DNA from: an uncultured Paracoccaceae bacterium
Lineage (GTDB): Bacteria; Pseudomonadota; Alphaproteobacteria; Rhodobacterales; Rhodobacteraceae
Length of the DNA: 64,000 nucleotides
Assembly: GCA_951812305.1 (NCBI GenBank)
Contig: CATOSB010000008.1
Location: 434,001 to 498,000, forward strand
Direction: 5' to 3'
A program made the translations under genes and the position numbers. The notes below the pieces were generated by a model that did not search any database, was not told where the DNA came from, and saw nothing but the letters and a program-made list of their open reading frames with translations. This document shows positions 1-64,000 of this stretch, piece by piece (positions within the stretch are counted from its first letter, which is position 1; each line of letters begins with the position of its first letter).

Positions 1-2
1 AC

Positions 3-767
3 GAAGAGCCGGAAATCGACGTGCGCGAGATTGACAATGCCGAGGTGCGCGAAGCGCAGGTGGCACGGCTGGCGAAGATCAAGGCAAACCGGGACGCTGC
101 TGCCTGTGGCGCCGCTCTGGCGTCACTGGAACGCGGCGCGGCTGACGGCAATGGCAACCTTCTGGCGCTGGCGGTTGATGCCGCGCGCGCAAGAGCAACG
201 GTGGGAGAGATTTCGATGGCAATGGAAAAGGCATTCGGACGGCACCGCGCCGAGGTGAAAACATTGGCCGGCGTCTATGGCGCGGCCTATGAGGGCGACG
301 AGGGCTTCGCCGCGATCCAGAAGGATGTGGAAGCCTTTGCCGAGGCAGAAGGGCGGCGGCCCCGGATGCTGGTCGTGAAAATGGGCCAGGACGGGCATGA
401 TCGCGGCGCCAAGGTCATCGCGACTGCATTTGCCGATATCGGGTTCGATGTGGACGTCGGCCCGCTGTTTCAGACGCCAGAAGAGGCCGCGCAGGATGCC
501 ATCGACAATGATGTGCATGTTGTCGGGATTTCGTCGCAGGCGGCGGGGCATAAAACGCTCGCGCCAAAACTGATCGAAGCGTTGAAGGCGCAAGGAGCGG
601 GCGATATCATTGTTATTTGCGGCGGCGTCATCCCGCAGCAGGACTATGAGTTCCTGCAGAAGGCCGGGGTAAAGGCGATTTTCGGTCCCGGTACGAATAT
701 TCCTTTGGCCGCGCAGGACATTTTACGGCTGATCGGAGAGGCGCGGGTCGGGCAGGCGGCGGAATAG
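3..767 (+). CDS. scpA: Methylmalonyl-CoA mutase, C-terminal part with B12-binding domain (5' end outside the window)
   Basis: Frame open from window start; [38 protein letters not shown] is the classic cobalamin-binding DxHxxG motif of methylmalonyl-CoA mutase. Confidence 0.93.
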
Positions 768-770
768 TCA

Positions 771-1271
771 ATGTCTGACCGCCGCGAAATCCTGATTGGC
801 ATGGGGCTTGGCCTTGTCTGGGCCATACTTCTGGTCTGGATTGGGACGGCATTTGTCAACGTCCCGGTTTTCTCGCGTCAGTTCGTGACCCCATTCTATT
901 TCCTTGCTCCGGGTCTGGTTCTGCTGGCCATGATCGCAAGATTGGCGCAGCGACGGATGTTTGACGACACGATCCTTGATGGCGGCGAGGCTGCACCGGG
1001 ATCGGGTGCAGATATCGACCGGCGCGTATTGCAAAACACAATTGAGCAGGCGGTCCTTGCGATATGCCTCTGGCCTGCAATCTCTTTCATCGTGCTGGAG
1101 GACGGCCCGGGCATTGTGCTGACGCTGTCGATCGGATTTGCCATCGCGCGCGTCGCGTTCTGGATCGGGTATCACATCTCGCCACCACTGCGCGCCTTCG
1201 GCTTCGCTGCCACATTCTATCCGACAATTGTCGCATTGATCTGGTCAGCGCTTTGGTGGGCGACGACATGA
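771..1271 (+). CDS. MAPEG-like membrane protein
   Basis: 166 aa, about 4 hydrophobic segments, MAPEG-like pattern. Confidence 0.55.
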   Translation: MSDRREILIGMGLGLVWAILLVWIGTAFVNVPVFSRQFVTPFYFLAPGLVLLAMIARLAQRRMFDDTILDGGEAAPGSGADIDRRVLQNTIEQAVLAICLWPAISFIVLEDGPGIVLTLSIGFAIARVAFWIGYHISPPLRAFGFAATFYPTIVALIWSALWWATT

Positions 1272-1891
1272 GCAGTTCTCTGGCCATTGACCATATTGTC
1301 GTATCCGCGAAAACGCTGCGGGAGGGTGTTGCATATGTGGAAGATTCGCTGAGCGTCAAGATGGCAGCTGGTGGCAAGCATGCCGCAATGTCGACCCATA
1401 ATGCGTTGTTAAATCTGGGGGATGCATATCTGGAGGTCATTGCCATAGACTCCGAAGCCCCTGACCCGGGCCGGGCACGATGGTTCGATCTGGACAATTT
1501 CAACGGCCCGCCACGTTTGACGAATTGGGTTGCACAAACCGAACATTTGGCAGATGCAATTGCCTTGGCTCCAGATGGCGTCGGCGAACCAATGGAACTG
1601 TCACGCGGGGATTTGCGCTGGAAGATCGCCATATCTGAAGACGGCACTTTGCCATTCGACGGCGCGTTTCCAGGGCTCATTGACTGGGAAGGGGCCCCGC
1701 ATCCGACCACAAGGCTGCCAAAACCCGAATGCCGGTTGGAAGTATTGCAAGTGGGCCATCCGGATTCCGCCAACCTTCACGCCGCCCTGTCCGCTTTCAG
1801 TGGCGGATTGCAGAATTGTGTGGCCGACTCGGCGACCTTTGGGTTTCGCGCCGCCATCAACACGTCTGCGGGTTTGAAAGTGCTGTCGTGA
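1268..1891 (+). CDS. VOC/glyoxalase-like domain protein
   Basis: ATG at 1268 overlaps previous stop (ATGA); LAIDHIVVSAKTLREGVAYVEDSLSVKMAAGGKHAAMSTHNALLNLGD is VOC-like. Confidence 0.7.
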   Translation: MSSSLAIDHIVVSAKTLREGVAYVEDSLSVKMAAGGKHAAMSTHNALLNLGDAYLEVIAIDSEAPDPGRARWFDLDNFNGPPRLTNWVAQTEHLADAIALAPDGVGEPMELSRGDLRWKIAISEDGTLPFDGAFPGLIDWEGAPHPTTRLPKPECRLEVLQVGHPDSANLHAALSAFSGGLQNCVADSATFGFRAAINTSAGLKVLS

Positions 1892-2364
1892 TCATCAGAG
1901 CGGGCAAGACGGATGATGCAACAGCTATCGCCGCGTTTTGGCATCCGCTGATCCGCGAAACGGTCATTACATTCAGCACCACAGAGCACGCACCGGACGC
2001 GATTGCAAAAATGATCACGGATAACCCGGCATTTCTGGTGGCGGTACGCGACGGAACCGTCGTTGGTTTCGCAACTTACAAGCAATTCCGGGCTGGCAAC
2101 GGATATCGTCATTCAATGGAACATACGATCATCGTTGATCCGGTGGCACAACGCGGTGGTGTCGCGAGTGCGCTGATGGATGCGCTGGAGACCCATGCCC
2201 GCGGCGAAGGCGTTCATACGTTGATCGGCGGGGTCACAGGGACAAATACGGAAGGCATCAAGTTTCACCAGGCGCGTGGCTACAAGCTGGCAGGCGTCAT
2301 CGCGCAAACAGGGCGCAAATTCGATCGATGGCTCGATCTGCATCTGATGCAAAAGATGCTCTGA
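1888..2364 (+). CDS. GNAT family N-acetyltransferase (phosphinothricin acetyltransferase-like)
   Basis: GTG start overlapping upstream TGA; IRAGKTDDATAIAAFWHPLIRETVITF...VDPVAQRGGVASALMDALE. Confidence 0.75.
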   Translation: MIIRAGKTDDATAIAAFWHPLIRETVITFSTTEHAPDAIAKMITDNPAFLVAVRDGTVVGFATYKQFRAGNGYRHSMEHTIIVDPVAQRGGVASALMDALETHARGEGVHTLIGGVTGTNTEGIKFHQARGYKLAGVIAQTGRKFDRWLDLHLMQKML

Positions 2365-2397
2365 TTTTCACCTGGCCAAAAATACTTCTGGTGGGGT

Positions 2398-2421
2398 TTG
2401 AGGGGGACTGTTCCCCCTCAA
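2398..2421. terminator. Hairpin TTGAGGGGGACTGTTCCCCCTCAA after the GNAT gene
   Basis: Near-perfect inverted repeat downstream of the stop at 2364, preceded by GGCCAAAAATACTTCTGGTGGGG. Confidence 0.6.
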
Positions 2422-2519
2422 CCGGTCGGATTGCCGCCAGAGGTTTTGCAATGCAAAATCCCGGGAGGCAATTTCGAATTCGCCCTGACATTCGCTGCCT
2501 GTCAGCATATTAGGCAAAC

Positions 2520-3200
2520 ATGTCGATCTGGTCGCGCATCGCCTCTGCCATTTCCTCGCTTGCATCGGGCGAGGGGCTTAGCGCTGTTTTCGACCAATTG
2601 CGTTCACCACCTGAACGTTCCGTTGCTTTCACAATCGCCGTCATCGCGCTGGGGGCTAAAATGGCGAAAGCCGATGGTCAGGTAACGCGCGACGAAGTGA
2701 CGGCATTTCGCGAAGTGTTCCACATCCCCGAAAACGCAGAGGCACAAGCGGCACGGGTTTTTAACCTTGCACGTCAGGATGTTGCGGGATTTGAAGACTA
2801 TGCCCACCGCATCGGGCGCATGTTCGAACCGCAGTCAAACGTCCTGACCGATCTGATGGAAGGCTTGTTCCACATCGCAATTGCCGATGGCGAATACCAC
2901 CCAAATGAAGACGACTTTCTGCAACGTGTGGCGGATATTTTCGGTATGGGCGAGCGCCCTTTTCGCCGCCTGCGCGCGCGGTTTGTCACCGACGCGCCTC
3001 CAGACCCCTATGAGGTGCTGGGCGTGACGACCGACATGGCACTGGACGACATTCGCAAGGTCTGGCGCGGCCATGTGCGCGAAAGCCACCCCGATGCGAT
3101 GATTGCGCGCGGATTGCCGGAAGAAGCGGTGAAAATGGCAGAGAAGCGGCTGATTGCGCTGAACCGGGCGTGGGAAGAAATACAAGGCATCGCGGGCTGA
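2520..3200 (+). CDS. TerB-like + C-terminal DnaJ domain protein (DjlA-like)
   Basis: TerB-like acidic helical core then DPYEVLGVTTDMALDDIRKVWRGHVRESHPD J-domain. Confidence 0.85.
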   Translation: MSIWSRIASAISSLASGEGLSAVFDQLRSPPERSVAFTIAVIALGAKMAKADGQVTRDEVTAFREVFHIPENAEAQAARVFNLARQDVAGFEDYAHRIGRMFEPQSNVLTDLMEGLFHIAIADGEYHPNEDDFLQRVADIFGMGERPFRRLRARFVTDAPPDPYEVLGVTTDMALDDIRKVWRGHVRESHPDAMIARGLPEEAVKMAEKRLIALNRAWEEIQGIAG

Positions 3201-4234
3201 TGCGGATTGCGACTTACAACGTGGAATGGTTTGACTCGTTGTTTGACGACGACGGCAGGCTGCGAATGGATGACGGCTGGTCGGGTCGGCGCGATGTCAC
3301 CCGCGCAGAGCAAATCGAGGCGCTGGGCACCGTGTTCTCTGCGATGGATGCTGATGCGATTATGGTGGTCGAAGCGCCGGATACGAACCGCACGCGGGAT
3401 ACGGCGACCGCGCTTGAGGAGTTTGCACGCACCTTCGATTTGCGCACGACACGCGCGCTGACCGGGTTTACCAATGGCACGCAGCAAGAACTCGCGCTGC
3501 TTTATGATCCGGCGAAAGTTGAGGCGGTACATGATCCGCGAGGCGAACAAACCGGCAAGAAAGGCGCCTGGGATGCGCCGCGCTTCGACGGGGTGCTGAA
3601 GATCGATCTTGATATCGATTCCAGCCTTGATCACGTCAAGTTTTCAAAGCCCCCGCTAGAGGTGCAGCTGCGCGACAAGGTAACGGGACGCGATATGCGC
3701 CTGATCGGCGTGCATATCAAATCCAAAGCCCCGCACGGTGCGGAAAACGAAGCCGAAGTGATGCGCATTGCCATTGAGAACCGACGCAAACAGCTGGCGC
3801 AATGCATCTGGCTGCGCCGCCGGGTTGAACAGCATTTGGAGGACGGCGACGATCTGATCGTTCTTGGGGATTTCAACGATGGCCCCGGTTTGGACGAATA
3901 TGAAAAGCTGTTCGGGCGCTCTGGCTTAGAAATCGTGTTGGGTCATGAAGGTGGGCCAAGGCTTTTTGACCCGCACGCGCATCTGGCACTGACCAAGAAA
4001 ATGGCCGCAGCACCGGTCACGGCACGGTTCTATCTGCACCGCGAAGACCGCTATCTAAGCGCTCTGCTGGATTACATCATGGTGTCGTCGAAAATCCGTT
4101 CCCTTTCGCCCAGCTGGCGAATTTGGCACCCGTTTGACGATCTGCCTTGTTACCGGATGCCCGAGTTGCGCAATGCGCTTTTGCACGCCTCCGACCACTT
4201 CCCCGTCAGCATGGATTTGCCGACGCCCTCGTAG
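3200..4234 (+). CDS. Endonuclease/exonuclease/phosphatase family protein
   Basis: MRIATYNVEWFDSLFDD...LIVLGDFNDGPG...DYIMVSSKIRS...ASDHFPVSMDL. Confidence 0.85.
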   Translation: MRIATYNVEWFDSLFDDDGRLRMDDGWSGRRDVTRAEQIEALGTVFSAMDADAIMVVEAPDTNRTRDTATALEEFARTFDLRTTRALTGFTNGTQQELALLYDPAKVEAVHDPRGEQTGKKGAWDAPRFDGVLKIDLDIDSSLDHVKFSKPPLEVQLRDKVTGRDMRLIGVHIKSKAPHGAENEAEVMRIAIENRRKQLAQCIWLRRRVEQHLEDGDDLIVLGDFNDGPGLDEYEKLFGRSGLEIVLGHEGGPRLFDPHAHLALTKKMAAAPVTARFYLHREDRYLSALLDYIMVSSKIRSLSPSWRIWHPFDDLPCYRMPELRNALLHASDHFPVSMDLPTPS

Positions 4235-4263
4235 TGGCGCGCGTTTGTCCCTATATTGGGGGC

Positions 4264-4560
4264 ATGAGAAAACTTCTATCCATATGCCTCATCTCGTCTT
4301 CAATTGCGCTTTCGGTTCAGGCGGAAGAACAATCCGATCTGCAGGACGGCATGGATTTACTGTCGGAAGGCACGCAATTGCTGTTGCGTGGTCTTATGGG
4401 AGAAATCGAGCCCGCCCTGCGCGATCTGGAAGCGGCACTCAAAGACATGACGCTTTATCATCCGCCAGAAGTGCTGCCCAATGGCGACATCATCATTCGG
4501 CGCAAAACGCCGGATGAAATCGATGCCGAACCTTCGGAAGAGGGCGAGATCGAGCTTTAG
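4264..4560 (+). CDS. Small exported protein (signal peptide)
   Basis: MRKLLSICLISSSIALSVQA signal sequence; acidic 98 aa protein. Confidence 0.65.
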   Translation: MRKLLSICLISSSIALSVQAEEQSDLQDGMDLLSEGTQLLLRGLMGEIEPALRDLEAALKDMTLYHPPEVLPNGDIIIRRKTPDEIDAEPSEEGEIEL

Positions 4561-4967
4561 GCAGGCAGTTCATCGCAGCCGACCATCCAGCGGGTGCCGA
4601 ACTTGTCGCTGAAGACGCCGAAACCTGCGCACCAGAAGGTTGGGGCCCAGGGCATACTGATTTCGCCACCGGCGGACAGTTTGTCGTAATATCCCTTGGC
4701 TTCGGCCGCGCTCGGATAGTTCAACTGGACGGAACAACCGGCCATTGCGGGCGACTCTTCGAAGATGCTGTCAGATGCCATCAGTGTCGTATCTCCGACC
4801 GAAAGTTGGCTGTGCATCACCTGTGTTTTCTGATCATCTGACGCGGCGAATTCCGCCGGCAATCCGCTGGCGTCCATGATCATTGGCTCGCCGCCAAAGA
4901 CATACGCATAAAAATCCATTGCCTCGCGGCAATTGCCGTTGAAGAAAAGATACGGGCTGACACTCAT
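4557..4967 (-). CDS. PhnB-like VOC family protein
   Basis: MSVSPYLFFNGNCREAMDFYAYVFGGEP ... MPWAPTFWCAGFGVFSDKFGTRWMV. Confidence 0.85.
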   Translation of the reverse strand: MSVSPYLFFNGNCREAMDFYAYVFGGEPMIMDASGLPAEFAASDDQKTQVMHSQLSVGDTTLMASDSIFEESPAMAGCSVQLNYPSAAEAKGYYDKLSAGGEISMPWAPTFWCAGFGVFSDKFGTRWMVGCDELPA

Positions 4968-5532
4968 GTTGGCCTCCTTCGCTGCATTGGCATATTAACC
5001 TGAGTTCTGGATAAGCGCTATATCTGGTATTCGACCTGCCTGATTGTTTCCGGCACGGTTATGGGTCCCATTTTAACTTTGGTTTTCCCGAGCATATAGG
5101 CTGCGACACACGAGATGAGGTGTACGAATGCGTTGGCAGGCGATCTGTGTCGAGTGTGTTCCAGTCCCATGCTGGTTTTCAACTTATCGAACAGAGTTTC
5201 GATGATGAACCGCCTTCGCAACAGGATTTTGTTCAGGATTGGCAGGAGATAGTTTTTCATGTTGCGGCGAATGCCGGTGACGAGGTGGAGCCCACGCTGC
5301 CAGAGCCGTTGGAAGAGGGATTTGGAGATATAGCCCTTATCAGCAAATATTTTGCCTTCGAGGCCCGCGATCATGGCTTCAAACGGCTTTCGATCATCGA
5401 CATTACCTGCCGTGATTTTGACGGCCATGATCTCCCCCTTGTTGTTGATGATTAGATGCAGTTTGAAGCCAAAGAACCAGCCCATTGTGCTGCGACCGCG
5501 CTTTGCCAGCCCCTTGAAGACCTTGTTTCGAT

Positions 5533-7133
5533 GTAACTCCCAAGCACCCCCCACGTTTGAGTGTTATTGTCAGTTTTATGGTGAGTCGAATTTGCCATTT
5601 TGCGCGTGTTTTTTTTCTTTCTTGTCTGAATTCTGTGGCGCCGGGTTGATTTCTCTGAATCAGTGGTGGGATGGATCAGGTTGCCGCCCTTGAACAACTT
5701 CTCGCCACGGCTCTGCGTCGGATCGCTGAGCTTGAAGCTGCGTTGGCGAGCATGGCGGAAGAGATCACGGACCTGCGCCGACAGTTGGCCAAGAACAGCA
5801 GCAATAGCAGCAAGCCCCCTTCAAGTGATGGCCTGAAGAAGCCAGCCCCGCGCAGCCTGCGTGGCAAATCCGGAAAGAAAAGTGGCGGCCAAGTTGGCCA
5901 CCGGGGCGACACCCTGCGCCAGACGTCAACACCCGACTTTGTCGAACGGCATGAGGCGACGCATTGCAGCGCCTGTCAGAGCGCCCTGACGGCGGAGATG
6001 GTGAAAGGGATCGAGAAGCGTCAGGTGTTCGACTTGCCTGCGCCACGCCTGGAGGTCACCGAGCATCAGGCGGCGGTTTATTGTTGCGACCATTGTCGAG
6101 CCACGACGACGGCTGGCTTTCCCGATGGCGTGGCCGCGCATGTGCAATATGGCACGCGCATGCGGGCAGTGGCGGTCTATTGCAATGTTCAGCAGCTGAT
6201 ACCCGAGGATCGGGTCTGCCAGCTTATGCGCGACCTGTTTGGGGCCACCAGCTTGTGCGCGGCCAGCGTGACCAACTGGACGCGCGGCGCGGCAAATAAG
6301 ATGGGTGTCGTGGTTGAACACATTCTCGCCCGGCTTGCCGAAGGCGGCGTTCGGCATCTGGACGAGACCGGACTTCGTGTTGCCGGCAAGCTGCACTGGC
6401 TGCACACGATCTGCGATACCGCCTTCACCCATTACCGCATCAGCGCCAAACGCGGTGCTGTTCCAACCTTCCTGACCGGCGGGACGATCATTCATGATCA
6501 CTGGAAACCCTACTACGCCCATATGAGCGGAGTGGACGCCCACGCCCTCTGCGGGGCGCATCACTTGCGCGAACTCAAGGCCATCGAAGAGATCGAAAAA
6601 GAGCCTTGGGCGACGGAGATGAGCGCAGTGCTTCATAGCGCCAATCAGCTCAGATGCGCGGCTCAGGATCAAGGCGAGACCGAACTCCCGGAACTGGTTC
6701 GCCAGGGTATAGTCACCAGATACATGGCGATCCTCGCCAAGGGGCTCGCCTTCCACGAACGCCGGCCCCCGCTGGCCAAAAGCCCCGGCACCCGCGGCCG
6801 AAAAGCCAGGCGGCCAGGCCACAACCTGCTCCTCCGCCTGCGTGACTACCGCGATGACGTTTTGCGATTCATCGCCGACTTCGCGGTCCCATTCACAAAC
6901 AATCAGGCCGAACAGGACCTGCGCATGATGAAGCTGCGCATGAAAATCTCGGGCACCTTCCGCACCCTCGAGGGCGCGCGGGTCTTCGCCGACATCAGGT
7001 CCGTCATCTCGACGGCCAGAAAACACCGGTTCAACATCCTGGAAATCCTGACCCTGTCACCACCTCAGATCATCGCACGGCTCTGACGGAACAAAACCCC
7101 GCAACCCTATCGGACAGGGTGCTTGGGAGTTAC
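5533..7133 (+). mobile_element. ISBst12-type (IS66 family) insertion sequence, copy A, 1601 bp
   Basis: TIR GTAACTCCCAAGCACCC...GGGTGCTTGGGAGTTAC; 8-bp TSD GTTTCGAT (5525-5532 / 7134-7141). Confidence 0.93.
5671..7086 (+). CDS. IS66-family (ISBst12 type) transposase, copy A
   Basis: 471 aa: coiled-coil N-term, [16 protein letters not shown], Cys zinc-ribbon, DDE region, [26 protein letters not shown]. Confidence 0.93.
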   Translation: MDQVAALEQLLATALRRIAELEAALASMAEEITDLRRQLAKNSSNSSKPPSSDGLKKPAPRSLRGKSGKKSGGQVGHRGDTLRQTSTPDFVERHEATHCSACQSALTAEMVKGIEKRQVFDLPAPRLEVTEHQAAVYCCDHCRATTTAGFPDGVAAHVQYGTRMRAVAVYCNVQQLIPEDRVCQLMRDLFGATSLCAASVTNWTRGAANKMGVVVEHILARLAEGGVRHLDETGLRVAGKLHWLHTICDTAFTHYRISAKRGAVPTFLTGGTIIHDHWKPYYAHMSGVDAHALCGAHHLRELKAIEEIEKEPWATEMSAVLHSANQLRCAAQDQGETELPELVRQGIVTRYMAILAKGLAFHERRPPLAKSPGTRGRKARRPGHNLLLRLRDYRDDVLRFIADFAVPFTNNQAEQDLRMMKLRMKISGTFRTLEGARVFADIRSVISTARKHRFNILEILTLSPPQIIARL

Positions 7134-7648
7134 GTTTCGATTAATGCGGGCATTGTGGCAGACCGCGAGCTTAGTGCTGTCGGCAAAATAGACGCCGGTT
7201 TTTTCACCGCTGAAGCAGTGCAGCAGTATGCAAAACGGCACCATTAATCTTGGCATGAGGCTGACAAACCGACCATAGCTCGGGAGGTTGCCAAAGCAGT
7301 CACGGTATTTCTGCTCAACGCCATAAATCCAATAATGTTTGAAGTCCTTGAACGGCGACAAGTGAAACAAGACCATGATGAACAGGCTCTCCCCCAGGGT
7401 CAGCTTGCCGGAGCGAAGCCTCTGACGACCCGAGGGGATCAACCGGTGGCGCTCCCAGTCCTCGTAGGTTTTTGCAAAATCATCGAGACAGACAAAAAGT
7501 GCGGTGTTAGTGATCGACATGAGTGGCGGTCCATATTGTGTCGCTTTTGAACCTTGAATCATGGGGCAACGTACTTGGAAACCCCTCTCACCCCATACTA
7601 ATCACGGGGGCATTCAGGCTGGTCAACACGGGGCAAAAGGTGCGCGCC

Positions 7649-8089
7649 ATGGAGAACAACTTCCCAATCAACGAAGATCTCGCTTATGAGAAGATCCGGG
7701 ACCTCATGTTCGACATGATGGAAGAGGACCCCAACCGTTTCTACGCCCTCACGGATAAGCTCAATGAACTGGCTGCGCTCCCTAAAAGAACCATGACACT
7801 TGTGCTCGATCTGATGGCTGCCACTCCCTTTCAGGTGATCATCCCGAAACACGTACGGAAAAATGACCCTGATACATTCAAAGCGGATCACGAAACCGTT
7901 TCAAATGTTCTATTTCTTGGAGAGTTTGGCGGAATTGCCGTTGAACTGGAGCCAAATGAGGCTTTGAGAGAACCGAGGATCATTTCCATAACAATGGTGG
8001 AAATCCCTCATCGCAACCCTCTGCGAAAAAGGGTCAACGAGTATCGTAAAAAACGAATCAAAAAACTACGAAAAAATTCTGTCGAGTAG
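7649..8089 (+). CDS. Passenger protein of unknown function carried by the IS982-family element (intact copy)
   Basis: 146 aa MENNFPINEDLAYEKIRDLMFDMMEEDP...; divergent to the transposase, inside the TIRs, present in all three element copies; basic C-terminus LRKRVNEYRKKRIKKLRKN. Confidence 0.7.
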   Translation: MENNFPINEDLAYEKIRDLMFDMMEEDPNRFYALTDKLNELAALPKRTMTLVLDLMAATPFQVIIPKHVRKNDPDTFKADHETVSNVLFLGEFGGIAVELEPNEALREPRIISITMVEIPHRNPLRKRVNEYRKKRIKKLRKNSVE

Positions 8090-8199
8090 TGCACTGGTGA
8101 CGCCAACGTCTTATCCAGAATCGGGGTATATTAGCACGGCTTGCGCGTCTGACCGACAGGAAATAGATACGCGCGAAATGGCGTGAAAGGGCGTTTGGA

Positions 8200-9297
8200 A
8201 TGGGGTTCAAAACCGGTATTGTCGGGCTTCCCAATGTGGGAAAATCAACGCTTTTCAATGCGCTGACCAGAACTGCCGCTGCACAGGCCGCAAATTTCCC
8301 GTTTTGCACTATTGAACCCAATGTTGGCGAGGTTGCCGTGCCGGATATGCGGGTGGATAAGCTGGCGGAAATCGCGAAATCGGCCAAGACAATTCCAACC
8401 CGGATGACATTTGTCGATATTGCGGGGCTGGTGAAGGGCGCGTCCAAGGGTGAAGGGCTGGGCAATCAGTTTCTGGCCAATATCCGTGAAGTCGACGCAA
8501 TTGCGCATGTGCTTCGGTGTTTTGAGGACGGCGACGTGACCCATGTGGAGGGACGCATCGATCCGGTTGCAGATGCAGAAACCATCGAAACCGAACTGAT
8601 GCTGGCCGATCTGGAATCAATCGAAAAGCGGATGCAGGGGCTGGTTCGCAAAGTGCGTGGCGGCGACAAAGAGGCGTTATTGCAGGAACGGTTATTGAAA
8701 GCGGCGCAGGCGGCGTTAGAAAATGGTCAACCCGCGCGCGTGGTTGATGTTTCGGACGAAGACGCAAAGGCTTGGGACGGCCTGCAGCTTTTGACGACCA
8801 AGCCGGTTTTGTTCGTCTGCAACGTGGCAGAGGATGAAGCAGCGCAAGGAAACGAGCACTCAGAAGCGGTCGCCAAGATGGCGGAGGAGCAGGGTGCGGC
8901 ATCGGTCGTGATATCAGCGAAGATCGAAGAGGAAATCAGCCAGCTTGATCCCGAAGAGGCAGAGATGTTCCTGTCGGAGATGGGGCTGGAAGAGCCCGGG
9001 TTGGATCGTCTGATCAAGGCAGGATACAAGCTGTTGAACTTGCAGACCTATTTTACCGCTGGCCCCAAAGAATCCCGCGCATGGACGATTGCCGAAGGCA
9101 CGCTGGCACCCCAGGCCGCAGGTGTCATCCACGGCGATTTTGAACGTGCGTTTATACGTGCGGAAACGATTGCCTACGATGATTACATCGCGCTTGGCGG
9201 AGAACAGGGCGCGAAAGACGCAGGTAAGATGCGCGCCGAAGGGAAAGGCTATATCGTCAAGGACGGTGACGTTCTGAACTTCCTTCATGGTGCGTAA
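8200..9297 (+). CDS. ychF: Redox-regulated ATPase / GTP-binding protein YchF
   Basis: [43 protein letters not shown] ... full length 365 aa. Confidence 0.97.
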
Positions 9298-9326
9298 GGA
9301 ATCGCCTCGTTATCGTACATGCGGGA

Positions 9327-9377
9327 CTGCGAGATCTTCTAGAAGATATCGCAGCGACGGAATTTTCTAGAAAATTC
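9327..9377. terminator. Two adjacent palindromes between convergent ychF and fhs (candidate bidirectional terminator)
   Basis: CTGCGAGATCTTCTAGAAGATATCGCAG (9327-9354) and perfect GAATTTTCTAGAAAATTC (9360-9377). Confidence 0.5.
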
Positions 9378-9392
9378 TGCATAGCCGTTCGG

Positions 9393-11060
9393 CTAAAACA
9401 GACCCTCGATTTGTCCTTCGGCATTAATGTGGATGGCTTCCGCAGCTGGTTTTCGTGGCAGACCCGGCATAGTCATGATGTCACCACAGACCACCACGAC
9501 AAACCCGGCCCCGGCAGACAGGCGCACCTCTCTGATCGGCACGGAATGCCCGGTCGGCGCACCCCTAAGCGACGGGTCTGTTGAAAAGCTGTACTGCGTT
9601 TTTGCCATGCAGACGGGCAGGTTGCCATATCCCTGATCTTCCCAATCTTTTAACTGGTTACGGATCTTGGCATCCGCAATCACCTCGTCGGCACGATAGA
9701 TTTCCTTTGCGACGGTTTCGATCTTGGTGAACAGGCTCAGTTCATCTTTATAAAGCGGTGCGTATTTCGCTTTGCCCTCGTCGATGATTTCCACAACGCG
9801 GGTGGCCAGGTCTCTGGTGCCCTCGCTGCCCAGTTCCCAATGGCGGGCAAGCACAGCCTCGGCACCGAGCGAGGCGACGTAGTCCTTGACTGCCTGCACT
9901 TCTGCATCCGTGTCGGTCACAAAGTGGTTGATCGCGACAACGGCGGGAACGCCGAATTTCTGGATGTTCTCGATATGCCGACCAAGGTTGGCGCAACCTT
10001 CTTTGACCGCGGCGACATTTTCCGCGCCCAGATCGGCCTTGGCGACGCCGCCATTCATTTTCATCGCGCGCACGGTTGCAACGATGACGACTGCAGACGG
10101 TGACAGCCCGGCCTTGCGGCATTTGATGTTCAGGAATTTCTCGGCACCAAGATCAGCCCCAAACCCGGCTTCGGTTACCACGTAATCGGCCAGTTTCAGC
10201 GCCGTCTTTGTGGCAACGACAGAGTTGCAACCATGCGCGATGTTGGCAAATGGGCCCCCGTGGACGAATGCCGGGTTGTTTTCCAGCGTTTGCACGAGGT
10301 TGGGCTGCATCGCCTGCTGCAGCAGCACCGTCATTGCGCCGTCAGCCTTGATGTCGCGACAGAAGACGGGGGTGCGGTCGCGGCGATAGGCGACGATCAT
10401 GTCGCCAAGGCGTTTTTGCAGATCGGCCAGATCGTTGGACAGGCACAGGATCGCCATAACCTCGGAGGCAACCGTGATGTCAAACCCGCCTTCACGCGGG
10501 AAACCGTTGGCAACGCCACCAAGCGAACATGTGATCTGGCGCAGGGCGCGGTCATTCATGTCGACCACCCGGCGCCAGGCCACGCGGCGGACGTCGATTT
10601 CCTGCTCGTTGCCCCAATAGATGTGGTTGTCGATCATCGCGGCCAGCAGCGAATGCGCGCTTGTGATGGCGTGAAAATCGCCGGTGAAGTGAAGGTTCAT
10701 GTCCTCCATCGGAACGACCTGAGCGTATCCGCCACCGGCGGCGCCGCCTTTCATCCCAAAGTTGGGGCCAAGCGATGCCTCGCGAATACAGATACAGGCG
10801 TTTTTGCCGATGGCGTTGAGACCGTCGCCGAGGCCAACTGTCGTCGTTGTCTTGCCTTCACCTGCCGGGGTCGGGTTGATCGCGGTCACAAGGATCAGCT
10901 TGCCATCTTCCTTGCCCGCCTGCGCCTTGATGAAGTCAGCGCTGACCTTGGCCTTGTCGTGGCCAAACGGCAGCAGATCATCGGTCGGGATGCCAAGTTT
11001 CGCGCCGATTTCCTGAATCGGTTTCTTCTTGGCGGCGCGGGCGATTTCGATGTCTGACAT
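9393..11060 (-). CDS. fhs: Formate--tetrahydrofolate ligase
   Basis: 555 aa; [25 protein letters not shown] and full-length FTHFS pattern. Confidence 0.97.
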
Positions 11061-11286
11061 TGGGCGATCCTTCGTAATGTATTTGGTCAGTTTCCAGGAG
11101 CGTCACTGGCTGACAATCCAGCCGGTTGAGCCCATTCTGGTGGCGCTTGTTCTCTCTTCGCGCGCAGGTCTGACGCGTTTGATACAGATACGGCCGCCAA
11201 TCAATTGCATAGTTGCGCCGTCTTCTGTCGCGTCCACGACTTTTCAACGTTTCCCGTGCCCCCATGCGCATCCGCTGATCACGTGC

Positions 11287-12735
11287 CTAGGCCGGCCAGG
11301 GCAGGGAGTATGTTTTCACATTGGTAAAGAACTTCATTGCTTCGATCACGCCTTCTTTCACCCCGTTGCCGCTGTCCTTGATGCCGCCAAAAGGTGACAT
11401 CTCGATACGGAATCCGGGTTGTTCCCAGATGTTGCATGTGCCGACGTCCAGCCCGTTGATAAACGCAATTGCTCGGTTCAGATCGTTGGTGCAGACACCG
11501 GAAGACAGGCCGAATTCGGTTGAATTCGAGATGGCCATTGTCGCCGCATCGTCATCAGATACGCGAACGATCGGGATGATCGGTCCGAATGTTTCTTCGA
11601 CGACCAATTCACAATCATGCGGCACCCGGTCGACCACAATCGGCGGTAAGAGCGCGCCGTTCCGTCCCGGATGATACAGAATCTCGGCGCCGGCCTTTTC
11701 CGCCGCGAATACCCGGTTTTCGAACCGCTCGGCCGCTTGCCCGGATATCACACATCCCAATTCTGTATTTGGATCCTTGGGGTCGCCGACTTTCAAGGCC
11801 TTGGCCCTTTCAACGACCAGCGGCACGAATGCATCCGCCACGCTTTCCTGTACCAGAATGCGTTTGATGGCGGTGCAGCGTTGGCCGGAATTGCCTGTGG
11901 CTCCGGCCACAGCAATGGCGGCGGCCCGGTCCAGATCTTCCGCGTCCAGATCATTCAGAACAATCAGGGGATCATTCCCGCCAAGTTCCAGCGCTGCGCG
12001 CTTATAGCCAGCTTTTTCAGCAATCATTTTGCCGACAGGGACCCCGCCGGTGAAGGTGATGATGTCGATATGTTCGTTCGTCACCATTTCGTCGCCGATA
12101 TCGTCAGGCCACCCGGTGACGACCTGAAACATTTCCGGCGGCAGGCCGGCCTCGTAAAGGATGTCGGCCAACGACAGTGCGGTCAGCGGCGTCAGTTCAG
12201 TGGGCTTGCACACCATGCAATTGTTGGTCGCAATGGACGGCGCGATCTTGTGACTGACCATATTGAGCGGGTGATTGAACGGCGTGATCGCCGAGATTGC
12301 CCGGACGGGTTCACGCTTGGTGAAAATCTTACGCTGTTTGCCATTCGGCGTGAGGTCACAGGAAAACACCTCTCCGTCGTCTTTCAGCGCCTCTGCGGCG
12401 GCGAACTGAAAGACGTCTTGCGCGCGCTTGGTTTCGTAGATCGAGTGCTGCAGACATATACCAAGTTCCAATGTCAGCCATTGCGCAAGGTCGTTGCTGC
12501 GCTCGCCGATGATCCGGGCTGTATTCTGAAGGATCTGGCTGCGTTCATGTCGGCTAAGGTTCGCCGTGTAATTCGCGCCGATCTCGAAGGCCCGGGCCGC
12601 ATGTTCTGCCTGTCCCGCCGGAACGGATCCGACGATTTCGCCCGTATAGGGGTAGTGCACGGGAATGACATCATCGGTAAAAACCACCTCTCCGCCGATG
12701 CGCATCCCTTCATTGCGTATCTTCATATCTGTCAT
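11287..12735 (-). CDS. phnY: Aldehyde dehydrogenase family, probable phosphonoacetaldehyde dehydrogenase
   Basis: NAD-ALDH motifs ([41 protein letters not shown]); phnY assignment by overall resemblance. Confidence 0.7.
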
Positions 12736-13071
12736 CGGTCGAAGAATCCTTTCCGCGCGCCATAGCAGACGGTTGAACACGCATGAAATGACGATGAACG
12801 CCGCGAATTCACGGGTCAACCCGCCAGTAGCTTGATAAAGTTAACCCCGATTCTGGATAAGACGTTGGCGTCACCAGTGCACTACTCGACAGAATTTTTT
12901 CGTAGTTTTTTGATTCGTTTTTTACGATACTCGTTGACCCTTTTTCGCAGAGGGTTGCGATGAGGGATTTCCACCATTGTTATGGAAATGATCCTCGGTT
13001 CTCTCAAAGCCTCATTTGGCTCCAGTTCAACGGCAATTCCGCCAAACTCTCCAAGAAATAGAACATTTGAA

Positions 13072-14672
13072 GTAACTCCCAAGCACCCCCCACGTTTGAG
13101 TGTTATTGTCAGTTTTATGGTGAGTCGAATTTGCCATTTTGCGCGTGTTTTTTTTCTTTCTTGTCTGAATTCTGTGGCGCCGGGTTGATTTCTCTGAATC
13201 AGTGGTGGGATGGATCAGGTTGCCGCCCTTGAACAACTTCTCGCCACGGCTCTGCGTCGGATCGCTGAGCTTGAAGCTGCGTTGGCGAGCATGGCGGAAG
13301 AGATCACGGACCTGCGCCGACAGTTGGCCAAGAACAGCAGCAATAGCAGCAAGCCCCCTTCAAGTGATGGCCTGAAGAAGCCAGCCCCGCGCAGCCTGCG
13401 TGGCAAATCCGGAAAGAAAAGTGGCGGCCAAGTTGGCCACCGGGGCGACACCCTGCGCCAGACGTCAACACCCGACTTTGTCGAACGGCATGAGGCGACG
13501 CATTGCAGCGCCTGTCAGAGCGCCCTGACGGCGGAGATGGTGAAAGGGATCGAGAAGCGTCAGGTGTTCGACTTGCCTGCGCCACGCCTGGAGGTCACCG
13601 AGCATCAGGCGGCGGTTTATTGTTGCGACCATTGTCGAGCCACGACGACGGCTGGCTTTCCCGATGGCGTGGCCGCGCATGTGCAATATGGCACGCGCAT
13701 GCGGGCAGTGGCGGTCTATTGCAATGTTCAGCAGCTGATACCCGAGGATCGGGTCTGCCAGCTTATGCGCGACCTGTTTGGGGCCACCAGCTTGTGCGCG
13801 GCCAGCGTGACCAACTGGACGCGCGGCGCGGCAAATAAGATGGGTGTCGTGGTTGAACACATTCTCGCCCGGCTTGCCGAAGGCGGCGTTCGGCATCTGG
13901 ACGAGACCGGACTTCGTGTTGCCGGCAAGCTGCACTGGCTGCACACGATCTGCGATACCGCCTTCACCCATTACCGCATCAGCGCCAAACGCGGTGCTGT
14001 TCCAACCTTCCTGACCGGCGGGACGATCATTCATGATCACTGGAAACCCTACTACGCCCATATGAGCGGAGTGGACGCCCACGCCCTCTGCGGGGCGCAT
14101 CACTTGCGCGAACTCAAGGCCATCGAAGAGATCGAAAAAGAGCCTTGGGCGACGGAGATGAGCGCAGTGCTTCATAGCGCCAATCAGCTCAGATGCGCGG
14201 CTCAGGATCAAGGCGAGACCGAACTCCCGGAACTGGTTCGCCAGGGTATAGTCACCAGATACATGGCGATCCTCGCCAAGGGGCTCGCCTTCCACGAACG
14301 CCAGCCCCCGCTGGCCAAAAGCCCCGGCACCCGCGGCCGAAAAGCCAGGCGGCCAGGCCACAACCTGCTCCTCCGCCTGCGTGACTACCGCGATGACGTT
14401 TTGCGATTCATCGCCGACTTCGCGGTCCCATTCACAAACAATCAGGCCGAACAGGACCTGCGCATGATGAAGCTGCGCATGAAAATCTCGGGCACCTTCC
14501 GCACCCTCGAGGGCGCGCGGGTCTTCGCCGACATCAGGTCCGTCATCTCGACGGCCAGAAAACACCGGTTCAACATCCTGGAAATCCTGACCCTGTCACC
14601 ACCTCAGATCATCGCACGGCTCTGACGGAACAAAACCCCGCAACCCTATCGGACAGGGTGCTTGGGAGTTAC
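13072..14672 (+). mobile_element. ISBst12-type (IS66 family) IS, copy B, 1601 bp
   Basis: Same TIRs; TSD CATTTGAA (13064-13071 / 14673-14680). Confidence 0.93.
13210..14625 (+). CDS. IS66-family (ISBst12 type) transposase, copy B (HERQPP variant)
   Basis: 471 aa, one residue differs from copy A (R to Q in HERRPP). Confidence 0.93.
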   Translation: MDQVAALEQLLATALRRIAELEAALASMAEEITDLRRQLAKNSSNSSKPPSSDGLKKPAPRSLRGKSGKKSGGQVGHRGDTLRQTSTPDFVERHEATHCSACQSALTAEMVKGIEKRQVFDLPAPRLEVTEHQAAVYCCDHCRATTTAGFPDGVAAHVQYGTRMRAVAVYCNVQQLIPEDRVCQLMRDLFGATSLCAASVTNWTRGAANKMGVVVEHILARLAEGGVRHLDETGLRVAGKLHWLHTICDTAFTHYRISAKRGAVPTFLTGGTIIHDHWKPYYAHMSGVDAHALCGAHHLRELKAIEEIEKEPWATEMSAVLHSANQLRCAAQDQGETELPELVRQGIVTRYMAILAKGLAFHERQPPLAKSPGTRGRKARRPGHNLLLRLRDYRDDVLRFIADFAVPFTNNQAEQDLRMMKLRMKISGTFRTLEGARVFADIRSVISTARKHRFNILEILTLSPPQIIARL

Positions 14673-15017
14673 CATTTGAAACGGTTTCGTGATCTGCTTT
14701 GAATGTATCAGGGTCATTTTTCCGTACGTGTTTCGGGATGATCACCTGAAAGGGAGTGGCAGCCATCAGATCGAGCACAAGTGTCATGGTTCTTTTAGGG
14801 AGCGCAGCCAGTTCATTGAGCTTATCCGTGAGGGCGTAGAAACGGTTGGGGTCCTCTTCCATCATGTCGAACATGAGGTCCCGGATCTTCTCATAAGCGA
14901 GATCTTCGTTGATTGGGAAGTTGTTCTCCATGGCGCGCACCTTTTGCCCCGTGTTGACCAGCCTGAATGCCCCCGTGATTAGTATGGGGTGAGAGGGGTT
15001 TCCAAGTACGTTGCCCC

Positions 15018-15953
15018 ATGATTCAAGGTTCAAAAGCGACACAATATGGACCGCCACTCATGTCGATCACTAACACCGCACTTTTTGTCTGTCTCGATGA
15101 TTTTGCAAAAACCTACGAGGACTGGGAGCGCCACCGGTTGATCCCCTCGGGTCGTCAGAGGCTTCGCGCCGGCAAGCTGACCCTGGGGGAGAGCCTGTTC
15201 ATCATGGTCTTGTTTCACTTGTCGCCGTTCAAGGACTTCAAACATTATTGGATTTATGGCGTTGAGCAGAAATACCGTGACTGCTTTGGCAACCTCCCGA
15301 GCTATGGTCGGTTTGTCAGCCTCATGCCAAGATTAATGGTGCCGTTTTGCATACTGCTGCACTGCTTCAGCGGTGAAAAAACCGGCGTCTATTTTGCCGA
15401 CAGCACTAAGCTCGCGGTCTGCCACAATGCCCGCATTAATCGAAACAAGGTCTTCAAGGGGCTGGCAAAGCGCGGTCGCAGCACAATGGGCTGGTTCTTT
15501 GGCTTCAAACTGCATCTAATCATCAACAACAAGGGGGAGATCATGGCCGTCAAAATCACGGCAGGTAATGTCGATGATCGAAAGCCGTTTGAAGCCATGA
15601 TCGCGGGCCTCGAAGGCAAAATATTTGCTGATAAGGGCTATATCTCCAAATCCCTCTTCCAACGGCTCTGGCAGCGTGGGCTCCACCTCGTCACCGGCAT
15701 TCGCCGCAACATGAAAAACTATCTCCTGCCAATCCTGAACAAAATCCTGTTGCGAAGGCGGTTCATCATCGAAACTCTGTTCGATAAGTTGAAAACCAGC
15801 ATGGGACTGGAACACACTCGACACAGATCGCCTGCCAACGCATTCGTACACCTCATCTCGTGTGTCGCAGCCTATATGCTCGGGAAAACCAAAGTTAAAA
15901 TGGGACCCATAACCGTGCCGGAAACAATCAGGCAGGTCGAATACCAGATATAG
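15018..15953 (+). CDS. IS982-family transposase (intact)
   Basis: [89 protein letters not shown]...[17 protein letters not shown]982 DDE signature. Confidence 0.92.
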
Positions 15954-16054
15954 CGCTTATCCAGAACTCAGGTTAAAGTTACGTCCAGTTTGGCATTTCG
16001 GGCATTAGCGTTCGCTTTTGGCTTAGGCACAGGTTCTGAGGGAAATTCAACGGT

Positions 16055-16714
16055 ATGAACGAAACATCGGTTGACACCAAAGCGGCACAGATCGTCGAAG
16101 CCCTTGCGCCGCTGGCCGCATCGCAAAGGCGTAGTCTGGTGGCGATTGCCGGGCCACCGGCGTCCGGAAAATCCACTGTTGCCAGCGCGGCGTGGGAGTT
16201 AGCGCAGTCAAGGGGTATAAGTTGCGGTTTGGTGGCGATGGATGGGTTTCATCTGGCCAACGAAGTCCTTGACGAACGCGGGTTGCGCCCCAGAAAAGGT
16301 GCGCCGGAAACGTTTGATCTGGCAGGGTTTGACGCGCTTTTACGTCGGTTGCAGAGCGAAGATGAGGTTTTGGCCCCAATTTTCGATCGCGAACTCGATG
16401 CGGCGATCAGCAGCGCCATGGTCATCAGGGCAGACCAAAAAATCGTTTTGGTGGAAGGAAATTATCTCTTGCTGGATGAACCCGGCTGGCGGGATCTGGC
16501 GCGGCATTGGACATTGAGTTTCTTTCTGGACGTTGACGAGGCGGTGCTTGAACAACGCTCGATTGAACGCTGGCTATCTCATGGGTTTGACGCCGATCAG
16601 GCGCGCCAAAAAGCCCAAGGAAATGATCTGCCAAACGCCCGCAGGGTGATACACAACCGCGTTCCCGCAGATATGGTGATCGGGCTTACCACCCTTCAAA
16701 ATTTCCGGATCTGA
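16055..16714 (+). CDS. P-loop nucleoside/fructose kinase-like protein, C-terminus altered by IS insertion
   Basis: SLVAIAGPPASGKSTVASAAWELAQ...LVAMDGFHLANEVLDERGLRPRKGAPETFDLAGF. Last residues LTTLQNFRI are encoded by the IS TIR; the original stop was MVIG-TGA. Confidence 0.8.
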   Translation: MNETSVDTKAAQIVEALAPLAASQRRSLVAIAGPPASGKSTVASAAWELAQSRGISCGLVAMDGFHLANEVLDERGLRPRKGAPETFDLAGFDALLRRLQSEDEVLAPIFDRELDAAISSAMVIRADQKIVLVEGNYLLLDEPGWRDLARHWTLSFFLDVDEAVLEQRSIERWLSHGFDADQARQKAQGNDLPNARRVIHNRVPADMVIGLTTLQNFRI

Positions 16715-17874
16715 TTTGACGTTTGTCTGATCTGTGTGATTCAAGGAGTCTCCACTGCTGATATTGGAGGCTGGTTTGTTGGGAAATGTTTGTTTTTCAG
16801 AGCTTTATTCGAAGGTTGAGGCGGATTTTCAGGACCGCTTGCTCGGGTATCACAAGTCGCGCCGGGAGGGATTGTGCATCATAGCAAGCGTGATTTTGAA
16901 CACGCGCAGCGTCAATCTGATGGAAAATGCGGCTGCTCTGCCCCGCGATATCGGCTCTGTGGACCACCGCTATCAATACATTTCGCGGGTTCTGGGCAAT
17001 CCTCACATCGATACTGATGAGATCATGCAGGCCTATGTTGGTGAAATTTTCCGCCGCCAGTGTGAGGCCGGAGAAACGATTGTGGTGGCCCTTGATCAAA
17101 GCAAGCTCAACGAAGGGCATGAGGTTTTGATGTTATCGGTGCGGATGCGGGATCGGGCCCTCCCGGTCGCCTGGCGTGTACGCCAGACCAAAGGGCCGAT
17201 TGGATGGCGCGTGCAACATGAGCTTTTGGAAGCAGTCCGCCCATGGCTCCCGGCGGATGCGCGTGTGTTGCTGGCGGGAGATCGGTTTTATGGAACCGCC
17301 CGATTGGTCGCATGGTGCCAGGAGGCTGGATGGGACTACCGGCTGCGCATGAAGGGAAATATCACACTGCAACATCAGGGTGGCGAGATGATGACGCGCG
17401 AAATTGCCCAACTGATGCCCGAAGGGCTTGTAAACGCTGAGCTTTACGGAACGGGCGTCTTTAGCAACATTGGAGTGCTTCACGAAGAGGGGCACAAAGA
17501 GCCTTGGATTATTGCCATGAATGCAGCACCGTCCGAGTACAAGGTGCTCGATTATGGAATGCGTTGGGGAATTGAAGCCATGTTCTCCGACTTCAAAACC
17601 CGGGGCTTTGAAATTACTCAAAGCCAGATCAAAAAGCCGGATCGATTGGCCCGCCTCATTTTGGTGCTGGCAATCGCCATGTACTGGGCTGTTTCAACCG
17701 GAGCAAACGAAGAGCACCACGTCGCAATACGCGGCGAAAAAAGGGGATTCGAAAAGCCCGAAGGTCCTTATGCTCTCTCTTCAAGACAGGCCTTCGTGCT
17801 ATCCGACGATGCCTCGCAGGTTATGCCAAAATCCCCAAGCTCTGGGATGTCTGGCTAAATTGAAGGGTGGTAAG
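16685..17874 (+). mobile_element. IS4-like insertion sequence, 1190 bp, copy 1
   Basis: TIR CTTACCACCCTTCAA / TTGAAGGGTGGTAAG; 10-bp TSD GGTGATCGGG (16675-16684 / 17875-17884). Confidence 0.9.
16764..17858 (+). CDS. IS4-like transposase
   Basis: VALDQSKLNEGHEVLMLSVRMRDRALPVAWRV...LLAGDRFYG...RLRMKGN...YGMRWGIEAMFSDFKTRGF (Y-2R-3E-6K type signature). Confidence 0.85.
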   Translation: MEAGLLGNVCFSELYSKVEADFQDRLLGYHKSRREGLCIIASVILNTRSVNLMENAAALPRDIGSVDHRYQYISRVLGNPHIDTDEIMQAYVGEIFRRQCEAGETIVVALDQSKLNEGHEVLMLSVRMRDRALPVAWRVRQTKGPIGWRVQHELLEAVRPWLPADARVLLAGDRFYGTARLVAWCQEAGWDYRLRMKGNITLQHQGGEMMTREIAQLMPEGLVNAELYGTGVFSNIGVLHEEGHKEPWIIAMNAAPSEYKVLDYGMRWGIEAMFSDFKTRGFEITQSQIKKPDRLARLILVLAIAMYWAVSTGANEEHHVAIRGEKRGFEKPEGPYALSSRQAFVLSDDASQVMPKSPSSGMSG

Positions 17875-17888
17875 GGTGATCGGGTGAT

Positions 17889-18944
17889 CTATTCGCCCGG
17901 GGCAAAGCCCACGATCAACTGACGCAGACCGAACATGGCGCCGGCGAAAATCGCGATAAAGGCCAGTGGCGCGCTGTAGGCGAGGACAGAGAAGGCCGAA
18001 ATCCCCTGTCCGACGCTGCAACCGACGGCCAAAATCGCGCCCGGTCCCATTATTGCCGCGCCTAGGATCTGCCGTTTCAATTCACGTGGGTCTTCGCAGG
18101 CCTCCCAACGGAAATGACCTTTGGAAAGCGACCCCAGGAATGCGCCGATGATTACACCTACGACCGAGCCGACACTGAACGACAGCGTGTTGCCCGAGGC
18201 AGTCATCGCATAAAAGATCGTGTCGCCAATCGGGGCTGCAAAAGTGTGGGTTTCAATTGGTTCCGCCTCGAACCCTGTTGTTGCGATCCAATATGTGCCG
18301 ACCCAACCCGATACTACCGCCAATCCGACCACAATGCCCCAGATTATGTGCCCCGGAGAGCGCAACATTTCGCGGCTCGACAGGGCAAAGACAAGGATTG
18401 CCCCACCAATCAGTGCGCCGGTTGCCAGCGGCGGAAATCCCAGTGCGGTTTCCGCCAACTGGCTGAACCCTTGCGGCGTGGTCGCGCCTTCTTCGGCGGG
18501 AAATATCCAGACGCGGAAATGTGCCAGTGGGCCGGACATGACGATGTAGGCTGAAAGCCCCATAACAATGACGATCACAAAAGAACGCAGATCGCCGCCA
18601 CCAAGTCGCGCCAGCGCGCCATAACCGCAGTTTCCGGCCAAAGCCATGCCATAGCCGAACATCAACCCGCCAACGACAGTGCCCATCGGGTTCCATATAC
18701 GATCGAGATAGGCCGTTTCGCGCCCATCCAGCCCGCCGAACTGCATGGCTACATGCGCACCGATGACCGCGACGCCGATGGCAAGGCCCCACATCCGCAT
18801 TCGCCTGTCATCACTGGAATATAGAAGGTCCTCGATTGCGCCCAAGGTGCAGAACCGACCGATGCGCGCGGCCAGACCCAGAAGGACACCGCCCAAAAGC
18901 CCTATGATCGCGGCTGAATTTGCTTCTCCCAGAAAATCCAGCAT
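17889..18944 (-). CDS. soxT: YeeE/YedE-type sulfur compound permease (SoxT-like)
   Basis: Polytopic; ARIGRFCTLGAIED, LAGNCGYGALARLGGGDLRSF, AVGCSVGQGISAFSVLAYSAPLA; adjacent to soxRS. Confidence 0.82.
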   Translation of the reverse strand: MLDFLGEANSAAIIGLLGGVLLGLAARIGRFCTLGAIEDLLYSSDDRRMRMWGLAIGVAVIGAHVAMQFGGLDGRETAYLDRIWNPMGTVVGGLMFGYGMALAGNCGYGALARLGGGDLRSFVIVIVMGLSAYIVMSGPLAHFRVWIFPAEEGATTPQGFSQLAETALGFPPLATGALIGGAILVFALSSREMLRSPGHIIWGIVVGLAVVSGWVGTYWIATTGFEAEPIETHTFAAPIGDTIFYAMTASGNTLSFSVGSVVGVIIGAFLGSLSKGHFRWEACEDPRELKRQILGAAIMGPGAILAVGCSVGQGISAFSVLAYSAPLAFIAIFAGAMFGLRQLIVGFAPGE

Positions 18945-18973
18945 ACCGAGCCCTCCAAGTTAGCAGCGCCTGG

Positions 18974-19357
18974 TTATTCCTGCGCGTCCGGTTCGCGGCA
19001 AAACAGATCGTATACGACCTCAATAATCTGGCGCGGACGTTCATCGGTCAGGCTGTAGTAAATTGCCTTGCCGTCACGGCGTGGTTTTACCAGCCCTTCC
19101 AGCCGCAAGCGGGTCAGTTGTTGTGACACTGCCGCCTGTCGCGCCGAAAGCAAATCTTCAAGCTCTGTTACAGATTTTTCACCCGACGCAAGGTGGCACA
19201 GTATCATCAACCGCCCTTCATGGCTGATCGCTTTCAGAAAATGTGATGCGCGTTCCGCGTTTTTCACCATCTTTTCCATGTCTTCGGGGCACATATTGAC
19301 GTCGAAAACCGGCAAGCGGCTTTGCGGTGCTCCGGTGTCCTGGGGTTCTGCGCTCAT
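18974..19357 (-). CDS. soxR: ArsR-family transcriptional repressor SoxR
   Basis: HFLKAISHEGRLMILCHLASGEKSVTELEDLLSARQAAVSQQLTRLRLEGLVKPRRDGKAIYYSL; start MSAEPQ at 19357. Confidence 0.88.
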   Translation of the reverse strand: MSAEPQDTGAPQSRLPVFDVNMCPEDMEKMVKNAERASHFLKAISHEGRLMILCHLASGEKSVTELEDLLSARQAAVSQQLTRLRLEGLVKPRRDGKAIYYSLTDERPRQIIEVVYDLFCREPDAQE

Positions 19358-19368
19358 GCTTATTTGCC

Positions 19369-19770
19369 TCAACCTGTCTCTTCGGTGTCTATACCCGATT
19401 GTTCCATCAATTGTCCAAGAAGACCCCAAAAGAAATCTTCGCCCGGGTAACCTTCGATCCGGCCGAGTTCCTGCCCGTCACGCACAAGAATGAAGGTCGG
19501 TGTAAAAACGACCCGGCGTGTAAGTTCCACTCCAACGGGCGGACTTAGGATGTCGTAACGTTGCAGCGGCGCTATGTCGCCTTCGGTCGTTTTGGGATAG
19601 ATTGGACCGATTTCCTTGTTCCAGCGTTCACACCAGACACAGCCCGGTTCTTCCGCCATCAGAAGCCGTGTCTCTGCAGGCGCCGTCATCGGTATGAGGC
19701 CGATCAAACAAATCAAAATCGCACGGAGCACTTCGTTTCCTTTGATTGACGCTGGCGTTGATTCAATCAT
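19369..19770 (-). CDS. soxS: Periplasmic thioredoxin-like SoxS
   Basis: ETRLLMAEEPGCVWCERWNKEIGPIYPKTTEG; position between soxR and soxV. Confidence 0.88.
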   Translation of the reverse strand: MIESTPASIKGNEVLRAILICLIGLIPMTAPAETRLLMAEEPGCVWCERWNKEIGPIYPKTTEGDIAPLQRYDILSPPVGVELTRRVVFTPTFILVRDGQELGRIEGYPGEDFFWGLLGQLMEQSGIDTEETG

Positions 19771-19790
19771 AATCTAATATTTGAATTCTT
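19757..19790. promoter_or_regulatory. Candidate SoxR operator in the soxS-soxV divergent region
   Basis: ATTCAATCATAATCTAATATTTGAAT, imperfect inverted repeat with ATTCAA/TTGAAT arms shared with the site upstream of soxX. Confidence 0.45.
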
Positions 19791-19810
19791 CAAGGAAATG
19801 GAACGCACAA

Positions 19811-20551
19811 GTGTTTGATGTAACCGCAATTGGCGCGTTGGTGGCCGGTTTGATCTCGTTCCTGTCGCCCTGCATCCTGCCGATTGTTCCATTTTACCTG
19901 AGTTATCTGGCCGGGGTCGGCATGAACCAAATTACGGCGGATGCAGATATCTCCGGGCAAGTGCGAATGCGCGCCTTTCTGGCGGCGGTAATGTTTTCGC
20001 TGGGCGTCATCACGGTGTTCATGGGGCTGGGCGCCACCGCGACCGCATTCGGACAGATGGTGCGGGACTATTTCGACATCCTGCGCTGGATCGCGGCGGC
20101 AATCATCATCGCGATGGGTTTGCATTTTCTGGGCGTGATCCGGATCGGTATACTTTACCGCCAGTTCCGCGCGGATGCAGGCGGCACCAGCAATGTCAGT
20201 CTGGTTGGCGCGTTCGTCATTGGCCTCGCCTTCGCCTTCGGCTGGACGCCTTGCGTCGGGCCGGTACTGGCAGCGATCCTGTTCACCGCCGCAGGGCAGG
20301 AAACCGCAGGGCAGGGCGCTTGGCTGTTGTTCGTATACGGGCTGGGCATGACGTTGCCGTTTATTGTCGCAGCTCTGTTCATCGGCCCATTCATGCGCTG
20401 GATGTCGCGGTTCCGGCGACATCTGGGCCTGATCGAGAAATTGATGGGCGTCATGCTGATCCTGTTCGTTGTGCTGATTGCCACAAATTCCATCAACTAC
20501 ATCGCGCAATGGATGCTTGACGTATTTCCGTGGTTCACGGCCATTGGCTAA
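19811..20551 (+). CDS. soxV: Cytochrome c biogenesis CcdA-type protein SoxV
   Basis: GALVAGLISFLSPCILPIVPFYLSYLAGVG...FAFGWTPCVGPVLAAIL; GTG start. Confidence 0.92.
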   Translation: MFDVTAIGALVAGLISFLSPCILPIVPFYLSYLAGVGMNQITADADISGQVRMRAFLAAVMFSLGVITVFMGLGATATAFGQMVRDYFDILRWIAAAIIIAMGLHFLGVIRIGILYRQFRADAGGTSNVSLVGAFVIGLAFAFGWTPCVGPVLAAILFTAAGQETAGQGAWLLFVYGLGMTLPFIVAALFIGPFMRWMSRFRRHLGLIEKLMGVMLILFVVLIATNSINYIAQWMLDVFPWFTAIG

Positions 20552-20624
20552 AGGAACCCCGATTCTGGATAAGACGTTGGCGTCACCAGTGCACTACTCG
20601 ACAGAATTTTTTCGTAGTTTTTTG

Positions 20625-22225
20625 GTAACTCCCAAGCACCCTGTCCGATAGGGTTGCGGGGTTTTGTTCCGTCAGAGCCGTGCGATGATCTGAGGTGGTG
20701 ACAGGGTCAGGATTTCCAGGATGTTGAACCGGTGTTTTCTGGCCGTCGAGATGACGGACCTGATGTCGGCGAAGACCCGCGCGCCCTCGAGGGTGCGGAA
20801 GGTGCCCGAGATTTTCATGCGCAGCTTCATCATGCGCAGGTCCTGTTCGGCCTGATTGTTTGTGAATGGGACCGCGAAGTCGGCGATGAATCGCAAAACG
20901 TCATCGCGGTAGTCACGCAGGCGGAGGAGCAGGTTGTGGCCTGGCCGCCTGGCTTTTCGGCCGCGGGTGCCGGGGCTTTTGGCCAGCGGGGGCCGGCGTT
21001 CGTGGAAGGCGAGCCCCTTGGCGAGGATCGCCATGTATCTGGTGACTATACCCTGGCGAACCAGTTCCGGGAGTTCGGTCTCGCCTTGATCCTGAGCCGC
21101 GCATCTGAGCTGATTGGCGCTATGAAGCACTGCGCTCATCTCCGTCGCCCAAGGCTCTTTTTCGATCTCTTCGATGGCCTTGAGTTCGCGCAAGTGATGC
21201 GCCCCGCAGAGGGCGTGGGCGTCCACTCCGCTCATATGGGCGTAGTAGGGTTTCCAGTGATCATGAATGATCGTCCCGCCGGTCAGGAAGGTTGGAACAG
21301 CACCGCGTTTGGCGCTGATGCGGTAATGGGTGAAGGCGGTATCGCAGATCGTGTGCAGCCAGTGCAGCTTGCCGGCAACACGAAGTCCGGTCTCGTCCAG
21401 ATGCCGAACGCCGCCTTCGGCAAGCCGGGCGAGAATGTGTTCAACCACGACACCCATCTTATTTGCCGCGCCGCGCGTCCAGTTGGTCACGCTGGCCGCG
21501 CACAAGCTGGTGGCCCCAAACAGGTCGCGCATAAGCTGGCAGACCCGATCCTCGGGTATCAGCTGCTGAACATTGCAATAGACCGCCACTGCCCGCATGC
21601 GCGTGCCATATTGCACATGCGCGGCCACGCCATCGGGAAAGCCAGCCGTCGTCGTGGCTCGACAATGGTCGCAACAATAAACCGCCGCCTGATGCTCGGT
21701 GACCTCCAGGCGTGGCGCAGGCAAGTCGAACACCTGACGCTTCTCGATCCCTTTCACCATCTCCGCCGTCAGGGCGCTCTGACAGGCGCTGCAATGCGTC
21801 GCCTCATGCCGTTCGACAAAGTCGGGTGTTGACGTCTGGCGCAGGGTGTCGCCCCGGTGGCCAACTTGGCCGCCACTTTTCTTTCCGGATTTGCCACGCA
21901 GGCTGCGCGGGGCTGGCTTCTTCAGGCCATCACTTGAAGGGGGCTTGCTGCTATTGCTGCTGTTCTTGGCCAACTGTCGGCGCAGGTCCGTGATCTCTTC
22001 CGCCATGCTCGCCAACGCAGCTTCAAGCTCAGCGATCCGACGCAGAGCCGTGGCGAGAAGTTGTTCAAGGGCGGCAACCTGATCCATCCCACCACTGATT
22101 CAGAGAAATCAACCCGGCGCCACAGAATTCAGACAAGAAAGAAAAAAAACACGCGCAAAATGGCAAATTCGACTCACCATAAAACTGACAATAACACTCA
22201 AACGTGGGGGGTGCTTGGGAGTTAC
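20625..22225 (-). mobile_element. ISBst12-type (IS66 family) IS, copy C, 1601 bp
   Basis: Same TIRs; TSD GTTTTTTG (20617-20624 / 22226-22233). Confidence 0.93.
20672..22087 (-). CDS. IS66-family (ISBst12 type) transposase, copy C
   Basis: 471 aa identical in translation to copy A. Confidence 0.93.
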   Translation of the reverse strand: MDQVAALEQLLATALRRIAELEAALASMAEEITDLRRQLAKNSSNSSKPPSSDGLKKPAPRSLRGKSGKKSGGQVGHRGDTLRQTSTPDFVERHEATHCSACQSALTAEMVKGIEKRQVFDLPAPRLEVTEHQAAVYCCDHCRATTTAGFPDGVAAHVQYGTRMRAVAVYCNVQQLIPEDRVCQLMRDLFGATSLCAASVTNWTRGAANKMGVVVEHILARLAEGGVRHLDETGLRVAGKLHWLHTICDTAFTHYRISAKRGAVPTFLTGGTIIHDHWKPYYAHMSGVDAHALCGAHHLRELKAIEEIEKEPWATEMSAVLHSANQLRCAAQDQGETELPELVRQGIVTRYMAILAKGLAFHERRPPLAKSPGTRGRKARRPGHNLLLRLRDYRDDVLRFIADFAVPFTNNQAEQDLRMMKLRMKISGTFRTLEGARVFADIRSVISTARKHRFNILEILTLSPPQIIARL

Positions 22226-22729
22226 GTTTTTTGATTCGTTTTTTACGATACTCGTTGACCCTTTTTCGCAGAGGGTTGCGATGAGGGATTTCCACCATTG
22301 TTATGGAAATGATCCTCGGTTCTCTCAAAGCCTCATTTGGCTCCAGTTCAACGGCAATTCCGCCAAACTCTCCAAGAAATAGAACATTTGAAACGGTTTC
22401 GTGATCTGCTTTGAATGTATCAGGGTCATTTTTCCGTACGTGTTTCGGGATGATCACCTGAAAGGGAGTGGCAGCCATCAGATCGAGCACAAGTGTCATG
22501 GTTCTTTTAGGGAGCGCAGCCAGTTCATTGAGCTTATCCGTGAGGGCGTAGAAACGGTTGGGGTCCTCTTCCATCATGTCGAACATGAGGTCCCGGATCT
22601 TCTCATAAGCGAGATCTTCGTTGATTGGGAAGTTGTTCTCCATGGCGCGCACCTTTTGCCCCGTGTTGACCAGCCTGAATGCCCCCGTGATTAGTATGGG
22701 GTGAGAGGGGTTTCCAGGTACGTTGCCCC

Positions 22730-23665
22730 ATGATTCAAGGTTCAAAAGCGACACAATATGGACCGCCACTCATGTCGATCACTAACACCGCACTTTTTGT
22801 CTGTCTCGATGATTTTGCAAAAACCTACGAGGACTGGGAGCGCCACCGGTTGATCCCCTCGGGTCGTCAGAGGCTTCGCTCCGGCAAGCTGACCCTGGGG
22901 GAGAGCCTGTTCATCATGGTCTTGTTTCACTTGTCGCCGTTCAAGGACTTCAAACATTATTGGATTTATGGCGTTGAGCAGAAATACCGTGACTGCTTTG
23001 GCAACCTCCCGAGCTATGGTCGGTTTGTCAGCCTCATGCCAAGATTAATGGTGCCGTTTTGCATACTGCTGCACTGCTTCAGCGGTGAAAAAACCGGCGT
23101 CTATTTTGCCGACAGCACTAAGCTCGCGGTCTGCCACAATGCCCGCATTAATCGAAACAAGGTCTTCAAGGGGCTGGCAAAGCGCGGTCGCAGCACAATG
23201 GGCTGGTTCTTTGGCTTCAAACTGCATCTAATCATCAACAACAAGGGGGAGATCATGGCCGTCAAAATCACGGCAGGTAATGTCGATGATCGAAAGCCGT
23301 TTGAAGCCATGATCGCGGGCCTCGAAGGCAAAATATTTGCTGATAAGGGCTATATCTCCAAATCCCTCTTCCAACGGCTCTGGCAGCGTGGCCTCCACCT
23401 CGTCACCGGCATTCGCCGCAACATGAAAAACTATCTCCTGCCAATCCTGAACAAAATCCTGTTGCGAAGGCGGTTCATCATCGAAACTCTGTTCGATAAG
23501 TTGAAAACCAGCATGGGACTGGAACACACTCGACACAGATCGCCTGCCAACGCATTCGTACACCTCATCTCGTGTGTCGCAGCCTATATGCTCGGGAAAA
23601 CCAAAGTTAAAATGGGACCCATAACCGTGCCGGAAACAATCAGGCAGGTCGAATACCAGATATAG
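22730..23665 (+). CDS. IS982-family transposase (intact)
   Basis: 311 aa, near-identical to 15018-15953. Confidence 0.92.
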
Positions 23666-23700
23666 CGCTTATCCAGAACTCAGGTTAAAGGAGGAGAAAT

Positions 23701-24276
23701 ATGAAACGCCTGTTTGCACTCGCCATTTCACTGCTAATCGCGACCAGCGTAACTGCCGTCGAAATCGGCGATGACGGTCTGCACAAGACGCCCTGGATGC
23801 GCGACACGTTCAAGGACCTGACAGAAGATCTGGAAGAAGCCAACGCCGAAGGCAAACGCCTGATGATCATGTTCGAACAGCGCGGATGCATCTATTGCAC
23901 CAAGATGCATGAAGAGGTGTTCCCGGATGAACGGATCACCAAATTCATCGAGGACAATTACTTCGTTGTTCAGCTCAACCTGCATGGATCGACCGAGGTC
24001 ACCGATTTTGACGGCGAAACGCTGGAAGAACGTCAGATGGCGCGGAAATGGGGCGTTCTTTTCACGCCATCAATCATGTTCATGCCAATGGACGTCGAAG
24101 ATGGTGCGACCGCTCCCCAAGTGGCAGTTGCCGTGATGCCGGGTGCGTTCGGTAAGGGCACGACGCTCGATATGCTGACATGGGTAGCCGAAGAGCGTTA
24201 TCTCGATGACGAAGAGGATTTCCAGCGGTATCACGCCCGAATGATTCAAGAGCGCAACAACGGTTCCACCGACTAA
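23701..24276 (+). CDS. soxW: Thioredoxin-like SoxW
   Basis: Signal peptide; LMIMFEQRGCIYCTKMHEEVFPDERITKFIEDNYFVVQLNLHGSTEVTDFDGE. Confidence 0.92.
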   Translation: MKRLFALAISLLIATSVTAVEIGDDGLHKTPWMRDTFKDLTEDLEEANAEGKRLMIMFEQRGCIYCTKMHEEVFPDERITKFIEDNYFVVQLNLHGSTEVTDFDGETLEERQMARKWGVLFTPSIMFMPMDVEDGATAPQVAVAVMPGAFGKGTTLDMLTWVAEERYLDDEEDFQRYHARMIQERNNGSTD

Positions 24277-24295
24277 AGCCTGCGTACGTAACATT

Positions 24296-24315
24296 AAATT
24301 CAACTAGTTGAATTT
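24296..24315. promoter_or_regulatory. Candidate SoxR operator upstream of soxX
   Basis: Perfect 20-bp palindrome AAATTCAACTAGTTGAATTT in the soxW-soxX intergenic region. Confidence 0.6.
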
Positions 24316-24377
24316 GTTGTTGCGTGACGGGTTTTGTGTGCGCTAGTGTACCGAGAACAAAGATCCAGGGAGGACTC

Positions 24378-24839
24378 ATGAAAAACCATGTCTTGGGGGC
24401 AGTGGCGGCGTTGGCGGTTTCGTCAACGGCTGTGACTGCGGCGGAGGTTTCGCCAAGCGACGTTGCCTTTGACGAATACGGCGCGGTCATGGCCTCGCTA
24501 AGTGGCGCGGATGGCGATCCTGCAAATGGCGCCAAAGTTTTCGCGAACCGCAAACTCGGCAATTGTCTGGCCTGCCACGAAAATTCTGACATGAGCGAAG
24601 CGCCATTCCATGGCGAGGTTGGCCCATCGCTGGACGGCGTCGGCTCACGTTGGGAAGTTGGCGAACTGCGCGGTATCGTGACGAACTCGAAAAAGACGTT
24701 CCCGGACACCATGATGCCGGCGTTTTACATCGACGGAGGTTACGAGCGCCCGCTTGAGAAATTCGCAGGCAAGTCCATTCTTTCGGCGCAGGACGTCGAA
24801 GATGTGGTCGCCTATTTGCTGACGCTCAAAGACGAATAA
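24378..24839 (+). CDS. soxX: Sulfur oxidation c-type cytochrome SoxX
   Basis: GGA-rich RBS; MKNHVLGAVAALAVSSTAVTA signal; one CLACH heme site. Confidence 0.95.
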   Translation: MKNHVLGAVAALAVSSTAVTAAEVSPSDVAFDEYGAVMASLSGADGDPANGAKVFANRKLGNCLACHENSDMSEAPFHGEVGPSLDGVGSRWEVGELRGIVTNSKKTFPDTMMPAFYIDGGYERPLEKFAGKSILSAQDVEDVVAYLLTLKDE

Positions 24840-24863
24840 CGCCAGGTATCCGGAGGACATGAG

Positions 24864-25274
24864 ATGACACTGACAAGAAGAGAGATGCTGGCCATCGGCG
24901 CAAGCGCGATTGCGGTTGCCACCGGTGCCCCGGCATTTGCAGTAACCGACGCGGTGATGGAATTCACCGGCGGCGCGGAAACCGGCGAGGGCGGCGTAAC
25001 GGTCACCGCGCCTGAGATCGCCGAAAACGGCAACACGGTTCCGATCACGGTTGAAGCCCCGGGCGCAGAGGCGATTGCGGTCTATGCCGATGGCAACCCG
25101 GTTCCAAATGTCGTGACGTTTAAATTTGGCGAATTGAGCCCGGCACAGGCCGCTTCAACCCGCATCCGTCTGGCCAAAAGCCAGAATGTCGTTGCCGTCG
25201 CAAAAATGGCGGACGGTTCGTACAGCATGTCTCAGGCAGCTGTGAAAGTCACAATCGGCGGCTGCGGCGGCTGA
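24864..25274 (+). CDS. soxY: Thiosulfate carrier subunit SoxY
   Basis: Tat-like signal; C-terminal ...VTIGGCGG swinging arm. Confidence 0.97.
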   Translation: MTLTRREMLAIGASAIAVATGAPAFAVTDAVMEFTGGAETGEGGVTVTAPEIAENGNTVPITVEAPGAEAIAVYADGNPVPNVVTFKFGELSPAQAASTRIRLAKSQNVVAVAKMADGSYSMSQAAVKVTIGGCGG

Positions 25275-25292
25275 AGCAGGGGAGAGAAAGAC

Positions 25293-25622
25293 ATGGCATC
25301 CGGAGTAAAACCCCGCGTCAAGGTACCGAAATCAGCAAGCGCTGGCGATACGATCACGATCAAGACGCTGATCAGCCACAAAATGGAATCGGGCCAACGC
25401 AAGGACGGCGACGGCAACACAATCCCCCGTTCGATAATCAATCGCTTCACTGCCGACTTTAACGGCAAGAACGTGATTGATGTCGCATTGGAACCGGCGA
25501 TTTCGACCAATCCGTACTTCCAGTTCGACGCGACCGTGCCCGAAGCAGGAGAGTTCCATTTCACCTGGTATGACGACGACGGCGACGTCTATGAGACAAA
25601 GAAATCCGTCAAAGTCGGCTAA
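25293..25622 (+). CDS. soxZ: Thiosulfate carrier subunit SoxZ
   Basis: PRVKVPKSASAGDTITIKTLISHKMESGQRKDGDGNTIPRSIINRF. Confidence 0.97.
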   Translation: MASGVKPRVKVPKSASAGDTITIKTLISHKMESGQRKDGDGNTIPRSIINRFTADFNGKNVIDVALEPAISTNPYFQFDATVPEAGEFHFTWYDDDGDVYETKKSVKVG

Positions 25623-25647
25623 GCCGCGTGACAGGGAGGAAAAATAT

Positions 25648-26478
25648 ATGAATAAGATGCTCTCAGCCGTTGCTGCGCTGGCCCTTGTGGCCGGATCCGC
25701 GACGGCGGGCGAGGACGCGATACTGTCGATTGATGGTGAGAACTTTGTCACCCAAATCGCCGCGCCATCGCATATGGAAAATGTCGATACGATCTTTTCC
25801 GGCTGGGTGTTCCGAACGGACGAAACCCAGGAATTGCAAACAGATGACTTCGATAATCCGGCTTTCGTCTTCGTCGATCAGGCGATTGATCAGTGGGACA
25901 CGGTTGAAGGTTCCGAAGGCAAATCCTGCTCGGATTGCCACAGCGACGTTGCAGATTTTGTGGGCCTGAAGGCCACATTGCCGCGCGTCGAAAATGGCGA
26001 GTTGGTGACGCTGACCAATCTGGTCAATGAGTGTGTGACTGAGCGGATGGGATCCAAAGAGTGGAAATACTCCGGCGGCAAGATGTCGGCGATGACGGCG
26101 CTTATTGCGCACCAGTCCCGTGGTATGCCGGTGAATGTCAGCATCGACGGCGATGCGGCGTCTCACTGGGAACTTGGTAAAGAGATTTACTACACTCGTG
26201 TCGGTCAGTTGCAGATGGCCTGCGCTAACTGCCATGAGGACAATTTTGGCAACATGATCCGCGCCGACCACCTGAGCCAGGGCCAGACCAACGGCTTTCC
26301 GCTTTATCGTTTGAAGAACGCCAAGATCAACACGACGCATGGGCGTTTCAAGGGATGCATGAGCAACATCCGCGCCACGCCTTACAAAGAAGGCTCGCCG
26401 GAATTCAAAGCGCTGGAACTTTACGTCGCATCGCGTGGCAATGGGTTGAGCGTAGAGACGCCCGCAGTCCGCAACTAA
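25648..26478 (+). CDS. soxA: L-cysteine S-thiosulfotransferase subunit SoxA (diheme)
   Basis: Two CxxCH (CSDCH, CANCH) plus RFKGCMSNIRA active-site Cys. Confidence 0.96.
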   Translation: MNKMLSAVAALALVAGSATAGEDAILSIDGENFVTQIAAPSHMENVDTIFSGWVFRTDETQELQTDDFDNPAFVFVDQAIDQWDTVEGSEGKSCSDCHSDVADFVGLKATLPRVENGELVTLTNLVNECVTERMGSKEWKYSGGKMSAMTALIAHQSRGMPVNVSIDGDAASHWELGKEIYYTRVGQLQMACANCHEDNFGNMIRADHLSQGQTNGFPLYRLKNAKINTTHGRFKGCMSNIRATPYKEGSPEFKALELYVASRGNGLSVETPAVRN

Positions 26479-26489
26479 AGAGTTCGTAT

Positions 26490-26520
26490 AAGGCCCTGCA
26501 ACTCGCTGCGGGGCCTTTTC
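26490..26520. terminator. Rho-independent-like terminator after soxA
   Basis: AAGGCCCTGCAACTCGCTGCGGGGCCTTTTCTTTT stem-loop plus T-run. Confidence 0.75.
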
Positions 26521-26525
26521 TTTTC

Positions 26526-26556
26526 ATATGAATTCAAATATGCGAATATGAATTCA
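26526..26556. promoter_or_regulatory. Candidate SoxR-type site upstream of soxB
   Basis: Direct 11-bp repeat ATATGAATTCA at 26526-26536 and 26546-26556 (20-bp spacing), containing ATTCAA-type arms. Confidence 0.45.
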
Positions 26557-26567
26557 GGAGACGCAAA

Positions 26568-28265
26568 ATGATCTCGCGCAGAGACTTTATGCAAGTCGGG
26601 ATGGCTGCCGCTGCGGTCGTTGGTGGCTCCGGCTTTGGGAATTGGGCGCGATTGGCGGCACAGCAATCGCTGACGCAGGATCAGCTGCTGGAATTTGACA
26701 CGTTCGGCAATGTCTCTCTGATCCACGTAACAGACATCCATGCGCAGATGAAACCGATCTACTTTCGGGAACCTTCGGTCAATATCGGAGTTGGCGGCAA
26801 CGCCGGCGCAGTTCCCCATCTGACCGGTGCGGATTTTCGCAAGTTATACGGCATCGCGGATGGCTCACCCTCACACTACGCGCTGTCGTCGGGCGATTTC
26901 ACGGCACTCGCGCAAGGCTATGGCCGCGTCGGCGGGCTGGACCGCATGGCGACCGTTATCAACGCGATCCGTGCCGACCGGCCCGATGCGATCCTGCTGG
27001 ATGGTGGCGATACATGGCATGGGTCTTACACGACCTATCACACGGCCGGGCAGGACATGGTCAACGTGATGAATGCGCTAAAGCCCGATGCGATGACATT
27101 CCACTGGGAATTCACACTTGGCTCTGACCGGGTGCATGAAATCCTCGAAGATCTTCCCTTCGCGGCGCTCGGTCAGAACATTTTTGACGTTGAGTGGGAT
27201 GAACCGGCGGAACTTTTCCCGCCCTACACGTTCTTCGAACGCGGCGGCACCAAGATCGCGGTGATCGGGCAGGCCTTCCCCTATATGCCGATTGCCAATC
27301 CCGGGTGGATGTTCCCGGAATACTCTTTCGGTCTGCGGCAGGAAAACCTGCAGGCGATGGTCGATGAGGTGAAAGGCGAGGGCGCGGAATGCGTCGTGCT
27401 TCTGAGCCACAACGGTTTTGACGTCGACAAGAAAATGGCGAGCGTCGTCAGTGGAATCGATGTGATCCTGTCGGGCCACACCCACGATGCCCTTCCTGAA
27501 CCTGTTTTGGTGGGGCAAACCATCATCCTGCCCTCCGGTTCGAATGGAAAATTCGTCACTCGCGTCGACCTTGATATCCGCGATGGGCGGATGATGGGAT
27601 ATAAGACCAAACTGATCCCGATCTTCTCTGACGTGATCGAACCGGATGCTAAGGTGGCTGCAATTATCGATGCTGAGCGGGCGCCTTACGAGGCGGCGAT
27701 GTCAGAGGTGATCGGCAAAACCGACAGCCTGCTGTACCGGCGCGGCAATTTCAACGGAACTTGGGACGATCTGATCTGCGATGCGCTTCTGTCGGAGCGC
27801 GATGCCGAGATTGCCCTGTCGCCCGGCGTCCGCTGGGGGCCATCGATCCTGCCCGATCAGGATATTACCCGCGAGGACATCTTTGGCGTTACATCCATGA
27901 CCTATCCCAACGCCTATCGCACGGAATTTACCGGCGAATTCCTGCATGTCGTGCTGGAAGACGTCGCCGACAACATCTTCAACCCCGACCCGTTTTTCCA
28001 ACAGGGTGGCGACATGGTGCGCACTGGCGGGCTTGGCTACACCATCGACGTGTCTAAGCCGCAAGGCGAACGGATCAGCGATATGACGCTGCTTGCAACA
28101 GGCGAGAAAATCGATCCGGCAAAGAACTACGTCGTGGCCGGGTGGGCCAGTGTGAACGAGGGAACCGAAGGCCCCCCGATCTGGGACGTGGTGGAAGGCC
28201 ATATCAGGAAACAGGGCACCGTGACGGTGCAACCCAACACCAGCGTTGAAGTTACAGGCATTTGA
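26568..28265 (+). CDS. soxB: Thiosulfohydrolase SoxB
   Basis: Tat signal RRDFMQVG; VTDIHAQMKPIYFREPS, DGGDTWHGS, SGHTHDALPEP dimanganese 5'-nucleotidase-like motifs. Confidence 0.97.
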   Translation: MISRRDFMQVGMAAAAVVGGSGFGNWARLAAQQSLTQDQLLEFDTFGNVSLIHVTDIHAQMKPIYFREPSVNIGVGGNAGAVPHLTGADFRKLYGIADGSPSHYALSSGDFTALAQGYGRVGGLDRMATVINAIRADRPDAILLDGGDTWHGSYTTYHTAGQDMVNVMNALKPDAMTFHWEFTLGSDRVHEILEDLPFAALGQNIFDVEWDEPAELFPPYTFFERGGTKIAVIGQAFPYMPIANPGWMFPEYSFGLRQENLQAMVDEVKGEGAECVVLLSHNGFDVDKKMASVVSGIDVILSGHTHDALPEPVLVGQTIILPSGSNGKFVTRVDLDIRDGRMMGYKTKLIPIFSDVIEPDAKVAAIIDAERAPYEAAMSEVIGKTDSLLYRRGNFNGTWDDLICDALLSERDAEIALSPGVRWGPSILPDQDITREDIFGVTSMTYPNAYRTEFTGEFLHVVLEDVADNIFNPDPFFQQGGDMVRTGGLGYTIDVSKPQGERISDMTLLATGEKIDPAKNYVVAGWASVNEGTEGPPIWDVVEGHIRKQGTVTVQPNTSVEVTGI

Positions 28266-28282
28266 CCAAGGAGACAAAGGGC

Positions 28283-29551
28283 ATGGATGGCATGTTCAGG
28301 GAAACCTCGCGCAGGGCCTTTCTGCGCGGCAGTGCGGCGGCAGCAGCGGGCGCGACGGTTGGCGGCGCAGCTGCGGCAGCAACGCCAGACCCACTGATCA
28401 CCGAAGTTCAGGATTGGGCTTCTTTTACCGGTACCGGCGTCGACGAAGTGCCGTACGGGATGCCGATCCACTTTGAAAAAGATGTCATCCGCCGGAATGT
28501 CGAGTGGCTGACCGCCTCGCCGATATCTTCAATCAATTTCACCCCCATTCATGCGCTGGACGGAACGATCACACCGCAGGGATGTGCGTTTGAGCGCCAC
28601 CATTCCGGGGCGATAGAATTGAGCAAGCCGGATTACCGCCTGATGATCAATGGCCTGGTCGAACGCCCATTGGTGTTCACTTACGACGATCTGGAACGGT
28701 TCCCGCGCGAAAACCATGTCTATTTCTGCGAATGCGCGGCCAATACCGGCATGGAATGGGCCGGCGCACAGCTTAACGGTGTTCAGTACACCCACGGCAT
28801 GATCCACAACATGGAATATACCGGCATCCCGCTGCGGTTATTACTTGCCGAAGCCGGGGCACAGATGGACGAGAATTTATGGGTGTATGTAGAGGGTGCA
28901 GACGCGTCCTCCAACGGGCGTTCGATCCCGATGGCGAAAGCGCTCGACGATGTGCTCGTTGCCTTCAAGGCAAACGGCGAGGCCTTGCGTTTAGAGCACG
29001 GGTACCCGGTGCGCCTCGTCGTTCCCGGCTGGGAAGGCAACATGTGGGTGAAATGGCTGCGTCGGATCGAAGTGACCGACGCGGCGGTCGAAAGCCGCGA
29101 GGAAACGTCGAAATATACCGACGTGCTTGAAGACGGAACCGCGCGGAAATGGACCTGGGTGATGGATGCCAAGTCGGTCATCACGTCCCCAAGCCCGCAA
29201 TCGCCCATCACGCATGGCGCGGGACCGCTCGTGATTTCCGGCCTTGCATGGTCAGGGCATGGCAAGATCACACGGGTGGATGTGTCAAAGGACGGCGGCG
29301 TAACGTGGGAAACTGCGCGGCTTGGCAAGCAGGGCGACACCAAAGCACTGACCAGATTCTATCTGGATACCAACTGGGATGGGTCGGAAATGCTGCTGCA
29401 AGCCCGGGCGATGGACGAAACGGGTTATATCCAGCCAACCAAAGAACAGCTGCGCGAATTGCGCGGCGAAAACTCGGTCTATCACAACAATTGCATTCAG
29501 ACCTGGTGGGTCGATGAAAGCGGAAAGGCGGAAAATGTCGAAATCTCCTAA
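28283..29551 (+). CDS. soxC: Sulfite dehydrogenase Mo-cofactor subunit SoxC
   Basis: Tat signal SRRAFLRGSAAAAAG; FCECAANTGMEWAGAQLNGVQ molybdopterin region. Confidence 0.96.
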   Translation: MDGMFRETSRRAFLRGSAAAAAGATVGGAAAAATPDPLITEVQDWASFTGTGVDEVPYGMPIHFEKDVIRRNVEWLTASPISSINFTPIHALDGTITPQGCAFERHHSGAIELSKPDYRLMINGLVERPLVFTYDDLERFPRENHVYFCECAANTGMEWAGAQLNGVQYTHGMIHNMEYTGIPLRLLLAEAGAQMDENLWVYVEGADASSNGRSIPMAKALDDVLVAFKANGEALRLEHGYPVRLVVPGWEGNMWVKWLRRIEVTDAAVESREETSKYTDVLEDGTARKWTWVMDAKSVITSPSPQSPITHGAGPLVISGLAWSGHGKITRVDVSKDGGVTWETARLGKQGDTKALTRFYLDTNWDGSEMLLQARAMDETGYIQPTKEQLRELRGENSVYHNNCIQTWWVDESGKAENVEIS

Positions 29552-30767
29552 CATCTTCATGCCCGCCATCGGGGTTACCGGCATCGTTTTGGGCGCCGCT
29601 TACGGGCTTTCGACCCGCACTTATCAGGCGCAGGAGGCGGAAGCGGCACAGGCCGCCGCCTCCGCCGCCGAAGCGCGCGCGCAAGCCACCGCTGATGATG
29701 TTGTGTCACTGGAAGAGCGCATCATCGCCATTCAGGCAGAGGCGAAAGAAGCGGTTCGGCTGGCGGCAGCATCCAGCAGCGGCTCTTTAACCGAACCGGC
29801 ACCGGGAAGTGTGGTAACTTTCGGCCTTGGTCGTGCGGCGATGCCCGAAGAGATTACCGCATGGGACGTCGATGTTCTTCCGGATGGTCGCGGGCTGCCC
29901 GACGGAAGTGGCAGCGTGCTTGATGGCGAAGAAGTTTTTGCGGAACATTGCGGGTCTTGCCACGGCGATTTTGCCGAAGGCGTCGACAACTGGCCGGTTC
30001 TTGCGGGCGGCTTCAATACCCTTGCCGATGTCGATCCGGTCAAAACCGTCGGGTCGTATTGGCCTCATCTTTCCACAGTTTGGGATTACGTCCATCGCTC
30101 GATGCCTTTTGGCGGCGCGCAAACGCTTTCAGACGATGATGTCTATGCGATTGTGGCATATATCCTTTATTCCAATGACGTGGTGGACGAGGAATTCGTG
30201 CTAACCCGCGAAAATTTCACCGAAATCAAGCTGCACAACGCCGGTGGTTTCATAACTGACGACCGTGCGGCGACGGAATACCCGATTTGGTCCGGCGAGC
30301 CTTGCATGGAAAATTGCAGGGACAGTGTCGAGATCACGATGCGCGCCACTGACCTGAATGTCACACCGGTGGATGAAATGGCCGAGGATCAAGCCAGCGC
30401 AGAGATGGCGCCATCCGACGATGCGGGGGCGGCTGAAGGTCCTGATCCGCAACTGATTGCGGCAGGTGAGAAGATTTTCAAGAAATGTAAAGCATGTCAC
30501 CAGATCGGTGATAACGCCAAGAACCGTTCCGGTCCCCAACTAAACGCCGTTATGGGGCGCGCGATCGGCACAGTGGACGGGTTCAAATATTCCAATGTTT
30601 TCAAGGCGGCAGCGGATGCAGGCGAAGTGTGGGATGCAACGAACCTGACTGCGTTCCTGACCAAGCCGAAAGACGCAATGGCGGGCACCAAAATGAACTT
30701 TAAGGGTCTGTCAAAACCAGAAGACATCAACGCTATTCTCGCCTATCTTGCCGCAGCGGGAGGCTAG
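29535..30767 (+). CDS. soxD: SoxD diheme cytochrome c with N-terminal anchor and coiled-coil extension
   Basis: ATG at 29535 overlaps soxC end; CGSCH and CKACH; N-term MSKSPNIFMPAIGVTGIVLGAAYGLSTRTYQAQEAEAAQAAASAAEARAQATADDVVSLEERIIAIQAEAKEAV. Confidence 0.88.
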   Translation: MSKSPNIFMPAIGVTGIVLGAAYGLSTRTYQAQEAEAAQAAASAAEARAQATADDVVSLEERIIAIQAEAKEAVRLAAASSSGSLTEPAPGSVVTFGLGRAAMPEEITAWDVDVLPDGRGLPDGSGSVLDGEEVFAEHCGSCHGDFAEGVDNWPVLAGGFNTLADVDPVKTVGSYWPHLSTVWDYVHRSMPFGGAQTLSDDDVYAIVAYILYSNDVVDEEFVLTRENFTEIKLHNAGGFITDDRAATEYPIWSGEPCMENCRDSVEITMRATDLNVTPVDEMAEDQASAEMAPSDDAGAAEGPDPQLIAAGEKIFKKCKACHQIGDNAKNRSGPQLNAVMGRAIGTVDGFKYSNVFKAAADAGEVWDATNLTAFLTKPKDAMAGTKMNFKGLSKPEDINAILAYLAAAGG

Positions 30768-30771
30768 GAAC

Positions 30772-31449
30772 GTGTTCAAAGTCATGATTGGCGCTGCGGT
30801 CTTAGGGCTGTGCTCTGGCATGGCGTTTGCGCTAGAGGCGGGCGACCCCGAACGCGGTGCGAAGCTGTTCAAGAAATGCGTCTCATGCCATCAGGTCGGA
30901 CCCAAAGCCAAAAGCCGGACAGGCCCGGTACTGAACGAGATTGTCGGCAGGGCGGCAGCCTCGGTTGAGGATTTTCGCCGCTATTCCAAGCCGATGAAGG
31001 CGCTGGGCGACACCGGCCATGTCTGGACGCCCGAAGAGCTGGATGCATTCCTTGAGGAACCCCGCAAATACCTGCCCAAGACGCGGATGACATTTCGCGG
31101 CATGTCCAAACCGCAGGATCGGGTCGATGTCATCGCCTATCTGGTCAGTCTCAGCCCGGAAGACGCAACGGTTGAGGGTTTCACTGTCGCCCCGGAAATT
31201 CTGGCGATTGAGGGCGATCCCGAATATGGCGAATACCTGTCCAGCGAGTGCGTCACCTGCCACAAGGCTGATGGCGCCGATGACGGTATTCCGTCCATTA
31301 CCGGCTGGGAAACGGAACTGTTCGCAACCGCCATGCACGCCTATCGAGAAAAGAACCGCGAACATCCGGTTATGAACATGATTTCGGCGCGCCTATCGGA
31401 TGAGGAAATCGCCGGATTGGCCGCCTATTTCAACGGTTTGGGCAACTGA
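30772..31449 (+). CDS. soxE: Diheme cytochrome c, SoxE-like
   Basis: GTG start after soxD; CVSCH and CVTCH; SoxE position. Confidence 0.78.
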   Translation: MFKVMIGAAVLGLCSGMAFALEAGDPERGAKLFKKCVSCHQVGPKAKSRTGPVLNEIVGRAAASVEDFRRYSKPMKALGDTGHVWTPEELDAFLEEPRKYLPKTRMTFRGMSKPQDRVDVIAYLVSLSPEDATVEGFTVAPEILAIEGDPEYGEYLSSECVTCHKADGADDGIPSITGWETELFATAMHAYREKNREHPVMNMISARLSDEEIAGLAAYFNGLGN

Positions 31450-31541
31450 CCGGTTGAGAAGCCGGTCGGATATCTCAGCAAAAGCAGTCTCTTACGAACT
31501 TTCACTCATGATTCTCAACGCGCAGCACTGCAAGCGCCGAG

Positions 31542-32483
31542 TTACTCGAACTCCATCTCGGCATAGACATAGCCCGCGTTGCGCGTCGCCAATTCCTCGT
31601 AGGTATCGAGATGGGCATAGGGCGACTGATCAACATAATAAGCATCGTCAAGCGAGCCACCGTCATCCAGATGCGCACGGATTTTCGCGCGCAGATAGAT
31701 CAGATAGTCGCGCGTATACCGGCGCACCTGCGCCATGTTGGTCGGGTGGCCGTGGCCCGGGATTACATAGGTTGCGCCAAGCGCCTCGAACTCTGTGTCC
31801 CATGTTTCCAGCCAGTCATAGGTGATCGTATCGGGAAAGATCGGTAACATGCGTTCGTGAAATGCCATGTCGCCCGCGATGACCAGGCTTTGTTCCGGCA
31901 ACCAAACTTGTGTGTCACCCGGGCTGTGCGCTGGGCCGAGATGCAGGACCTCAATCGTGAAATCGCCCATTTCGATGACGCGCTTATCTTCGAATGTCTC
32001 GGTCGGTCCGGCGAGAGACGTGCCTTCCGCCTTGTCGCGATTGTATCGTTGCATGCCCTCCAAAATCTGCGGGCCACGATCTTCGAATTCATGTGCCGCA
32101 TCGACATGGGCAAGGATCGGAACGCCTTGCTCGGCCCAGTATGAATTGCCCAGCATCGCGTGGCCCTGACCGTTTTCGTCGATGACGAGTTTCACCGGCT
32201 GGTCCGTGATCTCCATGATTTCCTGATGCAGCGCCTTGGCCAGAATATAAGCCGCGCCGCCATTGATCACGATGACTCCGTCGCCTGTGATGATGAAGCT
32301 TAAGTTGTTGTTATGGCCAGAGTTTTCATAGGTTGGCGGGGCAGTGGCCCCGATAGCGGACCAGACATGCGGGATAACTTCGACCGGCTTTTGGTAAAGC
32401 GGCGAACCGGGATACTGATCCGCGATGTCCTGTTCCGCGAAAGCTGGCGCTGCCAGTGCCAGAAACGCCAATATCAAGCGCAT
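31542..32483 (-). CDS. Metallo-beta-lactamase fold protein (SoxH / quinoprotein relay system hydrolase-like)
   Basis: Signal peptide; VIDENGQGHAMLGNSYW, LGPAHSPGDTQVWLPEQSLVIAGDMAFHER, VIPGHGHPT. Confidence 0.75.
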   Translation of the reverse strand: MRLILAFLALAAPAFAEQDIADQYPGSPLYQKPVEVIPHVWSAIGATAPPTYENSGHNNNLSFIITGDGVIVINGGAAYILAKALHQEIMEITDQPVKLVIDENGQGHAMLGNSYWAEQGVPILAHVDAAHEFEDRGPQILEGMQRYNRDKAEGTSLAGPTETFEDKRVIEMGDFTIEVLHLGPAHSPGDTQVWLPEQSLVIAGDMAFHERMLPIFPDTITYDWLETWDTEFEALGATYVIPGHGHPTNMAQVRRYTRDYLIYLRAKIRAHLDDGGSLDDAYYVDQSPYAHLDTYEELATRNAGYVYAEMEFE

Positions 32484-32486
32484 GTT

Positions 32487-33395
32487 TTATCCCTCCAAAA
32501 CAAAGCGGTATCCATCGCCATCGGCTTCGGCACGCCCAATCCCACCTTTCGGCAAATGAAATCCCACGATCCGCATCTTTTCGTTGGTGATCCGGTCAAA
32601 CAGCATCGTTCGCGTTTTTGCCGCCGCGGTCGCATCCTGATCCGACCCGCTTTCCCAATCCGGGCGGGCAAAGGCGACGTGATGATTGCCAATTGCATCC
32701 CCCAGCACCAGTGCGCTTTCGCTGCCGTTTCGGATTTCAAAACTCATATGGCCGGGCGTGTGGCCATAGCTCGCGACCGCCGCGATACCGGGAAGGATTT
32801 CGTCGCCATCATCAAACAGCGTTACGGTATCCTCGATGGCCTCCATCCGCCGCTTCGCGCCAACAGCAAAGGCTGCGCGGGCGTCACCGATCATGTTAAC
32901 GGTCTCGGGGTTCCACCAGTAATCCCACTCGTCGCGGCCCATGAAATACGCGGCTTCGTAGAATAGGGGGTCGTCGAAATCGTCGAGCAATCCCCAAATG
33001 TGATCGGGGTGGGCATGGGTAAACACGACATGCGTGATGTCCTCGGGTGCCAGATCAACGGCCGCCATACTGTCGGCGATCATCCCCGCGCTTGCCATGA
33101 AATCCGCGCCTGATCCGACATCGAACAACACCGTACTGGTCCCATCGCGATAAAGTGCCAGATTACATTCCGGCAAAAGCCGTTCAGAGGACACGCCATA
33201 TTCATCAAGTATGGGATGCAATTCATCCTTCGGCATCGGCGCGAAGATGAAATCACCCGGCAAAACCAGACTGCCATCGCTGACAGTCGTTAGTGTTGCT
33301 GTGCCAAGGTTGATCTCGGCGAGGGCAGGGGCCGCAATCGGGGAAAGCGCCGCGGCTGAGGCTCCTGTTACAAATGAACGTCGGTTCAGTTTCAT
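32487..33395 (-). CDS. Tat-exported metallo-beta-lactamase fold hydrolase
   Basis: MKLNRRSFVTGASAAALSP Tat signal; VVFTHAHPDHIWGL, YGHTPGHMSFEI, LVLGDAIGNHH. Confidence 0.82.
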   Translation of the reverse strand: MKLNRRSFVTGASAAALSPIAAPALAEINLGTATLTTVSDGSLVLPGDFIFAPMPKDELHPILDEYGVSSERLLPECNLALYRDGTSTVLFDVGSGADFMASAGMIADSMAAVDLAPEDITHVVFTHAHPDHIWGLLDDFDDPLFYEAAYFMGRDEWDYWWNPETVNMIGDARAAFAVGAKRRMEAIEDTVTLFDDGDEILPGIAAVASYGHTPGHMSFEIRNGSESALVLGDAIGNHHVAFARPDWESGSDQDATAAAKTRTMLFDRITNEKMRIVGFHLPKGGIGRAEADGDGYRFVLEG

Positions 33396-33407
33396 CGTGA
33401 CCTCATA

Positions 33408-33431
33408 CAAATTCTATTATTCGAATATGAT
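33408..33431. promoter_or_regulatory. Candidate SoxR-like site upstream of the Tat-MBL gene
   Basis: CAAATTCTATTATTCGAATATGAT, sharing GAATATGA with the site upstream of soxB. Confidence 0.35.
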
Positions 33432-33592
33432 GGGAGAGTCGTCGCGCCGCAACTAGTTTCGTCAATTAGACGAAATCAGGCATCATGACGTTCAACGAGA
33501 AACTATTGCGTCGCTACGTCCGTTTGCTCAAAATCAATGATTATCAATGCAATAGGAAGGATGTTATCCGCCGCATCGCCTCAATCAAATGT

Positions 33593-34402
33593 CTACCGCG
33601 ATACCCGGTGGATCGCATCCGGGCGAGACATCAAATCCGGCAACAGATCGAGGCCCAGTCCGGCGCCATCCGGAACTGAGATCATGCCGTTCTTCAACGG
33701 TGGAAGGTGGTCGACGAAGTCCTGGTGCCAAGCGTAATAGAACCCTCGGGCGATTTCCTGTTCTCTGACATTGGGAAGGGAAAGCGCGAGATGCGTCGAA
33801 ACCGCCAAAGTTACGGGGCCAGAGCAATCATGAAAAGCAATAGGCCGGGAACGTGCTTCGGCCAAGGCCGCCACCTTTTGGGCCGCCGTAACTCCCCCGC
33901 CCCAGGTGATATCCATAATCGGCGTGCCAATATTGCCGGAATTGATAAGCGCATCGAATTGACCAAGACTGGCAAGCGTTTCGCCACCGGCCAGCGGGGC
34001 ATTGGTGAAGCTTCCCAGTTCCGCAATTTCGCAGGGACGGTCCATCCAAACCGGGTCCTCGATCCAATCGATGTCGATCGGCTCCAGCGCCGCGGCGATC
34101 TTCTTGGCGGCGTTCAGACTCCAAAGTCCGTGTAGTTCGGCCTTCAGTCGCATTTTATCCCCGTGCGCCGCGCGAATGCGTTCAAAGGGCTCAATTCCCT
34201 TTTTCAGATCGGCGGGCGAGATATCGATGCCATCCGATGCACCCGCTGCCAGGTCAAATGGCCAGATTTTCATGGAAAAGATGCCCATTTCCATCAGCGA
34301 CGCGGCAAGATCTTCCGGGTAGTTCAGAAAAGCCTCCAGATCCTCGTACACCGTACCCGCGCCCGCATCTGACACTTCACCGAAATTGTCCGGTCGAACG
34401 GC
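33593..34402 (-). pseudogene. Enolase-superfamily (mandelate racemase/muconate lactonizing-like) gene truncated at its 5' end by an IS
   Basis: MGIFSMKIWPFDLAAGASDGIDI...KAELHGLWSLNAAKKIAAALEPIDIDWIEDPV...GGETLASLGQFDALINSGNIGTPIMDITWGGGVTAAQKVA; no native start, runs into IS TIR at 34403. Confidence 0.8.
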
Positions 34403-35500
34403 CTTACCACCCTTCAAAATTTCCGGATCTGATTTGACGTTTGTCTGATCTGTGTGATTCAAGGAGTCTCCACTGCTGATATTGGAGGCTGGTTTGTTGG
34501 GAAATGTTTGTTTTTCAGAGCTTTATTCGAAGGTTGAGGCGGATTTTCAGGACCGCTTGCTCGGGTATCACAAGTCGCGCCGGGAGGGATTGTGCATCAT
34601 AGCAAGCGTGATTTTGAACACGCGCAGCGTCAATCTGATGGAAAATGCGGCTGCTCTGCCCCGCGATATCGGCTCTGTGGACCACCGCTATCAATACATT
34701 TCGCGGGTTCTGGGCAATCCTCACATCGATACTGATGAGATCATGCAGGCCTATGTTGGTGAAATTTTCCGCCGCCAGTGTGAGGCCGGAGAAACGATTG
34801 TGGTGGCCCTTGATCAAAGCAAGCTCAACGAAGGGCATGAGGTTTTGATGTTATCGGTGCGGATGCGGGATCGGGCCCTCCCGGTCGCCTGGCGTGTACG
34901 CCAGACCAAAGGGCCGATTGGATGGCGCGTGCAACATGAGCTTTTGGAAGCAGTCCGCCCATGGCTCCCGGCGGATGCGCGTGTGTTGCTGGCGGGAGAT
35001 CGGTTTTATGGAACCGCCCGATTGGTCGCATGGTGCCAGGAGGCTGGATGGGACTACCGGCTGCGCATGAAGGGAAATATCACACTGCAACATCAGGGTG
35101 GCGAGATGATGACGCGCGAAATTGCCCAACTGATGCCCGAAGGGCTTGTAAACGCTGAGCTTTACGGAACGGGCGTCTTTAGCAACATTGGAGTGCTTCA
35201 CGAGGAGGGGCACAAAGAGCCTTGGATTATTGCCATGAATGCAGCACCGTCCGAGTACAAGGTGCTCGATTATGGAATGCGTTGGGGAATTGAAGCCATG
35301 TTCTCCGACTTCAAAACCCGGGGCTTTGAAATTACTCAAAGCCAGATCAAAAAGCCGGATCGATTGGCCCGCCTCATTTTGGTGCTGGCAATCGCCATGT
35401 ACTGGGCTGTTTCAACCGGAGCAAACGAAGAGCACCACGTCGCAATACGCGGCGAAAAAAGGGGATTCGAAAAGCCCGAAGGTCCTTATGCTCTCTCTTC

Positions 35501-37101
35501 GTAACTCCCAAGCACCCTGTCCGATAGGGTTGCGGGGTTTTGTTCCGTCAGAGCCGTGCGATGATCTGAGGTGGTGACAGGGTCAGGATTTCCAGGATGT
35601 TGAACCGGTGTTTTCTGGCCGTCGAGATGACGGACCTGATGTCGGCGAAGACCCGCGCGCCCTCGAGGGTGCGGAAGGTGCCCGAGATTTTCATGCGCAG
35701 CTTCATCATGCGCAGGTCCTGTTCGGCCTGATTGTTTGTGAATGGGACCGCGAAGTCGGCGATGAATCGCAAAACGTCATCGCGGTAGTCACGCAGGCGG
35801 AGGAGCAGGTTGTGGCCTGGCCGCCTGGCTTTTCGGCCGCGGGTGCCGGGGCTTTTGGCCAGCGGGGGCCGGCGTTCGTGGAAGGCGAGCCCCTTGGCGA
35901 GGATCGCCATGTATCTGGTGACTATACCCTGGCGAACCAGTTCCGGGAGTTCGGTCTCGCCTTGATCCTGAGCCGCGCATCTGAGCTGATTGGCGCTATG
36001 AAGCACTGCGCTCATCTCCGTCGCCCAAGGCTCTTTTTCGATCTCTTCGATGGCCTTGAGTTCGCGCAAGTGATGCGCCCCGCAGAGGGCGTGGGCGTCC
36101 ACTCCGCTCATATGGGCGTAGTAGGGTTTCCAGTGATCATGAATGATCGTCCCGCCGGTCAGGAAGGTTGGAACAGCACCGCGTTTGGCGCTGATGCGGT
36201 AATGGGTGAAGGCGGTATCGCAGATCGTGTGCAGCCAGTGCAGCTTGCCGGCAACACGAAGTCCGGTCTCGTCCAGATGCCGAACGCCGCCTTCGGCAAG
36301 CCGGGCGAGAATGTGTTCAACCACGACACCCATCTTATTTGCCGCGCCGCGCGTCCAGTTGGTCACGCTGGCCGCGCACAAGCTGGTGGCCCCAAACAGG
36401 TCGCGCATAAGCTGGCAGACCCGATCCTCGGGTATCAGCTGCTGAACATTGCAATAGACCGCCACTGCCCGCATGCGCGTGCCATATTGCACATGCGCGG
36501 CCACGCCATCGGGAAAGCCAGCCGTCGTCGTGGCTCGACAATGGTCGCAACAATAAACCGCCGCCTGATGCTCGGTGACCTCCAGGCGTGGCGCAGGCAA
36601 GTCGAACACCTGACGCTTCTCGATCCCTTTCACCATCTCCGCCGTCAGGGCGCTCTGACAGGCGCTGCAATGCGTCGCCTCATGCCGTTCGACAAAGTCG
36701 GGTGTTGACGTCTGGCGCAGGGTGTCGCCCCGGTGGCCAACTTGGCCGCCACTTTTCTTTCCGGATTTGCCACGCAGGCTGCGCGGGGCTGGCTTCTTCA
36801 GGCCATCACTTGAAGGGGGCTTGCTGCTATTGCTGCTGTTCTTGGCCAACTGTCGGCGCAGGTCCGTGATCTCTTCCGCCATGCTCGCCAACGCAGCTTC
36901 AAGCTCAGCGATCCGACGCAGAGCCGTGGCGAGAAGTTGTTCAAGGGCGGCAACCTGATCCATCCCACCACTGATTCAGAGAAATCAACCCGGCGCCACA
37001 GAATTCAGACAAGAAAGAAAAAAAACACGCGCAAAATGGCAAATTCGACTCACCATAAAACTGACAATAACACTCAAACGTGGGGGGTGCTTGGGAGTTA
37101 C
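35501..37101 (-). mobile_element. ISBst12-type (IS66 family) IS, copy D, 1601 bp
   Basis: Same TIRs; TSD CTCTCTTC (35493-35500 / 37102-37109). Confidence 0.93.
35548..36963 (-). CDS. IS66-family (ISBst12 type) transposase, copy D
   Basis: 471 aa, identical translation to copy A. Confidence 0.93.
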
Positions 37102-37201
37102 CTCTCTTCAAGACAGGCCTTCGTGCTATCCGACGATGCCTCGCAGGTTATGCCAAAATCCCCAAGCTCTGGGATGTCTGGCTAAATTGAAGGGTGGTAA
37201 G

Positions 37202-39688
37202 GTTCCTTCAGTGAAGATCATGGAGCGGCTTGCGCGCGCGGCCCGTCGGGATTTCCGCGAGGGGTATTTGACGAAGGTGGCATCGCGGTTATCGACCGAG
37301 AGGGTTACGCAGTTAGAATGGACGCTGTCTGAGCCCTTGGCGACAACGGGGTTTCAGCGTCTGAAGGATGATGTCGGTGCTGCAACGCTAGACAGCGTAC
37401 TGCTGACGGCGCAAAAGGTGTCCTTTGTCGCGGCGCTCAATCTTCCATTGGATATTCTTGGTGATGTCGAACGCGGTTGGGTGATGCGTATTGCATGTCA
37501 GGTAGAAGGCGAAACCGCCTCGGAAATGCGTCGCCATGCGCCCGAGAAGCGCTTCGGGCTTCTTGCGGTCTACCTGATGCATCGCCGCTCTCAGCTGATT
37601 GACGGCCTCATTGACCTGCTTTTGGAGGTGGTTCATCGCCTGGGAACACGGTCACGCCGAAAGGTCATTCAGGGCATCGCGGCAGATATAGGCGCGGTTC
37701 ATGGCAAGGAGCGTTTGCTTGTCGAGATTGCCATGGCCGCGCTGGATCATCCCGAGGGTCGGATTGAAGACGTTATCTTCCCTATCGCTGGGGCGGCTAA
37801 ACTCCGGGCAGTCATTGACGAACATCGCGCCAAGGGTACCTTGGACACGCGCATCCAACAGACCATGCGCAACTCATATGCCAGCCACTACCGCCGCATG
37901 CTGCCACCGTTGCTCCGGGCTTTGCGATTTCGCTCGAACAATGCAATGTGGCATCCGATATTGACCGCCTTGGTTCTGATTGTCCGGTTTGCGGAAGCCG
38001 GTCGCCGGGTTGTTTCTGAAAATGATATTCCAGCAGGGATCATTCCCGGAAAATGGCGCAGCGCAGTCATTGATGAGAATGGTCGGGTCAATGTTGTGTC
38101 CTTCGAGCTCTGTGTGCTGACACAGCTTCGCGAACGCATCCGCGCCAAAGAGATATGGATCGAAGGTGCGGACCGCTACCGCAACCCGGATGATGACCTG
38201 CCGGGAGATTTCGACACGCGTCGAGATTCCTACTACGCTGATCTGGGGCTATCGCAGGATGCAAGAGGCTTTGTCGCGGGCGTGAAAGCCGAGCTGGAGA
38301 AGGAACTGCGGCTGTTGAACGCCACCTTGCCTGACAATGATAAGGTGCGCTTGCGGCGGGGTGGGGAGAACCGGATTTCCATTACGCCCTTTGCGCCAGC
38401 CCCAGAGCCGCCTGGTTTGGCCACGCTGAAAAGCGAGGTTGCCCGGGCGTGGCCGATGACCGGGCTTTTGGATGTTCTCAAAGAAACAGCACTCGATACT
38501 GGGTTTTTGAGCGGCTTTCAGACCTCGGCCAGTCGGGAGGCTCTGCCGCCTGCCGTGCGAGATCAACGCCTGTTGCTCTGCCTTTACGGCTTGGGAACCA
38601 ACGCGGGCCTGAAACGCGTGGCCGCTGGTTCACCCGATGTCAGTTATGACGAACTTCTGCACATTCGCAGACGGTATATTGACCCGGCTTCCTTAAAGGC
38701 GGCTTGCGCGCAGGTTGCCAATGCAACGCTTGCAATTCGCGAACCGGAAATCTGGGGCACGCCGGGCACAACATGTGCTGGGGATTCCACCAAGTTCGGG
38801 GCCTGGGATCGCAATCTGATGACGGAGTGGCATGCGCGCTATGGCGGGCGCGGCGTCATGATTTATTGGCATGTAGAGCGTCAGGCGACCTGCATTTATT
38901 CTCAGCTGAAGCGTTGTTCGTCCTCTGAGGTAGCCGCAATGATTGAGGGTGTCTTACGGCATTGCACGGACATGGAAATCCAACGGCAGTATGTGGACAG
39001 CCACGGCCAAAGCGCAGTTGGCTTTGCTTTCTGCCATCTTCTGGGCTTTGAGCTTGCGCCGCGCCTCAAGGCAATTGCGCGGCAGAAACTCGCCCTCCCT
39101 AGTGCGGGTATGCGAGGGCAACTGCCCAATCTCCTTCCGATCCTGTCGGGCGTGGTCGATTGGGGCGAGATCGAACGCCAGTATGACGAGATGGTCAAAT
39201 ACGCAGCGGCCATGCAGCACGGGACGGCTGATCCCGAGGCCATCCTTCGCCGGTTCGCCCGATCCGATGTGATGCACCCCACCTACAAGGCGCTGGCGGA
39301 GCTTGGTCGCGCCATAAAGACGATTTTTCTGTGCCGCTATCTGCGCTCAGAGGCCTTCCGTCGGGAAATTCATGAGGGATTGAACGTCGTCGAGAACTGG
39401 AACAGCGCCAACAGCTTCGTGTTCTTTGGCAAGGGCGGTGAAATTGCCACCAATCGTGTGCGGGATCAGGAGACCGCTGCTCACGCGTTGCACTTGCTAC
39501 AATCGTCACTGGTCTACGTGAACACGCGGATGGTGCAGTCCGTCCTGCGCAACCCCGATGTGGCCGCCCGCTTGTCCCCTGAGGATTATCGCGGCCTGTC
39601 CCCGCTCATCTACCTACACATCAACCCTTATGGCCGCTTCGAGGTCGATCTGGATAAGCGGATCGATTTCGGGCTCTTGGCCGCGTAA
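37202..39688 (+). pseudogene. tnpA: Tn3-family transposase lacking its N-terminus
   Basis: Typical Tn3 TnpA ([109 protein letters not shown]); N-term about 150 aa replaced by IS4-like end. Confidence 0.9.
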
Positions 39689-39806
39689 TTGGAGTCCGTA
39701 TGTCCTCTCAACTACTCGCAGAATGTATGGAGCAATTCGGTCTCCATGGTTTTGAACCGGAATTCCAATCGTATTTTTTGCGGCTAAAATCCCGCTTGCT
39801 CTCCAG

Positions 39807-39988
39807 GGGGTCGAGTGAGGCTGAGTGCAGAAAACCACGTTAAGAAATTTAAAATCATTTGAAAACAATGAATTAAGAGGCTTGCAAATGCGCACAAAAT
39901 TCGCAGAAAGCACAGCTATAAAAATCATTTGATTACAACGGGTTACTTTTCTTAGAGGGGTATTTTGCACTGAGCCCTAATGGACCCC
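39807..39988. mobile_element. Possible 182-bp Tn3-derived miniature inverted-repeat element (TIME-like)
   Basis: Left 38 bp GGGGTCGAGTGAGGCTGAGTGCAGAAAACCACGTTAAG, right (rev-comp) GGGGTCCATTAGGGCTCAGTGCAAAATACCCCTCTAAG. Confidence 0.45.
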
Positions 39989-40004
39989 ATATACAACCTC
40001 AAAT

Positions 40005-41604
40005 GTAACTCCCAAGCACCCCCCACGTTTGAGTGTTATTGTCAGTTTTATGGTGAGTCGAATTTGCCATTTTGCGCGTGTTTTTTTCTTTCTTGTCTGA
40101 ATTCTGTGGCGCCGGGTTGATTTCTCTGAATCAGTGGTGGGATGGATCAGGTTGCCGCCCTTGAACAACTTCTCGCCACGGCTCTGCGTCGGATCGCTGA
40201 GCTTGAAGCTGCGTTGGCGAGCATGGCGGAAGAGATCACGGACCTGCGCCGACAGTTGGCCAAGAACAGCAGCAATAGCAGCAAGCCCCCTTCAAGTGAT
40301 GGCCTGAAGAAGCCAGCCCCGCGCAGCCTGCGTGGCAAATCCGGAAAGAAAAGTGGCGGCCAAGTTGGCCACCGGGGCGACACCCTGCGCCAGACGTCAA
40401 CACCCGACTTTGTCGAACGGCATGAGGCGACGCATTGCAGCGCCTGTCAGAGCGCCCTGACGGCGGAGATGGTGAAAGGGATCGAGAAGCGTCAGGTGTT
40501 CGACTTGCCTGCGCCACGCCTGGAGGTCACCGAGCATCAGGCGGCGGTTTATTGTTGCGACCATTGTCGAGCCACGACGACGGCTGGCTTTCCCGATGGC
40601 GTGGCCGCGCATGTGCAATATGGCACGCGCATGCGGGCAGTGGCGGTCTATTGCAATGTTCAGCAGCTGATACCCGAGGATCGGGTCTGCCAGCTTATGC
40701 GCGACCTGTTTGGGGCCACCAGCTTGTGCGCGGCCAGCGTGACCAACTGGACGCGCGGCGCGGCAAATAAGATGGGTGTCGTGGTTGAACACATTCTCGC
40801 CCGGCTTGCCGAAGGCGGCGTTCGGCATCTGGACGAGACCGGACTTCGTGTTGCCGGCAAGCTGCACTGGCTGCACACGATCTGCGATACCGCCTTCACC
40901 CATTACCGCATCAGCGCCAAACGCGGTGCTGTTCCAACCTTCCTGACCGGCGGGACGATCATTCATGATCACTGGAAACCCTACTACGCCCATATGAGCG
41001 GAGTGGACGCCCACGCCCTCTGCGGGGCGCATCACTTGCGCGAACTCAAGGCCATCGAAGAGATCGAAAAAGAGCCTTGGGCGACGGAGATGAGCGCAGT
41101 GCTTCATAGCGCCAATCAGCTCAGATGCGCGGCTCAGGATCAAGGCGAGACCGAACTCCCGGAACTGGTTCGCCAGGGTATAGTCACCAGATACATGGCG
41201 ATCCTCGCCAAGGGGCTCGCCTTCCACGAACGCCAGCCCCCGCTGGCCAAAAGCCCCGGCACCCGCGGCCGAAAAGCCAGGCGGCCAGGCCACAACCTGC
41301 TCCTCCGCCTGCGTGACTACCGCGATGACGTTTTGCGATTCATCGCCGACTTCGCGGTCCCATTCACAAACAATCAGGCCGAACAGGACCTGCGCATGAT
41401 GAAGCTGCGCATGAAAATCTCGGGCACCTTCCGCACCCTCGAGGGCGCGCGGGTCTTCGCCGACATCAGGTCCGTCATCTCGACGGCCAGAAAACACCGG
41501 TTCAACATCCTGGAAATCCTGACCCTGTCACCACCTCAGATCATCGCACGGCTCTGACGGAACAAAACCCCGCAACCCTATCGGACAGGGTGCTTGGGAG
41601 TTAC
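40005..41604 (+). mobile_element. ISBst12-type (IS66 family) IS, copy E, 1600 bp
   Basis: Same TIRs; TSD CCTCAAAT (39997-40004 / 41605-41612); one T shorter in the GTGTTTTTTTC run than other copies. Confidence 0.93.
40142..41557 (+). CDS. IS66-family (ISBst12 type) transposase, copy E (HERQPP variant)
   Basis: 471 aa as copy B. Confidence 0.93.
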   Translation: MDQVAALEQLLATALRRIAELEAALASMAEEITDLRRQLAKNSSNSSKPPSSDGLKKPAPRSLRGKSGKKSGGQVGHRGDTLRQTSTPDFVERHEATHCSACQSALTAEMVKGIEKRQVFDLPAPRLEVTEHQAAVYCCDHCRATTTAGFPDGVAAHVQYGTRMRAVAVYCNVQQLIPEDRVCQLMRDLFGATSLCAASVTNWTRGAANKMGVVVEHILARLAEGGVRHLDETGLRVAGKLHWLHTICDTAFTHYRISAKRGAVPTFLTGGTIIHDHWKPYYAHMSGVDAHALCGAHHLRELKAIEEIEKEPWATEMSAVLHSANQLRCAAQDQGETELPELVRQGIVTRYMAILAKGLAFHERQPPLAKSPGTRGRKARRPGHNLLLRLRDYRDDVLRFIADFAVPFTNNQAEQDLRMMKLRMKISGTFRTLEGARVFADIRSVISTARKHRFNILEILTLSPPQIIARL

Positions 41605-41692
41605 CCTCAAATAAACTTAAATGAATCCTGTAACGCGGATAAACCCGCGTCAATGCGGACGCCAGCTTACGCCGGCGGCTGGAATTTAGGGA

Positions 41693-41716
41693 GATCACCC
41701 TCATTCGAGGGTGATC
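41693..41716. repeat. Perfect hairpin GATCACCCTC-ATTC-GAGGGTGATC
   Basis: 10-bp stem, 4-nt loop, just upstream of the RepC-like fragment. Confidence 0.6.
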
Positions 41717-41749
41717 AAGAAGGCCTTGAAAACAAGGCTGGCGGCGGGG

Positions 41750-42144
41750 ACGGTCCTGTCAACCCCGAATTCATGGCATGGCTCACACCGGAGAAGCTGC
41801 GTGAGATGGCGTCCGATGACGCCGTGCTCTATCTCGATGCGCTGGAGGACTGGCGCGAGGCCATCCCCTTCATCCTGCGGGAACGCGGCATCAATGTCTC
41901 CGCATGGCTCGATGCATGTGACGTCATGGGCGAGGACATCGCCTTCCTCGCTCTCCTCGTCATCGATCGCAACAGGTACCATCCCACAGCACCCATCCAA
42001 AACCCCGGTGGTGCCATGCGCGCCTTTACCCAAAGGGCCAAAGACGGAAAACTCAATCTGGCTTTCGCAATCCTCAGCATCATCGAACGCGGAAGACAGG
42101 GACGACAGCCAAAAGGCGATACAGCCGAAAGAACCCTCTCGTGA
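41750..42144 (+). pseudogene. Fragment resembling the C-terminal domain of RepC plasmid replication initiators
   Basis: GINVSAWLDACDVMGEDIAFLALLVIDRNRYHPTAPIQNPGGAMRAFTQRAKDGKLNLAFAIL; open upstream without a convincing start. Confidence 0.5.
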
Positions 42145-42194
42145 AGGCGAAAGGAAAGGAGGTGGCAGGGCGTGCCGCGCACCGGAGGCCGTCA

Positions 42195-43147
42195 TGGTCC
42201 GGGCGACTACATTCAACGATATCCTGCGCGCAATCGGTATCCGTCCGGAGACGACAAAGCTCTACCGGCATGCCGGTGAGGAGGGGCGGGCCGAATGGGC
42301 AAAGGGCCGGGCCCGGTTCCTGAGCTACGTAACCTACCAGAACGCCGCCGCGCGGATATTCACCGACCGGGTCACCCATTGTGCGCATTTCCTGGCGGAA
42401 CAGGGCGCTTCGGGACCTGTCGGGTTGTTCATCGGGGTCAGTGCGGTCATGGGGCCGACCCGCCGCTTCGACGAGGCCAATCCCGTGGAAGGATATATCC
42501 CCGGGTCAGCTTATCCGAAAGCCTCGTCCGACGAGGGGCGGGTCGCAACACCGCTGCGATGGGTTAAGGCGGAGGGGCTCCAGGCCCTTGTCGGGTATAC
42601 CCGCATCGACTGGGGGCCGGGGGCCCGCGCCAAGGCGCAATGGGCCCATCGCCACGACAAGGCGGTGCTCTCCGGTTGCCCCTCCGCCGGGGCCGGACAG
42701 TCTCTGCCAGCAGCCCCGGCAAACGATGCGCTTGGATACGAGACCCGGCTGGCCCGGATCCATCGGGTCATCGAGAGGCGCGGTGTGGATGCGGACCGCA
42801 TCAAGGCCATGCGCGGGCTGGTCTGTGAAGGATGCGGGCTCGATGCCGTAGCCGCGTTCGGCAGACCCCATGCCCGCAGGGTGATCGAAGCGCATCACCT
42901 GACGCCGATGGGAGATATTGCGCCGGGCGACTGGCGAAAAACCCGCGTGGCCGACTTCCGGGTGTTGTGCGCCACCTGCCACAGGCTGATACACGGGCTT
43001 GAGCGCCCCGACGATATGGACGGCTTGCGGAAGATCGTGAACCGCGTGGCCGAACTGAAAAAACGACTGACCCCTGGACCGGCACGTCGCCCGGCGCAGG
43101 CGACAGAACAGGCCACGTTTCTTAGAAGCCTTCATGGCTGGCTCTAA
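42195..43147 (+). CDS. HNH endonuclease with N-terminal DILRxxGIxPETTKLYRH module
   Basis: MVRATTFNDILRAIGIRPETTKLYRHAGEEGRAEWAKGR ... CEGCGLDAVAAFGRPHARRVIEAHHLTPM...DFRVLCATCHRLIHG. Confidence 0.8.
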
Positions 43148-43563
43148 GCCAAATCCGTTTCGGAAAAATCGTTACCTTTATAGATGAGCTTTACCCTGTA
43201 AGCCTTCGCACAGGCGTAGGTGAAACAATCCCCGAAGTTTAGACCGGCGGCATGGCCGACGGTCTTGCCGTATTTGGCGGCGGCGCGAACCGCTCCGTCG
43301 CCAATGCTACTAGTAATGTGCATATCCTTTGCCCCAACCTCTTTCGCGAAAGCTGAAACCAGTGCAGCGCAATCCGCAACCAGATCGGGGGAAGGCTTCT
43401 TGTCTTTCCCCGAGCGCTGGCGCGCAAGACTGACTGAGGCTTCAAAGCGGGACAACGGCGACGTATAGAGTTGGTCTGCCACATCTTCGATGCGGCGGGC
43501 CAGATCTTCATAGCCAGCCTCGCGATTGAGAACTGCGAAAATTGCAGATGCGTCAATGAACAT
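43144..43563 (-). CDS. vapC: PIN-domain toxin, VapC family
   Basis: MFIDASAIFAVLNREAGYEDLARRIE...HAAGLNFGDCFTYACAKAYRVKLIYKGNDFSETDL. Confidence 0.9.
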   Translation of the reverse strand: MFIDASAIFAVLNREAGYEDLARRIEDVADQLYTSPLSRFEASVSLARQRSGKDKKPSPDLVADCAALVSAFAKEVGAKDMHITSSIGDGAVRAAAKYGKTVGHAAGLNFGDCFTYACAKAYRVKLIYKGNDFSETDLA

Positions 43564-43808
43564 TAGGCGTCTTCCCACATTTCATCAGTGAACTTCCTCA
43601 TGTCGAAATCAGGGTCCGTCGGACCCAGATCATCGGCGCGTTTAAGGATCGGCTCGAGGCGCTCCAAAAGCGGTTTCTGGTTGGAAACGGCTTCAAACTG
43701 GGCCATAAGAGCCATACGGACCGCGTCCGTTTTGGATTTAGCGCCTATCAGCTTCATGAAGCGAACGGCAAGGTCGTCAACTTGGTCGTCTCGGATATAG
43801 AGTGGCAT
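43563..43808 (-). CDS. vapB: VapB-type antitoxin
   Basis: MPLYIRDDQVDDLAVRFMKLIGAKSKTDAVRMALMAQFE; overlaps vapC start by 1 nt. Confidence 0.88.
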   Translation of the reverse strand: MPLYIRDDQVDDLAVRFMKLIGAKSKTDAVRMALMAQFEAVSNQKPLLERLEPILKRADDLGPTDPDFDMRKFTDEMWEDA

Positions 43809-43863
43809 AGCGGTTCTCCTGTTACCCATGTGTATATCCAAAAACGAATATTCAAGCAATGCA

Positions 43864-44005
43864 CTTATGGATATTGAGCAAGAAAAGAAGCATCGCCAAA
43901 GCCGTGGACTGACATTCGAACTCCGCACACCCCATGGCCGGATGATGACAACCCTGCTCGCTGGCATCGCCCAGTTCGAACGCGACCTGGGGTCCCTCGA
44001 CGTGC
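43864..44005 (+). pseudogene. Serine resolvase remnant
   Basis: LTFELRTPHGRMMTTLLAGIAQFERDL matches MTFELDTPHGRMMATMLAGIAQFERDM of the resolvase at about 51.8 kb. Confidence 0.65.
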
Positions 44006-44159
44006 AAAGGCAGGGGCTGCGCGCCGTCGCCGCAGACCCGCTCCTTCCCCTCGCCAGCAACCATCGCCTACGAGGCCCAAAAGACCGGACTCATCGAGTG
44101 CGACGATCACGCCTGCAAATGGGTGCTCGCCGACAAGGGAAGGCGTCAGGGGTCCGGTG

Positions 44160-44279
44160 ATGAGGCTCAATGACAATGACATCCTGCGCACCGCCGGGGT
44201 CGACCCGGAAACCACAAAGCTCTATCGCCATACCGGTGACCGGGCACAAGCGGAATTGGCAAAGGGGGAGATACCGTAA
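44160..44279 (+). CDS. 39-aa ORF homologous to the N-terminal module of the HNH protein at 42195
   Basis: MRLNDNDILRTAGVDPETTKLYRHTGDRAQAELAKGEIP* vs NDILRAIGIRPETTKLYRHAGEEGRAEWAKG; below the ORF-track cutoff. Confidence 0.6.
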   Translation: MRLNDNDILRTAGVDPETTKLYRHTGDRAQAELAKGEIP

Positions 44280-44512
44280 TGATGGTGGATGGCACCACCT
44301 GAAGGCATCACAATGTCCTGAGCGGACCCGGCGCCCCCCTATTCCTTGGAGAGAGTTCCCCTATCAAAGGATGACCGTATCGCTGAAGAACTCGATCAAT
44401 GATGTCTTGGAAGCAAGTAAGTGACGAATTTCTTGGTAACCGGTGCGAGCGCCCCATGGTATCGGCTTGCGGTTTGATGTGAGATTCTGGCCTCCAATGA
44501 TCTGGAGGTGAT

Positions 44513-44872
44513 TTGATGTTGGATGATGGGGCGGAGGTTTCGCGTCGCAGGCCTGTACTACGGACGGCTGCGGAGCGCGCGGCGATTGTGGCGGAGACGT
44601 ATGCGCCAGGCGCGACGGTTGCGGGTGTGGCTCGCAAACACGGTATGTCGGCGACGCGGTTATCGACATGGCGCACGACGGCCCGGCGCAAGGTCGCGCG
44701 TGACGAGGGTCAGACGTCTGGTTTTGCAGAGATCGCAGTGCTTGCGACACCACCGCCTTCGCCCTTTGACGGTATTGAGATCATCGCGGGATCTGTCTCT
44801 ATCCGGTTGCCCAAAAGCACGGCATCAAAACGGATCAAGGATGTTGCGCGGCACCTGGCGCGACAGGGATGA
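44513..44872 (+). CDS. tnpA: IS66 TnpA (HTH)
   Basis: RAAIVAETYAPGATVAGVARKHGMSATRLSTWRTTARRK. Confidence 0.9.
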   Translation: MMLDDGAEVSRRRPVLRTAAERAAIVAETYAPGATVAGVARKHGMSATRLSTWRTTARRKVARDEGQTSGFAEIAVLATPPPSPFDGIEIIAGSVSIRLPKSTASKRIKDVARHLARQG

Positions 44873-45222
44873 TTGTTCCGTCTCAATCGGTGCGGGTTGT
44901 GATTGCGACCAGGCCGGTGGATTTCAGGAAGGGCCATGACGGGCTGGCGGCGGTTGCTGAACGCGATCCGGGCCTTGATCCGCACTCGGGCGTAATCATC
45001 GTGTTCCGCGCCAAACGTGGAGATCGCATCAAGGTTCTGCTTTGGGATGGGTCCGGTCTGGTGATGACGTACAAGCGGCTGGAACAGGGCAAGTTCGCCT
45101 GGCCCAGGGTCCATGATGGCGTGATGCGGCTGTCCAAGGCGCAATTTGAGACTCTGTTTGAGGGTCTGGACTGGCGACGGGTGACGGCGCGGCGGACACG
45201 TCGACCGGGTGCGGCAGAGTGA
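44869..45222 (+). CDS. tnpB: IS66 TnpB (Orf2)
   Basis: VVIATRPVDFRKGHDGLAAVAERD...FRAKRGDRIKVLLWDGSGLVMTYKRLEQGKFAWP. Confidence 0.95.
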   Translation: MIVPSQSVRVVIATRPVDFRKGHDGLAAVAERDPGLDPHSGVIIVFRAKRGDRIKVLLWDGSGLVMTYKRLEQGKFAWPRVHDGVMRLSKAQFETLFEGLDWRRVTARRTRRPGAAE

Positions 45223-45277
45223 CTCTCAGCCTTATGTACAGGGTGTAAATCGTGGCCTGATCTGCTAAGAACACGCC

Positions 45278-46917
45278 ATGCCTGACGTTATTAAATCCCT
45301 TGATCTGGATGCCCTTCCCGCCGAGGTGCGGGCGGTTGTTTTGGCGGCACGGAAAGAGGCGTTTGGCGTGAGCCTGTTGAACAGCACCCTGACGTCGCGC
45401 AATTGCGCACTCGAAGAAAGCAACGCCGCTCTCGCCACGCAGAACGCGGAACTTGAGGCGATCAACGCGCGTCTGGAGCATTTTGTCAAAGAACTGCACC
45501 AGCTGGTCTATGGCAAACGCTCCGAGAAGCTCAGCCCGGATGAACGGCAACTGGCTTTTGAAGATCTGGAGGTCGCGACAGCGGAGGCCGAGGCGCAGTC
45601 AGAAACAATCGAGATGACCAAACCGCGCAAGAAGCGCAAACCTGCGCAGCGCAACCTTGGGAACCTGCCGGATCATCTGGAACGTATCGAACAGGTGATC
45701 GAGCCTGACAGCACTACATGCCCCTGCGGCTGTGGTGAGATGGTCAGGATCGGCGAAGATCGCACCGAACGACTGGATATTGTTCCGGCCCAGGCGCGGG
45801 TGATCGTGACCATCCGGCCCAAATACGCCTGTCCGAACAAGGACGCTGGCGTGACCCAGGCACCTGCACCGGTGTATCTGATCGAGGGTGGCCTGCCTAC
45901 CGAGGGGACATTGGCGCAGGTGGCGGTCTCCAAGTACGCCGATCACTGCCCCTTGTTCCGGCAGGCGCAGATTTATGCCCGATCCGGCCTTGATCTGCAC
46001 CGCTCCACCCTTGCGGGCTGGATGGGCCGGATATCCTTCCATCTTGCTCCCGTGGTGGATCATCTGTTCAAAGATCTCAAATCTTCCAGCAAGCTCTTTG
46101 CAGACGAAACGCGCTGTCCGGTGCTCGATCCGGGGCGCGGCAGAACCAAGACCGGGTATCTCTGGGCCATTGCCCGCGATGAGCGGCCCTTCGGGGGCAC
46201 CGGCCCACCGGGTGTTGTGTTCTGTTACGCCGATGGGCGTGGCGGCAAACACGCAACGGAGTTCCTGACCGGCTTCAGCGGTACGCTGCAGGTGGATGGC
46301 TATACGGGTTATAATGCCCTGACCAAACCGGGCCGTAACTCAGGATCCGTCAAACTGGCCTATTGCTGGGCTCATGCGCGGCGCAAGCTCAAGGAAGTGC
46401 ATGACCGCGATGGCTCGCCCATTGCGGGGGATGGGCTCAGGCGGATTGCCGAGTTCTACAAGATCGAGGCTGAGATCAGAGGAAAACCCGCCGCCGAGCG
46501 CAAAGCTGTTCGCCAGGAAAAGACCAAGCCGCTGATCGAGGCATTCGAGATCTGGCTCAAAACCGTCCGCTCCCGCATCTCGGCCAAATCACGCCTCGGC
46601 TATAAGCTCTCCTACATCGCCAAACACATGGACGGACTGAAGCTCTTTCTCGATGACGGCGCTATCGAGATGGACAGCAACGTGGTCGAGCGGTCCATCC
46701 GCCCGATTGCCCTCATCGTAAGAACGCGCTCTTTGCGGGCCATGACGAAGGTGGCAGAAACTGGGGGCGTATCGCCTCCCTGATCGAAACCTGTAAGCTT
46801 AACGACGTCGAACCCTATGCCTATCTCAAGGCAACCCTCGAAGCCATCGCTGCCGGCCATCCAGCATCTCGTATCGACGAACTGATGCCCTGGAGCTTTG
46901 ACAGGGCGCGGTGACAC
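45278..46917 (+). pseudogene. tnpC: IS66 transposase TnpC, frameshifted near the C-terminus
   Basis: Good frame to ...VVERSIRPIALIV at about 46710, then the downstream frame encodes KNALFAGHDEGGRNWGRIASLIETCKLNDVEPYAYLKATLEAIAAGHPASRIDELMPWSFDRAR. Confidence 0.8.
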
Positions 46918-47031
46918 CGCTTACATTTCTTGTGGTCGGAGGTTACTTCTTCCGCCTATCGCGATTGTGCCGATGGCTTCGTAGGTATTCCAAACGTCCA
47001 ACAAGAGATGATAGAGAGCAGTTAGCAGACT

Positions 47032-48380
47032 ATGTCACCCGCAACGGATATCGATCTGGACACCCCAGGTCTTGCATTCTCGAAGCTACTGAGACTTGCG
47101 AAGCCAAAGAGGATCAAGGCCCTTCTTCCGGTCGAAATGCTCGAAATCATGGATGGTTTGGAGCCAGAATTCAGCAGCTCCGACAAACTGACAGAGCTGG
47201 CAGTTAGTATGTTGGATCCGGCTGACGCGCTTCAGGATGATGTGTTGCGCTCCGAGGTGATTGCATTGATGCCGCTCATGAAAGTGCGCGAGCTGTGCAC
47301 CAAACTGGGTGCTTCAGCAGGACGAAACCCTTTCGATGATGCCTTGAAGCTCGCCTCATACGAAGAGCACCTCCCGGCCCTGCTTTCCTTTTTTGGTGTT
47401 GTCGACGACCCAACCGCCCCGGCTACGCAACTGCCAGGCAATGATCGCGCCCTCGTTGGCTACGGGCTTTTTGATCATCAAAGGTTGGCTGCAAGGCGAA
47501 CCGAACTGATGCTCGCCAAAGGCCCACACCGAGGTGTCCTGCATATGCCGACGGGCGCGGGAAAGACCAGGACTGCAATGCATCTCGTGGCGTCCCATCT
47601 TGGCGCCAATGAGCCAACATTGGTCGTGTGGCTCGCTCAGAACACTGAGCTTCTCGATCAAGCGGCTGATGAATTCCAGAAATCGTGGCGCTTCCTTGGC
47701 AACAGGGACGCCGGAGTTTGGCGGCTTTGGGGTTCCAAACGCTTCGATTTCGCAAGCGCCAAGGACGGGCTAGTCGTTGCTGGTCTTGGAAAGATGGCCG
47801 CATTGGAGAAAAATGCGGTGAAAGATCTGCTCTCCTTGGCTGATCGGGCGTCGCTTGTGGTCATTGACGAAGCTCACCAGGCGATAGCTCCCACATATCG
47901 TTCCGTTCTAGATGCGCTGGCAACAAAGCGGGCGTCGACGCGGCTGCTCGGCCTTACGGCCACTCCTGGGCGGACCTGGGATGATTTGAGTAAGGACGAA
48001 GAGCTTTCCGAGTTCTTCGGTCGTGAAAAAGTGATGCTTGAGATAGAAGGCCACCCTGATCCGGTTACCTACCTGATGGAAGAAGGTTATCTCGCGCGCC
48101 CCCACTTCCGGACGCTAAATGTCCAGGCTGGGCTCGATTTATCTCAAGAGGACATGGCGGGGTTGTCACAAATGATCGATGTGCCAGGCGACGTATTAGA
48201 GCGTCTGGGCCAAAGTACGCAAAGGAACCTGAAGATCATCTCTGAGTGCGAGGATCTCGTATCGACCCACCGCCGCATGATCGTCTTCGCCCCGTCAGTA
48301 GCCAACGCAAGAATGCTTGCAGCCATCATGGTGGCGCGCGGCACAGAGGCGCTTGTTGTAACAGGCGAATCCTGCAGCGC
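47032..48380 (+). pseudogene. DEAD/DEAH-box (SF2) helicase truncated by IS21 insertion
   Basis: FDHQRLAARRTELML...GVLHMPTGAGKTRTAMHLV...LVVIDEAHQAIAPTYRSVLDAL...LLGLTATPGRTWDD; ends at the IS21 left end. Confidence 0.82.
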
Positions 48381-48418
48381 GACAATCAAGATGAGAATCC
48401 AGCGTCAATCAGGATGAG

Positions 48419-48481
48419 AACGCGGGAGTTGGACCTCGTAGGGAGGGCGTAGCCCGACTGGAGAGGTCCAACTCCCGCGTT
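48419..48481. terminator. Long perfect inverted repeat in the IS21 leader
   Basis: AACGCGGGAGTTGGACCTC ... GAGGTCCAACTCCCGCGTT, 19-bp arms, 25-nt loop. Confidence 0.55.
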
Positions 48482-48528
48482 TTGCCCCAATTGGGCGGGT
48501 CTGACGGTCGTGGCCGGCTCGGATATGA

Positions 48529-50882
<2,354 letters not shown>

Positions 50883-51010
50883 CGCGCCGCGACAATCAAA
50901 AACAACAAAACCCTTGATCGCGGACAAAAAGCCCGCCACCATCACAAACGTCGCGACCAAGGATTCTCATCCTGATTGACGCGCACTTCTCATCTTGATT
51001 GTCGCGCTGC

Positions 51011-51324
51011 ACGAGGTGTTCTCGACGGGTTTTTTTGCGGGCCGCATAGCACAGCAGATTCTCCACCTTTAGCCCCAGCTGAGCTGCGATGAAACGGGAG
51101 ACGGCTTCCGGGATCACCTCGCCCGGCTTCAATAGCCGACCAGGATAGCGCAGGACGCAAAGCTGAAGCGCAAAGCCGATCTGGTTCTCCGGCCGCCTGC
51201 GCGTCCGGATGTGCTCGATATCATCATCCGCCAAGGTGTAGTGCTGTAGCAGGGCAGGTTCGCCCGTGGGCAGGTCGAAGAGAGCGGTCCGCTGACGATG
51301 CGTCAGAACATTGCGTCTTGGCAT
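51011..51324 (-). pseudogene. Tn3-family transposase, N-terminal (DUF4158-type) fragment
   Basis: MPRRNVLTHRQRTALFDLPTGEPALLQHYTLADDDIEHIRTRRRPENQIGFALQLCVLRYPGRLL...CYAARKKTRREHLVQ, cut at the IS21 end. Confidence 0.88.
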
Positions 51325-51356
51325 GAAATTTGTCCTTTTGAAGGAGTGTCTGTTCA

Positions 51357-52136
51357 GTGCAAAATCCACGTCAACAAAATCAACGAGTTGCAGGACGAAA
51401 ATCCAGGGCGGTTCAATTGGGACAACGCGCCGCCATCTATGCCAGAGTGTCCACTTCGGACCAATCCTGTGATCGGCAGGTCGCGGATCTAAAGCGTTTC
51501 GCGATTAAGCTGAGACACAGCTTGATTGTGAAACGCATGCAAAATCAGTATGTTGCGGGCGTTTTAACATAATATTGTGATTCAACATCATGTCAAAACG
51601 CTTTAACCGCTTTTGCAAAGCGCAGCGATTACGATGTTATCGATATCTTCCGAGAAACAGCCTCAGGCTCCAAAGTGAGCCGAGCGGCGCGCAACCGGAT
51701 CATGAAGCTTGCACAGGCCCATCAGATTGATGCCATTCTCGTCACGGAACTGTCCAGATGGGGTCGTTCAACACAAGACTTGCTGGGAACACTGGATCAA
51801 CTGGCCGGCTGGAAGGTGCCGGTGGTTGCGATGAGCGGTATGACCTTCGAACTCGACACGCCGCACGGGCGCATGATGGCGACGATGCTGGCCGGGATCG
51901 CCCAATTCGAGCGCGACATGCTAAGCGAGCGTGTCAAGTCCGGGCTGGCCGCAGCCCGCGCCCGAGGCAAAAAGCTCGGTCGTCAGCCAGGTCAAAGACC
52001 GGTATCAGACACGCTCGCTCCGAAGGTCATTCGGGCTGTCAGCGAAGGTCGTAGTTATCGCTGGATAGCCCGAGACCTCGGGATCAGCAAAAATACCGTC
52101 CTCAACATCATGAAAAGACACCGGGAGAATCCTTAG
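51357..52136 (+). pseudogene. tnpR: Tn3-associated serine resolvase interrupted by a 112-bp MITE
   Basis: GQRAAIYARVSTSDQSCDRQVADL | MITE | TAFAKRSDYDVIDIFRETASGSKVSRAARNRIMKLAQ...; removing 112 bp plus one TA restores the frame. Confidence 0.85.
51492..51603. mobile_element. 112-bp MITE, IS630/Tc1-like (TA target)
   Basis: Flanked by TA (51490-51491 / 51604-51605); termini AAGCGTTTCG... / ...CAAAACGCTT; internal hairpin GTTTCGCGATTAAGCTG-AGACA-CAGCTTGATTGTGAAAC. Confidence 0.75.
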
Positions 52137-52167
52137 CCCGATTCCGCCCCCTCCGGTAATCGACCCC

Positions 52168-52593
52168 ATGAAGGACGTCGCTGCCAAGCGGCGCAGGTTC
52201 GGTTATCGGCGGATCGGCGTGATGCTGGAGCGCAAGGGGATGATCCTGCCCCGCGTCGATGCAGAGGCAATGTGCCTGCACCTTCAAGAAATCGCCAAAA
52301 CGGTTGCGACAGGCGCACATGCGCTCCTGATCATGGATGGTGCGGGATGGCATCAGGCCAAAGCACTCGAAGTGCCTGAAAGCATCACACTCCTGAAGCT
52401 TCCAGCCTACGCGCCAGAACTCAACCCGATGGAAAATGTCTGGGCCTACCTGCGGGCAAACAAACTCGCCATTACGGTCTTCGATAGCCACGAGGATATT
52501 CTCGACAAGTGCCAAGACGCATGGAACTTCTTCGAAAACGATCCCGAGCGCATATCATCAATAACAAGCCGCGACTGGGCAACGGTCAAGTGA
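52168..52593 (+). pseudogene. Chimeric ORF: IS3 OrfB fragment fused to an IS630 transposase C-terminal fragment
   Basis: MKDVAAKRRRFGYRRIGVMLERKGMI (IS3 OrfB) then LPRVDAEAMCLHLQEIAKTVATGAHALLIMDGAGWHQAKALEVP...LPAYAPELNPMENVWAYLR (IS630). Confidence 0.82.
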
Positions 52594-52608
52594 TCAAGCC
52601 GCTGGTAT

Positions 52609-52927
52609 CAGAGGGCTGATCGGAGGCAAGGCTCGGGAACAGACGTTCCTCGACAATTGGCCCGATGTGTTGCGATGCACCGCAACGATGCTCTCCGGCA
52701 AGGTGGCGCCGAGCCAGATGCTGAAGCAATTGTCGGCCCGTCCGCGCCAGCATGATCTTGCCATTGCTCTTCGGGAAATCGGACGGATCGAACGGACGCT
52801 GTTCATGATCGAGTGGGCGTTGAGTATCGACATGCAGCGTCGGGCCAATATCGGGCTCAACAAGGGTGAATCGCACCACGCTCTGAAAAACGCATTACGG
52901 ATCGGTCGTCAGGGCGAGATGAGGTAG
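52609..52927 (+). pseudogene. Tn3-family transposase C-terminal fragment
   Basis: FLDNWPDVLRCTATMLSGKVAPSQMLKQLSARPRQHDLAIALREIGRIERTLFMIEWALSIDMQRRANIGLNKGESHHALKNAL. Confidence 0.85.
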
Positions 52928-52929
52928 GG

Positions 52930-53145
52930 CTATTCGGCGGGTGCGTCCGCCAGGTCGAGGCGTCGCTCGATGCGATCTAAGCGGCGTTCCATCCGGTCCA
53001 GTCGGAGAGCATGGGCCGCGATGGTTTGCGACATTCCCGCTATCTCCGTTCGCATAATGCGCACTTCGTCTTCGATGTTAGTCAACCGCCCTTGAATGGC
53101 TTTCAGGTGCTCAAGCAGTAGTTCGTTTGTGACGGTATTAGGCAT
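52930..53145 (-). CDS. 71-aa coiled-coil protein, unknown function
   Basis: MPNTVTNELLLEHLKAIQGRLTNIEDEVRIMRTEIAGMSQTIAAHALRLDRMERRLDRIERRLDLADAPAE; overlaps upstream ORF. Confidence 0.65.
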   Translation of the reverse strand: MPNTVTNELLLEHLKAIQGRLTNIEDEVRIMRTEIAGMSQTIAAHALRLDRMERRLDRIERRLDLADAPAE

Positions 53146-53293
53146 CGGTTGAAATCTCCTCGTAAGCCGCTTGGGCCATGTCGGCCTCGCGGCGGGGGTA
53201 TGTCCTGCCGCCTGCCTCGAAGGTGCGGCCCAAGTGATCGGCCCAGTTGTCGCGCTCTGCGTTCGTCAGCCCGTGCCACCACGTGACCGCCAT
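53138..53293 (-). CDS. 51-aa hypothetical protein
   Basis: MAVTWWHGLTNAERDNWADHLGRTFEAGGRTYPRREADMAQAAYEEISTDA*; starts 2 nt after the YefM stop; below ORF-track cutoff. Confidence 0.55.
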   Translation of the reverse strand: MAVTWWHGLTNAERDNWADHLGRTFEAGGRTYPRREADMAQAAYEEISTDA

Positions 53294-53295
53294 TT

Positions 53296-53493
53296 TTACC
53301 GCAAGCGGGATGCGTTTTTTGGTGTGGACAAGAGGTGCAACGTCTCGTTGACGGCGTTCCAGGTTTCCAGGGACACAACCACGACGGACTCGCCTTTCTT
53401 GCGCGTCACGACAACTTCCTGCTTGTCATGGGTCGCCCTGTCCATGACGCCCTTCAGCTGAGCGCGTGCGTTTGAGTAGGTCATAACATCCAT
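53296..53493 (-). CDS. YefM/Phd-family antitoxin
   Basis: MDVMTYSNARAQLKGVMDRATHDKQEVVVTRKKGESVVVVSLETWNAVNETLHLLSTPKNASRL. Confidence 0.9.
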   Translation of the reverse strand: MDVMTYSNARAQLKGVMDRATHDKQEVVVTRKKGESVVVVSLETWNAVNETLHLLSTPKNASRLR

Positions 53494-53517
53494 GTCAACT
53501 CCTGTGATGCAAGGTTT

Positions 53518-54786
53518 TCAAAAGCGCCGCTCCAATCCGAGAGCCACGGAATGGGTCCGCCAGGAAAACGCCTTGATGTCCGATTTCACCTGGCTGGCCG
53601 ACAGTGTGGCATAAGGTGTAAAGCCATTGCCCAGAACAAGGCGGCTGGTCTCGATTGTCAGGGACACGCCCGTACCGGTTTCATCCGCCGCCGCAGGACC
53701 GGACTTGTCTACCTTCTTGTGCTCAAAGTAGAGACTGGGCCGCAGGGTGATCCCTCTTCCCACACCAAAGGTTCCAGAGGCCGTCAACCGCGCCAGGCGG
53801 TGATTATCGGCGAGCGAGATTGCTGCCTCTCGGTCCACAAGCGACAGGGACAGGCCCAGCGAAGCTCTGGGGGTGAGCGACCATGTGCCACTGAGGCCCA
53901 GGGTTGCAACATGACCGTCCCGGCCGTCTGACCGCAGGTGGTCGATATCCTGCCAGCCGACCCGGATCGCATAGGCCGCGCCCTGACGTGAGCGTATTCT
54001 TGCTTCAGCCTGAAAGCCCAGACGATCTTCCGTTGCTGTCCCGGCCAGAAACTGTCGGGAAACGGAGGGCGAAAACGACAGGGTGGCACGTGGCCATACA
54101 AAGCGGATACCCGCTTCCCCCCTCACCGTCAGGTCATCAAACCGGGAGCCGGGACCTTCTTCGCCCGACAGGGAGAAACCGCCAAAACCCAGTGCCTGAA
54201 CATTCGAGCCGGACAGTCCCGGAAAACCCTGCTTTACAACCCCGCCCAGCCTGTATCGCAAGCCCAGGGCCGTTTCGCCGTCACGGCCGTTAAGTGTGAA
54301 CGGCAACCCGTTCACCATAATTGTATCGCTTTCGTAGCGGCGGGTATTCCCCAGTCGAACAAGGGCAAAATCCACATCCCAATCGACGCCCCGGCGCGCG
54401 TCAATAGCCCGCAAAAAGCCCAGCACATTGTCCCGAACCGGCTCAGGTAATCTTCCCGAAAGCACCGACAGGAATTCACTCCGTGCCTTGCCCCATTGTT
54501 CGGAAAGAAACCAGGCGCGGGCCAATTCAAGCCGCACCCGGTCAAGGTTGGGGTCCCGGGCCAGAATATCCGAAAAGACCTTCGCCGCCTCCCGTGGACG
54601 ATCAGCCGCCACAAGCGACAGCCCAAGCCGGAACCGATGCTCGGTATTCACCTCATGCTGTTCCGGCACCGGAGGCGTGGTTTGGGCTGTTGCGCCGGGC
54701 ACGAAACACCCGGCGCCAATCACCCACAGCGCTGCACAGAATATCCAACTGTGACGACGCCGGTCACGGAACAGCGAAAAGATCAC
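53518..54786 (-). CDS. Surface lipoprotein assembly modifier (Slam, DUF560): TPR N-domain + outer-membrane barrel
   Basis: HRFRLGLSLVAADRPREAAKVFSDILARDPNLDRVRLELARAWFLSEQWGKARSEFLSVL then beta-barrel ending ...TLSASQVKSDIKAFSWRTHSVALGLERRF. Confidence 0.87.
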   Translation of the reverse strand: MIFSLFRDRRRHSWIFCAALWVIGAGCFVPGATAQTTPPVPEQHEVNTEHRFRLGLSLVAADRPREAAKVFSDILARDPNLDRVRLELARAWFLSEQWGKARSEFLSVLSGRLPEPVRDNVLGFLRAIDARRGVDWDVDFALVRLGNTRRYESDTIMVNGLPFTLNGRDGETALGLRYRLGGVVKQGFPGLSGSNVQALGFGGFSLSGEEGPGSRFDDLTVRGEAGIRFVWPRATLSFSPSVSRQFLAGTATEDRLGFQAEARIRSRQGAAYAIRVGWQDIDHLRSDGRDGHVATLGLSGTWSLTPRASLGLSLSLVDREAAISLADNHRLARLTASGTFGVGRGITLRPSLYFEHKKVDKSGPAAADETGTGVSLTIETSRLVLGNGFTPYATLSASQVKSDIKAFSWRTHSVALGLERRF

Positions 54787-55685
54787 TCTGTAATCCTGGC
54801 GCCATAAGCACCGACGATACCGTCTTTATCGAACACACCGGCAGTTTCCTCATGGTTAGGCCCGGCAAAATCACCGCTGATCCCATCGGCCCCATAGCGA
54901 CCGTCTTCCTCAACCGGTACATCTTCAAAAAAGACCCTAGGCGTCTCGTAATCCTTCTCGCGGGTAAGATCCTTGATATCGCTGAAAGTGACATCCAAAT
55001 TTGTATTACTTAAATCGTAGACCAACAGCGCATCCCCTTGCAGGATGTTGCCACGATACGTTCCTTCTCGGGGTGTACCGACCATCAGGCCTTTCCAGGT
55101 TGCATCAGCACTCGGGCGGGTTCCCGTGCGCGTACCACCAGCCCAGCCTAATCTGCCATAAAAGCTGAACTCATCTGGCTCATCAATGATGGTGTACTTT
55201 GTCACCCCAAACGCGGCATACTCCATCCATGCGCCATACGTGCGCAAACTATACTCAAGATTAGTGGATAACCACGTTTCTTCAAGGATCGTGATGCCAT
55301 TTTTTGTGAGAATGGCGCGGAATTGATCCAAATCAACGGTCTCATCATCGTCAATAATGGGCTGGATAGTATCGGAATAAGTATGCGTGAATTTGAGGTT
55401 GGGATTTTCATTGATGAATGTACATTCGTTGGCCGTGCATACACTTGAAAATTCAAAATTAACCCTCTCACCGTTAAGCAAACCTTCGCCATAAAATATA
55501 GTGTGCCGGCCCCAATCCGCCGGAGTCTGCAGCCCCCGTGTAACCGTTTCTGCCGGCTTGCTTCCGCCGGTCAGTTCTTGTGCCTTTTCTGCGTTAATGC
55601 GATCACTGCTACTACCACAGGCTGACAATCCCAGTACCGCAACCATATAGGGGGCCGTTATTGTAAACTGAGCCAAACGGTTCAT
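54783..55685 (-). CDS. Lipoprotein with transferrin-binding-protein-like C-terminal barrel; predicted Slam client
   Basis: MNRLAQFTITAPYMVAVLGLSACGSSSDR lipobox; GTYRGNILQGDALLVYDLSNTNLDVTFSDI...GISGDFAGPNHEETAGVFDKDGIVGAYGA (TbpB-like); ATGA overlap with Slam gene. Confidence 0.8.
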   Translation of the reverse strand: MNRLAQFTITAPYMVAVLGLSACGSSSDRINAEKAQELTGGSKPAETVTRGLQTPADWGRHTIFYGEGLLNGERVNFEFSSVCTANECTFINENPNLKFTHTYSDTIQPIIDDDETVDLDQFRAILTKNGITILEETWLSTNLEYSLRTYGAWMEYAAFGVTKYTIIDEPDEFSFYGRLGWAGGTRTGTRPSADATWKGLMVGTPREGTYRGNILQGDALLVYDLSNTNLDVTFSDIKDLTREKDYETPRVFFEDVPVEEDGRYGADGISGDFAGPNHEETAGVFDKDGIVGAYGARITE

Positions 55686-55758
55686 CTAATATCTCCCTGG
55701 TTCCTAGCGTCACGGGCCGCGTCAGCGAGCTATGCCCGAAAGTTGGTGATGGCCCTCG

Positions 55759-56121
55759 TCAGGCGGCTATTTGAACTTGCTTTATACCGTCTTTGAACGC
55801 AACCCCCTGAATGACTTCGGGTAGACGGTTCGGTCCGGAGATCTTCCGCCACTTTTTCTTCGCTGACATCATCAGCCTGAAGACCATTGCGAGGGCAGTT
55901 TTGCGGTTCAGGCAGCCTTTGGTTTTCCTGGTACGGTTGCGCACCGTGGCAAAGACGCTTTCGATGGGGTTCGTGGTCCTGATGTGCTTCCAGTGTTCGG
56001 CTGGGAAGTCGTAGAAGGCGAGCAGTTCGTCACGGTCTTTGACCAGCTTGCCAACGGCCGTCTCGTATTTCACGCCGTAAGTTTCGACGAAGAGGTCGAA
56101 GGCGGCATTCGCCTCCTTCTT
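55759..56121 (-). pseudogene. IS256-family transposase C-terminal fragment
   Basis: DFPAEHWKHIRTTNPIESVFATVRNRTRKTKGCLNRKTALAMVFRLMMSAKKKWRKISG; cut by the Tn3 end at 56122. Confidence 0.88.
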
Positions 56122-56170
56122 GGGCTGTACGCATGAATGGAACGGTGGGGGGTCATAAGGCTTTGCAAAA

Positions 56171-59100
56171 TTACCATTCGGAATTAGCTTGTCGGAGAGG
56201 ACGCAGTTCCCCGGCGGCGATGTTTTCCGGCAGGGTGAATGCGTGTCTGCCGAGGAAATTGATATGTTTGTGTGTGAGCGGCGATATTCGAGCAACGTCG
56301 GCGGGGTCACTTGCCTGATCTTCTGCTTCGAGTTGGTCGAGCACAGTCTGCATGTAGGTTGCATTCCAATAAGCGATGGCGTTGAGGGTGAATCCGAGCG
56401 CTCCGAGTTGTTCCTCTTGGCCTTGCCGATAAGGTTTGCGGATTTCGCCACGTTCACCGTGACAAACGCGACGTGCGAGACCATGGCGAAGTTCCTGTCG
56501 GTTGAGTTGGATCAAGATGCGCCGCCGCTTTTTCTCATCGTTAATGAAGCTGAGGACGTGCAGGGATTTTATGATCTTACCCAGTTCTCCAAGAGCCTTG
56601 GCGAGTGCGGTAGCGCGCTCACGCACCTGCAGCGTGCGCATGACTGCACCGGCATGGATGTATCCAAGCTTCAGCGATCCGGCCAAGCGCAGCAAATCCT
56701 CCCAGTTCTCAATGATCACCCGGATATTGACCCTGTTACGGGCAAGCGGATCAAGTGGGCCATAGTCGGCTTTCGGATTGATGCGCCAAAGTCGGGTTTG
56801 ACCAATATCGGCGAGGCGCGGGCTGAACTGATAGCCGAGCAACCAAAAGAGTCCGAAGACGATATCGGAATAGGCTGCAGTGTCGGTCATGATTTCCACG
56901 GGATCAAGGTCGGTTTCCTGTTCGAGCAGAAGCGCGAGGATGAACATGCTGTCGCGCAAGGTTCCGGGCACAACGAGGGCATTGAGACCGGTGAACTGAT
57001 CGGAGACCAAGTTGTAGAGCGTGATGCCTCGCCCGGTCTGAAAATACTTCGGGTTTGGCCCGGCATGGATGACGGTTGGCGGAGCGGAGAACCTCACACC
57101 ATCGGCGGAGGCGACATCACCGGCTCCCCAATGATGAACGATTGGCAATTCATTATGAGCGGCGACAAGACGCGCGGTGGCCGCGGTGATTGTTTCAGCT
57201 CGAATGAAGTTCTGGCTGACCCAGGAAAGCCGGTCGCGCTTGAGTGGCTCAAGGGTTGGCTGTGCGATCGGTTCGAAACCAATATTGCAGGCTTCAGCAA
57301 GCAGCACGGCGCACAGGCTGGTCTGGAACCCACCGACCCGCGCCTGTCGTTCCGTGACATGGGTAAAATCCTCTGCAAATCCGGTGCGGGTGGCAACCTC
57401 CAGGAGCACGTCCGAGAGATCGACTTTGGGAAGTCTTTTCCGCATGGAGGATTTCAGTGCCCTCAGGCTGTCTGGCTCTTCGATACGATCAAGTGGCGAA
57501 ACGGCGAGGCGGGCTTTCCCACCTGTAATTTCAATCCTTGCCGCTGGATTGGTGTCGAAATTCTTTGCAGTTCGGCGGTAAGCCTGATCGAGTTGACCAG
57601 CGAGCGTAGCCAGTTCGGCTTGTCCGTCAGGAGAGCGTTCAAGGGCGCGGCATACGGTTGGCTTCGCTGCACGCCAGGCTTCGCCACTCAACAAGCCCCT
57701 CCGGGGGTCATCGAACCGCACACCACCACGCACGAAAATATCGCGGGTTTTGAGAGCGTTTTGCCAAGCCTCGCACGCCGCAAAAACGAAAGCCTTGTTG
57801 TCTTTGACATTCCCCTCGCTATCAAGAGCGTATTTGCACCACCCCCCACGCAGGATGTCAGTCGGCGCATCACGCATATTGGCCTTTCCCCAATTCTCAA
57901 GGCCACGAAGATAGTCGAGCACCTCTTTGACAGGTTGACCCTTGGGCGAAGCGTCAAACGTGATGCGCATAAGGAGGTTACGAAAAAGAGCCTGCGTTGT
58001 GCGCCATTTTGCAAGCAATTCCTCCAGCGGTTTATCTTCGGGTGGTTGGGCCAGAGCGTCGATGCGGTCGGCGGCCTCAGTGAGGGCTCCGAAATTCAAG
58101 TCGGCATAGAGGGCATTGCGCCAGGCTGGGAAAGTAAGGTCTGTGTTGTCATCATCGGTCATAACGCGCCGTGCAAGATCGCGCAGCGTGAGGGCAGCAG
58201 CGTCCAGATCTCCCAGGTTGCGCATCCTTTTTCGCTTACTTGTAGCCTTGGCGTTTCGGAAAATATCCGCCATCAAAGCGTCAAACAGCTCCACCGCGTC
58301 GTCAATGGCAACTGCTTCCAGCGTGTGAAACAAGGCAGCAACAATTGCGGTGCGACGCGGCTCCCTAGCGGCAGCAATAGCAGATGGCCGCATCGTTCTG
58401 GCCACCTTTGCCAGGCGCTGGACGAGCGCATTCGGAACTGTTGCTGGCGGTGGCAGCGCCAACTCGTAAGCGCGAATGGCATCAATGCGATCAAAGTGGC
58501 GTATCAACTCTATCATAGCCCGTTTTGTCGGTGCCGCGCGCAAGGCATCAAGCGTGCGAAACGATCCACCTTCCCCGTCGAGCAGGACGCTAATCTTTCT
58601 ACGCTGTTCGTCCGACAACACATCAGACAAGTTTTGCCACAGCCGCCGATGCGCACGATCACGAATGCGGGCAACGAGGCGTTCCAGGGTGCTGATCCCA
58701 GGCAGCAGAATCTTGTTTGCCAACATCCACGCTGTGGCCCGATCAATCAGCAGGCTCGGTCGATCATCACCAGACCAGCACAGCGCATTAAGCCAACGCG
58801 TCAGGCGAAACCGGGCGCAAGCATCATCGGCCAGCTCTCGAAACCCATAGGTCTTTCGAATGATCGCAGCATGGTGCTTTTTTGGCCGGCCAGTTCTGTA
58901 TGCAGCCAGAGAAGGTGCCGTGGTCAGGTCGAGCTGCGCAGCAAGTGCGTCGACCACGATGTCGGGAACCTCGTCGAACCTACTCGGAAGGACGCCAAGA
59001 AAACGAACGGTTCCAAGCTGAAGGGCGAAGCCCAGACGATTGTGGGCGCCGCGCAAGCGAGCGATGATTTCGCGGTCGGCCGCATCAAGGTGAAAATGCC

Positions 59101-59182
59101 GCGCAATCTGGTCTCGGCTGGGCGATCCATCGTAGCGCCCGTATCGCTCCCGTTGCGCATCACTGAGAAACCGGGTGGGCAT
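56171..59182 (-). CDS. tnpA: Tn3-family transposase TnpA
   Basis: 1003 aa, MPTRFLSDAQRERYGRYDGSPSRDQIARHFHLDAADREIIARLRGAHNRLGFALQLGTVRFLG; C-term DDE region. Confidence 0.95.
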   Translation of the reverse strand: MPTRFLSDAQRERYGRYDGSPSRDQIARHFHLDAADREIIARLRGAHNRLGFALQLGTVRFLGVLPSRFDEVPDIVVDALAAQLDLTTAPSLAAYRTGRPKKHHAAIIRKTYGFRELADDACARFRLTRWLNALCWSGDDRPSLLIDRATAWMLANKILLPGISTLERLVARIRDRAHRRLWQNLSDVLSDEQRRKISVLLDGEGGSFRTLDALRAAPTKRAMIELIRHFDRIDAIRAYELALPPPATVPNALVQRLAKVARTMRPSAIAAAREPRRTAIVAALFHTLEAVAIDDAVELFDALMADIFRNAKATSKRKRMRNLGDLDAAALTLRDLARRVMTDDDNTDLTFPAWRNALYADLNFGALTEAADRIDALAQPPEDKPLEELLAKWRTTQALFRNLLMRITFDASPKGQPVKEVLDYLRGLENWGKANMRDAPTDILRGGWCKYALDSEGNVKDNKAFVFAACEAWQNALKTRDIFVRGGVRFDDPRRGLLSGEAWRAAKPTVCRALERSPDGQAELATLAGQLDQAYRRTAKNFDTNPAARIEITGGKARLAVSPLDRIEEPDSLRALKSSMRKRLPKVDLSDVLLEVATRTGFAEDFTHVTERQARVGGFQTSLCAVLLAEACNIGFEPIAQPTLEPLKRDRLSWVSQNFIRAETITAATARLVAAHNELPIVHHWGAGDVASADGVRFSAPPTVIHAGPNPKYFQTGRGITLYNLVSDQFTGLNALVVPGTLRDSMFILALLLEQETDLDPVEIMTDTAAYSDIVFGLFWLLGYQFSPRLADIGQTRLWRINPKADYGPLDPLARNRVNIRVIIENWEDLLRLAGSLKLGYIHAGAVMRTLQVRERATALAKALGELGKIIKSLHVLSFINDEKKRRRILIQLNRQELRHGLARRVCHGERGEIRKPYRQGQEEQLGALGFTLNAIAYWNATYMQTVLDQLEAEDQASDPADVARISPLTHKHINFLGRHAFTLPENIAAGELRPLRQANSEW

Positions 59183-59313
59183 GCTGTGCGAAACTCACAA
59201 CATTTGCGACGCAGATCGGTCGCTCTGATTCCAAAGGAAAAATCCCTCGCAAAACATATGCGCGAAACAAATCACTTTTGCAATAAGAATCGCACATCAA
59301 GGGAGATGGCCAA

Positions 59314-59874
59314 ATGAAAATTGGCTACGCGAGGGTTTCAACAAAGGATCAGACGCTCGAAATCCAGAGAGACAGGCTCACCAAAGCTGGCTGTGAGTTC
59401 TTCTTCGAAGAGAAGGTCTCTGGTGCGGCCAAAAAACGCCCTGAACTCGAAAAGCTTCTGAGCCAACTGCGCAAAGAGGATGTGGTGGTCGTTACCAAGC
59501 TGGACCGGTTGGCGCGGTCGACAGCCGAACTCCTTCGCATTGCAGAGGCGTTGAACGATAAAAACGCAGGATTACAATCCCTTGACGAGCCTTGGGCAGA
59601 TACCACCAGCCCTACAGGTAAGATGATCATGACCGTCTTTGGGGGTATTGCCGAGTTCGAACGATCGCTGATCCTAACCAGAACACAGGAAGGTCGCGAA
59701 GCCGCTCAGGCCCGGGGCGTCGCCTTCGGTCGCCCCTCAAAGTTACGACAGGATCAAAAGGAAGTCGCCCGAGATCTAGTCAAGAGCGGCCAATCAATCG
59801 CCTCCGTCGCCAGAACCTTCAACGTCCACCCCGCGACCATCTATCGGTGCCTGGACGAAAAACCGGCCTTATGA
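59314..59874 (+). CDS. tnpR: Serine resolvase TnpR
   Basis: MKIGYARVSTKDQTLEIQRDRLTKAGCEFFFEEKVSG...KLDRLARST...IAEFERSLI; C-terminal HTH. Confidence 0.95.
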   Translation: MKIGYARVSTKDQTLEIQRDRLTKAGCEFFFEEKVSGAAKKRPELEKLLSQLRKEDVVVVTKLDRLARSTAELLRIAEALNDKNAGLQSLDEPWADTTSPTGKMIMTVFGGIAEFERSLILTRTQEGREAAQARGVAFGRPSKLRQDQKEVARDLVKSGQSIASVARTFNVHPATIYRCLDEKPAL

Positions 59875-59905
59875 CCCCCCACCGTTCCATTCATGCGTAC
59901 AGCCC

Positions 59906-60525
59906 ATCACTGGGTGTTTATGAGCGAACACGCCGTCGTACATGAGGTTCACCTCAGCCGGGCCGCCCAGGTCGTGCGCGATGTCATGGGCGGGCATCGC
60001 CCGAAGATATGGCTTTCCGATGGGTATTCGGCACAGCAAAACCATGGGCAGCAGCATCAGACCTGCCTGGCCCACCTGGCGCGTGACATCGCTTATGGGG
60101 TTGACGCCAGTCAGGACCGGCTTCCGTTTCAGCTGAAGCTCTGGATGGACCGGGTGTTCGCGCTGGCACATGACGTTACGAGCTATGCCGCCAGCACGAT
60201 CAAGCGCAAGAAACGCGAGTTGGAGCGCAATCTGGCAGAGCTTCTCAGCGCCCCGTCAAACTGCCTATTTGCCGAGGACTTGCGGGGCAAATTGGCACGA
60301 GCCAGCCCAAAGATGCTCACGTTCCTGGACTTTCCCGGCGAGGTCGAGGTCACCAACAACGGTTGCGAGCGCGCTTTGCGCCCTTCGGTGACACAGCGCA
60401 AAGTCACCAACGGCTTCCGGTCAATGTGGGCCGCGAGAGGTGACTGCATGGTCAGAACCGTCGCCGATACAGCCAAAATACGCGGTCAAACCCCCTGGGA
60501 AACCATCAACCTCACCCTCGCTTGA
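59906..60525 (+). pseudogene. IS66-family transposase C-terminal fragment
   Basis: PKIWLSDGYSAQQNHGQQHQTCLAHLARDIAYG...VEVTNNGCERALRPSVTQRKVTNGFRSMWAARG; 5' part lost at the Tn3 end. Confidence 0.8.
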
Positions 60526-60550
60526 AATCTGCGGTAAACAGGGGGTGATA

Positions 60551-61715
60551 CCAAGGGTTATTCAATCTGACCGACTTTCGCCCAGTTGCGGCTTGCGATG
60601 GATGTGATGGTTTGCGGTCTTGCGATGAGGTTGTTCCAGGCCTCGCACCCCGCGTCGAGAATCGCGTCATATGTGTCGAACGTCCGGTTTGCGAGCCATG
60701 TCTGGCGGAGATATTGCCAAATGTTTTCGGTTGGATTCAGCTCTGGTGATTTGGGCGGCAGAAACATGAGCGACAGGTTTTGCGGGATTTCCAGAGCGGA
60801 TGTCGTGTGCCAGCCGGCTTGGTCCATGAGGATGACGGCGTGGGCGCCATCGGAGACAATTTTGCTGATTTCTTCCAGGTGGCGCTGCATCGCATAGGTG
60901 TCGGCTGCTGGCATCATGATCGCCGCGCCGGTGCCGCGTTCGGGGCAGATGGCGCCAAAAAGATACGCATTTTGGTAACGCTGATCGGCGGGCTGGCGGG
61001 GCCGTGTGCCCTTGCGTGCCCACTGGCGGACGCGGGTGTTCTTCTGACCGAGACGCATCTCGTCCTGGAACCAGATTTCGACGGGTTTGTCCGGCGGCAC
61101 CCCCTGAAGCGTCTCCTTCAGATTGTCGCCGAAGTTTTTTTGAAATCCTCAATGACCTGCACGTCCTGCCCCGGGTGCTGAGGGCGTGCGCTGATGTGGG
61201 AAAAGCCCAGATTGTGCAGAATCTGCCCCACATGGCGCTCGTGATAGTCGACGCCAAAACGCGCCTTGATCACATTCTTCAAATCGACCCGCCGCCAGCG
61301 GACGACACCGTCCTTTTCAGGATCAGGACCGGTCTCGACAAGAGCCGCCAGTTCATCCAGTTGCGCATTGTCAAGGCGGGATCGCGAGCCTCCTCGCTGC
61401 CGATCCAGCAGCCCCGCTGGACCATCAGCGTTGAAACGGAGCACCCAGTCCCTGAGCGTTTGCCGGTCCATCCCGCCAATGCGGGCCGCAGCCCCACGCG
61501 ACATGCCATCGGCGATAGCGGCAAGCGACAAAAGCCGTCGGCTCTGCCGGGCATCAGAACTCTCTGCGGCAAGCTTGCGCAGATCATTGGCGGTAAAATC
61601 GGCTCGCATCGGTATCCTGGCTGGCATCGGTGGTCTCCTTTGCCAATCTTGAATCACCTCAGCACCTCAGGCGGTACCCAAAATCCATAGCTGAGTCATT
61701 TTGAAGCACCCTTGG
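60551..61715 (-). mobile_element. IS630-family element, 1165 bp
   Basis: CCAAGGGTTATTCAATCTGAC / GTCATTTTGAAGCACCCTTGG termini, flanked by TA on both sides (60549-60550 / 61716-61717). Confidence 0.85.
60558..61657 (-). CDS. IS630-family transposase in two frames, candidate programmed -1 frameshift at an A7 run
   Basis: N-part 61118-61657 (HTH), C-part ...60558 (EIWFQDEMRLGQ...VILMDQAGWHTT...PPKSPELNPTENIWQYLR); sequence GATTTCAAAAAAACTTC, -1 reading gives DFKKNFGDNLKETLQGVPPDKPVEIW. Confidence 0.82.
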
Positions 61716-61728
61716 TATGAGTAATTAC

Positions 61729-62191
61729 GTTTCAACAAAGGATCAGACGCTCGAAATCCAGAGAGACAGGCTCACCAAAGCTGGCTGTGAGTTCTTCTTC
61801 GAAGAGAAGGTCTCTGGTGCGGCCAAAAAACGCCCTGAACTCGAAAAGCTTCTGAGCCAACTGCGCAAAGAGGATGTGGTGGTCGTTACCAAGCTGGACC
61901 GGTTGGCGCGGTCGACAGCCGAACTCCTTCGCATTGCAGAGGCGTTGAACGATAAAAACGCAGGATTACAATCCCTTGACGAGCCTTGGGCAGATACCAC
62001 CAGCCCTACAGGTAAGATGATCATGACCGTCTTTGGGGGTATTGCCGAGTTCGAACGATCGCTGATCCTAACCAGAACACAGGAAGGTCGCGAAGCCGCT
62101 CAGGCCCGGGGCGTCGCCTTCGGTCGCCCCTCAAAGTTACGACAGGATCAAAAGGAAGTCGCCCGAGATCTAGTCAAGAGCGGCCAATCAA
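61729..62191 (+). pseudogene. Truncated second copy of tnpR (463 bp, apparently identical to 59335-59797)
   Basis: Constant coordinate offset of 2394 nt; translation VSTKDQTLEIQ...DLVKSGQS matches the intact resolvase. Confidence 0.9.
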
Positions 62192-62605
62192 ATTAGTTGA
62201 CCGTATCCTAGCTTTTCTTGCACATGCATGAACTACCGGTTGCCTCGCCTCGCCGTTCCATCAAATTTCTCGCTCATTCAGCATCTGTGACGCTGCCAGC
62301 GCGCGCATCCTCGTATCTCAGCGCTCCTATCGAGCTCACGGGCTACGCGTTCGCCTGACATTTACGTATCGACAACAGTCGCAAGACATTCTCGGCTGAA
62401 GTCATAATCACGTTCAGGATGCGGAACCGACGAACGCAAGACAGGTTGTCAGATACGAAATCTAGTTTCGAGCGCTGATTCCGCCCCTTTTGGGATCCCT
62501 ATCGGTGTTCCGGTGCCCACTGCGCGTTTACGACCGCCCCGATTACCGACTGTTGATACTTCTTCAGGGTAGACCCGATGACCTGCGCCCCGAGGCTCCC
62601 TCATT

Positions 62606-62770
62606 CATAACGAGAGTCTGCAGGTTTGGTTTTCATATTCGTCGTCGTTGTTTTGGGCAAGCGCGCCGGGCGCGGAGCCCTCAAATTGCTCAAGCGTCCG
62701 GCGCGCCTCTGCGGGCGTTTTATTTCCGAGCGATGAGTGCGGCCTGACATTGTTGTACAACAGAACGCCA
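62606..62770 (-). pseudogene. IS3-family OrfB C-terminal fragment
   Basis: Minus-strand reading VLLYNNVRPHSSLGNKTPAEARRTLEQFEGSAPGALAQNNDDEYENQTCRLSL*. Confidence 0.75.
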
Positions 62771-62777
62771 GAACACC

Positions 62778-63290
62778 CACGTTACCGACCTGCGCGAGGT
62801 TCATTATCGATGGCACCCCTGGTTTGGCCGGTCGGTTTATGTCCATGAGGTGATCGATAAATCCGGCGAAGCCGTGTTTCGGTGCAATCTCACCGGCCGC
62901 CGGTCGGACCGGCTTCTGGAAGTCCCTATATGGATGTTTGACCGGGCCTCATGTGCGGCCTGTCGTCGGGTCGATACGGCGCATGTGGACCTGGGCGCTC
63001 TGAAGGCTCTTGCGGGGCTTGTTTGCGATATCGACTATGAGTCGTTCAATAAACCCGACTCCCCATCCCGCGTTGACGCAGCATTGGACTCTGAACACGA
63101 GAATCGGAGGTTGGCCAATGCCGCGCAAAATGACGACGACGCAACTCGAACTGTTCCCGGACGCTCGGTCCGCGACCGCGACGCAGACTCCGCTTTGGCA
63201 GAGCCTCCCCGACGACACGCGGCAAACGCTGACACGGTTGATGGCACGCCTGATGGCGGAATATGCAGGCGCGGCAGACGGGGAGAATGA
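62778..63290 (+). CDS. DUF5372-like protein accompanying a serine recombinase (5' end uncertain, possibly truncated)
   Basis: In-frame [81 protein letters not shown]; no start upstream of 62850 GTG. Confidence 0.55.
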
Positions 63291-63303
63291 TCATGAAGCA
63301 TGA
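63118..63303 (+). CDS. Small conserved protein between DUF5372-like gene and recombinase
   Basis: [61 protein letters not shown]; stop overlaps recombinase start. Confidence 0.6.
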
Positions 63304-64000
63304 GAAGATTGGCCCGCAGCATCTGGAGCGCAAGGCGATCCTTTACGTCCGTCAGTCATCGGCCCACCAGGTCCTGCACAACCGGGAAAGCAGCACCCTG
63401 CAATATGCCATGCGGGAGCGGCTGTCGGATTTGGGTTGGAGCCGGATCGAGACCGTGGATGACGATCTCGGCCGTTCTGCGGCGGGTGGTGTTGCGCGAG
63501 AAGGCTTTGACCGGATGATCGCGGATGTTTGTTTGGGCAAGGCCGGCGCCGTCGCGGCGCGCGAGGTGTCCCGCTTTGCGCGCAACAGCAGGGATTGGCA
63601 GCACCTCGTAGAGATGTGTCGCGTCGTCGACACAGTACTGATCGACCAGGAAACGGTTTATGCACCGCGCGATGGCAATGACCGGCTGCTTTTGGGCCTG
63701 AAGGGCAGCTTGAACGAATACGAACTCGATCTTCTCAGACAACGATCTCTCGCCGCGCGCCACGAGAAAGCACGGCGCGGCGAACTTGTCGTCGCTGCCC
63801 CAGTCGGATTCGTAAAAGCTGGGGACCGGCTTGAGAAGGACCCGGACCGCCGCGTGCAAGAGGCCATATCCCTGGTTTTCGACAAGGTCGCCGAGCTGGG
63901 GAGCGCGCGGCAGGCCCTCATGTGGTTTCTCGAACATGACCTTGAATTGCCCAGTTTGCGCAAACAGGGTGAAGTGCTCTGGCGGCGGCCGACATATGCC
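63293..64000 (+). CDS. Large serine recombinase (resolvase N-domain + recombinase domain), truncated by window end
   Basis: [66 protein letters not shown]...[20 protein letters not shown]; absent from the ORF track because no stop is in the window. Confidence 0.9.

Follow-up and report, generated by a model that had tools for sequence, protein, structure and literature searches.

A probable type 11 secretion (Slam) exporter and its candidate cargo lipoprotein in a transposon-rich region of a Rhodobacteraceae genome

Slam homologues have been reported across all clades of Proteobacteria (PMC5449769), and a survey of type 11 secretion systems (T11SS) placed almost all members of its cluster 3 in the Roseobacteraceae/Rhodobacteraceae, where TonB genes are rare (Grossman et al. 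2025, PMC12282271). The published syntenic locus of cluster 3 contains thyX, glyoxalase and DUF1194 genes and encodes SPII cargo lipoproteins of 282-375 aa with a C-terminal eight-strand barrel, and these cargos are described as combining an N-terminal effector that varies with a pedestal and a barrel common to all (PMC12282271). Slam/lipoprotein pairs in these families are already known, having been published in 2025, and the contrast that a first-pass annotation drew with Neisseria and related gammaproteobacteria is no surprise in the light of this literature (PMC5449769, PMC12282271).

Here we describe a pair of this kind in a window of 64,000 nucleotides, the whole stretch of DNA that was analysed, from a host that belongs to the family Rhodobacteraceae in the GTDB sense, which upholds the alphaproteobacterial setting read from the sequence. 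The host genome (G000) comprises 7.18 Mb in 39 contigs and carries three copies of the pair, on contigs C8 (the window), C38 and C7. Both open reading frames of the first-pass annotation hold in position and strand (Table 1). We interpret them, with a probability of roughly 90%, as a type 11 secretion (Slam) module made up of two genes, one for an exporter and one for the lipoprotein that it most likely displays.

Table 1. Features of the Slam/cargo pair and its immediate neighbours (window coordinates)
Feature	Coordinates	Strand	Basis
Slam / T11SS outer-membrane translocator, 422 aa	53518..54786	-	SlipAM and TPR_Slam matches, ~40%-identity relatives above SlipAM cut-off, model
Periplasmic TPR helices, residues 43-129	54400..54660	-	Pfam TPR_19 above cut-off; helices in model
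Outer-membrane barrel of 14 strands, residues 133-422, ending in ...ERRF	53521..54390	-	14 long strands in model; final residue aromatic, a trait of outer-membrane proteins
GTGA overlap, cargo stop / Slam start	54783..54786	-	Sequence: cargo ...GAG TGA, Slam GTG ATC
Gene of the cargo, a predicted surface lipoprotein of 300 aa	54783..55685	-	ORF; profile and fold matches to TbpB/NHBA/hemophilin
Lipobox LSAC, lipidated Cys23	55617..55628	-	Sequence; Cys invariant across alignment of 27 cargos
Variable N-terminal effector/pedestal region, residues 24-189, conserved Cys 83 and Cys 88	55119..55616	-	Alignment; mostly low-confidence model; strong divergence between copies in the genome
C-terminal TbpB-type beta-barrel, residues 190-298	54792..55118	-	pLDDT mostly 81-95; PDB matches NHBA, TbpB, LbpB, PmSLP, HphA
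Short YefM/Phd-type antitoxin ORF, neighbour only	53296..53493	-	Pfam PhdYeFM_antitox
3' remnant of an IS256-type (Mutator) transposase, with terminal repeat, neighbour only	55727..56120	-	Pfam Transposase_mut, sequence; repeat end read by eye
Complete Tn3-family element (tnpA, tnpR), neighbour only	56121..59906		41-bp perfect inverted repeats, Pfam

Taken alone, the window Slam protein scored below the Pfam cut-offs for SlipAM (15.4 bits, E 0.013; cut-off 22) and TPR_Slam (21.2 bits; cut-off 35.2), and the SlipAM cut-off was exceeded by same-family relatives with about 40% identity to it (G036, G105 and G271). All seven members of the first Slam alignment (A1) matched SlipAM at E<=0.05, the best of them at 3.6e-33. 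An AlphaFold2 model built from 28 sequences (mean pLDDT 89) displayed five helices in the TPR region (residues 43-129) and 14 long strands from residue 133 to 421, which is the Slam architecture described previously (PMC5449769). No solved Slam was present among the PDB fold matches listed for this model, and these were mostly generic outer-membrane barrels, so that membership of the Slam family rests on sequence, strand number and pairing. The Pfam matches, including TPR_19 above its cut-off, and the high-confidence model confirm the TPR and barrel regions of the protein that the first-pass annotation assigned to the Slam/DUF560 family; the overlap that it had read as ATGA is a 4-nt GTGA, and an ATG start is found in the C7 copy of the Slam gene.

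The upstream gene encodes an SPII signal with a lipobox (MVAVLGLSAC-G), and the C-terminal end of the protein shows the TbpB-type barrel pattern G.F.GP..EE.AG.F......GAYGA. As a single sequence, the cargo scored 12.9 bits against Pfam TbpB_B_D (cut-off 26) and yielded nothing useful in a search against the PDB; a match required the family profile, which hit a solved TbpB at ~1e-3, and 12 of 16 first-round cargo relatives matched TbpB_B_D. Confidence in the structure model is confined to the C-terminal third (residues 190-298), and a Foldseek search with this model returned NHBA, TbpB, LbpB, PmSLP or hemophilin/HphA at every rank from 1 to 43. Residues 96-178 have a pLDDT <50, too low for a ligand to be predicted from the N-terminal domain. 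At the level of sequence and model, these results confirm the predicted lipoprotein with a C-terminal TbpB/NHBA/hemophilin-type beta-barrel, including both the LSAC lipobox, whose cysteine is Cys23, and the TbpB-like barrel that had been noticed at first reading.

Co-occurrence of the two genes was also seen in relatives. A single scan across species genomes, among them Ruegeria, Shimia, further Rhodobacteraceae and a few other proteobacteria, supplied 30 loci of Slam relatives, and a cargo-type gene lay <=400 bp from the Slam gene in 27 of these 30 named relatives, a count whose cargo profile includes some of those same cargos. The first cargo profiles, one of which contained the L095 cargo itself, had already matched in 25 of the 30 loci, with one match 511 bp away and one a fragment. 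A plasmid of Alloyangia pacifica carries, 2 bp apart, genes annotated as 'transferrin-binding protein-like solute binding protein' and 'surface lipoprotein assembly modifier'. A similar cargo/Slam pair is present in Salipiger sp. CCB-MM3. Slam matches were found on plasmids of Alloyangia, Salipiger, Sulfitobacter and Novosphingobium; the plasmid search with the cargo protein gave no match. The Slam/cargo pair is accessory in the family: 17 of 298 family genomes gave a Slam match (E<=1e-5), and the single same-genus genome compared gave no close one.

Among the relatives we also observed genomes rich in cargo-type genes. In G227 and G015 (loci L050-L054 and others) one Slam was found per genome, together with 7-8 genes or gene fragments of the cargo type, the majority of which do not adjoin Slam. 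In three cargo-type lipoproteins an HExxH metalloprotease-like motif precedes the TbpB-type barrel (L030 601-1836 and L047 4094-5668, both in G227, and L117 6705-8168). L030 matches Peptidase_M57 just above the cut-off, and L047, whose gene adjoins a Slam gene, and L117 show the motif only. The 2025 cargo survey does not use the word 'metalloprotease' in its main text (PMC12282271).

The gene order, the lipobox, the cargo barrel fold, the TPR and 14-strand architecture and the pairing kept in relatives were established in this analysis; translocation and surface display of the cargo are inferred by analogy with characterised Slams. The lipoprotein would be exported by Sec, lipidated on Cys23 and taken to the outer membrane, where Slam, with its periplasmic TPR region and 14-strand barrel, would recognise the C-terminal barrel of the cargo and move it to the cell surface. 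There the N-terminal domain would act, probably via the binding of a putative ligand or partner.

Comparison of the three copies bears on how the pair has changed within the genome. Window positions 50430-62757 (12,328 bp) are matched at 100% identity on contig C38, and because this match runs to the contig end, a duplicated assembly of one region is a residual possibility. Beyond 62757 the two differ, with a truncated IS3-type element in the window and a longer one in C38, and the C38 contig ends inside an IS21-type element. In the C7 copy, Slam is 95% identical to the window Slam and the cargo is strongly diverged; a copy of an IS66-type element stands where the cargo 5' end has been lost, leaving the cargo without signal peptide and lipobox, and an IS110-like fragment lies beyond (element types by inspection). 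Downstream, the sequence shared by window and C7 ends ~19 nt beyond the Slam stop.

Compared per 100 nt, the Slam genes of C8 and C7 are 94-100% identical in nucleotides; most of the barrel region has 84-87% identity, and the cargo sequence lying further 5' has 52-71%. The corresponding dS was 0.054 for Slam (bootstrap 0.032-0.081), 0.150 for cargo residues 149-300 (0.082-0.239) and 0.564 for cargo residues 75-148 (0.307-0.973). Since protein-level selection alone does not readily raise dS, this jump at the cargo points to recombination, either by exchange of a cargo segment or by gene conversion of Slam. The cargo gene has a GC content of 49.6% against 60.8% in its Slam, and none of the other pairs in a comparison of 15 shows so wide a gap.

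From this divergence we infer that the cargo, above all its N-terminal region, may have been exchanged or diversified behind a conserved exporter. We tentatively suggest, at less than even odds, that in paralogous surface lipoproteins of the Rhodobacteraceae the N-terminal effector domains are swapped onto a conserved export barrel in the presence of a conserved Slam; mobile copies would, if this were true, change surface specificity without losing the exporter. The jump could also have arisen by gene conversion that homogenises the Slam genes within the genome and leaves cargo alleles unexchanged, a possibility to which we give a limited weight: both copies reside in one genome and the high Slam identity drops at the cargo, but a similar pattern of conserved barrel and variable N-terminus occurs in G192, a genome with a listed completeness of 100% in which no Slam was found. 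Its two cargo paralogues (L048 10931-11614 and L049 9122-10042) resemble each other in the barrel, where dS is 0.199, and have diverged in the N-terminal part, where it is 0.987.

The surroundings of the pair are rich in mobile elements. The Tn3, IS256 and YefM debris listed in the first-pass annotation was confirmed, except that the Tn3 element is no debris: it is complete and self-contained between perfect 41-bp inverted repeats (56121-56161 and 59866-59906), with the pair outside it. Carriage of the pair as a Tn3 passenger is ruled out by these ends, at 56121 and 59906, and no transposon ends bracketing the pair were found, so the proposed spread by transposition was not sustained. An IS66 transposase is also among the mobile debris (Pfam). 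Elsewhere in the window, part of the resolvase gene recurs as a 463-bp exact direct repeat (59335-59797 and 61729-62191), and a 1.6-kb element, IS66-type by inspection and also found at the break in the C7 cargo, is present in five near-identical copies (99.7-100%; 5532-7133, 13072-14672, 20625-22225, 35501-37101 and 40003-41604). As the first reading had it, no TonB receptor adjoins the pair: none was seen among the open reading frames of 48-62 kb (by inspection, with Pfam on eight of them). Given the rarity of TonB genes in cluster 3 T11SS, this absence is normal for that group.

About 40 nt separate the end of the IS256 remnant from the cargo ATG, and the region of the pair gave no sigma-70 promoter match; expression of the pair is therefore uncertain. 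It is conceivable, but on balance rather unlikely, that the pair is a relic whose reading frames are intact and were silenced by the upstream IS256 insertion. The loss of signal peptide and lipobox from the C7 cargo agrees with such decay, as do the remnant and the missing promoter match. Against it, both reading frames are intact in two copies, and the Slam dN/dS relative to the C7 copy, 0.42 (bootstrap 0.22-0.84), indicates some constraint; moreover, promoters can be supplied by IS ends.

Far less probable still is a polysaccharide or small-molecule export porin of the PelB, PgaA or BcsC type with an incidental lipoprotein neighbour, since the TPR-plus-barrel architecture common to both and the presence of PelBC and BcsC among the PDB fold matches of the Slam model are countered by the SlipAM matches, by a modelled 14-strand barrel where that of PgaA is given as 16-stranded (PMC8406197), by the TbpB-fold lipoprotein that adjoins in 27/30 relatives, and by the fact that polysaccharide synthase genes were not seen nearby.

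The Slam module, as we read it, extends the environmental part of the T11SS family, in which we found no experimentally tested member reported, by a duplicated Slam/cargo pair from transposon-rich surroundings. The point worth following is that, between copies in one genome, the exporter is conserved and the cargo is fast-changing. A near-constant exporter combined with such a cargo provides a handle on which part of the cargo Slam recognises, presumably the barrel, as opposed to the part that is free to vary.

Compared with the neisserial Slam1 and Slam2 and their clients TbpB, LbpB, HpuA and fHbp, the window pair has the same translocator plan of TPR and 14 strands, a client of TbpB fold and adjacent genes, but it is remote in sequence, lacks a TonB receptor partner and has a single-barrel cargo. 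Hemophilin/HphA and PmSLP, which are T11SS cargos, resemble the window cargo in their C-terminal barrel, and both are among its PDB fold matches; unlike them, the window cargo showed no link to haem or complement, and its N-terminal region is of low confidence in the model. The window pair also departs from the published cluster 3 locus in its neighbours, as no DUF1194, thyX or glyoxalase gene was found among the open reading frames of 48-62 kb, which, as read and scanned, are mobile-element and antitoxin genes. A separate T11SS OMP in the same genome, on contig C14 (L172 5420-10771), is followed by three DUF1194 genes, like the published locus, and preceded by a lipobox-like reading frame that matches no Pfam family; pairwise comparison of this OMP with the window Slam gave no significant similarity. 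The window pair nevertheless resembles cluster 3 T11SS loci in occurring in the same bacterial families, in placing a T11SS OMP beside an SPII lipoprotein and in a setting where TonB is rare, and, compared by description, it fits the published account of cluster 3 cargo.
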